Shown here in pieces: positions 1 to 64,000 of a DNA stretch of 64,000 nt (its first letter is position 1; every line of letters begins with the position of its first letter). The position numbers and the translations under genes are program-made. The stretch comes from Amanita rubescens (taxonomy: Eukaryota > Basidiomycota > Agaricomycetes > Agaricales > Amanitaceae), in NCBI GenBank assembly GCA_015039365.1, contig WION01000005.1, positions 186,001 through 250,000 on the forward strand. The letters run 5' to 3'. Below the pieces are notes generated by a model, which saw only the letters and a list, made by a program, of their open reading frames with translations, had not been told where the DNA came from and ran no database searches.

Positions 1-255
1 GATTGGAGCATTCTGGACATCTTCGCGAATCAAAAAAGTGCCAGCCACACGAGATGAGGAAGTAGATCTGCCAACATCAATGTCAGAGTTAACGACAATG
101 TGAGCTGGCAGGGGCGTAGTGAAGGAAATGGACCGCGTGTTATTGTCGTCATCATCTTCACTCTGATGCTCCTCATCGGATTCCAGTTCAATCCACTCGT
201 CTTGTAGTTCCTCTGTCTGCCACCCAGGAGCTGCCGACGCCAATGTCTGAGACAT
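1..255 (-). CDS. 5' end of an unidentified gene (partial, runs off window)
   Basis: An ATG at 255 opens a frame that stays open for 85 codons to the window edge. The protein begins MSQTLASAAPGW and is very acidic (LESDEEHQ, SEDDDNN). A stretch like SISFTTPLPAHIV follows. No domain is recognisable in this fragment. The start is chosen because it is the first ATG of the open frame and lies about 100 nt inside a pyrimidine-rich promoter-like stretch. The rest of the gene lies to the left of the window, so the product cannot be named. Confidence 0.55.
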   Translation of the reverse strand, partial: MSQTLASAAPGWQTEELQDEWIELESDEEHQSEDDDDNNTRSISFTTPLPAHIVVNSDIDVGRSTSSSRVAGTFLIREDVQNAPI

Positions 256-2540
256 TTCTGCGGCAAATAGGAAGGATATAGGCTGTAAAAGGCGATAGAG
301 ATGAGTACGTTCTGCCAGGCGTTGCGATTTGGCTGTTGAGCCGACGCGTGACTCTCACGTGACCGCGAAAGGCGCGTCTTTATTTGCACCTGCTTTCTTC
401 TGAAGCTGCAGGAATTTGAAATTACGGGTTGATGATCGAGACGCCCGACAACACCCTAGTCGGGGCGATCTGTTGAACATCAAAGAAATAATTCCGCGAT
501 TTTGACAGTTTGATATTGAACTGAGCCGGTGCGCAATTTATCCGAATCGGATTATGGTGTTGGTCGATCATCTCAGGTGACGTGATGACCAGCTCCAGTG
601 GGATACCTGACGCAAACTGTACTCCCCAAACCCCTTGACAAGCTGCGGTCTGTACGTATGCATGTTCTCGAAAAAAGCCTCCAAGATTAGTGTCAGTTTT
701 GATTTCTTATTTCAGGAGTTGCAGAATCAATCAATCATAATAATATAGGTACACATGCACGCCGTCTCGCGCGCGTTCACCAATAATGTATCAAACCACA
801 TAAACTTTTACGAGTCTGTTCTCGCGTCATGGTTCTTCTTGGATGCTCAACAGAACTTCGTGTCGTCCAATAATCTCGGAGTCAAAGAATTTATGTCAAT
901 GTTATATCCAACGTTGAGTTAATGGTACTTCTCTACGTTTAACGTTGGTATTGACCCCGATCAAGGGATTAATTAGATCTTGCAAATAGTCCTAGCAGTT
1001 ACTCTATCTTAAGCACGATCCGAGCAACCCGGCTGCCGTTAGTGAACACAAGTCGTTTGGTTGAACCCGGGTATGCCCGTTACTCAGTGACCCTGTTATC
1101 ACACCAACTCAATGGATTCGCAGGATGGCGCAGCTGCACCGGGTGGGACCACCAAAACACCTGTTAAATGACATACGATGGAGGGAACATTATTTCCCGT
1201 ATTGGACTGGTGAAAAAATAGAGATCCAGCGTTGTTTGCGGTAATGACTAACATGTTCCATAACAGGTCTTCCGTTCTTATAGCATGTGGTGGTCTGACT
1301 ACTAATAAATTTTATTAACAATCAGGAATTCGTGACGATGGGATTCAAACGAATGCGAGAAGTCAGATTATGGTTTCAATTTCCCCCTAGGGTGACAAAA
1401 TCCGCTTATCAAGCGCGACTTTTACCTTGAAGCCCGGTCCTGGTTCACCAATTTAGTCAATGGACGCAACTAGTGATCGCCGCTCATATTCGATTCCTAT
1501 GCGCTCCTTGCTATAACTATCCGTGTGAACATGCTACCCCCTCTGAGACGTGTTTGAGAAACTCCGTATATGGGCACATTGGGACTCTTTGGGACCTTGC
1601 GTGGAAGGTTCGCCTCGCCGTGGACCACAAATTCGACGATACGCATGAGTAGACCCTCGGTTATACCTCTGTTGCAAAGGGTTGTTACTCGACGAATACA
1701 CGCTTTTTCACCCTGACAGGGTATGATGGCTCAGGTGCTCGTTACTCGATTAGACAAGTCTCTTTGCCATCAGAAAGAGCAAGTTTTAGCGATTAATCAG
1801 TGCGTATTAATATCTCTCAAGTTGACCACACGTTACGCGCGGAAATAAGGCACTGCCAAGGTACCGTATCGGCGCTCTCACGAAACCAGGACTTGGTCTA
1901 TATAAAGCGGTAATCTCCGGTTGGATGCAACGGGCGCAGTCTGGGAACCGAATTGATTATTGGAGACAGGATCTCCCATAACGCTTGAACATACATCCGC
2001 CGGTTCTCGGTGCTGTAACGTTGCAGGGCTTATTGGCAGAACCGTTCAAGAAGACGAGAAGGTGTGCTGCTATCGTCACCTGTGCCTTGCCACCTCTCAG
2101 GGCCAAACGTTGCGAGACTATAGGCACGCATATTACCAGATTCAGTCAATCGTGCCTAGCTCTAACTCAGCGGCTCCCGAGGTGGTCCCACGGAGTTCTC
2201 ATTCAACATGCGGGTGCGGCAAATAGCGGACAAAACATGATTTCCTATGCGATGGCAGACAACAGCCTGCGTGCTAACGTAGTATTGCACGATAGGTATG
2301 ACTAAAGTAAAAGGGGATATGGAGTGCGAAAGGTATGCGTGAGGTCAATGCTGCGATGCTAGTGCGATTCCAGTAGTCGATACGGAATAAAAGGAGATAG
2401 AGATCAGAAGATTTAGTATTCTAGGTGTCATGAAAGGTTTTAGTCTAAGTAAATGTGTGATCGCTTCCGAAGTAGAGAATAACAGGGAGACATATTAGGA
2501 TCACTTACTGCACAATCCGCGACGGAGATGCCCTTTCGTC
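256..2540. other. long gene-free stretch
   Basis: About 2.3 kb without a supportable gene. Short frames exist, for example near 1960-2305 on the plus strand, but they lack conserved motifs, splice structure and coding-like composition. No tRNA, tandem array or transposon terminus was found. From about 900 to 2400 the sequence looks compositionally even and featureless. Confidence 0.6.
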
Positions 2541-3272
2541 TCAGATACGTACAGAAGGCACCAGATTTAGACCATTAAAGAGCCTTTGGGTGTTCTCGGT
2601 GCGGCGGAGTATGTATTCTTCAAATCCGATCGCACCGGAATTCGTATCAACGGATAAGATGTCTTCCCCTTGCGTGTTGCTCTGTCCTGGCAGGATCCAT
2701 GGTGACCATGGAAAAGCAGAGCGCCCTGTAGGGGGCGGCAGGCACTCCTGAGTAGAGGGTGCCTGGTTGCACTGACTGCAACTAGGAGGAAGGGTCGGAG
2801 AGAATCCTACGATTCTGGTCGTCGTAGATTTTTTGGCATCCGTTGTTCCGTCATAAGTGGATGAAGAGGATGGAACGTTTTCGTTCGGTTCGTGTTCGGT
2901 AGCTCTGCGACGACGCCTGTGTCCCGGCTTGGCATAAGCAAAGGTATGGGAAACTGGAATCTCGTGGCGCCGCATGGGTGTGTGCAAACGATTTGGTGCA
3001 TTCACGTTACAATTCTTCAGGACTGGAAAGTGATAAAGGAATGGTTCTCTGTCGTAAGAATGTCGTGGTGGCAGAGGTGAAGTGCTTGGGGAAGAAGGAA
3101 GATTAGACGTTATGGGCGACATCTCAAAAATCATGTCCGGTGATTGTGACTGCTCGACGGAAAACTGCGGTGTATAAGTCGACGGTCGACGCCTCCATGG
3201 AATCTCTATTGGAGTCGATCGACGGCCACAATTATCAAAATGAGAGCAGTCCATGATTCTGACCGCATACAT
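2541..3272 (-). CDS. hypothetical protein, low complexity, Ser/Pro-rich
   Basis: A single open frame of about 243 codons from the ATG at 3272 (MYAVRIMDCSHFDN). The product is rich in Ser, Pro, Thr and Arg, with a basic patch (PGHRRRRRATEH) and a PPSCSQCNQAP segment. No known domain is visible. A nearby upstream frame on the same strand holds a hydrophobic segment (GVLVFFTFLSVTLAGLPIA, about 3313-3370) followed by a GTAAGT. This raises the possibility of a longer membrane protein, but joining it to the most obvious acceptor (3206) creates an in-frame stop and it has no ATG. The gene may therefore be spurious. Confidence 0.28.
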   Translation of the reverse strand: MYAVRIMDCSHFDNCGRRSTPIEIPWRRRPSTYTPQFSVEQSQSPDMIFEMSPITSNLPSSPSTSPLPPRHSYDREPFLYHFPVLKNCNVNAPNRLHTPMRRHEIPVSHTFAYAKPGHRRRRRATEHEPNENVPSSSSTYDGTTDAKKSTTTRIVGFSPTLPPSCSQCNQAPSTQECLPPPTGRSAFPWSPWILPGQSNTQGEDILSVDTNSGAIGFEEYILRRTENTQRLFNGLNLVPSVRI

Positions 3273-3711
3273 GAGCTTGTTGCAAACAGCTTCGATAGAC
3301 AACGGACTTACAGGCTATGGGAAGTCCTGCGAGAGTAACTGAAAGGAAAGTGAAAAAAACGAGGACACCGCGTGTGCAAGATAGAGAATCGGAGCTGCCC
3401 TGGGCTAGGTTTGAGCCCAGATGATGCCCAGATGGCGTTCTCGTCGAGCAAGCCTGCAAAACACTGGATATCAATGAATATGGCGTGAAAGTGGTATGAC
3501 GATGATATGACGACCCTGGTCTTTCAAAGACCAGCACAGGTCAGAAGGGGATGGAAAGCATGCAAGCCTGGCTCGACCGATCGGGGAGTTGCCTTAATAG
3601 GCCTAGTGAAGAATTAAATCACCGATGACAAATACAGGCAAACAATCCACGCCCACAGATGATATCATAGATAGCCTAGCCACTGTGTCTCGCTCTTGCT
3701 CAGTATCCACC

Positions 3712-4845
3712 ATGACCACCACTTACCCTGTTAAAGTACGTATTCTACGGCCATTAATTCTACCTAACCTCTCCTTCAGGTCTCGGGAATTTCCCCCAAT
3801 ACGACCGAGAAGCATCTTGCTGATTTCTTCTCGTGATTATATCATTCTTTAGACTGTGACCAGAGCCTGATCAATTTCTTCCCTCCAGTTTCTGCGGGAA
3901 GTATGTGTTTTGTCTTGACAAGACGGATCGAGATTTATCATTTCACTAGGATAGCGTCGATGGAACATAAGGGACCAGATGCAACCATTCATTTTGAAAA
4001 GGTATCGGCGGCTAAGACCGCTTTAATGGTAAGGATCAAGGTTTTTAACGGCGAAACATTCATATATGCTATGCGTAGCTAAATGGCGGGTCCTTGGATG
4101 GCTCCGCTTTACAAGTGACGGCTGAAGGCCCCCACCCGGATGAAGAGGAAGAAGCTGCAAAGCCCACAGCAGATAAAGAAAACCAGCACCCAGATCAACA
4201 TGAGAAACCTCGTGCTGCAAGTGAGTAACAATGATTAACACGATCGAGGTAGCTAAGGATGTGAATTCCAGTTGCGGCTGAGTATCTCGCCCATGGATAT
4301 AAATTAGCAGATCACACAATGCAAAGCATGATTGACTTCGATGGTGAGCATTTAACGTTAGAAAGTCATTTCTCCAGTGACTAATCGTTGTCCACAGCTA
4401 AGCAAGGGATCTCCAAGCGCTTCCTGAATTATATACAGACTCTGGACACCAAAGTCGGTGAGAAGGCTTTGGGTCGTCAACAGACCATTTCCGGCAAAGT
4501 GCAAGCCACGGTAGAATCTGCGAGGCAGCAAGCCAGAGCGATTGACGAACAGAAAGGTATTTCTAAGGTAGCCAATGATGTAAGCAAAGGTTGCATGAAG
4601 GCACGCAATATGTCTAATATCCGTCTTAGTACTACGCGCGTGCACTTGCATCTCCGTGGGGCCAGAAGGTCAAGATCTTTTACACAAGTACATCCAAACA
4701 GGTCCACGACATTCATGAAGAGGCACGCAGGATTGCTGATCAGCACAAGGCCGGGGAAAACGTTGCGAAAGGCTCATCTGAGGCAGCCGGCCCGAGCGAT
4801 GCTCAACCCACGAAGGAGAAGGAAGCAGCACCCGCTGCGACCTGA
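3712..4845 (+). CDS. vip1: Vip1-like RRM RNA-binding protein
   Basis: Eight exons give a 255-aa protein: 3712-3735, 3780-3832, 3889-3900, 3950-4028, 4079-4220, 4272-4343, 4398-4567 and 4630-4845. All junctions are in phase. The N-terminal ~70 residues are an RRM of the fission-yeast Vip1 type: VSGISPNTTEKHLADFFSFC, then ATIHFEKVSAAKTALMLNGG, then LDGSALQVT. An acidic linker (PDEEEEAAKPTADKENQ) follows, then a helical C-terminal half with AAEYLAHGYKLADHTMQSM and YYARALASPWGQKVK. Family members are cytoplasmic fungal proteins of poorly defined RNA role. The third exon is only 12 nt and encodes part of the RNP region. The ATG is preceded by a CCACC context. Confidence in family is high; function is inferred only from the RRM. 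Confidence 0.88.
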
Positions 4846-5068
4846 TCGTTTAAATTATTTGTGCATTAGACAATGAAGACAAGCGAAATGCATTTACGTT
4901 GTCGGAAATCATCGGCCGAGGACGGCTGATCAAAACACTCGCCCGTAAGCTCTAAGGCATTCAGATCCGAGTAATTCGTGTCGGCCGATCCAACGCGGGA
5001 CTGATACAAGGGGTATTGCAATGGTTGGAAATATATAATGACCCCAACATTGTTCATTGTCAACCACT

Positions 5069-6052
5069 ATGAGAGACGCCTCTGGCTGGAGTGCATCGCT
5101 GTACAACCGAACAGCGCCGTTTGTTTATTCTTCCGAATACACCGGCCCCGTGCTCTCCTTACTCTCTGCGCGACCTGGAGAAAGAATAATTGACTTTGGT
5201 TGTGGCAGCGGTGAACTGACACTGGACATCCAACAAACCGTGAAAGGTGGAGATGGAGGCAGTGTATGTGGAGTAGACTATAGTGAAAGCATGGTTCGTC
5301 CTTTCGCTTGCGGGTAATGGCTTGTGTCATGTTCTTGTCAGGTACGCAAAGCGGAGGAGAACGGGCTTGAACGAGCATTCAAAGCAGATATTCAGAATCC
5401 AGAAGAAGTAGAAGCAGTCGTTTCGAAGGTTGGAACCAAGTTTGACGCGGTATTCACGAATGCGGCATTGCATTGGTGCAAACGAGATCCAGCTGGAGTA
5501 CTCGAGAGTGCCAAGCGTGTTTTGAAGCCTGGAGGTCGTATTGTTGGGGAAATGGGAGGATTCATGAATTGCATAGGTGCGGTTTCCATGTTTTACCAAG
5601 TTACACGTGTTGACAAGACGGCGCCAAGGTATCCGTTCTGCTCTTCATCGCGTCCTCCGCGAGCGTGGGCATGACCCAGAAAGCGTTGATCCATGGTATT
5701 TTCCTTCCATGGAGGACTACGTCAAGGTGAGCGACCGCCTTTTGCAGAAAACGATACTGCCTGTCGTATTCATCGTGCTCGTTAGGTTTTGGTCAGCGCC
5801 TCCTTTGAGCCCACTCACCTTTCCTTGTCTCCGCGCGTCACGCCTTTAAAGACGAACCTCTACGACTGGCTTGAACTCTTCGCAAGGCCTTTCTTCCTCC
5901 GCGATATGCTTGACGAGGAAGCTCGGCAGATTATGCAAGAAGTAGTCGACGTATGCCGGAGAGACTGCCAAGACGAAAGTGGGAAATGGGCCATGGTGTA
6001 CATGCGTTTGCGGTTTTCCGCTGTTTTGAAGAATCGGGAGCCTGAGGCTTGA
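5069..6052 (+). CDS. class I SAM-dependent methyltransferase
   Basis: Four exons, 5069-5293, 5342-5576, 5629-5726 and 5786-6052, all in phase, encode about 274 aa. Motif I is IIDFGCGSGELTLDI (binds SAM), followed by VCGVDYSESMV (acidic ribose-binding end), then FDAVFTNAALHWC and VLKPGGRIVGEMGG. This order is typical of the Methyltransf_11/25 family and resembles trans-aconitate methyltransferase-like proteins. Substrate cannot be read from sequence. The start is the first ATG of the frame (MRDASGWSASLYN). It is a stand-alone gene between the Vip1-like gene and the sugar-nucleotide transporter, with no sign of a pathway cluster. Confidence 0.85.
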
Positions 6053-6287
6053 TTTACTGCATGTGGTTTTCCGTACGAGATCCGATGTAGAGTAACCGTT
6101 CATCATTGTTCCTGTGCAAGGGCGTCGCTACACGCTGTGGACTCGAGGCTGACACACATCTTCAAATGAAGGTTCAACGTGGCACAGCCGCACTCCGCGC
6201 CATGAGTTGACCGATCTGACACGCCATCCTTCCTCTTTTGATTCTATATATACCTAACTTGCTTTATACCTTCTCTTATACGACTAA

Positions 6288-7861
6288 ATGGCCAGGGTAA
6301 CTCAACGAAAGACTTTGAACGGGAACTCGAGAAACCATTCGGTTGCAATTCCCTCTTCGGCGCACGCTTCGTCTGACGAAGAGAAGAACAATCATCGATC
6401 CCCCATTCTGCGGGCACTCCAGCTAGTGCCTGCGTTGATAGATTACCAGGTGGTGAGTTTTACATGTTTCTAATGATGGTGCCAGACGCTCATTAATCCA
6501 CCGGTTCTGCTTATCAACTGATTCAACTCCTGAACTCTGATTCTGCGACCACTTTGACTGGATTTCGATAATGTAGCCGCTAGCCATGGTCTTTGGTGGC
6601 TGTTGCGCGTATGTTCATTGCGTCGTTTTAGTCCCTGTTCATTGACGGGTTTTCTCTCTCTCTCTCCAGGAATGTATGGTCATACGAACAACTGCTCACA
6701 ACAAGTCCAGGAATCGGTGTGTCGATTCCTCGTTCGTTCAAAGACGGGAACCCTTACCGATGCGTCGCTGTAACAAGGCTCGGCGCTCACGTTCCTGCAA
6801 ATGCTATTCATTACCCTTCATACGATACCTTCGTTCTTAATCTTCCAAGAAGGAAGCTGGTTTCCTCGACTCAAACCACGACAAGTACCCCTTGGACGGT
6901 GGGCTATACAAGTCCTACTGGTCATCACAAGCTCCTTACTCAATAACTGGGCTCATGCTTACAAAGTGTCGCTGACCATTCTCATCGTGTTTCGTTCAGC
7001 TGGTGAGTTTTTTTTTTGGGAACGCAGACAGTTGTGAATCCTAAAATGTCCCTTCTTCTCAGGCCTGGGTATTTCAATGTTGTTTGGATTCCTGTTTTTG
7101 AAGAAACGCTATACTGAATCGCAAGTAGTGAGTCCCATCTTGTAGCAAAAATGCGGTACGATGATAATCCTTCCGCCCTCGACAGCTATGCGTGGTCATA
7201 GTCTCCGCTGGTGTCGTCCTCGCTACCGTATCTCGACCTAATACATCGGCAAAGTCGGCAACAATCACCCTCGATTCGATGGAAGATACTAAGACATACA
7301 TAATCGGCGTATCGATGATGGTCGTATCGTCGGTTGCCACTGGCTTTCTAGGCCTGCTACAAGAACTCACCTATCAAACTTACGGACCTTGTTGGAAGGA
7401 AGGCGTTTTTTACACAGTACGATTACTCCATGATGCGCTGTCTGCCGCTGACTTGTTTCAACCAGCATTTTCTTTCTCTTCCAGTTTTCGCGTTTCTCTT
7501 GGATGACATCAAACTGGGAATATCTAAATTATCATCTACTAGTTCAGGCACTCCATCCGCATTTCCATTCATTGTTTTGCTATGCAATGTTGTAACTCAA
7601 CTAATCTGTGTCTCTGGCGTGAACAAACTCAGCGCGGTGCGTCTTCAATTCTTCTGCAAGCGATTGGTCTTGACGGTTCATCAGCAAATGTCATCAGTAT
7701 CAACCAATCTAGTGCTAACGACGAGGAAAGCGCTCAGCTTATGTTTCAGTGTCTGGTGGTTTGGAAATGGATGGAACGCAAAGTTTGGACTGGGGGCAGC
7801 AATGGTGTTTCTGGGTAGTATATCTTTCAGCTTAGTTGGACAGAAACCCAAGATATCATAA
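6288..7861 (+). CDS. UAA-family nucleotide-sugar transporter (Yea4/SLC35B4-like)
   Basis: A multi-exon membrane protein starting at ATG 6288 (MARVTQRKTLN), TAA at 7861. Recognisable pieces in order: a hydrophobic exon with LAMVFGGCCANVWSYEQL, then FLQMLFITLHTIPSFLIF, WAIQVLLVITSSLLNNWAHA, GLGISMLFGFLFLKKRYTES, VVIVSAGVVLATVSRP and VSTNLVLTTRKALSLCFSVW. The final block, together with GNGWN, is characteristic of the YEA4/SLC35B4 branch, which moves UDP-N-acetylglucosamine (and UDP-xylose in animals) into the ER/Golgi for chitin and glycan synthesis. About ten TM segments are expected. Junctions checked: 6450 region to CCGCTAGCC, the GCGC|GTATGT donor, and the final KLSA intron to QMSSVSTN. Exact substrate is inferred from family. 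Confidence 0.85.
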
Positions 7862-7947
7862 TTAGAAATGTTGCACAAGTGCGTTCAGCTCTACATTAAT
7901 CCTCCACTACAGTCGATTAACGTCCGCTCGACCTCCAAGTTGCAATC

Positions 7948-8665
7948 CTATCTTGTGGTTGAATTGTTGGTTATTGCGTCCAGCAAAGAGTCCTTGGGGT
8001 TTCCCTCATCGTTGTCGGTTGCGAGATAGCGATGATAATCAAGGCCGCTGGCGGGGGAAACGTTCATGACAGTATCAGCCGTAGAGCGAGGAGAGTGGAC
8101 CAAGAACGATCCCATGCTGCGATTTGCCAAGTTGTTTCTGGCCCCCTGGCTATCTACGGAGGCGGTCACCGTTGGAGGGGTTGGGGATCCTGGAGCGGCT
8201 GGAAGTCCTGGAGCGGTTGGAAGTTCTGGAAGTCCTGGAGCGGCTGGAAGTCCTGGGACGGCTGGAAGTCCTGGGACGGCTGGAGCTCCTGGAACGGCTG
8301 GAGATATGGCTGGAACTCCAGGGGCGGCTGGAGGTATGGCTGGAACTCCAGGGGCGGGTAGAGGTATGGCTGGAACTCCAGGGGCGGGTAGAGGTATGGC
8401 TGGAACTCCAGGAACGGCTGGAGGTGCTGGTGGGATTTGCCGCTTTTCCAGGTCATCCTAAAAGCGCATATAAGAAGACTCGGAGCGAGAGCATGGACTG
8501 CTTACCTTATGGACGGTCTCCAAATGATCAACTGAGCCTCGCTGCAACGTTTCGTCAATGGCGAGATGCACACAGCACGTATACACTTACGCGTTCAATC
8601 ACCGTACTGGATGCGAGCGTGCAGAGCGCAATCAAGCCGAGTAGTTTGAATTGTATAGCAACCAT
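7948..8665 (-). CDS. secreted Pro-rich repeat protein with Kex2-type propeptide
   Basis: Three exons on the minus strand (8591-8665, 8506-8541, 8457-7948; introns 49 and 48 nt, GTAAGT/GTAAGC donors, GCAG/TTAG acceptors) give about 206 aa. Residues 1-20 form a signal peptide (MVAIQFKLLGLIALCTLASS). A short propeptide ends in LEKR, a Kex2 dibasic site, so the mature chain would begin QIPPAPPAVPG. Next come about 85 residues of collagen-like repeats: 10-aa units PGVPAIPLPA and variants, then 6-aa units PGLPAV/PGLPAA. The C-terminal ~80 residues are non-repetitive (TVTASVDSQG to NNSTTR). No known domain is present. The opposite-strand collagen-like frame is a shadow. It is likely exported to the cell surface or medium; role unknown. 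Confidence 0.75.
8185..8425. repeat. in-gene tandem repeats, 18-bp then 30-bp units
   Basis: Inside the third exon of the secreted protein gene. From about 8185 to 8300 the period is 18 bp (ctggagcggctggaagtc and variants). From 8311 to 8400 there are three near-identical 30-bp units plus a partial copy to 8425 (tggaactccaggggcgg core). Both periods are multiples of three, so length changes keep frame and alter only the number of PGVPAIPLPA or PGLPAV units. Confidence 0.9.
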
Positions 8666-8747
8666 CGTAGTATGGTAGATAATAAAGAGCGATGTGTAAT
8701 ATGCGGTGGTGATAGTAGGAAGTCAAGAAGGAATGACGGCGACGAAG

Positions 8748-8772
8748 GCGAGCTGAAGGCTTATATATGCTG
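8748..8772 (-). promoter_or_regulatory. TATA-like element upstream of the secreted protein gene
   Basis: Reading on the minus strand, AGCATATATAAGCC lies about 95-105 bp upstream of the ATG at 8665. Position and sequence fit a TATA box. No experimental support. Confidence 0.4.
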
Positions 8773-9091
8773 TCTGGACGACATACGTCATCTTCAACAG
8801 TGCTTGATCGAAAGTGTAGTGTCCTTTTTGGGTTAGTCTATTTACGTCTTCTTCTTAAGGATGCTTCTGGGCGTTCAAGGGCGCTTAAGTTTCTTCATGC
8901 AAGATCCTACATTTCTGTCCCGGGACTTTCTGGAGACTGGGAGTGGCGGTAACGTAGCCGATCTCGAGACGGCCCGTCTACTCTCGGCAGAGTCCTGCAT
9001 TCCGTCGTACGTAAGCACGACCCGTGGCCAGGGTCACTGCGACAACGATAACCCAAGCAAAAATCGACGACGAAACACTGCGGGATCAAGC

Positions 9092-9742
9092 ATGGGGAAG
9101 GGAGAAGGTTCTGGGCAGGAGACTCCACAAAGCGTCGCAACTTTAAATGGCTCAAGGCCATCCAGTGCATCCCCCAGCACCATGGACAAAACCAACCGAG
9201 AAAGTGAACCTCGAAGGGCGAGGTTCTGTATTGCATTGATTTCCAAAGTTTCCTTGACGTTGAAGAACTCGGGAAGCGTCGCCCGCGACCATCTGGCATT
9301 GGAAAGGACGTTCTTGGCGTATGTAAGGACTAGTCTGGGCTTAGTGACCGCCGGCGTTGGTGCGTAGGCCTCGTCCTGTATTGTCTTGGCATGCACTGAC
9401 TCGAGCTTTGATCTCTTCACTAGCGCTGGTACAACTATTCATGACGGCCAAGCCAGTTAACTTCAATGGGACCAGATTCCGTGTCATGATACGAGCGCTC
9501 GGAGCATCCACCGTAGTCCTCGGCCTGATTGTACTGGCGATCGGTTAGTCAAGCCCGTAACAATTGGATGTCTTTTTCCTTATTTATACTCGACAGGTGT
9601 CATTCGTTATTTTTCAATTCAAGCAGCACTTACGACAGGAATGTTCCCAGCTGCTCGGCTGTCTGCAAGTGCAATAGCGATTGCGATTGCGATCCTAACT
9701 TCGGTCACGCTTGGCATTATAATGGCTGGTACCAAGGTGTGA
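9092..9742 (+). CDS. DUF202 domain membrane protein
   Basis: Three exons (9092-9359, 9424-9543, 9597-9742) encode 177 aa. After a Ser/Gly-rich N-terminus comes ARDHLALERTFLAYVRTSLG, the signature of DUF202 (YidH-like; also seen in the Vtc1 branch), leading into LVTAGVALVQLFMTA. Two more TM helices follow: VMIRALGASTVVLGLIVLAI and AIAIAIAILTSVTLGIIMAG. Length and three-helix layout fit small DUF202 proteins of endomembranes. The frame is also open upstream to an ATG at 8861 (MLLGVQGRLSFF), giving a possible longer N-terminus. I chose 9092 because the upstream part lacks conserved character. Function of stand-alone DUF202 proteins is unknown. Confidence 0.75.
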
Positions 9743-10022
9743 CAGCAGGCGGCTGGTATGATGGATCCCATCACAGAAGAATACCAATGTTTTTGGCATG
9801 ATATTTTCTTGGACTAGCGCGTGGAGTTGATGTTGGTGGTTGCAGTGAACGTAGGGATTCGGTACATAACATGGCGTGCACACTGCATTGCGCCATGAGC
9901 ACGTCACTTTAATTAGTATACCAATCAATATTACTAATTACTAATACTAAGGGTATTTCCCCTTTCAGTGATCCTGAAGTTCCTGTTGTGACGGTAATAA
10001 TGCGCCTTCTCGACCTCTAGTA

Positions 10023-11415
10023 ATGACTATCAAGCAACGACGCAAAAACGATGACATGCTCAAAGTTAAATCGGAACTGAATACGAAAACTTGGGTTCGT
10101 GCCATGGATGCTGAGGTCCGTCTTGTCTAATGCGTTTGTACTAGCTCTCGTTAGGGCATGCCATAGCTGGGGTCGCGGTAACCGCTATCGTTGCAGTCAT
10201 TGCCTATCTGTTACAATCTAAAAACGTCAATAACGAGACCATTTTCAAAGTGGTTGACCTCCCTGGAAGAGGGAAAGGCCTTATTGCCACACGCGACATT
10301 GAGGTATTGCTAAGCAAGCATGCTCAAGCGTGGAATATTCTGAGAATGCATAGCAAGGTGAACTACTAATTCGAGAGAAACCACTTTTCACCGTACCCCA
10401 TACAAGTTAGTCGTTGTCTTCTTAACGCGTCGTAATTGTGACCAACTTCCAAAGTTTCCTCTGCACCAGCGCAGTTCGTATGGAATAAGGTCCAAAGCCT
10501 CACTCCGGTAGACAGAGAGTCATACATGAATCTCTCGTACGTGGGTTTACCCGAATGGGTTGATCCTCGAACACAGCACGAAGAAGTTGCATTGGCCATA
10601 TTCCAAACAAACGCAGTATCCGCCGGTGACAGCGTGGGGATTTTCCCGCGTATGGCACGTCTAAACCATGGATGTGCGGGAAGTTTCAATTCAGTCTATA
10701 GCTGGAGGGAGAAAGAAGAAGTGCTCGTTGTCCATGCATTGAAAAGCATACGTCAGGGACAGGTACCAGGCATGTACCATCATGCGATGACAACGGTACT
10801 GACGTAAGAGGTAGGAGCTTCTGACGACGTACATGGACACAAAACAGCCAAGGGTGCAGCGCCGGTAATGTTTACAAAGATTAACGAGATGTCTGAGCTA
10901 AGCTGTACACACAGAGCATACTTGGCAGAGCACTACGGATTTGAATGTAGTTGCAGCATTTGTTCGTTGCCGGATGAATTATCCCGAGCATCAGACGAAA
11001 GGCTATCTAAGATGGCGTCCCTGTACACGCGGTTCTCGAGCTGGGGAACCGGGAGTATTAGTGGCCGAGAGGCAATTGAGATTGCTAATCAAATCTGGGA
11101 GATAGGAGAGGAAGAAAGATACTGGAGCGAGCGTGGTCGACTCGCAGCTGATGCAGCGTGGGTAGCAACATCACATTCTGAGTAAGTTGCGGATTTAACA
11201 CATGACAAAGTATATCAATTGAAGTATTACTAAATTGTAGTTACGAAGCGACGCGGATGTGGGCAGAGACGGCGAGAAGGTGGTATGGGAAAGAGCTTGG
11301 GGAAGATAGTTGGCAAGCGATGGAGATGGCGGTGGCGGCGGAATCGGTAGAGGCGCGTGGAGGATGGGGATCACGTAAGCAGGAACACGTAGGAGGACCG
11401 GCACATACAAATTAA
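10023..11415 (+). CDS. SET-domain protein (SMYD-like lysine methyltransferase fold)
   Basis: The SET domain is split as in fungal SET5/SMYD-type proteins. The N-SET part is VDLPGRGKGLIATRDIEQGE, followed by REKPLFTVP. The core has ARLNHGCAGSFNSVYSW (NH.C motif, SAM and substrate site), then ALKSIRQGQELLTTYMD, then the post-SET part RAYLAEHYGFECSCSIC with Cys ligands. A putative TM helix (AIAGVAVTAIVAVIAYLL) precedes SET, unusual for nuclear methyltransferases and suggestive of membrane anchoring. Most junctions are phase-checked. The first is not settled: the obvious GTCCGT donor at 10116 needs a 29-nt intron, whereas a GTGCCA donor gives 57 nt. The start ATG at 10023 is therefore provisional. 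TAA at 11415. Confidence 0.78.
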
Positions 11416-11471
11416 CGGCGTGGGAGCACTGCAAATACGTCTCGCTTCGTCCGTCCACCCCCTCGGCAAGT

Positions 11472-13874
11472 ATGGCCTCTGCTCTACCCTCCCTCCTCGA
11501 CCTAACAGTCCCCAGAACAGCCTATATGGCACCATCAAATTCGGACGTCTTTGTCCTCGCTGTCGGCGTTATCTTAGCTGCAGTTTACATCTTTCGGGAT
11601 CAGATTTTTACTCCTTCCTCTTCTAAACCCGCACCAACAGTCACAAAGGCCGCTGCTACTGCTACAAATGGCTCCGCTAATCCCAGAGATTTCATTGCAA
11701 AGATGAAGGAGACCGTGAGTTAAGAATATCTACCCTTTTAACACCTCTTGTTTATTGCCGCGTGTAGAAAAAACGCCTAGTTATCTTTTACGGCTCACAG
11801 ACAGGCACCGCAGAAGAGTACGCCATTCGTCTCGCAAAGGAAGCCAAATCCAAGTTTGGCCTCGCTTCCCTAGTATGTGATCCTGAGGAATATGAATTTG
11901 AGAATCTAGACCAGCTGCCAGAAGATTGCGCCGCAATCTTCGTCATGGCCACATATGGCGAGGGCGAACCCACAGATAACGCTGTGCAGCTGATGCAGAA
12001 CCTCCAAGACGAGTCATTTGAGTTTAGCAATGGCCAGCACGCGTTACCGGGGCTCAAATACGTCGTATTCTCTCTCGGAAATAGGACCTACGAGCATTAC
12101 AATCTTATCGGCAGGACCATAGACAATGTGCTCACTAAAATGGGCGGAGTCAGGATTGGAGAACGTGGAGAGGGTGATGACGATAAGAGCATGGAGGAAG
12201 ACTATCTAGAGTGGAAAGATGGCATGTGGGAAGCTTTTGCCGCAGCGATGGGCGTCGAGGAGGGTCAGGGTGGTGACTCAGCAGATTTTGTCGTTTCGGA
12301 GCTCGAGTCGCATCCTCCCGAAAAGGTTTACCTTGGTGAGTTATTCCATTCAGTTTCTGTGCATTCCTGAATGTACCCCAGGCGAATACTCTGCTCGCGC
12401 GCTCACCAGGACCAAAGGCATTCACGATGCCAAGAATCCATATCCTGCGCCCATTTCGGTGGCGCGGGAGTTGTTCCAAGATGTCAGGAGCCGAAACTGT
12501 GTTCATATGGAATTTAGCACGGAAGGCTCCGGTATCAGTTACCAGCACGGTGACCACGTGGGCGTCTGGCCAACAAATCCGGATCTTGAAGTTACTCGTC
12601 TTCTGTGCTGCCTGGGCCTGTATGACAAGAAAGACTCTGTCATTAACATCGAGTCTCTTGATCCTGCGCTGGCCAAAGTGCCATTCCCGGTACCCACAAC
12701 ATACATCACTGTTCTCCGCCATTACATCGATATCAGCGCCGTTGCCGGTCGTCAGATCCTCGGAGCCTTGTCCAAGTACGCCCCTTCAGTAGAGGCTGAA
12801 GTTGCCTTGAAGAGGCTTAACACGGACAAGGAGGAGTACCACAACGTTGTCACCAATGGATGCCTTAAGCTCGCTGAAGTTTTGCAATTGTCAGCTTGCA
12901 ATGATATTCGGGCATTTCCCACTACGCAGAATACGACCAGCTGGAGTATACCATTTGATATCATCGTGTCGTCTATTCCCCGTCTGCAGCCCCGCTACTA
13001 CTCGATATCGTCCAGTCCCAAACTCAATCCTAATTCTATTCACGTAACGGCTGTCGTCTTGAAGTACCAGTCAGCTCTCACGAATCAGGTTTCTCAAAGA
13101 TGGTTATATGGTGTTGGATCCAACTTCTTGCTCAATCTCAAACTGTCTGCAAATAGCGAGCCGATACCCGTTGTTAATGAAGGTGGCTTCGAGCGTGCTG
13201 ATGTTCCTGCATACCTACTGGAAGGACCGCGGAGCGCATACAAGGATAATATCATTTACAAGGCACCGATTCACGTCAGGCGTTCAACGTTCCGTCTCCC
13301 TACGAATCCCAAGAGCCCGGTAATAATGATTGGTCCCGGAACCGTAAGTGTTCTCCCGCGTGAATCTATCGAATCTTGTTGACAGGTTGGCTTGCAGGGC
13401 GTTGCTCCTTTCCGCGGTTTTATCCAGGAACGTGTCTCCTTGGCCCGCCGTTCGATCGAGAAAAACGGCCCAGATGCACTGTCCGATTGGGGACAAATAT
13501 GGTTATTCTATGGTTGCCGTAGATCGGACGAAGATTTCCTGTACAAGGACGAATGGCCCCAATACGCAGAGGAACTCAAGGACAAATTTACGATGCGCTG
13601 CTCATTTTCTCGTGAGAAGTTCAACCCGGACGGAAGCAAGATTTACGTTCAGGATTTAATATGGAACGAAAGAGAAAAACTTGCGGATGCTATTCTCAAC
13701 GGCAAGGGTTACGTTTATATCTGTGGTGATGCCAAGAACATGAGCAAGGCTGTTGAGGAGACGCTTGCTAGGATACTGGGTCAAGCCAAAGGCGGAAGCG
13801 CCGAGGTGGAGGGCGTAGCCGAGGTCAAACTGCTCAAAGAACGGTCGAGGTTGTTGACGGACGTCTGGAGTTAA
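11472..13874 (+). CDS. ncp1: NADPH-cytochrome P450 reductase
   Basis: Four exons (11472-11714, 11768-12335, 12382-13343, 13398-13874) encode 749 aa, the normal length. Order: N-terminal membrane anchor (DVFVLAVGVILAAVYIF); FMN-binding flavodoxin (YGSQTGTAEEYA, ATYGEGEPTDNA, SLGNRTYEHYN); connecting and FAD domains (GDHVGVWPTN, RYYSISSSP); and the NADPH site (GPGTGVAPFRGF, FYGCRRSDEDFLY, YVYICGDAKNMSKAV), ending DVWS. All cofactor motifs are intact. The enzyme sits on the ER and passes electrons from NADPH through FAD and FMN to cytochromes P450 and sterol-pathway oxidases. No P450 gene is adjacent. The start is the first ATG of exon 1 and gives the expected short lumenal tail. Confidence 0.95.
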
Positions 13875-14099
13875 TCGCTGTAACGAATATTATGCGTAAC
13901 GTTTATTTTCTCTCTCTTCTGCATTTCTTAGATAGCAAGGTTGGGCATGGCGAGGACCACACAACACACTTCAGCTTCATTGCTCGCGCTCAATACTTGA
14001 TTAGTTTACGTGTACACTTCACTAAGTACCTTCAATTCTGTATATAGAGGAATCAATTTTTTGAACTTGACGGTAGCGACGGGTCCAACTTACTTTCCT

Positions 14100-15460
14100 A
14101 TGTTCAGGGCCTCGGCGCTGTCCATTAGCCCACCTGCGCGTTTTTTTCGGCCCTTCTCGACCTCTTCTCCTGTCACCTTCAGATCCTTCCATTCTGGTTC
14201 CGCGTCGCGACAAGAACAACAGCGGCAGAGTTTGGATGGAAGCCGCACGCCAGCAGATGGTTCCGAACCCGAGGCTGATTTGAACAAGCAGGTCCAAGAA
14301 GGTGTGGATGGTCTGGCCTCTGCCAGAAATCTCAGCACCAGCACTGCCGATGTACAAGTCCCTTCGCAGGACCGGACGACGGTGCCGAGCCACGACCATT
14401 CAGAACCACCATCGGGCACGTCCGCTTCCCAACCTGATGACGATTCTCCCCGACGAGCCGTTCCTCCCCCCAACCTCGAAGACATCAAGCAGCGCCTGCG
14501 GGAATGGTCGGAACAGACGGCCGTCGTGATTCGGAATCGCGCAGATGACTTTACTGCCCGGTCCAAGACAACTTTTTCACAGCTTGGTGCGCATTTGAAT
14601 AAGGTGACGGGGTATGAAGAAATTGAAGCGCTAAAGAGGCAGGTCGTCGAACAAGGTGCGTGTTATACTATCCTATAATTCCACTTTTGATGACACTCAA
14701 ATAAAATACACGACGAACAGAAAAAAAAATTACCGCAGCCCGGCAGGCCTCGCGAGACGCCAAACTGATGTACGAGCGATCCGTAATTCAACGGTCCAAC
14801 TCACAACGCGAAGTAAACGAGCTCTTACAACGCAAGTCGATCTGGACTGACAACGACGTCGGTCGGTTTACGACGCTCGTTCGGCAAGATCACCTCTATG
14901 AGCAAGAAGAGCAGCGTGCCAAAGCGGCAGTCGACGAGACAGAAGACGCGGTTGAGCGCGAATTTACCCATCTTATGAGGATCATTCTTGCCAGGTACCA
15001 CGAGGAGCAGGTGTGGTCCGACAAAATTAGAAGCGCTTCGACGTATGGACAGTTGACGGTCTTGGGGCTCAATTTGTTGGTGTTCATACTGGCCATTGTG
15101 GTGGTGGAACCGTGGAAGCGGCGAAACCTTGCAAAGACCTTTGAAAATAAAGTCCACGAATTGAGCATGGAAAATGCAGCAAAGTTGGACGCTAGTATGC
15201 AGGAGATTGGGAAGCAGTTGGCGCGGCAGGAACAACTAATCCAAGTGGCGCAGGATGAGCTGAAAGTGACACTTGATGCGATGGTTGAAATTGAAAGGGA
15301 AAATCAGGACAAGAGAGAGAATGAAGCTGAATCAGTCCCCGGGCCTGCTTCTGAGGTGGAGGATGTCAAACCCATGAGGGAACTGGACTTTTTTTGGGTT
15401 GGTGTAGGAGCTGGGGTGTTCCTTGCAACAACACTGAGTGGGTTATGGTTGGGTCGATAA
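14100..15460 (+). CDS. she9: She9/Mdm33 family mitochondrial inner-membrane protein
   Basis: Two exons (14100-14655 and 14721-15460, intron 65 nt, in phase) give 431 aa. The N-terminus is a probable mitochondrial presequence (MFRASALSISPPARFFRPF, Arg/Ser-rich), followed by a disordered Ser/Pro region. Next come long coiled coils with family blocks: KKITAARQASRDAKLMYE, NSQREVNELLQRK, WTDNDVGRFTTLVRQDH and EFTHLMRIILARYHEEQVWS. A TM helix (LGLNLLVFILAIVVVEPW) follows, then a second coiled coil and a C-terminal TM segment (FFWVGVGAGVFLATTLSGLW). In yeast this protein shapes mitochondrial inner membranes. Its stop lies only 33 bp from the stop of the opposing gene, so the 3' UTRs must overlap. 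Confidence 0.9.
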
Positions 15461-15493
15461 TGCATAATATATCATAGATAGTGGTTATCATTA

Positions 15494-16709
15494 TCATACA
15501 TTCACACTCTTATAGACTCTACAATGCACTCTGACAGCCCACTCAAAAAAGTTTCTTCCAAGACAAAATAAATGCGACCCACCTGTCATGTAAAAGTTCA
15601 CCTTTGCTCTCGTTCATCTGGCCTTCGGACCATTCATCCATATTCCACTTGATCCAACCCCAGCCGGTTTTGATCTGAACTCGTGAGCCAAAGCGAATTA
15701 AGAAGCTTCGTACGTACCTCAGGTTTCTTGTGCGGAGCAATCACGATAAGCCAGCGGGATTTTGTACTGAGTTCCCAAAGCAAGGAAAAGAGTTCAGAAC
15801 TGCTTTCGACGAGATGTAATGCGAATGAACAGACGACCATTTCTATTTTATTATCTTCAGAAGCAGATGGAATGGCGTCCAGAGTGTTCTTTTCCGCGGC
15901 GTGCATATCCGCGGATGAGAGACTGGACAGATCGGTAACAGATGACGGTAATGCGCCTTCAGCAACGTCCTTGAAGGATAATGCATCGCAAGCTAAGCCT
16001 GTTCTCTGTTTGAACGCTTCAAATGTGTACTTGGAAAGATGAGTTATTAATGACGATTCGTTAATAGATGAGATAGTAATGAATTACCGGATCGGCAGCC
16101 ATGAGATATGGCTGGGGAAATTCTGGACCCACTAGTACAAACGGAAGTTTGCCCTTTCTTTGGGGTATCTCTACCTGGGGTGCCTTTTCTTGCGAGCTTC
16201 GGTAAAGACTCTGTCCAGATTTAAGCCATTCTGCGAAAGCTATCGTCGCTTCACCACTGCATGAATGTGAGCGACATGCAAGCTATTTGCAAGATAATAA
16301 CTTTGTCCCACCTACCTGGAAACGGTGTTTTAGCCGGTCCACGTCACCAGCATTAGGCTGAAATTGACTGACCGCAAGCGATATCAAATAAAAGAGTCTT
16401 GCTTTCATTCTCGGTCGAGGTCAGGTATTCCTTTTCCATCTGCCACCATCTACCGCTGTTAGAGCCCGATAGAATCAGATCACAACATACCTGCTGAGCC
16501 AGGAGAACATGCAAAGTCTTACTCCAGGATAGTGTGGATTGCGGTAGGTTGCTCCCACTTTTTTGTAGTACTTCGTTAGTAGTGTTAGTCATAGAAGTTC
16601 GCCAACGCGGATTGGCAAGTTTCACCTCATCTACGCCATGTTCACCATAGTTATTGCGCATAGAGAGTGAAAGGATCCCACTCGCGACGGCGCGGTCGCC
16701 TCTCGACAT
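15494..16709 (-). CDS. SAM-dependent methyltransferase, fungal family, with 4-nt microexon
   Basis: Minus-strand gene from ATG 16709 (MSRGDRAVASGI), stop at 15494. Blocks in order: YYKKVGATYRNPHYPG, SRWWQMEKEYL, motif I DIACGSGEATIAFAEWL, VLVGPEFPQPYLMAADPYTF, MVVCSFALHLVESSSEL, WLIVIAPHKKPEIKTGWGW and LLHDRVHCRVYKS. Motif I can be read only if a 4-nt exon (GTAG, 16315-16312) is included between introns 16372-16316 and 16311-16257. The last intron joins HDR to VHCRVYKSVNV. The adenine-binding core (DIACGSG) supports SAM binding; substrate unknown. It is a conserved fungal protein, not part of a visible cluster. Its 3' end is 33 bp from She9. Confidence 0.78.
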
Positions 16710-18484
16710 GTCTGTGGTGACAGCGGATCGGGATGGAAGTCAGAGTTATTATTAGAATCAAAGTCGTTACGCGCGATCCTGTTGTAAGTTGTGTGTGTGG
16801 AATTCATTACCAGTGACCGTGCGTGAATGTACCGACTACACGATCAGATCAGAGTCATTAGATATTTATTTACTAGTAATTAAGGATGAACACTGCGACA
16901 TCTATCACTTACTAACAAACATCTGACAATGGTACGGTCCAGAATTCAAATGCGAACGACGTATTCAACCACTTGTAGCTTACCCGGTTGATCATGAGGT
17001 AAGCCTGTAACATGGCCGAGGACTAATGGATCAGCTAGTTCCAAAAATACGTCGACGTGTCACTTACAACAGATAAAAGCGAGTGCGAGAGATAGCTTGG
17101 CTTGCAGTATGCGCAGAGGTGGCAAGTAGATCAGTACGATATTGATGTCCTCTGGCTTGGTAGTTTCGTGTTGCTCGTTCGATGGTTTATATAGACTCAT
17201 GTCAGTTGGCGATTAGATAAAGGATGGTGGAAAATATGTGACGGAGACATGGTGGGCGGTGAAGATGGCAGGCTGTAACGTCTATTCTTCTCCATGAGAC
17301 AAAAAGTCACTTCCTTGCAATTATGGCGGTGCTGCGAAGGCAAGAAATCGGATGCTCCCTTCCTCGGTCTGACAAAAATTAGTTCCCCGTGAGTACTTTA
17401 GTACTAGCCCTGTCATGAAAAAGCCTACAATCTCCAGCTTTGTATGCCGTCTTCTCCGGAAACTTGTGGGAAGTTCTTGATTGTCTTGGTATCACTTTGT
17501 ACTGGTTCCATCACGAAGAGTGTGTCAGATATTCGATGTTATAGATAAAAAAGACACTAAGCCCTTCTCAGGCTCCATTTGGCGACAACCCACCTCTTTG
17601 GCCAGTATTTCAAAACCAGCCTAGGAGCTTCTGTCATGAAGGGTCAGCGCACTGCATTCAATTGACGTAGGTAAGGATGCTATGGATGATGTTTTTCTAT
17701 TGACGACAAGCCCATGTTTCAAAATGCTTGTTGCTGATCGTCAACATTCTGTCTTGAAAAGCACCGTAATCGGCGGAGTAGGGCAGCTAGACCCGTGGGC
17801 GTACAGGCCGGCGTGCACCAACATCCTGATAGTGGAACTCGCATCAGGATGAGTGAACTGGATTTCTTGCTCGCGGACCTCAAGGTCGGCACCAACCACA
17901 GGTATATCCCATTTCTCGTTTGCGGGTTTGCGAAAGCCATGAGAAGAGCGGCTTAAAATGCAGCCTGCGCTGGCTCACTTAGTGGAGGACCTGATACAGG
18001 CATCTAGATATTGTTGAACATCAGAGACGAACTCGCAGTTCAGTTCAGTTCCGTTTCGGTCAATCTGCAGGATTAGTATGTTTCCGCTAGTCTGAAACAC
18101 ATGTAGACAGTAGGTAGGTGACTCACGGTACCACCTCCCATCCGCTCGCCCCGGAGTTTACGGGGGCACACACCGTTTCCAGAAAAGCCATCGTCATATT
18201 TCCACAATCGGGTGATGACTATGGCATTCAGCCAAATGATTGGTTTTGATATCATGTCGTCACTTACAAAAGATAAAAATGTATTGGGTGAAACGCGGTG
18301 CATACGATATCGTTTTCAGTGTCAAAGACCACTTGAGGATTTGGTGCTATGTAGTTCACGTTAAGCTTGTACAATGTAATGGAAGCCGCGGCACCGAGTT
18401 CCGAAATAGCCGGTTAATACACTTCAGGCTCAGGTTCGCACAATCATCCAACGGGAGTCCCACTGTACAGGCTCTACACTTGAA
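16710..18484. other. gene-poor region with possible gene remnants
   Basis: About 1.8 kb with no complete gene. On the minus strand, about 17950-18415, frames with coding-like character can be read: NYIAPNPQVVFDTENDIVC, then FHPIHFYLL before a GTAAGT; WLNAIVITRLWKYDDGFSG; and DRNGTELNCEFVSDVQQYLD behind a CTGCAG acceptor. They cannot be joined into one gene with a start and stop. Near 16950-17200 a minus-strand TATATAA box is followed by a short hydrophobic frame (ILQAKLSLALAFIC) ending at another GTAAGTGAC donor. Decayed genes or unusual small genes are both possible. Confidence 0.4.
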
Positions 18485-19187
18485 ATGACTTCATTTATGA
18501 TCAAAGCACATGTAGACCGCGAGATACCGCAAGAATGGCGGAGTGACGCTGACTGCACCTTTTGTAGCATCATCCGGAACGAGCAACCTGCATACAGAGT
18601 CTATGAGGATGACAAGGTTATCGTTATACTGGGTGAGTGCAAAGGATAACTTAATTATCGCATACTATTCAGAGAACTGTGCATAACAGATATCTTGCCA
18701 TTGAGACCAGGACATATGCTCGTCATTCCTAAGGCGCATTATTCGCGTTTGTCGGAACTTCCGCAAGAGTTTGCAGCGGCTGTAGGAATCACATTGACTA
18801 AGGTGGCGAAAGCACTAACACAAGGTATGTTCCAGAAATCCCTGAGTGAAGCTTAACTCATGTACTGTGAATCGGCAATAGCGGTCGATAATACAGCACT
18901 GAATGTCGTGTGCAATCAGGAATATGCACAAGCAGTCCCTCACGTAAGCCCGGAAATGGATATTCCAACATGCATCTTGACAGTAATAGGTACATTATCA
19001 CATTATTCCTGCGCCTAAATTAGGTCAGCCTGAATCGCCCACTCTCGTCCCGAATGCCCTGCCGGGCGCAAGGGAAAGGAACCCAAGAACGATGAGAGAA
19101 ATGTACCAAATGGAATTTGAGGCAAGAAGTTCTCTGGACGATGATGACGCAAAGAACTTGCTGGAGAAAATTCGTACGAAACTTTGA
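18485..19187 (+). CDS. HIT-family (histidine triad) nucleotide hydrolase
   Basis: Four exons (18485-18632, 18690-18824, 18882-18943, 18990-19187) give 180 aa. DADCTFCSIIRNEQPAYRVY starts the fold and carries a CxxC-type Cys. ILPLRPGHMLVIPKAHYSRL follows, then NVVCNQEYAQAVPH, and the triad HVHYHIIPAPK is completed across the last junction. Members hydrolyse or transfer nucleoside monophosphates (HINT, Aph1/Fhit relatives); the catalytic centre His is present. The C-terminal extension (REMYQMEFEARSSLDDDDA) is charged and helical, longer than bacterial HINT. Substrate not predictable. The start is the first in-frame ATG (MTSFMIKAHVDRE); a second Met four codons on is possible. Confidence 0.88.
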
Positions 19188-19733
19188 CCGTTTTCAGTGA
19201 ATATAACTGTACTATACGTACATTACCTTGTTTGCAGGGTCTCTCCAACTGCTATCTTATCTGCGCACATTCTCTCACTACTCTGCTTCGGCCCGTCTTA
19301 TCATTCCGTTCTCGTGACGTGCATGTCAATTGAACGCTCTCTCGTGTTTATACTCCTTTTCCTCCAATGCGTGATCCATTTGATCACGAACATGAAAAAT
19401 TCCCGCTATTCCTGCTACGTAAGTAGTGGGTTCAGTCCTGCGAGCAACTGACAGTTTGCGTCACCCGTCACATGTCACACGTTTGATCGCTAGGCGGTCA
19501 CGTTTTCTTACCCACGTTATCCTAAGGAGATTCATCCGCTTTTCGAATGAGTTCAGTTTTTTCATGGGCGGTGCAATACTAAATCTTTGCGCGGGTGTCT
19601 ATCCTGGCATGTAGCGGGACCTGCGGCACATGTGCCGCTTTCCTTGTTTATAATAACCACGGAACCAAGTCACTGAATTTAGATCTACACGCGCGTGACT
19701 AAGGAAACACGACGGTCACACTTGCTAAACTCT
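19188..19733. other. intergenic, probable promoter of the histone-fold gene
   Basis: No gene seen. Pyrimidine-rich tracts and a TATA-like TTTATAATA at about 19645-19655, roughly 85 bp before the ATG at 19734, fit promoter DNA. Confidence 0.4.
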
Positions 19734-20527
19734 ATGTCCGAGAACTCATCGCAGGATGAGCTCGAGGAGCTCGAGAGTGAGAAGGCACAGGACCAGGACA
19801 CCTATGTATTATCTGAAGATGAAAATATAGCTGAAGCGGTTCAGGACGGAGAACCAAACGGAGACGAGCCGCCTACGAAGAAACGCAGGATACGCAAAGA
19901 GCCAGGTATCCTGACGCGTGAGTCGGGCAAATCACTCCTACCCTTCTCCAGGGTGCAAAAGATTATCAAGGCAGATAAGGTTTTCTCGTGCTCAAAGTGT
20001 CCGTTGTGCTTTCTTGTTGATGTCCGCGCACTGGTAGGAGATCCCTATCGTGGCAAAGGATGCGACGTTCTTAATATCGCTTGCGACGGAGGAATTTGTT
20101 AAGCGATTATGTCAGGCTAGCCAACGGGTAGCAGAAAGAGAAAAAAGGGCAACAGTGCAGTACAGGGATATCGGTAAGTTGTGATTCGCGTTAAGCCACG
20201 TTTGAGGCTAGATCCACTATGCAGCGACTGTCGTTAGGAAAGCAGACGAATTCCTGTTCCTCGAAGGTAGATGTTACTTGGTCCGAGTCGCCTGCGATTT
20301 CCTTAATTACATTCATAGAATTGATACCCTGGGCAACATCCGACGCGGCGCCTAAGAAGAAAATAGGGAAATCTCGTGATGCCAAAGAAGGCATCAGTGC
20401 CGCTCCGACATTGTTGGATCAGTTTGTGATAACGACAAAGAAGGATGGTGATAAAACGGATAACAGTAGTGTAGTTATGAACGACGATGGAACTATGTAC
20501 GTTGCAGGAGATGCAGAAGACGAGTAA
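19734..20527 (+). CDS. dpb3: histone-fold protein, Dpb3 / CHRAC1 type (CBF/NF-Y domain)
   Basis: Four exons (19734-19979, 20038-20173, 20225-20266, 20319-20527), all in phase, encode 210 aa. An acidic N-terminus with a basic nuclear-signal-like PTKKRRIRKEP precedes the histone fold: LLPFSRVQKIIKADKEIPIV, AKDATFLISLATEEFVKRL, REKRATVQYRDIATVVRKAD and EFLFLEELIPWA. A Lys-rich and acidic tail follows. This pattern matches the small histone-fold subunits of DNA polymerase epsilon and the CHRAC/ISW2 remodeller (Dpb3/Dls1, POLE4/CHRAC1), which pair with Dpb4. Polymerase versus remodeller use cannot be told from sequence. The donor of intron 1 is GTTTTC, non-consensus but the only one that keeps phase. 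Confidence 0.82.
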
Positions 20528-20576
20528 ATCTTGAACGTTTGAACGCTGGCAATTGCAAGTATGGGTATATGGGATA

Positions 20577-21861
20577 TCAGGTATCTCTAACTACGCTGTG
20601 AATTACCGTAAAGTCCAAAACTATGAATGTAATATACGATAGCAGCATGGCAACACCAATCCACCGGCTGAATCTCCCGGGTCCAAACCAGACAGTCAGA
20701 GTAAACGCGAGTGTCGATCCCCACATCACTGCCAGTTCCGGAATACTCACATTGTCTCCATTGAACTTACCCGACGAACCCGAGACCATGACAATCCCAC
20801 AACATAAGGTCAGAAGAAAGATATTACTTCCGGCTGTGGTAGCAACGAGAATGCCCATGTGGCCCCGACGTCCGCTCATGACGGCGATAAACTTTTCAGG
20901 CAGCGTGGTGGAAATTGCGAGTATGGTAACACCGAAAAGGACACTTGAGATATGAAATTCATCCACGATGGTAGTGGCGGCATGTGAAAGAATGTAGCCA
21001 GCTAGAGTGATGGCAAGGAGGCCGATAAAGAGATAAAATATGTGATATTTCAAGCTGGTCGATGTGGAGTCTTTGGTTGAATGTCCACCAGATTTGGCGT
21101 CTTCCTGAGAGAGAACGTCCTGCGCCCGATGAGCCGATTCGATTTCAACGCTGTTGTCGGCGTCGTCATCGCTTTCAGGATCTTCAGGAGCAGTGAGTCT
21201 TCCCCTACTTATCGCCCAGCCCACTGAACCGACATATATTACGAAGGATGTGAGCAAGATCGATCCGCAAACTAGCCAAATCGTCTTCCTGGAGAAATAA
21301 AGAACTGGGGTTGCAAATGTTGTTACGATGAGAAGTAGGGCCGAGTATATTCTGGAACTGTTGTCAAATTGTATATCTTTATTGGTGTCCTGGAAAATGA
21401 GGCCAAGTGAAAACGCCCCCAGAATGTTGGATATGGTGGAACCAATGGTGTTTCCGATTGCTAGGGCTGGGCGCCCCTGGGCAAGAGACGCAACAACAAC
21501 CGCGAGCTACGACGTTGATTTAACATAGGATCGGCACTCCAAAGCCGGAAATCGCTTTGCGTACCTCCTCCCATTCACCTCCTGCTGTTACAAGACCTAT
21601 GAGGGTCTGAGAGATACCAGTACGTCGGGCAACGATGGCGGTGTGATCAATGAATTTATCAGCGCCGAATTCTAGAAGGAAAAGGGTCGAGATGAAGACC
21701 GCAATATTGAAGGCGAGCACATCTGCATTGCTGGGTATCTATTATTAGCGAAATGGGAACCTGAAAATGGAAAAGAAACTGACATTTGCATCAGACTCTA
21801 GCTTTTGACTCTGGGTACTTACTCGGGTTCGTGTGTGTGTGTGGGGGGGAGAATGTCGCAT
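20577..21861 (-). CDS. sodium/calcium exchanger family membrane protein (CaCA)
   Basis: Minus strand. The first alpha-repeat reads LEFGADKFIDHTAIVARRTG, then SQTLIGLVTAGGEWEELAVV, then ALAIGNTIGSTISNILGAFS. Several TM helices and an acidic loop (PEDPESDDDADNSVEIE) follow. The second repeat has VLFGVTILAISTTLPEKFIA and ILVATTAGSNIFLLTLCCGI. Paired alpha-repeats with GNxxGSxxxN and TAGSNxF are the ion-binding core of CaCA antiporters, probably swapping Ca2+ or another cation for H+ or Na+ at an internal membrane. The first exon is inferred: ATG at 21861 (MRHSPPHTHTRTR) spliced to NADVLAFNIAVF; this start is the weakest part. It is transcribed away from DDB1, with only 73 bp between the proposed starts. 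Confidence 0.8.
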
Positions 21862-21934
21862 TCTAGTACCGGGCCGATAAAGCCGGATTGATAATTCGAT
21901 CTTACGAAGCGCCTTGTCGCGCCCTCTCAACGCC
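21862..21934. promoter_or_regulatory. short divergent promoter between exchanger and DDB1
   Basis: Only 73 bp separate the inferred ATGs of two divergent genes, so they must share a bidirectional control region or have promoters overlapping each other's leaders. A (GT)n/G-rich tract (21829-21850) lies just inside exon 1 of the exchanger. No clear TATA box. Confidence 0.45.
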
Positions 21935-24900
21935 ATGAAGGTTGTAACCACCTTTCATCAGCCTTCATCCGTTCTCTCCTCAGTCAAGTGTCGCCTGAGT
22001 GCAAGAGATACAGAAAATCTCGTCGTCGGAAAACTCAACAAGGTTATTGTCTACTCCATCCAACCACATGGCTTGCAGAAGGAGTGTTCAGCCGATGTCC
22101 GGGGAAAAGTCCTAACCATAAAGGCCATCCCAATTCCAGTACGTGTCGATCTTCGTCCCGAAGTAATATAGCTTACGTTGCTTAGAGGTCACACCGATCC
22201 AACCTCGTTTTGATGATAGCCCACCCTGACCCGGAGCTCATTTTCTTTACATACATTGACACAGCAGATGGGATTGGCGAGTTGGTGATAAAAAAGCAGC
22301 TACCTCTATATGAACGTGCACCGCGACCAGCGGAGTTCTTTAATGACGTGCTCGTGCATCCGTCTGGCCAACTCGCGGTAGCCAGCTGCTATACTGGCAA
22401 ACTCAAAGTTATCAGAATGAAGGCGGGAAATTACCAGGACGATTTTGATGTATCGTGCGTCATTTATACGATCACTGCGAACTATCAGGGGACTAATTTA
22501 CTTATAGCGTTCCTGAGCTTAACATATTCAGTATAGCTTTCCTCCCCACCTCAGTGCCCGAATATGCGGTGGCCATTCTTCACCTCGGTAATAAGAATCG
22601 TGTGCTACTGCATGCACGCGACATTCTTTTGGACAATCTCGAACTATCGGATCACCCATCCTTTCTGCTACACTCAACGGTTCTTACCGAGACGTGTTTC
22701 CCATCCCCCACAGATGTTGTACCGCGCCTAGTAACTGCTCCTCCTGCAGATAATCACGCAGGCGCGGATGACGACGTGTTTAGAGGGGGAGTCCTAGTTG
22801 TCGGAGGTAGAAAGTTGTTGTTATACGAACTTGCTGGGAAGGATGCCCAGGAGAAGCAAAGAATAAAGCGGAGAAAGCTAGAGGCAAGAAAGTCTAGCTC
22901 AGATGCGAATGAAGTTGCGAAATCGAGAGAAAAAGAGGCTGAAAGAGAAAACAGGAAACGTAAGCCGAAAGCAAGCATTGAATGGCCATGGAGTGAAGTC
23001 GCAGCGTATGTGAATGCTTATTCTATGCAGACTTGATAGCCTTACACTTCATCAGGTGTTGCTCCATCGATCAGGAATCATTGCGCTTCCTAATCGGGGA
23101 TGTGTACGGAAGACTGTCGATGCTGTCTCTCGAGAATATCAACGAAACAGGCCTGGTCCTTGTTCCTTTGGGAGAGGTGAGGATGTTTGCATCGACGTCA
23201 ACCCATTCTGACTCTTCTTCTAGACGTCGCCAGCAACAACTTTGACGTACCTCACTTCACAGGTCATATACGTCGGTTCCCATCTGGGCGACTCACAAGT
23301 CATAGAAATTTCACCAACGCCTGTATCCTCCGCCAAAACTCGTACACTTCCTATCCCTCGTGAAATAGAGACCGTCGATCCAAGCACTCTCATATCTTTC
23401 AAGGGTAAAGGCAAAGCAAAATGTGACAATAACGATGATTTTGCCATGGACGTAGACAATGAATCAGATATCACCAAGCGTGGACACATATTGGAGATGC
23501 AGGGCTCATATCTGTCCGTTCTGGATACTCAGAAGAACATTGCACCAATCATGGATGCTGTTCTGGTCGACATTGATGGCTCGGGCCAAGTTCGTTCTCT
23601 CTCCAGATTCTCAATCATTGCAGTTGATAATTTACGCATAGCGGCAAATCATGACGTGTTCTGGGGCTAGAAACACCGGGTCATTAAATATAGTCAGACA
23701 TGGCGCGGATTTCGAGGAGCTGGCGTACATTCCGGGATTATCGAACATTACTAGTGTGTGGGCGATCAAAACGAGGCTTCAAGATGCGTGAGTCGAACTG
23801 TGTAACCCGTTCAAGGCCACATCCTAACTTCCGAGACAGCCAACACAGTCATATACTAGTGTCTACTCTACAAAACACTTCACTATTCAAAATACGCGGA
23901 GTCGATGGGGTACCGAGTCTGTCATACATCGAAGGGGACGCATTATCTGGTTTACGCGTAGATACACCAACGTTGGCATTTGCAAACGTTGCTCGGCGCG
24001 TAAAAGTGGGTAATTCCCCTGCAACATATGAGAACTCGTCTCTGGCTGTACAAGTTACGGCTCGCGGCGTGTTTCTATTAGAGATGGATCCTGTAATGGG
24101 ATCGTATGTTGAAGTGAATAGGTGGATACCTGAAGGGCAAGGGATCTTTGGAGAGAGACAGCGCGACATTGTAGTGGCCAGCGTCAATCCGAGCCAAGTA
24201 ACCGTCGCATTGCATGGAGGAAAACTTGTGGTGTTATCGATTACGGAAAAGAATGAACTACGGCTCATATCGTGAGTATCAAGAATATGCTTTGGACTCA
24301 CTCTTGTTCTGACATTTGGGATAGTCACCTAGATGAATTGCCAGAGATATCTGCCGTATCCTGTACACCGCTAGATTCTCGCTACTTCACCAACTTTTTG
24401 GCTGTATCCTACTGGGGCAAAAACACAGTGGAAATCTTTACAGTAGCAAAAGGGAACTTAACTTCCGTTTGCAAGACACAACCACTACTTTCCCTCGTTC
24501 GGTCGTTGCTCTTGTATAACTTTGGATCAGACACCAATTCGAAAGGCGATGCCTATTTCCCATATTTACTCGTTGGTCTTAGTGATGGCTCCCTAGTAAC
24601 GTTTGTTTGGAAGGACAAGGACTTAAAAGAGAAAAAATTAGTGTCGCTAGGCCACGCTCCAATTTCCCTGGCTCCCTGCATAGTTGACGGTAAGCGGACT
24701 GTATTGGCTGCAGGAAACAGAGCAACATTGGTTTCCTTCGATAAGAAACGCCTTCAGTTTTCTCCCGTCTCATTGAAGGTTAGCAGTGGCTGCTGGCGTA
24801 CGACCTCTTTAATTGAACAATGTTCTCAGGACACAATGGCGGTGGCTCCCCTTAACATCCGATTTTCCGGGTCTGCACTTGCACTGGCCACGCCAACCAG

Positions 24901-26483
24901 CGTATCTATCGGGAGAGTGAGCAATCTGGACAAGTTGCACATCCGAACGGTAAGTCTAGGAACTACTCGGTCCAGACTTACTGACGTGGGTGTTCACACA
25001 AAGATACCGTTGGGTTTGGATTGTCCTCGTCGAATCGTCTACGAACCTTCTACGAGGGCTTTTGGTGTTGCATGCACTCAGACCACGCCATGTAGGATCG
25101 GTGAGGCCGAAGCAACGCGCAGCTCATTCATGCTTCTCGATGATGCCAACTTTTCACGTAAGTTTTGATCATCTCTTGACCTATGTTGATTAATCCGTAT
25201 ACGCTGAAAGAGATGTCCCGTTTCTGGTGTGACGAGGACGAGGAAATCACAAGCATCACCGTATTCAATCTCAACGAGGGCAAGAAAATACCTTTGTTTT
25301 GTGTCGGCACCTACCGCTACAACGCTGAAGAAGTTGAACCTGCCAACGGAAGAATTCTGGTTTTCGCCGTTGTTGTCGGCTGAATCAGCTACCAAAGCAG
25401 GCTGGCTATCAACTCTCTCTCGTGGCGTCGACTGCTACCAAAGGATGTGTCTATGCATTGGTTGCAGTGGGCGACTGCATAGTGGCGGCAGTCAACTCGT
25501 CGGTAAGTGGGTTCCCTGTGTACCTGGCTCATTTGTTGAGTACTTGCATTTCCAGCTGGAGCTATACCAGCTTGGCACGTCCGACGAAGATACATCCGTC
25601 AAGTCTTACAGACTGGATCATTTCTCGTCCTGGAATCATAACTACTTGGTAGTTCACCTCGCAACTTTCGATAACTATGTCCTTGTCGGAGATCAAATTA
25701 GCTCGATATCGCTGGTCAAAGTCGCTGACAAGCAACTGCAAAGTGTGGCGAGAGATTATGGTCCTCTATGGCCTGTGGCTGTAGATGCGTCGAGTGAAAC
25801 TGACATCATTGCAGCGAACGTAAGATTGATTGACCACCATATCACGTTGTCAGGAATAACCCACTTGTTCAGGACGCGCTCAACCTATACACATTTTCCC
25901 TCAGTCGTCAGCCAACCCGTACGATGTTGGAGCGGACTGGCAACTGGCACCTTGGTGACTATGTCACGAAATTCATACGGGGTATTGTTTCAATCTATTT
26001 CATGTCTCATCTGTATGAACTCACATCGCTGTTTCCAGGTTCCTTGTCGCAGGACGTAGAGGAAAAAACACAGTTCGTCGCAAACGAGTTGTTCTTCACG
26101 TCTTCCGGGCGTATTGGCGTTTTGCTGGACATAACGGATTCTAAGTTGCCGATGCAGTTGACAGCTCTAGAGCGGAATATGGCCTATGCCGTGGAGGGTA
26201 TTGGTGGAGAAAGCCATACAAGGTGAAACATTCACGCTTCTGTTACGCAGAGAGACTAACAAAAGCTAGATATCGAGCGCCAAAGAGCACACGGGGTCGC
26301 ACCGATGCCGACATGGCAGCTACGGGCTTCCTTGATGGTGATTTCATAGAGCAATTTTTGAGCCTTGTAGGCTCCAAAGAAATGGTAGAGAAGATCATGG
26401 CAGGGACGAGTGATCCTGAAAAACTTAGTGTTAAAGTCGAGGATCTGCAGAAAGTGGTTGAGAGCCTACAAAGCATGCATTGA
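21935..26483 (+). CDS. ddb1: DDB1-like protein (CUL4 E3 ligase adaptor, MMS1/CPSF-A family)
   Basis: About a dozen exons encode a beta-propeller protein of roughly 1200 aa, starting MKVVTTFHQPSSVLSS. Landmarks: HPDPELIFFTYIDT, SDHPSFLLHSTVLTETCFPS, a Lys/Arg-rich insert (KRRKLEARKSSSDANEVAK), LRFLIGDVYGRLSMLSLENI, IVTCSGARNTGSLNIVRHGA (here QIMTCSGARNTGS), GLSNITSVWAIK, PYLLVGLSDGSL, TTKGCVYAL-type block (TATKGCVYALVAV), DNYVLVGDQISSISLVK and the C-terminal GFLDGDFIEQFLSL. DDB1 links CUL4 to WD40 substrate receptors in DNA repair and replication control. All junctions are in phase except near 25366-25401, where joining ANGRIL to AGYQLSLVAST requires a very short intron (29-41 nt) past a TGA. 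Ends at TGA 26481-26483. Confidence 0.88.
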
Positions 26484-26693
26484 TAATAATAAAAAGAGAA
26501 ATAATCACAACATCTGGTACTGGAAATGTATGTTACATATGTATATCTACACGGCATCCTTCAGAGCAACGGAATAAGATGAAGTGGATGGATTCGAAAC
26601 TGCTAGTGAGGCGGAGCCAAGACTTGTTATGGTTAGCATTTAAATAGCAAAAAAAAAACAGCACGAAATAGCAGCAGAAGAATGGATAGCGGC

Positions 26694-29600
26694 TCACCAC
26701 CATGAAGTAATGTACCACTTCATGGATTCCCAAAATGTGAGTGAAATGATATGACCGCCTTCAGGTAACAGCTCGCCGTGACCCTGATCATCATCGATAG
26801 CAGACGGAGGGGCGAAGTAAAAACCAGCAACAAGGACAATGTAGCTAAAGCCAACGTCAGCTGTATGAAGCATGATGATTTTGTTCTACTTGCCTCAGAA
26901 TAAGTATGCTGCCTCGGTGATAATTACTCCTGGCCTCGATATATGTGTAGGTCATCAAAAACATGGACAGGACCAAGGCAATAACGTCCCATCTTGGTAA
27001 AATTAGTCTGGGAAGAGGGAACTGAGTATTAATGACTGAATGTTCAAAGACTATATCTTACGTGAATGTCTTTGCTACTACGCCCATATGTTCTGGGTCA
27101 TACCAAGCCGAGAAGGCGACCATAGCAGGTATTTGTAGCAGGCAGACTTGAAGTGCGTATGCAGAGCCAATTTCCATACTTTCGTGATATCTCAACAATC
27201 CGACCTTGAATTACATTGATGACAACTTACCTGAGCGCGATATTCCCATTCAAGGCAAAGGACATTGCATTCATGAATTCGGTAGTATTGGGGACCAGAG
27301 CAAACAGGGTAACGCCAAGGAACTTCTCATCGATGCCTGAATCCTGCAAGACGACGTCCACCACATAAATGAGCAGTTCTAGAAAAGGTCATGTATCAGC
27401 TATTCGACTGACGAACCCAGTAACCGACGCACCAGCAATGAACGCATATAATGCCGTACAAATAAGCAATACACTATAACTCATAGTGCGACTCCATGAC
27501 GGAGCGGCATGCCCGTGTGCCGCGGAGGGGTCTAGGTCAGCTGCTACACTCATACTTCTTGGTCTAGGATGGTATTGGGCTTCTTGGTGCTTGAGCGCAC
27601 TTACTGTCGCTGCTGTAATGACTCGCTGTAATTCCTCCTGCGTCAACGTGGAACTAAGTTGTATATTCTGTAAACCTGTTTGTTTCACAGCTTGGTCGAC
27701 ACTGTCCATGATTGGAGATGTTACTGATGGATGCAAGGAGCGGCGGTTCATCACGGGCGAGGGAGGTCCAGCTCTAATTGTTCCTGCGCGAGAGCGTGGG
27801 GGGGAATGAGAGTAATCTCCCCCCTCCGCGTTTCCCGGAGCGCTGGGCCTGCGATTGGAGGAGGAAGTACCGCGGGGCTGTTGAGGAGCGTTTGGCTTTT
27901 GGTAAACAGAGGTCCTGCCATGTATGGGCAATTCAGATTGTTGAAGTAGCTGTTGAGGGTTCTGCCATATTTGCGACGCGTGGGTTCGTAGAGAGAACCA
28001 TAAGCCGATTAGGTACGACTAACGTGAGACTGAATAAGTCAACGGCAGAGTCACGTCTAAGGAGACTTACGAAGAGCAGAATTACGGCACAAAGATACAT
28101 TAAATTCTTCACAGTTGACTGATAAAACGGGTCCTCGACGGGATCAGGGTGCTTGTAATAGCAATGTTCACAGATCCAAGGAGACTTCTTGGGCCTATGA
28201 TCACTAGGACATTCCAAGCAAACCAGCTGGAACTATTGGATACGTGTCATAAGCGTATGTGATTGAAATATTTGACATCATGCTCACGTTGCCGTACACC
28301 TGATAAAACAACGTTGGGGCCAAAGCACCAATAACGGCCATAATCAGCATCATGCTGGTTACACCCGCGCTTTTCGCATTGAATGTCTGTTCTTTGCGCC
28401 GAAGTGCCATGCTACACATACTCATGCCCGGCATTAAAAGCACGCCAGCAAGTAAACTCCCAACGATCGAACCTTCCACAAGGTGTCCCTTGTTTCGCGT
28501 TAAAGCTATACCATATAAAATGATTTCAATTATAGAACCGAAAGTTGCATTAATGACAGCTCCCATCCCGATGGACGATTGCGCGGAGATGGACGCGACC
28601 GCCATGCCAATGAAGTACGACAAGGGAATGACGCTGAGCAAACTCAGCACGAAAATGAGACTCTCCGATGTCAAGAAAGCCAACACGGCTGGGACAGGTT
28701 TCCCCGCACGCCGCAAGTCTTCGGCTATTTGAATAAGAATCATGCCATCGAAGATGACGAAGAACACCACAGCGAGAAGGTTTACAAAGATGATGTTGAC
28801 TCCACCGACAGTATATTTGTAATACTGCCAACCTGCTGCGCGATACGTACAGAGAAGGACTGTCGAGGTTGGATGCAATGGAGCAACTTGGCCTTCCGAT
28901 AGACGGGGATGTTTGATAGAGAATTGAGGGCGGGGGAGAAGTTGAGGAGATACGCTTCCGGCATCGGTGGTCACTGCTGCGGGAACATGGTCTGCAACTA
29001 CGACCGCAGGTGGTGCGGCACAGAATCGAATATGGCTGGCCTTCTGGAACAAACATTTGATCAAAGCCCAGTTTAGCTTGGCCATCGGCACTGTCAAGAC
29101 CAGTCCCCAGCAAAGAATACAAACGAACAGCATCAAAGGCGCTATGATGCATACAAGGGCCAACCAGAAAGCGGCCTTGCCAAGGAAATCGGCCGAAGGT
29201 AATCGTTTCCCTCCAATGGTGGGTGATGAATCGCGGGAAGGGAATGGTGCCGTCGCGCCATAAGACTTGACAGGTCGCAGTAAATTGGTGCAATCGTCCC
29301 CAACGACGGCTACCGGTTCTCCAGGAACAGTGTTCGACACCCAGGAGATATTTTGGACGTGCTGCGGAGTAGCATCATCACCAGAAACAGAAGGTTCACC
29401 AGGCGCCGGTTGGGCACGAATTGTTCCCTCAGACGTTCCACTCCAGCGTCTAGGTTTGCGTACCGCCTTCTTCTTCGTCCACTTTTGGTTCTACATCTTC
29501 AAGATCGCTTTCTACATATTTTCCAAATGGCCACGCCAAGTACCAGCCCAAACCAAAGACTAATGAAGCATAGCGGTTACCTCCACATGGAATGATGTAC

Positions 29601-30274
29601 AGCACCGCGGAAATAGCGATGCACACAAGAGCCAACCACCACCCGAATACGAGGCCCCAGAAAATATTTCCAGGGAGTAGGTGACGCTCCGCCTGCGCGG
29701 AGGGGACCGAATGCAACTCTTCGTCTGCATATCTAGTTACAGAACGCGACTTTTTGTAAAGCGCGGGTTTCCAGATAGGTAAACCAAAAGGATGTTCCAC
29801 GTTGATGAGCGATTGGCGGTCCTTGACAGTAATAGCTTCTTCTTCTGCTTCATGTTCTTCTTCATCACCATCTTCGTTCTCCTCATCCTCTCCGTCGCTT
29901 TCTTCGAGTTCATCTTCGTCCTCCTCGACGGCAGCGATTTTGCCTCGTCTTTTGTAACGAATCCTTCCTGTATCATCTCCATTGTCGATGCTACCTTCCT
30001 CACTGAAGGCGCTGTTGTCCTCGCGGTGACCACGGGTCGTCGTATGAGAACTTCCGATACTAGCACTTCTCAGGATCCCGTCTGTTGGTGTGTGCAGGTG
30101 AACTTCTAATGAGTATCGGAGGTGGCATCTGACGCGGCATATTTTGGGGCGAAGCGAGAAGTGGGTTGGGAGATAGGATGGTAGGGAGATTCAGGACGAG
30201 AAAGCCTGACCAGCATTTCTGCGAGTGGGAGTAGTGGAAGACTGGCCACTGTCGTCGTCAGAAAAAGAGGCCAT
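26694..30274 (-). CDS. vnx1: Vnx1-like vacuolar cation/H+ exchanger (CAX family)
   Basis: Minus strand, many exons, about 1000 aa. The cytosolic N-terminus is acidic and disordered (from MASFSDDDSGQSSTTPT, ATG at 30274). Next come NIFWGLVFGWWLALVCIAIS and LGWYLAWPFGKYVESDLED, typical of yeast YNL321W/Vnx1. After a linker come TM segments, then the first exchange repeat SSIGMGAVINATFGSIIEII. A loop with two CxxC pairs follows (CLECPSDHRPKKSPWICEHC), then a long Ser/Pro loop. The second repeat is TLFALVPNTTEFMNAMSFAL. It ends YITSWW at 26694. Vnx1 exchanges Na+/K+ for H+ at the vacuole. Junction near 29420-29486 resolved as a 67-nt intron (LED|GTIRAQ). The N-terminal 69-nt intron (donor GTCCTG) is inferred only from an in-frame stop. 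Confidence 0.84.
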
Positions 30275-30423
30275 GGGCGTCGTTGGCGACGGCGAAAGGA
30301 AACGCTCGTCGTCGCTAGCAGAGGTACTAGGTTGCCCAAAAATGGAGATGATGTAAGAATACGGCAAATGCCGGGTATAATAAAAACTAATCTAATGATA
30401 AAGATAAAAAAAAACCACCGTCG

Positions 30424-32482
30424 TTACTTCCTGAGCAGCTTTTCGTGCAGCTGAGCGCCCTTTAGTCGTGCCCGCAGATATTCCAGCCGCGCCTCATAAC
30501 GCATCATAACCTCTTCTCTCCTCCGCAGTATCTCCTCCATCTCCTCCTCATCTCCATCAATAGCCATTCCCCGATCTTCGCCGCCCTCTGGTACGACACG
30601 CATCGGTGAGTGGTTAACACTCTTGGTCAAGCTAATATTGGAATTGTTTGCCACAACGTTCAAGCCTGAATGGCCAAGACTAGGCAAATTCACGCTCGAC
30701 GTCGAATTCTGCCGATGGAAAAGTGCGCCATGTCCCAAGGAAATGGGTGAACCTAGACTTTTCTTAGGCCTAACCTTCTTTGCCGAATATGCCGACCGGG
30801 CTATAGATGCGGATGTACGTCCAGATCGTCCAGATGTTCCTGACATGATGGATGAACCATCATTATCAACGTTCATACGATTAGATTGTCCATCAGGGAC
30901 CAGCGTCCAAGTAGACGCAGGACCATCGGGACCAATAACTGAGTTTCGACCCGTAGCTTTCTGCAACTTAGTGAGCGTCGTCAACTCCAAACCATTGAAT
31001 GCATCCATCATGCTCTTTGCTTCCGCTTCGATCATTAAGATTTCTTGCTTAATATCCTGAGACGTCTGCAATCGGTCGTCATCGTATAGACCACTGTAAC
31101 TCCCGAGTTGCTTGTTGTCTAGGCCCACGGCACGGAAGGAAGAAGGTGGGGTATTAAACCGTCTGATGCTTCCTGCTGTTGACCGCGTCGGCGTAAACGA
31201 CGTCACGCTTTCCATGTGCGCCCGATCAGAGCCTATATTCGTCTTGCGCGAAGTTATCGATATACTGTCTGTCGGAGCATGAGACGCTGAGGTATTGACT
31301 GACGAAACGCTCGACCTCCTGGCGAGTGTACGAGGAATACTTGATGTAGCCGATTTCTCTGACACAAAGCTAGATCCATCGCTTAGATCTTTACTCCCAG
31401 AGGCAGACCGTCTTCCCGTAGCACGTCGAAAGAGGCTAGCCACACCCGATGATAGTGAATTCCTTGATGGTGATCGGTGGAGCTCAACTTGGAAATTGTT
31501 GGAGAGTGGTCGTGATACGGCTGTACACGCGAGGTTCAGTATGCTGAACGTTCAACGATAATTCCAAACTCACATCGGCCACTTGCAGAAGGGGGAATCA
31601 TTATTCCGTGGTCTAGGTTTGGCGACGGGAACAACTGGGCTCTCTGTAGGCACCGTTGTCGTAGTTGCGAATCTTTCGAATAGATTCTGTCTCAGAAGCC
31701 GATATTCGTCGTCGCTACACCATTCGTCAGCCTCGTCAAGATAACCGAGCATAAGTCTATCTCAATACCTACTTGAGGAGGCCCTCCGAATTCGCCATCG
31801 CAAGCTCATTTAGTTTCTGCGCCAAGGTTACCCTATTTGAGCAAAGCTTAGATACTACGCGAATCGAGAAGTTAACGATAACATACGTAACTGAGTCCGC
31901 TGCTTTCCGTGGCGAGGGAGCTGGCGGGGATTTAATCGACGTACCACTCGCCTCGCCCTCTTTCTCCTTCTCTCTCTCCCGTTGCCGATTCGCAGGCGCA
32001 GGTGACTTTGGCGGTGGTGGAGGGAGCATATCAGGTGAACCGGGGTGTGGACGTTTAGCGTTTCTAGGTGGAGTGGCTGGTTCGATATCTCCGGTGATTC
32101 GCGGAGAACCACTGGGACCTGCAGTAGCCATACTTTGTTTAGGGTTCTTACTCCGTGCAAGCGGGCTTGACAGAGTGGGTGAATAGGGATGTGCGTTCGG
32201 CCCCGATAAAGTTTGTGACGCTGGTGAGTCTGTTGAAACATATGACGCGCTGGGGGTCTCGCGCCCTTTCCCCTTGCTCTTTCCGTACTAGATGCGAAAA
32301 GCGAGTAAGAAAAGAAAAAGGAGTTCACGTTGAACAACATGGTCTCTGCTGAGACGGTTGGAAATGGAATTGCTCACGAGTCGCGACCGGATAACCCGTA
32401 CAACCGCGTTTTCATTTCCTCCAGTACTTGTTGCATGGTTTTCAGGATTGTCTTCCGATTTTCTGGGAGAAAATAGTCCCAT
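30424..32482 (-). CDS. conserved fungal protein, disordered with C-terminal coiled coil
   Basis: Minus strand. Exon 1 starts at ATG 32482 (MGLFSPRKSEDNPENH) and ends NAVVRVIRSRL at a GTGAGC donor; the next exon begins YGKSKGKGRETPSASYVS in phase. Further on are a Pro-rich block, RQREREKEKEGEASG, then a conserved-looking helix LAQKLNELAMANSEGLL and DDEYRLLRQNLFERFA, PTESPVVPVAKPRPR, VASLFRRATGRRSASGS, a long Ser/Thr-rich stretch and a terminal coiled coil (EEEMEEILRRREEVMMRYEA). No named domain is visible. I expect homologues across Agaricomycetes from the RSRLYGK and DEYRLLRQNLFERF blocks, but function is unknown. Middle junctions (31440-31860) were not all fixed. Confidence 0.65.
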
Positions 32483-32753
32483 GCCTTCATAACGCACCAG
32501 TGGAGACTGCCAAAAAGTAAGGATTCGCCGCTTGCACTTGACTAGGTCACCGTTGCTTAAACAAAGGGCGGACTGGATTGACAAGGGGATAGGGGGCGTT
32601 TGACGGACAGAAAGAAAGCCGGAAGGAGAGGAGAGTTGAGCGAAAGGGCGTGAGTATTAACAAATGAGTAAATTTAGCTAAGTCGTGACGATTGATTTGT
32701 TGTTATCTCGTAACTCCTCAAAGCTATTCGGCTCCGCACAACGCGCAGGCCGT

Positions 32754-35700
32754 TTATATCCCTCGTTTGTTCCTATAAAAAATTCCCAGCTCCTTCATGG
32801 CTTGGCCGAAAGTTTCTGTAACCAGTAATCTACTACCAATCCACTTTGGCAACTTTGCTCGAATGGTCCCTGATGCGTAACGCTGATCTAGCAAAATCAG
32901 CGACGCCCAATCGCCCTTGTGCCTAATTGCACGGCCTGCGAAAGAAAATTGAGAAACATGGATCCATACGAAAACAATTAAAAAATGCGGACCTATGCAT
33001 TGATTAACTGCGTTTAAGCACATGTTCTCATATAATTCCGTTCCTGCATCTTTCCTTGTTATGCCAGCGCCCGAGGTTGCATCTCGCTTTTCCCCTTGTT
33101 GTTTGACATATTTCAGTCGTTCCTGGAGTTCCGATGACCCAAGATTGGCAAATGGTAACCCAACTACAATGACAGCCCGCGCCAGATCATCCGCAAAATT
33201 GAGACCCTCTGATAATTTGGCCCCAACCACCGCGAGTAGCAATGATCCCGTCTTCTTTGACTCCGTGGACTACGTCAAGGACACCTAAGCATTGAAGGAT
33301 ACTTCACGGGGAATACTCACTGAGAGGCGATGTACTGCTGAAGCATACTCCGTCAACACCTTCTCTACATCTTTGCTATCATCCGGCTCAAAAAATACCT
33401 GAAAATTTCCCAGTGAAGAGCTTCAGTCAATCGATAGCTTACACAAACCTCTTTTCTGTCTCTCAATTTATCCAACTTTCCATTCTTCAGCCATGCCGCT
33501 TTCACAGCTCTCAGAAAACTATATGATGGGAAGAAGACTATCAGGCCAGCCGGTATGACACATGCAAAATTGAACAGAATCTGGCCAAGGTCATCAATCT
33601 AACGAAAGATCTCTTCATTAGACATAACTCGCGACTTGAAAGCCGAATCACGTACAACGCTTGCATCTCCCAGTCTTCCGGCTTTGTAATCCAGGGCCTC
33701 GCCTCGTGGGCTTTTGGTCACAACCAGGGCACGTAAACTAGTCTCAGGAATGACATGTCCACACGAGAAACTCGTAACTTTATCACAAGACAAAGTCGGA
33801 AACAACTGATTAATGACATCGGAGATCTTGAAACGGAATTTAACCGGACAGGACTTCTTTGGAACATGGGAAACATACGGGGGACATTGTGCCTCCAGCC
33901 AGAATGACGGACCTTGCAGTTTCAATGACTTCCATGAACCGGGGCGACGGATTAAGTTGCTGGTATTTCATCTCAACATCAAGCTTCTCCGGAGCACCAA
34001 CTAACGAAATAGAAACACGGCCATCTATCCAAACAAAATGAACCCCAGATCTAAAGGTGATTGATAACCGACCTTCACTGGCACCTGTTAGGGAAAGCAT
34101 GAATTCTTCCACGATACTTAACGGGGGAATAGCGCCCTTTCTCCGGGTACTGTTTGAATCTAGCACCAGAGAAATTCTATTTTATGACCAGGGAGCGACG
34201 CCATCCACGAACCTGCTTTTTCCGCTTGCTTCTCGGCATATCCTGATACCTTTCTAGCGACCTAGGCATAGATTATCAATCTAGTCTCCTGACGAGTGAT
34301 ATGGACTAACCTTACTTGTCTTTAAATACTTTTCTATCTCCAGAAAGTTGATACTACTGGCTTTTCGTCCCAATCGTTCCATGAACTCTGATATTGTCAT
34401 GACCTCAGTCAAATCAGAGTTACTACCCTTGCGTTTGGCCGAGTTGTGGTCAGGACCTTCAGACTTGACAATCTTGGACTCCTTCCACTCTAAAGCATAT
34501 TGCTTCAGAGCGTCAAGGAAAACAAGTAAACGCTTTAAATGCACCAAGTGAATTCCCGAAAGTCGTGTTCGAAACCGTGAAATATACGCCGCCAATTGCT
34601 GTAATGCAGTTGCAAGTGTTCCATAAGGTAAGCGAACCGTAGACAGCGAGAGAAGAGTGGATATCAGATCTAACATCATCGTTAAGCGTACGCAGGGTTA
34701 ATGCTAGCATATCCTTACTGTGCGCTTCATCGACGATAACTATGTGATTGGTCAGATCAATTCCCAGAGCCTCGCGCGCATTCTGCTGGAGCAGAAGGTT
34801 ATACGGTAATGTCACTAGCTTAATTGATCTCAGTGCTAAAGGATTTGTGTTGATAAATGACGGTACTTCTGCCTGAGGAATGGCTCGTCGCGAACCAAAA
34901 TATGGACAGACACCCTGATAAGCGACCTGCCTCCGCTAGGTCTTCAATGTCCTTCGGCGTGGCCTGACTGGTATAAGATGATATATTTTAGCCCTAAAGA
35001 TTGCACGTACCAAAATCTGGTCACGAAAATCGAACATTCTTTCCTCGTCGCTTGTCGGCGGTAGGTAAGGGCACTTCTTCTCATCCGATTCTGAAGAGAC
35101 ACTGAGCAGTCGCGGAAACGACACTAACAAGCACTTACCATTAAGCATTTCTCGACAGCTTTCGTCCAAATCGCGACTAACAGCCCGAAGCTCGTCGTTG
35201 ATACAAAGTTGCTTTCGGGACCCCAATGAAACTGTCCTCGAGCATGGAGACTGTAATTCATGTTCGTCGCCTATCTCCAGAGGCCTTTTCCGCGACGCAT
35301 CCCATGGTACAGTCGCATCACTATCCTGCCGAGTGCAGGTTACGCACGGGAATCTTTAACTTCTGTAACTCTGGTAGAACCTGCGATAATTGGGAATGTG
35401 TTCGTGACGCATAATATATCTTTGTGCATGTTGGCTCCTGTTCTTCCACTGACCCACGCCCAGACGTTTTGTCCACCCTAATTTATTAGATTCCTTCAAT
35501 GTTCATTCATATAATACTGACTTTGCCTATTAGTGCACGAAGGGCTGAAGACATGTACATTTCTCCCTCCTTCTGACTTGAATCATCGTTAGACTCGGGA
35601 AGAAAATCGTCGTCGGCTAAGTCTTGGGGGTTGGCAGGGGACTCCTGCACTCGCCTCTAAAGCACGAGAAATTAATCAATGCATAAAAGCCCTGCTCAGA

Positions 35701-36210
35701 AGTCTCACCATTCTCTTTGTGGTCCTTGCCTGCGCCATCTTTTTCATCCTCGCTTCCCGCGCTCTGGCCTCCTGCCAATCTCTGCTCATACTTCCTGCTC
35801 GTTGAGATTCTATCTCACGTCTTTCTCGCTCTATCGATTGTTCTATTACCCAATCTCGCGCTTCCTACTTCCTCAACAAGTGACCTTTGACTGTATAGTG
35901 GCAGTACTCACCACCACCTGCTTCTCCAACAATCTCTTTTAGCTTTCCTTTCTTCGCCCTATCCCTATCATCTATAAGCCAAGTCATACTTGCACATAAT
36001 AGGCTCAGGGTTTTCCCCTGTCATAGAAACTCAGTCTTCGTCAATGGTATATCTAAAATCGTTACCGTTCCAGTGGGACTCTCGACAATGGTCACTTTCT
36101 TTTGCTTCGATTGCTTCATAGAGGTGACGCATTAAATCGACTTGTATTGAGTAAGGTGGGTCATAGGGAAATGCTGGGAAATGAGTCGGAATTGGAAGAT
36201 CGAGGGACAT
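32754..36210 (-). CDS. chl1: Chl1/DDX11-type Fe-S DNA helicase, with a frame break before Walker A
   Basis: Minus strand, ATG 36210 ([18 protein letters not shown]), stop 32754. Landmarks: [18 protein letters not shown] (Q-motif region), Walker [25 protein letters not shown]-like linker ([17 protein letters not shown]), [14 protein letters not shown], Fe-S cluster region with KKCPYLPPT and [20 protein letters not shown], Walker [55 protein letters not shown] and [20 protein letters not shown]. The enzyme is a 5'-3' helicase for sister-chromatid cohesion. Walker A is in the +1 frame relative to the N-terminal exon: an A4 run at 36100-36103 has one base too many. An ATG at 36119 in the Walker frame could start a shorter protein. 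The rest appears intact, so an assembly error is possible. Confidence 0.85.
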
Positions 36211-36948
36211 GATCGCGACGCGTTCAATTATGCGCGCTGTCACAAATTGTCTGCAGCAGAAGATTGACTGCTGTCCCAGATCGCGTGTCAGCTGGAGATC
36301 TCAACCTACCCACGTTCTGTCAATCCTTCAGTCCTCAAACGTTGACATATATGTTCGTTTAAACTTTGACACTCAGGTATGGAACTGAAATCCTGAACTG
36401 GTTTGTCGGGCCTGATCTTAACCCACGAAATGACGTTCATGCTAACTATGAACCGAGGTGGTCCGTCCGTGCCATCGATCGCAAAAGCGTGCGAAACATA
36501 TCATCCAGATTTTGCAAGACATCGGATCCTCCCGCGATACTTCCTCAAGGTAGCATCGATCAATGCATTCTCGGCCATCGCTTGCTCCATTTCGGCTACA
36601 GTTCTTTTGGAAGAGGGCGCATTTTTTTGATGATTTACAAATGGGGCAAGCACAACGTCGACTTGAAATCGGCCTATTCATGATATATTTTGTCCACATT
36701 TCTGCTATAAATTCAGTGTCTTAATCAGGCTCTGCATAAAATAATCACTTCTGAGGATGTTTCTGCCATCTACTACATTGAAAAGAGAGTAATTAACTGA
36801 CCATCAGTCCCCAACTTGAACCATGATGGTCCGAGCAGTGAGCATTCCTGACAAGATCAAGGGTGGGGAGAAATACATATGTGGAATCCATCGAGACGTG
36901 CACAAGTTTCTGAAGTGGAATTACGTGGAACGTTGAGGCCCATACCTC
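36211..36948. other. intergenic, no supported gene
   Basis: About 740 bp between the Chl1 start and the end of the next minus-strand gene. A plus-strand frame near 36403-36700 (PSVPSIAKACETYHPDFARH, then INAFSAIACSISATVLLEEG) has some coding-like character but no start context, splice structure or recognised family. It may be a gene fragment. Confidence 0.35.
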
Positions 36949-37960
36949 TCAGGTTGGCTGAACAGCTATGTTGTCGCGCCAGCGGGCCAATCTCTCCCCA
37001 CGCTCTTTCTGCATCTGTTCTCTCTCCTCTTCCTCTCTTTGCAAGTACCTTCTAAGCTCTTCCTTCCATATCGGATCGTCGTGCGCCAGCATGATGAGTT
37101 GGTCTAGCATGGTAGCATCGGCACCCTCCGCATCCTCATCGACACCTTCGAGAACCAGGAGACCGTGGGGCGACTTGACGGAAAATTGTTCTAGCTCCCC
37201 CATCACTGATAATGGTTGGGAAATTCCGGAAGCCACCTTTGTCTGTAGTTTGTCCATGTCGAGTGTCAGAGCTTCCTTGTTCATCTCCGCTCCCCATTGG
37301 AAGGGAATGAGATTGGTCGTCATAATTGTGGGTGTTTGTGGTCTGCGTGTTCGAGCGCAAGTATTCTCGGTAATGATCGATGCGTAACAACACCGGGGCA
37401 GGCATGATAAGGGGAGGGATCATTCGTTTAAACTGGATTCAACAGCAATCAAAAAAATGAATGATCAAACGAAAGACTCACCGGCCTCCCTGCGGGCATA
37501 ACGAACCACCTAGGAATGACATGAAGGAATGAATCTCTAAAGGTTGACCAGTTTCCGAAATTAAGCTGTATTCCAAAAGCATCAGGCGTAGGATGTCGGA
37601 ATGACAAATTTGGGAGTGGGAGAAGGGTTTCTTTGCCGGCGTCGGTCAGTTCATTGTAGGCAAGAACAGCTCCGCTAGCAAGTACAGGGTAGACCTCAAG
37701 CATGTAAGAATTATCCGGCAGGGGTATCACTTGACGGAATGAATACGAAGTGCTGAGGGCTTGATCCATTTGAAGTGGGTGGGAGATCCGTTCCACCAGC
37801 GGTCGCTTCAGTTGTCAACATATCCCTCTACCTGAATCCCTTCGGGAATCCTGACAAGAACGTACTCGCCAACTTTAAAGTCGGAAGCTCCACCCTCCAG
37901 CGAAAGAGGTCCCAGCTCGTATGCTAATCGCCTAGATTGGCCCGGGGCTTGGCTCGCCAT
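36949..37960 (-). CDS. unidentified protein
   Basis: Minus strand, ATG 37960 (MASQAPGQSRRLAYELGP), TGA 36949. Readable pieces: GGASDFKVGEYVLVRIPEG, PLVERISHPLQMDQALSTSY, LPDNSYMLEVYPVLASGAVL, FGNWSTFRDSFLHVIPRWFV and, after a GTGAGT intron, FKRMIPPLIMPAPVL. A 46-nt intron then joins to MTTNLIPFQWGAEMNKEALT, and the chain ends in a charged helix (EELRRYLQREEEEREQMQKE). The first junction, near 37808-37880, is unclear: the obvious frame meets a TGA, and a GTTCTT donor giving a 56-nt intron is my best guess. No domain recognised; the C-terminal helix suggests a binding partner role only by inference. Confidence 0.5.
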
Positions 37961-39593
37961 CAAGGTTGGAAGAAAAGGAAACTGTGTCAGACAATGCGTG
38001 ATGGCACCTCCCCAGTCGAGTCGTTCCAAACAGATGGCACACGCTCCCGATCACGCCAAGCCGCTATCGCTGGCAACCATAGTATCGCTTATAGTCCGCA
38101 CATCAACCTGTTACTCGAGTATTATTTTGGTAGCTAATTATACATATAAGCGCCTCCTATAGCTGGCTGCCGTATGATGCTTGTGTTTGGTACAGGAACT
38201 GTGATTCATCGGGTCCTGCCGTGGAAGTCTACCGCTGGATGCAGGAGATTGCGAATGAGATCTAGAGTTTTCAGGAGAAATGGAAAGGATCGTTAGTCGA
38301 TTATAGAAATGAATAATTCATGCAGACCCTGTTTAAGTCGCTGTGAATTGAGCAGAAATGTGGTCAAAATATTTAACCTAGAGATGTTTCGGCCCTACAT
38401 AAATATCTCCCTGCCCGTGGTGAATTATTTATGTATAGCTACTAGCTCCTCGGACCCGGTCGTCGCTTGCGGTAACTCAACCCAACTTTTATACACGCGT
38501 CATAATTCACCGGAACCTTGGGTCAAGATGACCACCATCTGGAACCATCCACCATCGACAGTACTAGACCCTATAGCAACACTCCGGACCTATGTTTCCA
38601 TCTTCCATGCTTCATCGTGGCATCTGCATCGAACACCCTCGTTTTTGTACCCTCATCACACACTCCAGATCATACGTCCCTTGAAATCGAGTTGAGGCGT
38701 GTCTTTTATCTTAATGGAGGTGTGCCCGCCCATCCGGAGCTGGAGAATTGCAACAGGTGTACCTGATGGGACAGTGTTTCCCTTCTTGGCAAGGCTGATG
38801 GATATCGGTAGACATCCCCGAATTGTCGTTTGAAAATGTAATCGCTGTGGAATGAATCCTTGGTGACGCCACAAAGGTGGTGAGCGGTAAATGGGACTGC
38901 GGGACTGCGATACCGTCAGAAGCAATTAAAACCATCTGCATCGAATGTACCATATACGAAAATGGATATCCATATTACGGGCTACGAACATGTCATTCAG
39001 ACTTCTAGCAGCCAATGGGGGAACAGTATATCTCAGCCGCCATTGCATGAGTTAACGCCGCGTAAAGCGGACCTAGCATCTCATGATTTGGAACCTTCTC
39101 CTCACCATTGGCTGTGAACCTAATGGAGAAGAATACATTGAAATCGATGGAGAGAATGATAATTGATAGGATGACAGCAGTAACCGTAAGAAACAATAAC
39201 ATGCGAAAATAACGGGAAAAAAAGATACAACCCTCGAAGGTAATAATGCTCGTAGCCATAGCCTTCGGCGCCTTGTATGTAGAGGGTATAGAGTTAGACG
39301 TTCACGGATATTCGAACGGTCCACAAGTTGTCCTCCCAGATATGTTACCAACCGATTTTGCATAGCCTCGTCATCCCGTCAGCGAAGATTACGGCCACTG
39401 AGGCGTTCTAAAAAGTCCATGAATAGTCCGTTTTGCGCAACCCCCCCGCCAAGCAATAAATCTCAGAACTCAAGCCCCTTATGCCCGACCTTCCTTCTGT
39501 GGATACGATATGACATTAAAACTTGCGCTTCGCCACCTGAACCCCGCAAGTGAACAAGGACAGGTCAAGAATGTTTACGCAATGACGGCGGCA
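37961..39593. other. gap with small low-confidence ORFs
   Basis: About 1.6 kb without a convincing gene. On the minus strand an ATG frame at 39259-39005 holds a TM-like segment (LLFLTVTAVILSIIILSI). A second minus-strand frame (38925-38656) and a plus-strand frame (38518-38766, with ELRRVFYLNGGVPAHPE) overlap each other. Neither strand gives a consistent spliced gene, so these are left unassigned. Confidence 0.35.
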
Positions 39594-40319
39594 TCACGAC
39601 TCGTTACGGTTCTGGATTAGCCAATCTTCGAGCCACCGCTTAGCCGCTGCATAATCCGTCTTGACCTGTTTTAGTCGATCTCTGATCTTGGCAAGCGCCT
39701 CTTTCTCCGAGAGATCTTTGTGTAGTTCCTCGTCTCGACACAGGCCATAATGCTGTATCTGCTCGCACGAATCCTTTACTTTCGACACGCCAAGCGCAGC
39801 GGAAGAGCCTTTCAGAAAATGACCTAGAGAATGCAGAGTATTCAAGTCCTCTTTTTCTCTGTAACAGGGCAGTCAGATAAGGAGAGAAAGAGATAAGATA
39901 AACGCACAGGGCCTCGTCCATTTCACGAAAAGTCTTTATGGCCTGCTCAAAAAATGCCTCGATCATTTCAGAAGCAAATTCGCCATCCTCGTCGAGTTCG
40001 CGAATCTGGTCGAATGTTTCCTCGTCGATGACGTCGTCAATCTCGACCTTGGGTGGGGATGGTGAGATTGAAATGCGAAACAGATGTAAGGAGTACAAAC
40101 CTTGTCTGTCTTTGACTGCTCTTGAGGAACAGGAGACACACGGTTGTCGAGTGGGGTGGGGGGTGACTTTGGTGGCGGGGGAGTCTTTGGGGAGGGAGTG
40201 CGAGGAGATACCCTTTGTGGTTCTGTTGGATGGTGAAAGGAAGGAGTGTCTTTGTCGGCGAGGGCCACTACACAGCGGGGAGACTGAATGGTGGCAGTGG
40301 ACATGGTTGCTGAAGACAT
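39594..40319 (-). CDS. ypd1: Ypd1-like histidine phosphotransfer protein
   Basis: Minus strand, three exons, ATG 40319, TGA 39594. The N-terminus is a ~65-residue Pro/Ser-rich extension (SPRTPSPKTPPPPKSPPTPL). The HPt four-helix bundle follows: VIDEETFDQIRELDEDG, FASEMIEAFFEQAIKTFREM, then LNTLHSLGHFLKGSSAALGV, where the H of GHFLKG is the phospho-accepting His, and CEQIQHYGLC. A last helix ends AKRWLEDWLIQNRNES. Ypd1 relays phosphate from hybrid histidine kinases to Ssk1/Skn7 response regulators in osmotic and oxidative stress signalling. Junctions TDK|VEIDD and EA(L)|EKEDLNT are in phase. The Pro-rich extension is longer than in yeast Ypd1. Confidence 0.92.
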
Positions 40320-40426
40320 GGATGAGGCAGGATTGATTATCAAAAGACACGGGTCTACACTACGGTCCGTCTTCTAAACTTGGGCCTTTCGGCCCATCCC
40401 GTAAATGACGTCACACCACATGACTA
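40320..40426. other. short spacer between Ypd1 start and CoA-transferase end
   Basis: Only 107 bp separate the Ypd1 ATG from the stop of the next gene on the same strand, so the Ypd1 promoter must overlap the 3' part of the CoA-transferase gene or its UTR. Confidence 0.5.
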
Positions 40427-42266
40427 CTAGATTATCGCCGCCTCCCGCAGTCCACATATCGCCTCTTTGCTGTATCCCAGTTCTTGTAGTACCTGTCTTA
40501 TATTACATTTGCTGTATAACATATTACAGCACTACTCACAGTGTCTGTGTGCTCGGACAGCCATGGTGGAGGAAGCCGCACATCCATCCGCGCTCCATTG
40601 TATCGCACAGGAGGTCCGACCATTTTGATCTTCCCTGCCCGTCCATGCTGCTCGAGTCGTTAACGGCACGCGACATGCTGCAGATGTATAACGTCTTCTT
40701 ACCTCAACCTCAACCGTGACTTGACGTGCGATCGCCTAATGAGGTTAAGTTTATTAGTTTCTGCCGGTGATCATTGATGAGAGTACCTGAGGGTGTTCGA
40801 ATGTCTGCTGTATGTTATTGATCGGACCGTATGGCACTCTGCATATCTATCAGATCGGGAAGGCACATCAGCACAATATGCTCACCCGTGCCCTCTAAAT
40901 CGATCCAGCCAAAACCCCCTCTCGTGCTTCAGGAGTCGCTTGCTTATTATTCGCACCAGCTCCCCACGGTTTTGCACCCGAGCATCATTATTTGCAAATT
41001 TGGGGTCCTTTGCAAGCTCTGGCAGTTCTAATATCCTCTCTGCTAGGATCCTGAACTGGTATCATGTTCGGTCGAGGCTCCTTATTCTCGGCGACATCAT
41101 TTACCTGCTTGTTATTCCCTGCACCGATCATCAAATATCCATCTTTGCACGGGAATACTTGATAGGGCACAATCGAGGGGTGCGCCGTTCCATGCCTTCC
41201 TGCTTCTTTTCCTGCAATCAGATAGTTGGAGGCGATGTTCGCAAGCCCCGCTATCTGCGGCCCCGTTACACAAACTCGCGGGGAACAGAAATAGGCGGTA
41301 CCCCAACGAACCTGCGTCTCAAATAGATTACAGTCAATCCATACACCTCTACCCGTCTGCTGCCGCGATATGAGCGCTGCCATAATGGCCCCATGAGCAT
41401 ATAACCCAGTCGAGATGTCCGTAACAGCCACTCCCACTTTCGACGGTGGACGATCCGGCTCTCCCGTGCTATTAATTTGTTAACGCGACACCGGCATGGA
41501 CGTGACGCAGACACTTACATGTGCATGAGCCCCTGCCTCACCCTCGATAATCACATCGTATCCTGCGGCCTCTCTATAGGGTCCTGTCTGACCATATCCT
41601 ATGAATAGCGGGTGAGAAGGGTACTACCAAAGCTCCTCTAAATATGCGACGGCGTTACCAGTAATAGAAGCATAGATAAGTCGGGGATTGATCTTCTTGC
41701 AGTCCTCGTACCCGAGGCCCATCGTAGCGAGCTTCCCCGCGATGAAATTCTCCACCAATACGTCAGAGCGTTCCACAAGTTTTCGCACAATCTCCAGTCC
41801 CTCGGGTGCCTTAAAGTTTACCGTGATGGATCGCTTATTTCGATTCACAGCAAGGAAGTACGCAGACTCGGGCGGAAGATGCGCGGTGTTATCCGGTGCC
41901 GTGGCCACGGCGGGTGCTGCAGGTGGGTACCATGAACCTAAAGATACCCGGAAAGCGTTGTAAGTAGACGGTTAGTTGGTAAACGTAAGTGTACTTGCGG
42001 GTATCATCTCCCTTTGTCACTTCTTCTACCTTGATTACGTCCGCTCCCAAATCAGCAAGCAGCATTGTCGCCGTGGGTCCAGCCAATACACGCGTCAAAT
42101 CCAGTATTCTGATGCCCTTCAAGGGAGGCGGAATTCCCGTGTTCCCAGGGCTGCCGGAGCTAGTGGTATCATGCCGGCGCTGACCAGAGTAGGACAGTGG
42201 CGTGACACAATAACTCCCAGATATTGGCTTGACTGTCGGTGCTTGTCGTAGAAGTCTTCTGATCAT
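40427..42266 (-). CDS. class III CoA-transferase (CaiB/BaiF; SUGCT-like), probably mitochondrial
   Basis: Minus strand, ATG 42266, TAG 40427. The N-terminus [19 protein letters not shown] is basic and hydroxylated, as in mitochondrial presequences. Family blocks follow: [131 protein letters not shown] (the Asp here is the likely thioester-forming residue), [18 protein letters not shown] and the C-terminal [29 protein letters not shown]. The human relative SUGCT moves CoA from succinyl-CoA to glutarate and other dicarboxylates. The last intron places HGRAGK after EVE in phase. Confidence 0.88.
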
Positions 42267-43542
42267 GGTGGAGGAATGGTGTGAGTAGATTTATTGTAGT
42301 TCGCCGAGGTATGCCGGCACATTAGATGCCGGAGCTTCAGTGTACCAAAATAGCACACATGTTGCAATAGGGGTAGTACACTGTGGATACAATATGAAAA
42401 TGTTCATTGCATTCAACTCCATGTCTTCTGAGAAGCGAACATATTAGTAAACAGGATGTTTCCTTTGGAATCGAAGCTTCGATGTTCTAACAGGTGTGGC
42501 ACGGTGTTTCAGACTGGCCTTTACGACACAGTCAACTGATCGGGCGTCGGCACACTGGCAGGGAGAAGGTCGGATATTAAACAACACAAATACTTACAAG
42601 TGCCCGAATGTCCCCATGTCCAGCTTAACGTTAAGCCTGCTAAGCGGTTTGTGTATGTCACGGACCTACTGCAAAGCCTACGAAAAATACCGTGCCACTT
42701 ACACATTTCATTGACCCTTCCGCCCGATAAAAACGGCTGGCCAATCGCCGGAATGTTGGCTGGCTGAAGAAACCCTTTTGATTGTCGATTACTTAAATAA
42801 GAAGTGTCCCAAAAATCAATCAAATGCGACTCGAATTTCACGGAGCGCACACCAAATATTATGCAGTGGGCACGTCAAGCCATACGGCTACAGTATTTCC
42901 CTGGGTAACATTATTGTCTTTAAAAGAAGAAAAAAATACTAAAACCATTGTCAGCCTCCTAAATAGGGATCATGATGGGAATAAGAAGATACCATTGGGA
43001 ATATGGATTGCTAAGTCGAAGACGATGAAATAAAGGATCGTCCACCGGTGCTTGAACTATACGTAGAGGATCTGGCACTCTGTGATGATATCAGTTAATC
43101 CAACGTGGATATAGATGCATATAGTACTCGCAGGCGGGTCAGATGCACTTTCCAAATCATCAGAAACCGTTCCACGACTGAAAGGAGTGTGCAACGCGGG
43201 TAATGCTTTAAGTGGAATAGTCATCTGCCTCTTGGGCATCTCTGGCTCGACCAACGGCGTATTGAAAAGGAGATAGACGGTATTTGTGACGGAATCCCAG
43301 AAGGACGTTGGCGGCCGTGATGATTGCATTCCAGTAGGTCAAAGTCTCTGCGCAAAAGATATAAAACAGACGTGGTGGAACAAGGGTAACAAGTGAATGA
43401 AATGTTATTTGCTTTCTGTTCACAGCATATGTCAACCTCATTTCCGATCGCACACCCGATGTCATAGTTAGCAATACACAAATGCAAATAGTGAATATAT
43501 AGTACAGTACGCTATGCAATAGTCTAGTCCGCGGAAAGACGA
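42267..43542. other. intergenic, no supported gene
   Basis: About 1.3 kb. A minus-strand ORF at 43208-43519 (with WNAIITAANVLLGFRHKYR) and an overlapping one at 43057-43329 (MQSSRPPTSFWDSVTNTVY) have no recognised family or consistent splicing. Promoter DNA of the CoA-transferase gene lies at the left end. Confidence 0.4.
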
Positions 43543-47270
<3,728 letters not shown>

Positions 47271-47375
47271 GCTCACGACGGCAAACGAATTATGCAGCGG
47301 GAAGAAACTACCGTATGTATTTGGATATGTTTAGCTGACAAGCCTATGGTACATATATAAACAAAGGTGCTAACC

Positions 47376-48749
47376 CTACAATTGGGGTATCGAGAGACCA
47401 GCAGCCTCTGCAACTTGAATGACTTTCTCTGCCTGAGTACTGTTAGTCTCGTGTTCTCATTTTACAACTCAAATTTGCAGTACCTGCTTAATCATAGGCG
47501 CATCAATCATCTCGCCCTCTAGACCTATAGCACCCTTCTCTGCGCCATGTGCTATCTTCATGGCGTGTAGGATTTTCGCGGCGCGCTCAATTTCTGTTGG
47601 AATACGATAAGTATAGTTGTACCGTACATCCAAAACTTACCATGTGATGTTGGCACAAATGTTGACTGTATGATGCCGACTTGAGCTGGATGTATCGCTT
47701 GCTGAGAAATCGTGAGCTACGTAGCGATCGTGACGCCCATACACGCGACCTACCTTTCCTGTAAATCCCAGCTGTCTACCATCCTTACACTCGTCCTCCA
47801 GAATAACGAAATCCTTGTAATTAATGCAAACCTATTGTATTGCACTCGTAAGCCATGAGACGGATATTGGAATAGTATATCTCACCATGTCAATAGCTTC
47901 CAAGCCAAAAGCTTTAGCGGCAATGACAATTTGCGAACGAGTATATAGTAGTTCGCGCCGTGATGGCGTCCTGATAATAGAAGTGTCCGCGCAATCTTCT
48001 ATCACATTAGTGCTGGCATGCATAGTTAAACTAATCAAAACTTGCAATCTTCCGCAGCGAACTACACAGTTTAGATAACCTTGCCTGATGTGTATTAACA
48101 GAAGCGTACCAGCAATGCACTGAGAACACCTCCCGACAAGGCGCCATATTTTGATTTCCAGCTTGCGATACTGCCAAGGTTCCACATAGCCTTCGCGCTT
48201 TCAACGCTGGGTATTATACGGATAGGCTCTTCCCTTGGTGAATTCTTGAAAGCCTTGTGCAGTTCTCGAGAGACAGCGTCCAAGTCATTCGTCGAATGGA
48301 CTTTAGGCACTACGAGTGCGCGAATGGATGACGATGAAGCCTAAAATATCATAAAACACATCATTAAACCCTGGTGTGGACATACAATCTCTAGAACGTC
48401 ATCCCGAAAGAATGGTGTGGTCACGTCATTAATTCGTACTGCATTTCTCTGTACATTCGAGAATTGCTTCTGCTGTAATCCCTGTAAGACGATGGCTCGA
48501 GAAAAAGTTCCGCACACGAACAAGTAGGAAATTGGAGAGTCGGATTCTTGCGTTTGTTTTGTCTATGGGTAACGGTGGGACACTGTCCTCAAGGTCGTAG
48601 ATAATAACGTCAGAATTTATCACGAGAGACGTGTCCAGCATGCGATCCGACGTCGAGGGCACATAGAGGTATGAACGACGGAGGGCAGCTCCAGCGCTTG
48701 TTGAAAACGGCCTTTTTTGAAGGTGCTTCGGTATAAAGCCAGGACGCAT
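47376..48749 (-). CDS. CitE/HpcH-type citrate-lyase-beta-like protein (CLYBL-like)
   Basis: Minus strand, ATG 48749 (MRPGFIPKHLQKRPFSTSAG), TAG 47376. The basic N-terminus suggests mitochondrial import. RRSYLYVPSTSDRMLDTSL, DVIIYDLEDSVPPLPIDKTN, RINDVTTPFFRDDV, LVVPKVHSTNDLDAVSREL, RIIPSVESAKAMWNLGSIA, FAAEDYCADTSIIRTPSRRE and FTGKQAIHPAQVGIIQSTF follow the CitE TIM-barrel order, with the Mg-binding Glu (SVESA) and Asp (AEDYCAD). Human CLYBL acts as citramalyl-CoA lyase and protects B12-dependent metabolism; this fungal relative probably cleaves or makes a short acyl-CoA. Exact substrate is inference. The start is at the first ATG; an upstream TTG frame is not used. Confidence 0.85.
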
Positions 48750-49141
48750 TCTATTAATAACTCGCAACAGTTATATGGGTATATTATATATATAGGTGAG
48801 TATGTCAATCCAAACTCGGGGGATATGTAGTTGATTCACTGGTAATACGATTTTGCAAGCCATGATTTCTCAGGTTCGGAACGTCGCCTCTGGAACTGAT
48901 GCTGGTTGTCACCAACGGCGTGGCATGGGGTCGCAATTGCGTGGGAGGCCAGTACGCAATTGCGATTACATAACAGTTATAGCTTCTCCTGCATGAGTAT
49001 TCCACTGTCCAGTTCTCGATTCGCGTTGTATGGTTGTCAGAAGCCGTAGCTGTAGCAGGTGAGCTAAACCGTTTGACACAAGACGTATTTGGGTTTATCA
49101 GCTGCCGTCTCAGCTCCGTAAAAATTATTAGTTCCTAACAC

Positions 49142-52100
49142 ATGGCGGAAGCCCTGGCCCCTAGTCGTAAGCCCAATCAGTTGACCATTTCTCTTGTCCA
49201 CCTGATGCAACGTCCAGCGTCCCTTAGCCGCGAGCTTCAGTCCCAGAGTTCAGTCCCTCTTCTGCTCCATTCCTTGCGCGAGTCGCGTGGATCCGTGCTC
49301 AGTCTAGCTACCGACGATAAATACATCTACGCTGGCACACAACGCCAAGACATTTTGGTACTCGTTTTACTTTTGGTTTCCCGTTCGTGAATCTCACTTT
49401 GCGTTAGGTATGGGACAAAGCCGATTTCACTCTTCAACATACCCTCCGTGGCCACTCGGGAAGTGTGCTAGCGTTGGAATATGCCGAGGATAGACGATGG
49501 CTATTTAGTGCCGGAGGTGCGTTTAGAAATGAACGGCTTGACATGCAACCATTCTGAATCCATTAGGCGACAGCACCGTTAGGGTAAGCGCGCACTGTCG
49601 TTCCAAGAAGTGGCCCTCATATGTTACAGGTCTGGTCAACAATAACCATGACCCCAATATATGTTATCGAACCATATCTCGAATCAGGTGCAGGAGATAT
49701 TTTCTCGTTGGTGTGGTCGCCAAGCCTCCAAACCATTTACATTGGCTGCCAAAATACATCTCTTCAGTGGCTTGAGTTTCATGCATCTGTCCCGCATCTC
49801 CGTTCCGCAATTTCAGTAACCGACCTCAGTCCTTGTAGCTCAGGCACTTTGACCCCCATAGGTTCTCACTCACCACGCAGGGCACACAAGTTTTTTGATA
49901 GTTACCCCCAGTATGAACGAAAAGCAGCCGACATCTATGCGAAAAACAGCGCCACTCGGCTCGACCGTTGGACCTCTGATTCAGAACGCGAATTTCTTAC
50001 TCCAGCTCCACAAGCCGTTATCTCCATCCCAGGCTCAAATGTCATCGATTCTGCCCACTACGGGTACATATACTGCATGGCAATACTGGAAATTCCCGAT
50101 GCTCAGTTGGCCACTGGTAGTGGCGACGAAACCGTCAAGGTTCGTAAGATTCCCTCGGGGGAGTGATTACGCCTTCAAATGTTTATTTCAGATTTGGGCA
50201 TGTTCCGCGGAAGGAACTACGCTGCTTACGACTTTTGAGTTCACACATGGAGCAGTTTTGGCTCTAACAGCAAAAGGCGACACTCTTTATGCTGGTTGTC
50301 AGGATGGTTACGTCAAGGTTCTTGACTTGGAAACTCAGACCCTTATCAGGACTATCATAGTCCACGAGGTAAATTTGGCGTTCCCTGAGGTCCGTTCCGC
50401 GCTCAGTCAATTTTTAGTCCGTGGATATCTTATCACTGTCGATGATTGGATCAGATCTGTACACCTGTTCAGCCAATGGGTGTGTCATGGTACGTGCGGA
50501 TTATGTAACGTGCTGAATTCATCTCACATTGTTATAGCGCTGGTCATCTTTATTCGACTGTACCGCGTCTTGGAAAGCCCATGATGGCATAGCTCTGTCA
50601 TCCATTATTTCTAGCAGCAAAAGTATGCGTGGCTTTGCGTACCGCTTGGTTACTGGAGGAAATGACGAGGGTGTTAAGGTATTTTCTTTTATGTATCTGC
50701 GAGAAGGGTATTGAACAGCCTCCCTGAGGTTTGGGAGATCTTCCCTCCAAGTGAGCGCATGGATAACAACGAACGATTTGATGGAAACTCGTCGAGAAGC
50801 ATGCTTGGTATGTTGCACGGCACACATATTGACTCATAATTCAACCTCGCGTAGACACCATGTCATACGCGCTAACCAAATTTGTTTCTATACGCAGCAT
50901 CAGCTCTACTCCTTTGCATCGGGAGGATTGCCGACAAGCTGCTGTCTGGCTGAAGAAATGTTTATCTCAATTAGGCGCTCAAACATTCATTGTCCGTCAC
51001 TACCACATACTCTTAAATTGCTTTTTTGAAATGTTAACTATTCACAGATACCAACAGGCGAATACAATAATTCTCTGGTATTGGGGACTTTCGAGGGAAC
51101 AAAGAGTGTCGTTCAGAAACCTCGCTTGCTATTCTACGGGTATGTTATTTTCTTCATTTACATCACAGAGTACATATATCCTCCAGGCATTACGACATCA
51201 TTGCAGCGTCGGGAGCAGGTTGGGATTATGACCCCTTCAAGCTTAGTGGCCGCAATGGCTACCTATATGGTCGAGGCGTCACCGATAATAAAGGTCCCAT
51301 AATGGCCGTGGCTTTCGCCGCTGCAGAACTGTTATCTCGCAAAGCGCTTGGACTCGATTTAGTATTCCTGATAGAAGGCGAGGAAGAGTCTGGAAGTCGC
51401 GGCTTTGCAGATGCTGTACGGAAAAACAAAGTAGGTTGTTGATCATGTCCTGTATCTGGATGCTCATATTGTCAAAGGATCGTATTGGCAAAATTGATGC
51501 CATCCTCATCAGGTACTTGGGCCTATTGTTCTATCTGAAAAACGTCTAACTTAATGATCAAGTAATTCAACATGGATAACTGACGATAGGCCCTGCATTA
51601 CGTATGGGCTGAGAGGGGTTGTTCATTGCTCGTTGGAGGTAAGAATTTATATGTTATGGTTATATCCTTACTAAATGCCTATTAGATATCAAGTCGCTTC
51701 CCCGATTTGCATTCAGGAGTTGAAGGAGGGGCAATGACAGAGCCCATGTCTGATATGTATGTCAACTTTCATCTGGATAGCTCAGTCTTTCACCCTTTCA
51801 CAGGGTTAAACTCCTCGGAACGTTACTGGATGATCGACGCCAGGTCAAAATACCTGGCTTCTGTAAGTTAAAATTACAAATGGAAAAAAAGTTTCTCAAA
51901 ACTCTTTTAGATGACCGCGTGCGCCCTCAGACTCAAGAGGAAGAAGAACTATATCGCTTGTTGTCGGCCATTGCCCAAAGGCCTTCCGATTCATTCTCAG
52001 CAAGATGGCGTGAGCCATCATTAACAATCCACAGCATCGAAATTTCAGGCCCTAAAAGTGCGATCGTCTGGTTCTCCTTCTCCATTAAGTAGATGTTCAA

Positions 52101-52733
52101 CACGTTGGGCAGATCCAACCGTTATTCCAGGCGCCGTCAAATCTCAGATTTCACTGCGTATTGTTCCCGATCAAGATTTAGAGACGATCAGTAAGAGCCT
52201 CACTGATTTCCTGGAGGATGGTTTCCAAAAGTTCCAGTCTCCAAACCAACTGAAGGTAACCTCGTCTGACTTGTGGTCCAAGTGTTGTTTAATCATTATA
52301 CCTCAGGTAAAAATAGACCGGAATGCAGATTGGTGGCTCGGCAATTTGGACGATCCATGGTTCAAGGCGTTAGAGAATGCAGTATCAGAAGAGTGGGGTG
52401 TTTCTCCACTACGCATTCGCGAAGGCGGGGTATGTTAGTTCCACATCGGATTGAGAACAACGACTCATTGTTCCTAGTCAATACCTTCCGTGCCATGCTT
52501 GGAAAAGATGTTCGGATGCCACGCCGTTCACCTGCCCATGGGCCAAAGCACAGTACGTGCAAATCCTTTTCCCTTTATAGAACGACAATTCTGAATGGAT
52601 ATAGGACCAAGCTCATCTTCCAAACGAGCGCATCTCTCTGAAAAATCTGCAGAAGGGAAAGGCAGTGATTGAACGGTTTTTAGTGACTATGGCTGAGCAG
52701 GCAAAGGGATCAATCAATATCGTCGGATCTTAA
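49142..52733 (+). CDS. dug2: Dug2-like WD40 plus M20 metallopeptidase (glutathione degradation)
   Basis: Plus strand, ATG 49142, TAA 52731-52733, many short exons. N-terminal half: WD40 repeats (ESRGSVLSLATDDKYIYAGT, HTLRGHSGSVLALEYAED, LATGSGDETVKIWACSAEG, LTAKGDTLYAGCQDGYVKVL, RLVTGGNDEGVKVWEIFPP). C-terminal half: M20A peptidase with FYGHYDIIAA (zinc His), GVTDNKGPIMAVAFAA (bridging Asp), LIEGEEESGSRGFADA (catalytic and ligand Glu), DLHSGVEGG, and the late His in FGCHAVHLPMGQ. This WD40-M20 fusion is the hallmark of Dug2, which with the amidotransferase Dug3 opens glutathione and with Dug1 completes its breakdown to amino acids. Dug1 and Dug3 are not in the window. Metal ligands appear intact. 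Some small middle exons were not mapped exactly. Confidence 0.9.
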
Positions 52734-53461
52734 TCAGGTGTTTTAACTTTATGTTGGAATCGGAATGGAAACTTCATCAGATGCATCACCGCCTATTCAT
52801 GTCCATTCACGCGCATTGTGCACTTTACGCACCTTTCCCTCCTTTCCTTTGTTGCACAATGTTAAGCTTTTCTTTCTCCACTGCCTAAATAGGAGACAAC
52901 GATCTCCTCACTTCAGACTGAGGTGAGCTCCTCGTGCTGTTTCTTGCTCAAATTCATGTTAACGATTGTCTTGTGCTAGTCAGAATGAACCTATAGTAAC
53001 TATGACTTTTTCGGGTGAATTGAACCTCGGCGGTTCTTTTCGGCACGTCGCGGATGTTGCCGGTCAGGGTTGGGGCAGCGACCCTTTCGCTTACGGGGCC
53101 CGCCGTCCAATGCGTTGATGCGTCCCCTGCTACCCCCCTTCGTCTCCCCAGTTGTTGCTCTACTCGGTGGTGGGAGTGTGATGTTCAACTTGTGAAGTAG
53201 GGAGTTAGTTTGGCTGGGAGCTGGGGGTCCCTGTGGCATTACTACTACTACTTGTACATCACTTATAATATGTGTAGTAAAAATTTCATATTTTTTGCAT
53301 TGTTTTCACCCAGCTACCAGCCCCCCCCAGGCGAGGGGCTACTACACACACTCGGATGAGCACACTACAACTGACTGGGCCAGGTCCATGGCCCGACGAG
53401 AGGCACGCTGATCGCATCAACGCCAAGCGTCGGCTAGGCTGCTAAGCGACGTTGATGGTGC

Positions 53462-53540
53462 CAGCCCGCTGGCTGGCTGGCTCGAAAGAACGCTGCCGGC
53501 TCGAAAGAACGTTGGCTGGCTCGGTAGAACCGCCCTGTCC
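53462..53540. repeat. imperfect triplicate of a ~23-bp motif
   Basis: Three successive copies of GGCTGGCTCGAAAGAACG-like sequence (two with GCTCGAAAGAACG, one with GCTCGGTAGAACC) between about 53470 and 53532. They lie just left of the palindrome, in DNA with atypical composition. Confidence 0.6.
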
Positions 53541-53549
53541 TTTTGAACC

Positions 53550-53579
53550 GGCAATAAGTGGTTCTGGGCACTTATTGCC
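53550..53579. repeat. perfect 11-bp inverted repeat (hairpin)
   Basis: GGCAATAAGTG at 53550-53560 is followed after 8 bp by CACTTATTGCC at 53569-53579, a perfect stem. A second CACTTATTGTACTTATTA follows. It could be a transposon subterminal palindrome or a transcript hairpin; no gene ends directly beside it. Confidence 0.7.
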
Positions 53580-54020
53580 CTATCCCCCGCCCACTTATTG
53601 TACTTATTATAGCCGGCCCAATTCAACCTGGCTTGGCCAGCTGGCCCCCTGGGCCCTCGGCCTCCTGCTCCCCTCCCTCAACATCTTAGTGGTGTAGCAT
53701 TGCCAGAAGCAGTGATTAAATTTTACATATACTAGTAGTTTTATTAATAACAGCTTTGCATTGATATATCTAACATTGCTACATGTTGTTGGGTGACGGG
53801 GGCCGGGGCCGGCACACATCCGCGCGCGCTCCCGGGAGCGCGCGCGAAGCGCAGGGAAGGGTATAAAATAAAAGAGGAAGAAAAGGGTGGGGGAGCGGGC
53901 GGAACTCCAACGTTCGGCGATCACCGGTCCTTCCCCATTTGGCTAGCGTTCTTTTTGATCGCTTACTCATCATTTCCCATGCGCCAACGCCGTTCAATCT
54001 CGCGCAATAACTCGCTATAA

Positions 54021-56512
54021 ATGGGTGAATTAGTAGTTCTACCATGCAACTTGCCCGGTGCTGTCATGTCGCTGCAGCTTGACAGTTTTGATTGGGGCAA
54101 TCCGCGAAGTTTCTTTGAGGCGGTGGCCGTCGGTGGATTACCGATGCCTTCATCATTTCCTACACCAGAAGAGGTTCGCAAAGAAGCGTTTCCACGCTCT
54201 CGAAGTATATTCTCAGACTGGACCTTCCTAAACCATATCATCGAGCGGTATGAAGCGACCATACGGAAGCGTTGGTCGAGAAAGACACGGGAGCAGCGCA
54301 AGACGATTTTGCTCGCTGCCTGGCCCAATATGTCTCCTACCCATCGCCCAGATTTTGATGCTTTCGCAAGGAGGAAACCAGGACGGCAGCTAATGTCCAG
54401 AGATTCATATATGTGGCCATACATCAATCTCGAGGACTTAGTGAAGCCGAAGCTGTTGCTTATCTTTCTAAACGCCCGTGGTCGTAACCCTCCAGGCGCG
54501 TTTGCCACTGCCGACGAGGATTCTGTTAGATTTGGGATAGTAACCAAAAACCTTGTACCAACTTTCCTGAACGATTATACCATGATGTTCACGGGGAGAA
54601 ACACGCCGGATGTATATGGAGAACTCATCGCTTGGGATGATGAACCTGACGCCTTTTCGTGGTTGATGGCTCGCAGGGGCATGCAACCAGGTGAAGGGCT
54701 CCAGTTACTTCAAATACAAGAGCGACTCTATCACTTTCTGGTAGAGTGTTGCCTCGCCATACTACACGATATACCGCGGGAGTCCTTGTTGCAGGGTGAC
54801 ATACCTGTCCAGCCAGAACCCCCAGCCCTTTCCACATCTGAAGCCGGATTAAGCTCGCTGGCGACCGTGGCCACGGAAGGGCCATACCGCCTCCCAGCCA
54901 GACTTGATCTCGTCCGCATACTTGAGATCATTGCCGCAAAACGTTCTGCTGCAGAAGATCATATCTGGTCCTTGCGAGAAGATCCTGGCTATTTCGCCGA
55001 TGTCGTATTGGCCATGAAAGAACATCAATTGGAAACGCTTCCCGACACTCGAGGAAATCGACATCCTTCCCTTAGACCCCATACAGAAGGGGCATTTTGG
55101 AACAAGATGCTTGGCATCGTTGTCGCAGATGCCGATGTCTCTCTGGCTGGCTGGGATGAAATCCACCGACAAATCACCGATGTTCAGTTGTTAATGGCGA
55201 AATACGAAAATGACATACTGCCTGAAAAAGATCTTCCCGAGGAACTTTTGAAGGCATTCTTAACCCTCGACTATACTTTAGAACAGTCCACAAAGGGTCC
55301 TATTCACAAGCTGAAGGTCAGCCTTCCAGCTTCTCCTCGTGTCCGAGCACTCTTTGTTCGTGAACCTCCGGCCCCAAACAGCTCTATTATTCGTGTGAGT
55401 AGACAGAGACCGCCTGGTGACAGAGGTAGGACTCCTGTTTTGGATATTCGAGACAATGTGGGACTGAAGGGCAGTTGCACCTTGCTGGTCTGAATACCCT
55501 GATGGACGAGATGGATAGGCTGATTCAGAGCGATTTAAAGCTCAAAGAGCTCATATCCCCATGGGTAGCCAACATTATCTCCGACTTATCGGTCATTTCC
55601 GAATGCCGACATCAAATATCGCTTTACCAACCTTGGGCCGCGGGTTTCGAGAACGCATCGGCGGAGCATGAAGAGTATCTCAAAGGAAACTTTGATGATA
55701 CTGTCAAGGAATGGACGCAATTCCATAAGTCTTTTGATGGAACATCATTAGGCAAGCTTGGAGCTCCATTGGAGGGAAGATTCTTCTATCCTGTCGAGAA
55801 ACGCAGAACCCGCGAAACCACCGAAGCAATGCGGCGAGCTGAGTCAAATCTTGATGAATTCTGGGCATATGTGGACAGGTTTCTTGTTAACAAGGCTGGG
55901 ATGTCGCACCATCAGGCTTTACGCCACTTGTTATCTGACGATCACATACTGCGTAGGACTCCCGAATGGGTTGAGAATCCTGAAGCTTCAAGGCAAGATT
56001 CCCAGCCTCATAACCCAGAGGACCTCTGTCAACCCCTCTCTCAGCTCTACTTTGAGCTTGAACATCGCACTCAAAGCACTCTCAGTCCCGAGAAAGAGTC
56101 GCTGCGGAAGTCAAAGGTCAAAACCCGTGGTACAGCCCAAGTAGTGGAACTACCTGCGAATGTGATTCCGGAGGCTATGTCTGAAATCGGTGTTGAGCCT
56201 TCGTTCACAGTTGACAAACGGGCCTTTCAAATCTTCTCGACCCTCTTCTACACGCCCTCCAGGACTTCGCAGCCTGGAGAAATTGCATGGACCGATTTTC
56301 TCCATGCGATGGGCTCCGTGGGCTTTGGAATCGAGAAGTTGTACGGATCTGTGTGGCAGTTCACGCCGGGAAGTTTAGATGCTGGGAGCAGTATTCAATT
56401 CCATGAACCTCATCCAAGCGGGAAGCTGCCCTTCCGGACAGTGAGACGCAATGGGAGAAGGCTATTCAGGGCGTATGGATGGCACGCGGGGATGTTTAGG
56501 TTATGCGAGTAG
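54021..56512 (+). CDS. large fungal orphan protein ('ipa'-like), possible HicA-like C-terminus
   Basis: Two exons (54021-55394 and 55475-56512; 80-nt GTGAGT...GGCAG intron in phase) give 803 aa. The N-terminal two thirds are helical and unfamiliar: FPRSRSIFSDWTFLNHIIER, WPNMSPTHRPDFDAFARRKP, SYMWPYINLEDLVKPKLLLI, LHDIPRESLLQGDIP. The C-terminus reads EIAWTDFLHAMGSVGFGIEK, LYGSVWQFTPGS, IQFHEPHPSGKLPFRTVRR and GRRLFRAYGWHAGMF. This tail matches a widespread, uncharacterised fungal family often labelled 'ipa protein', known to me from memory only. Its GF...GSxw.f...H.PH order resembles the small dsRBD-like HicA fold, but without the GSH catalytic His. The intron is open in frame for 32 codons, so retention would give a 490-aa truncated form. 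Confidence 0.75.
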
Positions 56513-56846
56513 CTCCACTAAAGCCGTCGGTCATGAATGATTTACTAGTAATCTAGTTTCTATCCCGGATGTAATGTATTATAACTCACGTTAAATGTAA
56601 CACAGGGCCCTCAGATCTCAGAGCCCGAGTCTAGGGGTTAGCACTTAGCGACAAACTGTAGACCCAGGTCGATGACTTGGTGCAAGTACTGATAAAAGGC
56701 GTCAGTGGAACAGTCGCGGTGGAAGGAGCTGGGAGAGGAAGACCTCTCAAATAGCTGGTGTGGTGTAGGTGCTCACCGACAATTCATCGTCATCTGTATA
56801 CGCGAGATCCGGTTTTGAATCCGACCTTGTCGTCCTTTAAAATAAA
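56513..56846. other. intergenic, nothing recognised
   Basis: A 334-bp gap between the orphan gene and the sirtuin. It contains GC-rich blocks around 56605-56640 and a stretch at 56755-56835 that loosely resembles a tRNA but fails base pairing. It presumably holds the sirtuin promoter. Confidence 0.4.
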
Positions 56847-58036
56847 ATGGGCGCTTTGATGGAGGCGACGGTGCGTGGCCGGGCACTCATTGAGTCCGCC
56901 TGTGCGTGCGATATGACACCCTCTGCGGATAAGGATGCCTTCAGAGGGATCCTTGCCTCATCTAAGAACATAATTATCCTCTCCGGTGCCGGCTTGTCTG
57001 CAGCATCAGGTTGACCAGAATTCCTGTTGATTCAGTGCCAACCAACTGACCTGCGCTTACACAAGGCATTCCAACCTATCGCGGACAAAGTAACTCGTTG
57101 TGGACTCAGAACGTAAGATATCAGCGATGATTTAACAACCTGAAAACCCATGACAGGACCAATGCAGCCAGTCGCACTTGCTGCACGAGAGAATTTCAAC
57201 AAGAACCCAAGTTCATCGTGGTCCTTTTACCACCCTCGTCGTGCAGCGTATGTGTCAATAGACGGAGCTCTTCTCCAGTCGTTAACAAAGGCATATACCA
57301 CATGACGCAGTTACCTCGATGTTAAACCCAACAACGCCCATCGTGCCTTGGCAATCCTGAACAATCCATCGACATTATCTCGCATTGCCCCAAACGCCCA
57401 ATCTCCTCCACTCCATGTCACTCAGAATATCGACGAGTTATCACTGCGCGTTCTGAACGAGTTTCCTCAAGATACCAAAAACGATGCTGAGCAGCACCTA
57501 ATCCAAATGCACGGGTCGATATTTAGAACGCGATGCTTGTCGTGCCAGCATGTCAGGCACAGCTACGATCCATATCTTTCCTCGGCATTGAAAGATCTCA
57601 AAGCAGGGGAAGAGTTTCCTGTCGATAAGCTACCGAGGTGCGGAGGAGATTCATGGGCGGGGTCCAATCGGTATGGCAAATGTGGCGGTTTGTTGAGGCC
57701 GGATGTCGTTTGGTTTGGAGAGGTCCCACCCCAGCTGGGCGAAATTACGAGAAAAATGACATGGTGCGATCTCTTGTTGGTAGTTGGTACATCAGCATTG
57801 GTGAGACTATTATTCTCGTTTCAAAGTCGGTGCTGAGGAATAACTTTTGGTTCAAGGTACAACCGGCGGCTGGTTTTCCTGCTCAGGTGAAGCAACACGG
57901 TGGAAAAGTCGCCATCTTCAACGCGGAACGATCCAAGGGCGACGAGGATGTCGATTTTTTGTTTTTGGGTAGCTGTGAAAAGACGTTATCAGATGTGTTG
58001 GGTGTTCAGGGAGATATTGCGAACGTTTGGACGTGA
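56847..58036 (+). CDS. class III sirtuin (SIRT5-type NAD-dependent deacylase)
   Basis: Plus strand, ATG 56847 ([18 protein letters not shown]), TGA 58034-58036. NAD-binding [20 protein letters not shown], then [48 protein letters not shown], catalytic His in [18 protein letters not shown], zinc Cys pairs (CLSC and PRCGG with [16 protein letters not shown]) and [20 protein letters not shown]. The FYHPR segment keeps the Tyr-x-x-Arg pair that lets SIRT5 remove succinyl, malonyl and glutaryl groups, so this is probably a deacylase of acidic acyl-lysines. No clear mitochondrial presequence is seen. The second intron uses the GCAG acceptor before [10 protein letters not shown]. Its stop is 50 bp from the next gene's ATG. 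Confidence 0.9.
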
Positions 58037-58086
58037 ACTATTTGAAATGTGTCATATATATAGATTGCGCATTGAAAGCTCTTTCC

Positions 58087-58786
58087 ATGGTTCCAGGTCA
58101 GCTTCAGAAGGCCGTACGATGGCATCGTCCTTCGTACGACATCCGGGTCGAGGACGTTCCTGTACCACAGGTCGGTCCCCTTACTAGTATTACTATCGAT
58201 TCCCAGACTGACGGTAGATGCACCAGAATACAAGATTCTAATGATGCTATAGTCAAAGTCAAAGTATGTCGTTACAAGTCGCATGATGTCAATCATCGAC
58301 TAATACCAATAGCTTGCGGGCCTCTGCGGTGCGTCCGCTAACATACAGTTACGATGTATAATTCTGACGCAAAGTAATGACTGCAGGAAGCGATCTACAC
58401 ATTTATAGAAATCACGATTCCAGTGTCGACAAAGTGTACGTCGCATATCCACCACAACGTTCCATTACCGTGTGTTGACACATTGAAAGCCATACTTGCG
58501 GACACGAATTCATTGGCGAAGTTGTGGCTCTCGGGTCGAATTATGGACCTCAATCAACAGGCAGGACGCCGCTTTACGCCACTCTGAAGATTGGAGATAA
58601 GGTTGTATCACCATTCACGACAAACTGCGGGGATTGTCTGTGCGCTTCGTCATCTTTCCGCCGGTTCATCAGGAATTCTGATCCGCTATAAACAGCGCGT
58701 GTCGCCTTGGTTACACAGCACGCTGTCCTCAGGGTAAACTTTTCGGCTCACCCGTGCTGGATGGCGGACAAGCGCAATACGTTCTG
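58087..58786 (+). pseudogene. zinc-dependent alcohol dehydrogenase, 5' part, split by a transposon
   Basis: GroES-like medium-chain dehydrogenase. ATG 58087 (MVPGQLQKAVRWHRPSYDIR), then VEDVPVPQ, QDSNDAIVKVK, LAGLCGSDLHIYRNHDSSV (catalytic-zinc Cys), CGHEFIGEVVALGSNYGPQS, KIGDKVVSPFTTNCGDC and CRLGYTARCPQGKLFGSPVL (structural zinc Cys set), then DGGQAQYVL. Splicing was read through five introns; the first junction is uncertain (36-nt intron, TDGRCTRIQD). At codon QYVL the gene is interrupted by the element starting at 58787; read-through adds about 100 foreign residues before a stop. The missing part resumes at 63943. Before the insertion the gene looks intact. Substrate unknown (sorbitol/threonine-dehydrogenase-like). 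Confidence 0.88.
58778..58786. repeat. target-site duplication, left copy
   Basis: TACGTTCTG, repeated at 63934-63942 on the other side of the element. A tenth base (G) also matches, so the length is 9 or 10 bp. Confidence 0.9.
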
Positions 58787-58818
58787 GAGGATTCCCCAAA
58801 TGCGACACTGTCACACTC
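58787..58818. repeat. left terminal inverted repeat
   Basis: Begins GAGGATTCCCC and continues AATGCGACACTGTCACACTC. Partner at 63901-63932 in reverse orientation, 27 of 32 matching. Confidence 0.92.
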
Positions 58819-58948
58819 ACGGTCATCCTACACACTCGCCAAACGGCCACCACACTCGCTCAAATGCCCCTCACATTCACCAAAGTGTTGGCCACACTCG
58901 TCAAAAAACCCCTCACACTCATTTAATACATCCACACTCGCACCCTCC
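58812..58948. repeat. left subterminal array of ~20-bp CACACTC repeats
   Basis: Seven units beginning CACACTC (one CACATTC), spaced 19-21 bp, with variable interiors such as GCCAAACGGCCAC and GCTCAAATGCCCCT. They start inside the TIR and run inward. Likely transposase-binding sites. Confidence 0.85.
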
Positions 58949-59211
58949 GTGATGAGATGCCATGATTTGGAGAGCATACGTGGCACGCCGCACCGCTTGC
59001 GTGACCTTCCTCATTTAGTTTGGTGCCAGGGCCCTCCTTCCTCATTTAGTTTAAGCTGTTCCTGGGGGACAAAGAGAGCGTAAAGAGATTGTAAAGAGAG
59101 CGACAAAGAGAGATCGAGCAATCCGACGCTCGCCCCAAAAAGTTATGATAGTGTAATTGTTAGTGACATTGAAATTACAACACATTTCCGAGTCAATAGT
59201 AAATACTAAAT

Positions 59212-62200
59212 TTACGAGCCTCCAGTATTTGTAAGGAAGCTATTGAACAGTTCTTCAGTAGTTGGATCAATTGCATAGTATGATGGGTCGGTTGTTGCAG
59301 GTTCTACATCACCTGAGACATTGTGCAACATCACCATTTGGTCGTGACTGGCATGTGGTAATAGGTTTTCAGATACAGTGTATGGCAAGTCGTTGCTAGT
59401 TGACGTGTTCAGCAAGTTACCATAGTAGTTGCCCAGACCAGTGCTTGTTGACGCTATCGGCATGTCACTATATTGGGCCCATCCCGGAAGACTACCATCA
59501 TATATTAGCGACGTTAGTAAACCTTCAAGACACGTACTGGTCAGCAACCTGAGCATCCAGATTACAGGCTGACGACAGCCCTTCCTCGGGCCACGTCATT
59601 GTGTTATCCCACATTCCAAAACCGCCGGCGGCCGCAGCAAATGCCTGTGCCTGTGGGATGTATGTCTCATCTGGGCCTGACGGTCCTGACCATGTGATTA
59701 GCAGTTTATCTAAAGACAATGTGAGATATTGTCGGTGTTGCACACCTTCGTTAATCTGTGCTGGGCCTTGTTCCTTTCCCTTTCGAGACGAAGTTCGACC
59801 ACTAGAACTTGATCCAACTCGATATGAAGATGAGCGCCTTGACGACAAGCCGGCCTTGCGCGTCTTTAATTCTTTCAACTTCTCCTGGTTGTCTTTCCGA
59901 ACTTGGCTCAAGGCCTGTATCTCGTTATTGATTCGGTCCACCTCTGAATCCTGAAACCTTTTCTCTTGAGATTTGCGAGCTGTAAGAGAATTGCGTGTCA
60001 GTGCCCGTGACATGCGATTAAAGGCATCATTCCGATTGTTGCGGAGAACACCGGCTGTCATTGAGTCCTTGATTTCTGCAGCAACTGTGTTATCGAGGAT
60101 ACGGGCACTGCCAGTTATCAGTACTCTATTTCTCAAATGGTGCTCTCAGAAATCCTGGCACACCTTTCAATTGCTTCAACAAGCGACAACTTCGTGCCAG
60201 TGTTAGAATTTGTCCAGTGATGCTGGCTTTCACCCATGTTTGTTGTCGCCTGGGTTATTGTCCAGTCCGCCGGGTTCATTTTTGTACGTAATGGCATAAT
60301 TGCTGGAAGGATCCAGCGATGGTCAAGTTTATGAGCCCACCACGCTGGCAATTGTCAATTACTATTAATTTCACATAGCAATACAGTTAATATCGGTATA
60401 CGGACCTTGAACCTCATCGGGGAGATCCCCGATCCACGTTGAAAATTCACTGAACTCCTTCTCTGTCTTGATGTAAGGAAAATCTTGGATTCGCCGGTAT
60501 TGTTCATCATTGAGCACTGGTCGGAGTTTCTGGATGCCGCTGTGATACAGATCAAGATGTGTCCAAGAAATGGTCTTTGAAATGAGACAATACCGTTTTA
60601 CATGCGTGTAGCATGCACGAACAACATATTGAACTAGGATCTCAGGATCTGTTGTTCTTATTTCACTATAGTCTGGCTCATTGGTGGTGAGGAATGAGTC
60701 TCCAAAGCCCTGAACTTGCGCAAGTTCAAGGTCAACATTGAGGGAGAGAAGGTTTCCGCCACGACTGAACCGTTTGAAGAGTAGGTGCCGATTTGTAATT
60801 ACATGCGTGAGACGTTGGAATTCATCGAAAAGGGCTTTGTATTGCGTTCTATCTGCCCTGTTAGTGTATATTCGTCCAATGGTCACAGCTAGACGAGTCA
60901 GGTATGAGCAATTGGATACCAGCCTTGCCATGGGCTTATCATCGTACCTCGGTGAACTGCTGCACACCAGATAACTATTTCACACTCCTGGAACTCTCCA
61001 ACTGTACGCTTAAATGTCGTGTCAATTTGAATCGTGATGGCCTGATGAACGAGGCCAAGTAGATATGGATGAAATGTGTAAATCAATAGTCCGTCACTTG
61101 GAGTTGTCAGAATATTATGAACGTAGCGCTCATCAACAGGCTTTTTGCGTTCGCTTCCAAGAATGTTCCATACTCCTGACAAGTAACGATCAATAAAAAA
61201 GAGTAACATTTGCAAAGGCGTGAAACATTGTTTACCTGGGATGCCAAATCCACATGGGTATAGCTTCCGTTTCTCCTGACGGATGATATCCTGTTTTAGG
61301 CGATTGGACTGCAGAGCAGGACTCGTCAAAGCTGGAGTTTTGCCCTGTAGGATCAACCGAGTGCTCGAAGCTATTAAGTTTGCGTGACGAGTCAGCCTGA
61401 GAAAATCTGAAAAAATTGTTTATTACCATTCTCTACTGACTGAACCGTGCTCCCTATCACTCCCACAGCGTCAACGCAACTCCGGTACAGATTCCTGAGG
61501 TCTCGAGAGGCTTTGGATGCCGGTAGGACAGGGTGCGAATGAGGGTAATCGTGGTTCGGTACAATACATGCCATGCGAATTGTTGGGTCCACGGGGACGT
61601 AAATGGTTCGTGATGCTGGGCAATTGTGCCGCTTCATGTTAGTTTGGGTCCCATTGGCATTGTGCGGAAAGCCTAGTGATTGTGATTAACCGATTTTGTC
61701 AAGTAGATCAGTGGAAAGATCGTGACTTACGACATTTCTCAACTTTCCCTCCAACATGTGCTGGAATGACTCGGCTGCATTTAGAGGCACCGGAAAAACC
61801 ATCCAGCTCCTCCCCCGCAAATAAACGAGCTAGCATGTGTTCATCAACGTTATCGGGTATTGAATGGTACTGGTGATTGTCCCGAAACGAGCGCGTCCAT
61901 CCTGAACATGCAATAAAGTATGGCTTGGCCCTCTTCGTCGAATCCTACTCCAGTGGTTGAGACAATCTCATCAATGAAAAGACCACCATAGTCATACCTT
62001 ATATGACTTCATGATAGGGTGACCAGTGCATAGCGAACCTGCACTATCGCGCGCATTGCATTGGCGAGACTGTATGACAAGCCAGAATCTGCAAGGAAGC
62101 AGTTAGCTGCAGTACCACTGTAGCGGGAGCAAGACGAGAGTGCGTACGTCAAGACCAGCTTCTCAGCACTGTTAGCTTCTTTTGTACGGTCTTGTAACTG

Positions 62201-63318
62201 AGCTTCAATGATGGATGAGAGTGAGTTGGGGTCAAGTTCATATCGCTCGGCATTGAGAAACTTGGGATCTACTTGTTCACAAGCATAGAAGCCAGCACAA
62301 TCAAGGCGGCTTCTGCGGCATGGGACCGGAACTCCAGTAAAGATGTCAAAGGATGGTTTTGAATCCCCGTCACCAGTTCCACCACGCCAAGAGTCTTGAT
62401 CCTATCCAGACCGCGCTCGAATCAGTCCAGACAGGATGCCAGCAAGATTGTAGTAAACTCACCTTGTTTTTTATTATAGCGTCTACGGTCAGAAGCTCGT
62501 GACCATTTCCTTCATAAATGTTGTATTTGGGGTCGCGTAAATCAATGATGTATGCGGTTTTGACACGAGGAACTGGCCAATAGCTTGGCAAGCCAGTGAC
62601 GTACTCGACGCGATCCACTAAAAGCTGCCGATTTAGTCGGCGAGGCTTATCCGAGACACGCGACGTTACATCCTGGTCTAGCCACACCGTGTCAGAAGGT
62701 AGCTCAGTTTCGTCGTCGCTGGCCATATCTTGGGAGTTTGGGATATATTCATCGGATCCAGACTCATGCTCCGAGAAGTCTCCAGTATCACCAACCAGTG
62801 TGGTATCGCTAGGTGTACCGGTACGGCTCAAGTCACCGCCAAGGCTAGGGATGATGCATGTCTCAGGATCGTCTTCAGCCTCTGAATCGGAAAGGATTTC
62901 GATCGTCTCATGCCCATTTTCGTGGGTGGAGCGAATGCGGACTTCCCCAGCGCTGAGCGATAGCGGAAGATCTTCTACTTTGACTGAATGGTCCAGCGGC
63001 TCGCGTTTAATTATTACTGCAAATATTGAGACCACTAGTAATTGTCTGAACTTAGAAATGAGACAAACCTTTGTTCCTTGAGACGTTATGTTTCATAAAC
63101 TCTTTCAACTCGCGTACATCAATCCAGTCATTTGAGACGAATTTGGTGGGGTTGCGTTCTATGAATGTCTTTGTGTAAATCTGCAAAGAGACGTATCACT
63201 ATCATGTCCAGTAAACATGATAAATATGATCGTAATTACTCACCTCATTCCTAAATCCTTCGATAATTCCTAGTGGCACACTGTGTAAAAAATCCTTCTC
63301 TTCCTCAGTACGAGGCAT
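59212..63318 (-). CDS. putative DDE transposase of the element
   Basis: Minus strand, ATG 63318 (MPRTEEEKDFLHSVPLG), TAA 59212, about 12 introns; every junction I followed keeps frame. N-terminus: KFVSNDWIDVRELKEFMKH, an acidic linker (EILSDSEAEDDPET), GLPSYWPVPRVKTAYIIDL. Cys-rich part: CRRSRLDCAGFYACEQVDP, RQCNARDSAGSLCTGHPIM, YFIACSGWTRSFRDNHQYHS, RHNCPASRTIYVPVDPTIRM, a probable zinc-binding DNA-recognition region. Core: IQIDTTFKRTVGEFQECEIV (first Asp of a DDE triad), RAVTIGRIYTNRADRTQY, HKLDHRWILPAIMPL and GESQHHWTNSNTGTKLSLVE. The C-terminus is a basic coiled coil (NNEIQALSQVRKDNQEKLKE) and a Gly/Ser tail. I recall similar 'hypothetical' proteins in many Agaricomycetes. DDE assignment is by motif and context. 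Confidence 0.82.
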
Positions 63319-63769
63319 TGTAAGCCTGTTCTGAAGGGCTGTTGAAGACCGTGACAACTTTGCGAGTATTCGTTTCTCCCTCTCGGCACCATCACCACCG
63401 TTTCACTCGCTCTCAGCCATATAATTTCAATTTTCTGCACGGCCGCTGATCCACTTGCCTCCCTACAGGTCGGAACAAACCTTTATGCAGCTCAGGCCCG
63501 AGTGTGGTTGCTTGATCAAGTGATGATATCCCCGAGAAGTAATATGCCAGCCAGTTACTGAAGGCGAAAGATGACGAATATATTTGGCTAACATATATAC
63601 AGGTGAGCGAGTATGGTATAGCTATCAGCGATGCTACCGTGTGTGCTTACCTGCTGTCGACGTTGAGAGCTGAGCCGACAGGAGAGTGATCGTGCGTGGG
63701 AGTAATATCCTTATGGGGCACGTGTGACAGTATTTGCATTTGTTAGTAGCTCCCTCTAATACTACGAAG

Positions 63770-63907
63770 TCATGCTATTATGTGGGGTGCTTGATCGCGA
63801 ACGTGAGGATCATTTAAGTGAGTGTGATGAGCATTATAGTGAGTGTGAGGGAGGCCGGAGCAAGTGTGGTGGCCATTCAACGAGTGTGTCGGTTGATGGC
63901 GAGTGTG
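63770..63907. repeat. right subterminal array of ~20-bp repeats
   Basis: Read on the minus strand, units CACACTCGCC..., CACACTCGTT..., CACACTTGCT..., CACACTCACT..., CACACTCACT..., CACGTTCGCG... follow each other at 19-21 bp, mirroring the left end in spacing and consensus but not in the variable interior. Confidence 0.85.
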
Positions 63908-63932
63908 ACAGTGTCGCATTTCACCTATCCTC
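63901..63932. repeat. right terminal inverted repeat
   Basis: Ends ...GTGTCGCATTTCACCTATCCTC on the plus strand, the reverse complement of the left terminus with five central mismatches. One extra G (63933) lies between it and the duplication. Confidence 0.92.
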
Positions 63933-63933
63933 G

Positions 63934-63942
63934 TACGTTCTG
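63934..63942. repeat. target-site duplication, right copy
   Basis: TACGTTCTG, identical to 58778-58786. Confidence 0.9.
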
Positions 63943-64000
63943 GTACCCAACGCAGGCGCAACTTTATTCAACCTCAGCGACCCCAACACATGGCCAAACC
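63943..64000 (+). pseudogene. zinc-dependent alcohol dehydrogenase, 3' continuation (partial)
   Basis: After the right duplication the frame reads VPNAGATLFNLSDPNTWPN to the window edge, the expected continuation of QAQYVL in this dehydrogenase family. Joining 58786 to 63943 (one duplication copy kept) leaves the frame intact. It is cut off from its own start by the transposon, so by itself it is not expressed as dehydrogenase. Confidence 0.85.

Follow-up and report, generated by a model that had tools for sequence, protein, structure and literature searches.

Long terminal inverted repeats are typical of Mutator-like elements (MULEs) but are not universal among them. In the Mutator superfamily, the target site duplication is 8-11 bp long (PMC6446971). 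In Muta1, an active MULE of the mosquito Aedes aegypti, the duplications are 8-9 bp, the transposase (504 aa) is a DDE enzyme with a conserved H and W, and the ends consist of subterminal tandem repeats, i.e., nine copies of a 12-bp repeat within the terminal repeat (PMC5225508). ISCth4, a 1.5-kb element of the bacterial IS256 family, makes 8-bp duplications and moves by copy-out/paste-in; its transposase has a D-D-E triad with a helical insertion (PMC7780238). The KDZ (Kyakuja, Dileera and Zisupton), Plavaka and hAT elements are also DNA transposons with transposases, found in Agaricomycetes or rusts: the duplications are 7-8 bp in KDZ (7 bp, with CA..TG ends and no inverted repeats, in Kyakuja; 8 bp in Zisupton), 2-3 bp with TGT or CATCA ends in Plavaka, and 8 bp in the usual hAT (5-7 bp in some lineages) (PMC12730594).

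Here, we describe a 5146-bp element in a 64,000-nucleotide stretch of DNA from Amanita rubescens, of the order Agaricales (the window; C439:186001-250000 in the assembly G000, which comprises 75.7 Mb in 786 contigs). The likely explanation is that it is a complete autonomous transposon from a divergent Mutator-like lineage of agaricomycetes and that it interrupts the sixth exon of a zinc-type alcohol dehydrogenase gene in one of two haplotypes. Its duplication is 9 bp at all four sites with both ends readable; this length lies within the Mutator range and differs from those of KDZ and hAT. Because of the duplication length and the GAGGAT ends, hAT, KDZ and Plavaka are disfavoured. The element resembles Muta1 in its duplications, its subterminal repeats, and a DDE transposase with the conserved H and W, and differs from it in the larger transposase (about 1110 aa), in the 19-21 bp spacing of its boxes, and in having no Pfam MULE match. 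It has the same type of triad and helical insertion as ISCth4, with which the identity is 8-10%.

Insertion site and copies of the element

The nine-base sequence TACGTTCTG had been reported on both sides of the element by the first-pass annotation, and it is indeed located there; the match extends to 10 bp (TACGTTCTGG). The features of the site are as follows.

58778..58786, + strand: left copy of the target site duplication, TACGTTCTG; a single copy in the empty allele (C401 5004-5013, 10 bp including the next G)
58787..63932, - strand (that of its gene): complete DNA transposon, 5146 bp; GAGGAT...ATCCTC ends common to the C155, C464 and C12 copies
63933..63933, + strand: additional G that separates the right end of the element from the duplication; in C401, TACGTTCTG is preceded by A
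63934..63942, + strand: right copy of the target site duplication, TACGTTCTG, from the repeat match and the comparison of copies

The window contains four copies of TACGTTCTG against 0.48 expected, a count that was reached in 0 of 100 shuffles. The other two copies, at 306 and 57107, have no role in the insertion.

Near-identical copies of the element were found on C155 and C464, on C12, where the copy is interrupted, and on C19, where its left part is displaced or absent. The C155 copy differs from that of the window by 11 mismatches in 5146 bp without gaps; in the C464 copy, there are 14 mismatches and the gaps total 21 bases. C612 is probably an allele of C12, whose left end it repeats with the same flank. 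Diverged elements that keep similar ends occur on C63, C450, C13 and C183. What looked like a 53-kb giant element on C12 (78892 to 132044) proved to be a single copy carrying insertions of about 37.2 kb and about 10.8 kb. For the C464 insertion, a related site without the element exists on C315 (93%); a search for an empty site of the C155 copy found none.

Duplications were compared wherever both ends of the element could be read, which was the case at four sites (flanks read by eye): they are TACGTTCTG (window), GCGCATTTC (C155), GAGTTCCTG (C464) and CTTTATAAG (C12), each of nine bases. From the window alone, an 8-bp duplication with the in-register ends GGAGGAT/CGAGGAT was the best solution (31/40 matches); this was dropped once the other copies had shown GAGGAT/ATCCTC ends with 9-bp repeats. 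One additional base, which the first-pass annotation did not describe at 63933, separates ATCCTC from the right duplication in the window (G) and in C155 (A), while none is needed in C464 and C12. The G at 63933 does not come from the target, because C401 has A there. In the window and C155, the right duplication is followed by G, which is the first base of GAGGAT, and therefore a 10-base repeat is also readable. The additional base at two of the four right ends would fit either a cut one base outside the end or an altered tenth base of the duplication.

The empty site and its interpretation

The 5′ portion of the dehydrogenase gene, used as a query against G000, matched only two places: that of the window itself and C401:4307-5011. 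C401 (41,590 bp) is colinear with C439 in three blocks, 239-5013, 5004-23064 and 23062-41590, with identities of 99.85, 99.70 and 99.44%, respectively. The first two blocks overlap by the ten bases TACGTTCTGG, exactly at the position of the element: C401 contains a single copy of the site and lacks the element. Thus, the empty site that had been deduced from the window sequence exists as actual DNA, and the suggested presence/absence polymorphism is borne out over C401 239-41590. That the insertion is recent, as also suggested, is supported by the perfect 9-bp duplications, the transposase gene free of internal stops, and the few mismatches against the C155 copy.

The first-pass annotation had further offered, as a possibility, that the polymorphism lies between nuclei or strains. 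The occupied and empty contigs are observed, while the choice between sister nuclei and a recent duplication is a matter of interpretation. The simplest reading is that C439 and C401 represent the two haplotypes in a dikaryon. Alternatively, C401 could be a segmental duplication at another genomic location, in which case the insertion would split one of two paralogues; this is conceivable in that the two contigs were related to each other by DNA identity. However, it is made very unlikely by the shortness of C401, by its colinearity with C439 over nearly the whole length at 99.4-99.85%, and by the presence of only two matches to the 5′ gene part in the 75.7-Mb assembly.

C401 might also have lost the element by precise excision rather than never having been occupied; for a Mutator-like element with duplications there is a precedent, since about 90% of the Muta1 revertants in yeast are precise (PMC5225508). 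This, too, seems very unlikely: no footprint is found at the C401 site, and the contigs differ over about 8.8 kb, by 2 mismatches and 3 indels in the 4.8-kb left flank (window 54008-58785 against C401 239-5011; the extra A described below is included) and by 11 mismatches in the 4.07-kb right flank. Because of these differences, C401 is regarded as a separate lineage, within which an excision could still have occurred. The one-base differences between the alleles, the extra A among them, could be assembly errors.

The interrupted alcohol dehydrogenase gene

The exons of the C401 gene were transferred to the window as follows.

58087..58170, + strand: exon 1 of the occupied allele, starting MVPGQLQKAVRWHRPSYDIRVEDVPVP; its counterpart at C401 4314-4396 has one base less
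58169..58169, + strand: extra A beside the exon 1/intron 1 donor, in the occupied allele only, from the alignment with C401
58227..58263, + strand: exon 2, C401 exon model shifted to window coordinates
58313..58328, + strand: exon 3, likewise shifted
58387..58435, + strand: exon 4, likewise shifted
58490..58639, + strand: exon 5, likewise shifted
58696..58786, + strand: exon 6, left part, which reads into the element for 98 residues and then a stop
63943..64000, + strand: exon 6, right part; the gene continues beyond the window to the dehydrogenase end (tblastn of P0051 140-427 on the contig continuation)

Exons 1-6 of C401 splice to a dehydrogenase without a stop across the insertion point up to the next intron. 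In the window, the left and right flanks join in one frame (...GGQAQYVLVPNAGATLFNLSDPNTWPN); the predicted junction QAQYVL|VPNAGATLFN is in frame, and the same junction is uninterrupted DNA in C401. The best relative of the joined 161 aa is P0051 of Amanita inopinata (81% over 96%), which has the Pfam domains PF08240 and PF00107. The right-hand fragment aligns to P0051 140-427, and the rest of the gene matches that protein up to residue 427. All of the 120 relatives listed, among 2035 found, have PF08240, and all except P0125, P0132 and P0144 also have PF00107 (precomputed domains). The interrupted gene is thus assigned by its sequence to the zinc-type alcohol dehydrogenases, and the proposed precise insertion into a coding exon holds, as the joined fragments resemble P0051 and the C401 gene is continuous.

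On the other hand, the host gene cannot be called otherwise intact, as it had been, because, compared with C401, the occupied copy contains one more A, at 58169. If the first intron is 56 bases long, the reading frame is kept in the C401 allele and lost in the occupied one; an alternative first intron of 36 bases would keep the latter in frame. Translation of the occupied allele would stop at 59081-59083, after 98 foreign residues. It is therefore predicted to be a loss-of-function allele, giving at most about 142 dehydrogenase residues followed by the 98 encoded by the element. A null allele in one haplotype would probably be covered by the intact allele of the dikaryon.

Terminal repeats and subterminal boxes

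The two ends of the element carry the following features.

58787..58818, + strand: left terminal inverted repeat, first 32 bp (27/32 match the right end)
63901..63932, - strand: right terminal inverted repeat, 32 bp (27/32 match the left end)
58812..58939, + strand: left subterminal array of seven CACA[CT]TC boxes at element offsets 26, 45, 65, 86, 107, 128 and 147
63820..63907, - strand: right subterminal array of CACACTC boxes at offsets 26, 45, 86 and 107, counted from the right end, and a CACACTT at 65

The 32-bp inverted termini of the first-pass annotation are present, but they are not fully matched: with both ends taken as GAGGAT, they agree in register at 27 of 32 positions. Past 32 bp, the similarity of the ends is weaker (71.5% to 130 bp). 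Both arrays exceed random occurrence. In the left array, seven boxes were found against 0.36 expected, and in the right array, four against 0.21; the maximum in 500 shuffles was three for each. Their spacing of 19-21 bp corresponds to about two helical turns, and the boxes are putative transposase binding sites.

The transposase and its family

A single long gene between the termini had also been noted. It is located on the minus strand from 63318 to 59212, and its 14 introns, all GT-AG, are 36-63 bases long.

59212..63318, - strand: transposase gene, 15 exons, 1110 aa, no internal stops; model corrected against P0001 and relatives
61021..61023, - strand: first catalytic Asp, D612 (IDTTF); D in 42/42 ungapped family rows
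60731..60733, - strand: second catalytic Asp, D689 (VDLE); D in 43/43 rows
60602..60613, - strand: CxxH motif, C729 and H732; C in 40/41 and H in 39/40 ungapped rows
60229..60231, - strand: catalytic Glu, E818 of the model (GESQHHW), E836 of P0001; E in 40/40 ungapped rows

An earlier gene model of 1160 aa, to which the predicted A. rubescens protein P0001 is 97% identical over 100% of the length, read through introns in three places; P0001 and the relatives gave 1110 aa. Conservation was counted in an alignment of 43 family members, and spacings were taken from the 52 proteins, among 74 examined, in which the first two acidic residues were readable. In the present protein, the D-D and D-E spacings are 77 and 129. 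In the family, D-D is 77 in 41 of 52 and D-E is 130-131 in 37 of 47; the D-E spacing of 147 in P0001 is not typical, because P0001 keeps one read-through intron. The H of CxxH follows the second Asp by 43-44 residues in 44 of 50.

The relatives are unnamed hypothetical proteins. The first protein search gave 50 of them among 7403 candidates, and a profile search gave 32 among the 7996 best-scoring candidates, some being shared between the searches. Within the part of the database scored, we take all of the named hosts to be agaricomycetes.

Placement among known transposases

The sequence comparisons pointed to no known class. None of the 43 family members has a Pfam transposase match, only weak and unrelated families appearing up to E 0.1 (best E 0.013). 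The Pfam MULE model, PF10551, matches none of the 43, though it matches five other places in the same genome. Pfam also holds a KDZ model, and the KDZ family is absent from the Pfam matches of the members. NCBIfam gave weak and unrelated matches only, in 27 members (best E 0.0059), and the PDB sequence search gave no transposase (best E 0.43). In the searches of one open library of papers, no description of this transposon family was found.

Two predicted structure models, both large and with a pTM of 0.60, were compared with known folds. In the Foldseek search of PDB, neither had a match at E ≤ 0.001. Among the approximately 1000 chains ranked highest by Foldseek, the best structural match of both models is to the IS256 family, which scores 2-3 Z units higher than hAT Hermes, and ISCth4 is the closest solved fold for the predicted catalytic region; KDZ, Plavaka and P-element chains are absent among the best 50 VIA rows per model. 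In BFVD, the sole match at E ≤ 0.001 is O92526, an uncharacterized protein of a wasp bracovirus (E 1e-11, probability 1.00, TM 0.45 by target), which may be a Phantom-type MULE. A MULE from a polydnavirus is mentioned in PMC6446971, in which Ichnovirus, not bracovirus, stands under Phantom.

In the models, the catalytic region is consistent with an RNase H-like DDE domain of the IS256/Mutator type. A C/D(2)H motif (C 40/41, H 39/40) follows the second Asp within the helical insert. The distances are longer than in the published examples compared: 43-44 residues from the second Asp to the H of the motif against 24 in Muta1 (PMC5225508) and 11-19 in prokaryotic Mutator relatives (PMC3942029), and D-D and D-E spacings of 77 and 129 against 66 and 107 in ISCth4 (residue numbers of PMC7780238).

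The long second Asp-H distance, together with the lack of Pfam transposase matches, the weak and unrelated NCBIfam matches, and the purely agaricomycete origin of the 32 profile-search proteins among the 7996 best candidates scored, would also suit a transposase founding its own superfamily among the DD-CxxH-E transposons (Mutator, hAT, P and their kin) instead of a divergent Mutator branch. We regard this as less likely, since the best structural match is twice the IS256 family rather than hAT Hermes, and since a duplication of 9 bp and repeats in the subterminal regions agree with Mutator. It is likewise doubtful, to a similar degree, that the whole constitutes a separate, so far unnamed superfamily of mushroom transposons with D-D-CxxH-E transposases, boxes on one helix face every two turns, and continued movement that leaves occupied and empty alleles in one dikaryon. 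Most likely, the element works like Mutator and is a divergent member of it; the membership is probable rather than proven.

In the proposed mechanism, the transposase would bind the phased boxes and pair both ends, and would cut either directly at GAGGAT or approximately one base outside it. The element would then be joined to a 9-bp staggered cut, the repair of which would produce the duplication. By analogy with MULEs, we assume cut-and-paste rather than copy-out.

Implications

MULEs and heterozygous insertions were already known, and for the wider field the present find is solid rather than startling. For the family, agaricomycete hypothetical proteins that had no transposase assignment can now be grouped as transposases for which the ends, the duplication and the catalytic motif are defined, and this allows annotation of their elements. 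Given its nearly identical copies, in which the ends are complete, the element is well suited to a transposition assay. Finally, the pair of occupied and empty alleles offers a direct test of haplotype-specific gene loss through a transposon.

Differences between the two probable haplotypes, and neighbouring genes

Besides the element, a second difference was found between C439 and C401, the colinear contig inferred to be the other haplotype: a segment of about 2.44 kb, whose inverted ends are CCTTGCTTG/CAAGCAAGG, is present in C439 and missing from C401.

C439:267997-270432 (L036 3997-6432), C439-only segment

Near the C401 start, 135 bp (104-238) lie opposite about 1.0 kb of the window (53002-54007), provided that the match covering C401 1-103 (103 bp) is colinear; in that case, the aligned sequences would provide an additional C439/C401 difference.

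Open frames with a Sir2-family match (57306-58036; PF02146, E 1.4e-17 for 57348-57836) share the strand of the dehydrogenase and stop about 50 bp upstream of where it starts. Other open frames in the window (11768-13874), judged by eye, resemble NADPH-cytochrome P450 reductase.

Copies and relatives of the element

The near-identical copy of the element on contig C12 is broken up by two insertions of about 37.2 kb and about 10.8 kb (L025-L030).

C12:80060-117291, insert of about 37.2 kb
C12:119996-130754, insert of about 10.8 kb

The larger insert is flanked by an 8-bp duplication, TGAATCCT, and many GATCATGC-type repeats are found at its ends. Within it are long repeats that match exactly, 636 and 456 bp in length, as well as long open frames, which look like nested retrotransposons.

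Elsewhere in the Amanita rubescens genome, five matches to PF10551, the Pfam MULE domain, were above the cut-off.

C245, C354, C36, C276 and C564, contigs with PF10551 matches

The diverged relatives of the left end on C63, C450 and C13 (L016, L018, L019) have a 14-bp flank, caagagccggaatt, in common. Judging from this shared sequence, these left ends seem to represent a single old insertion that was multiplied inside a larger repeat.
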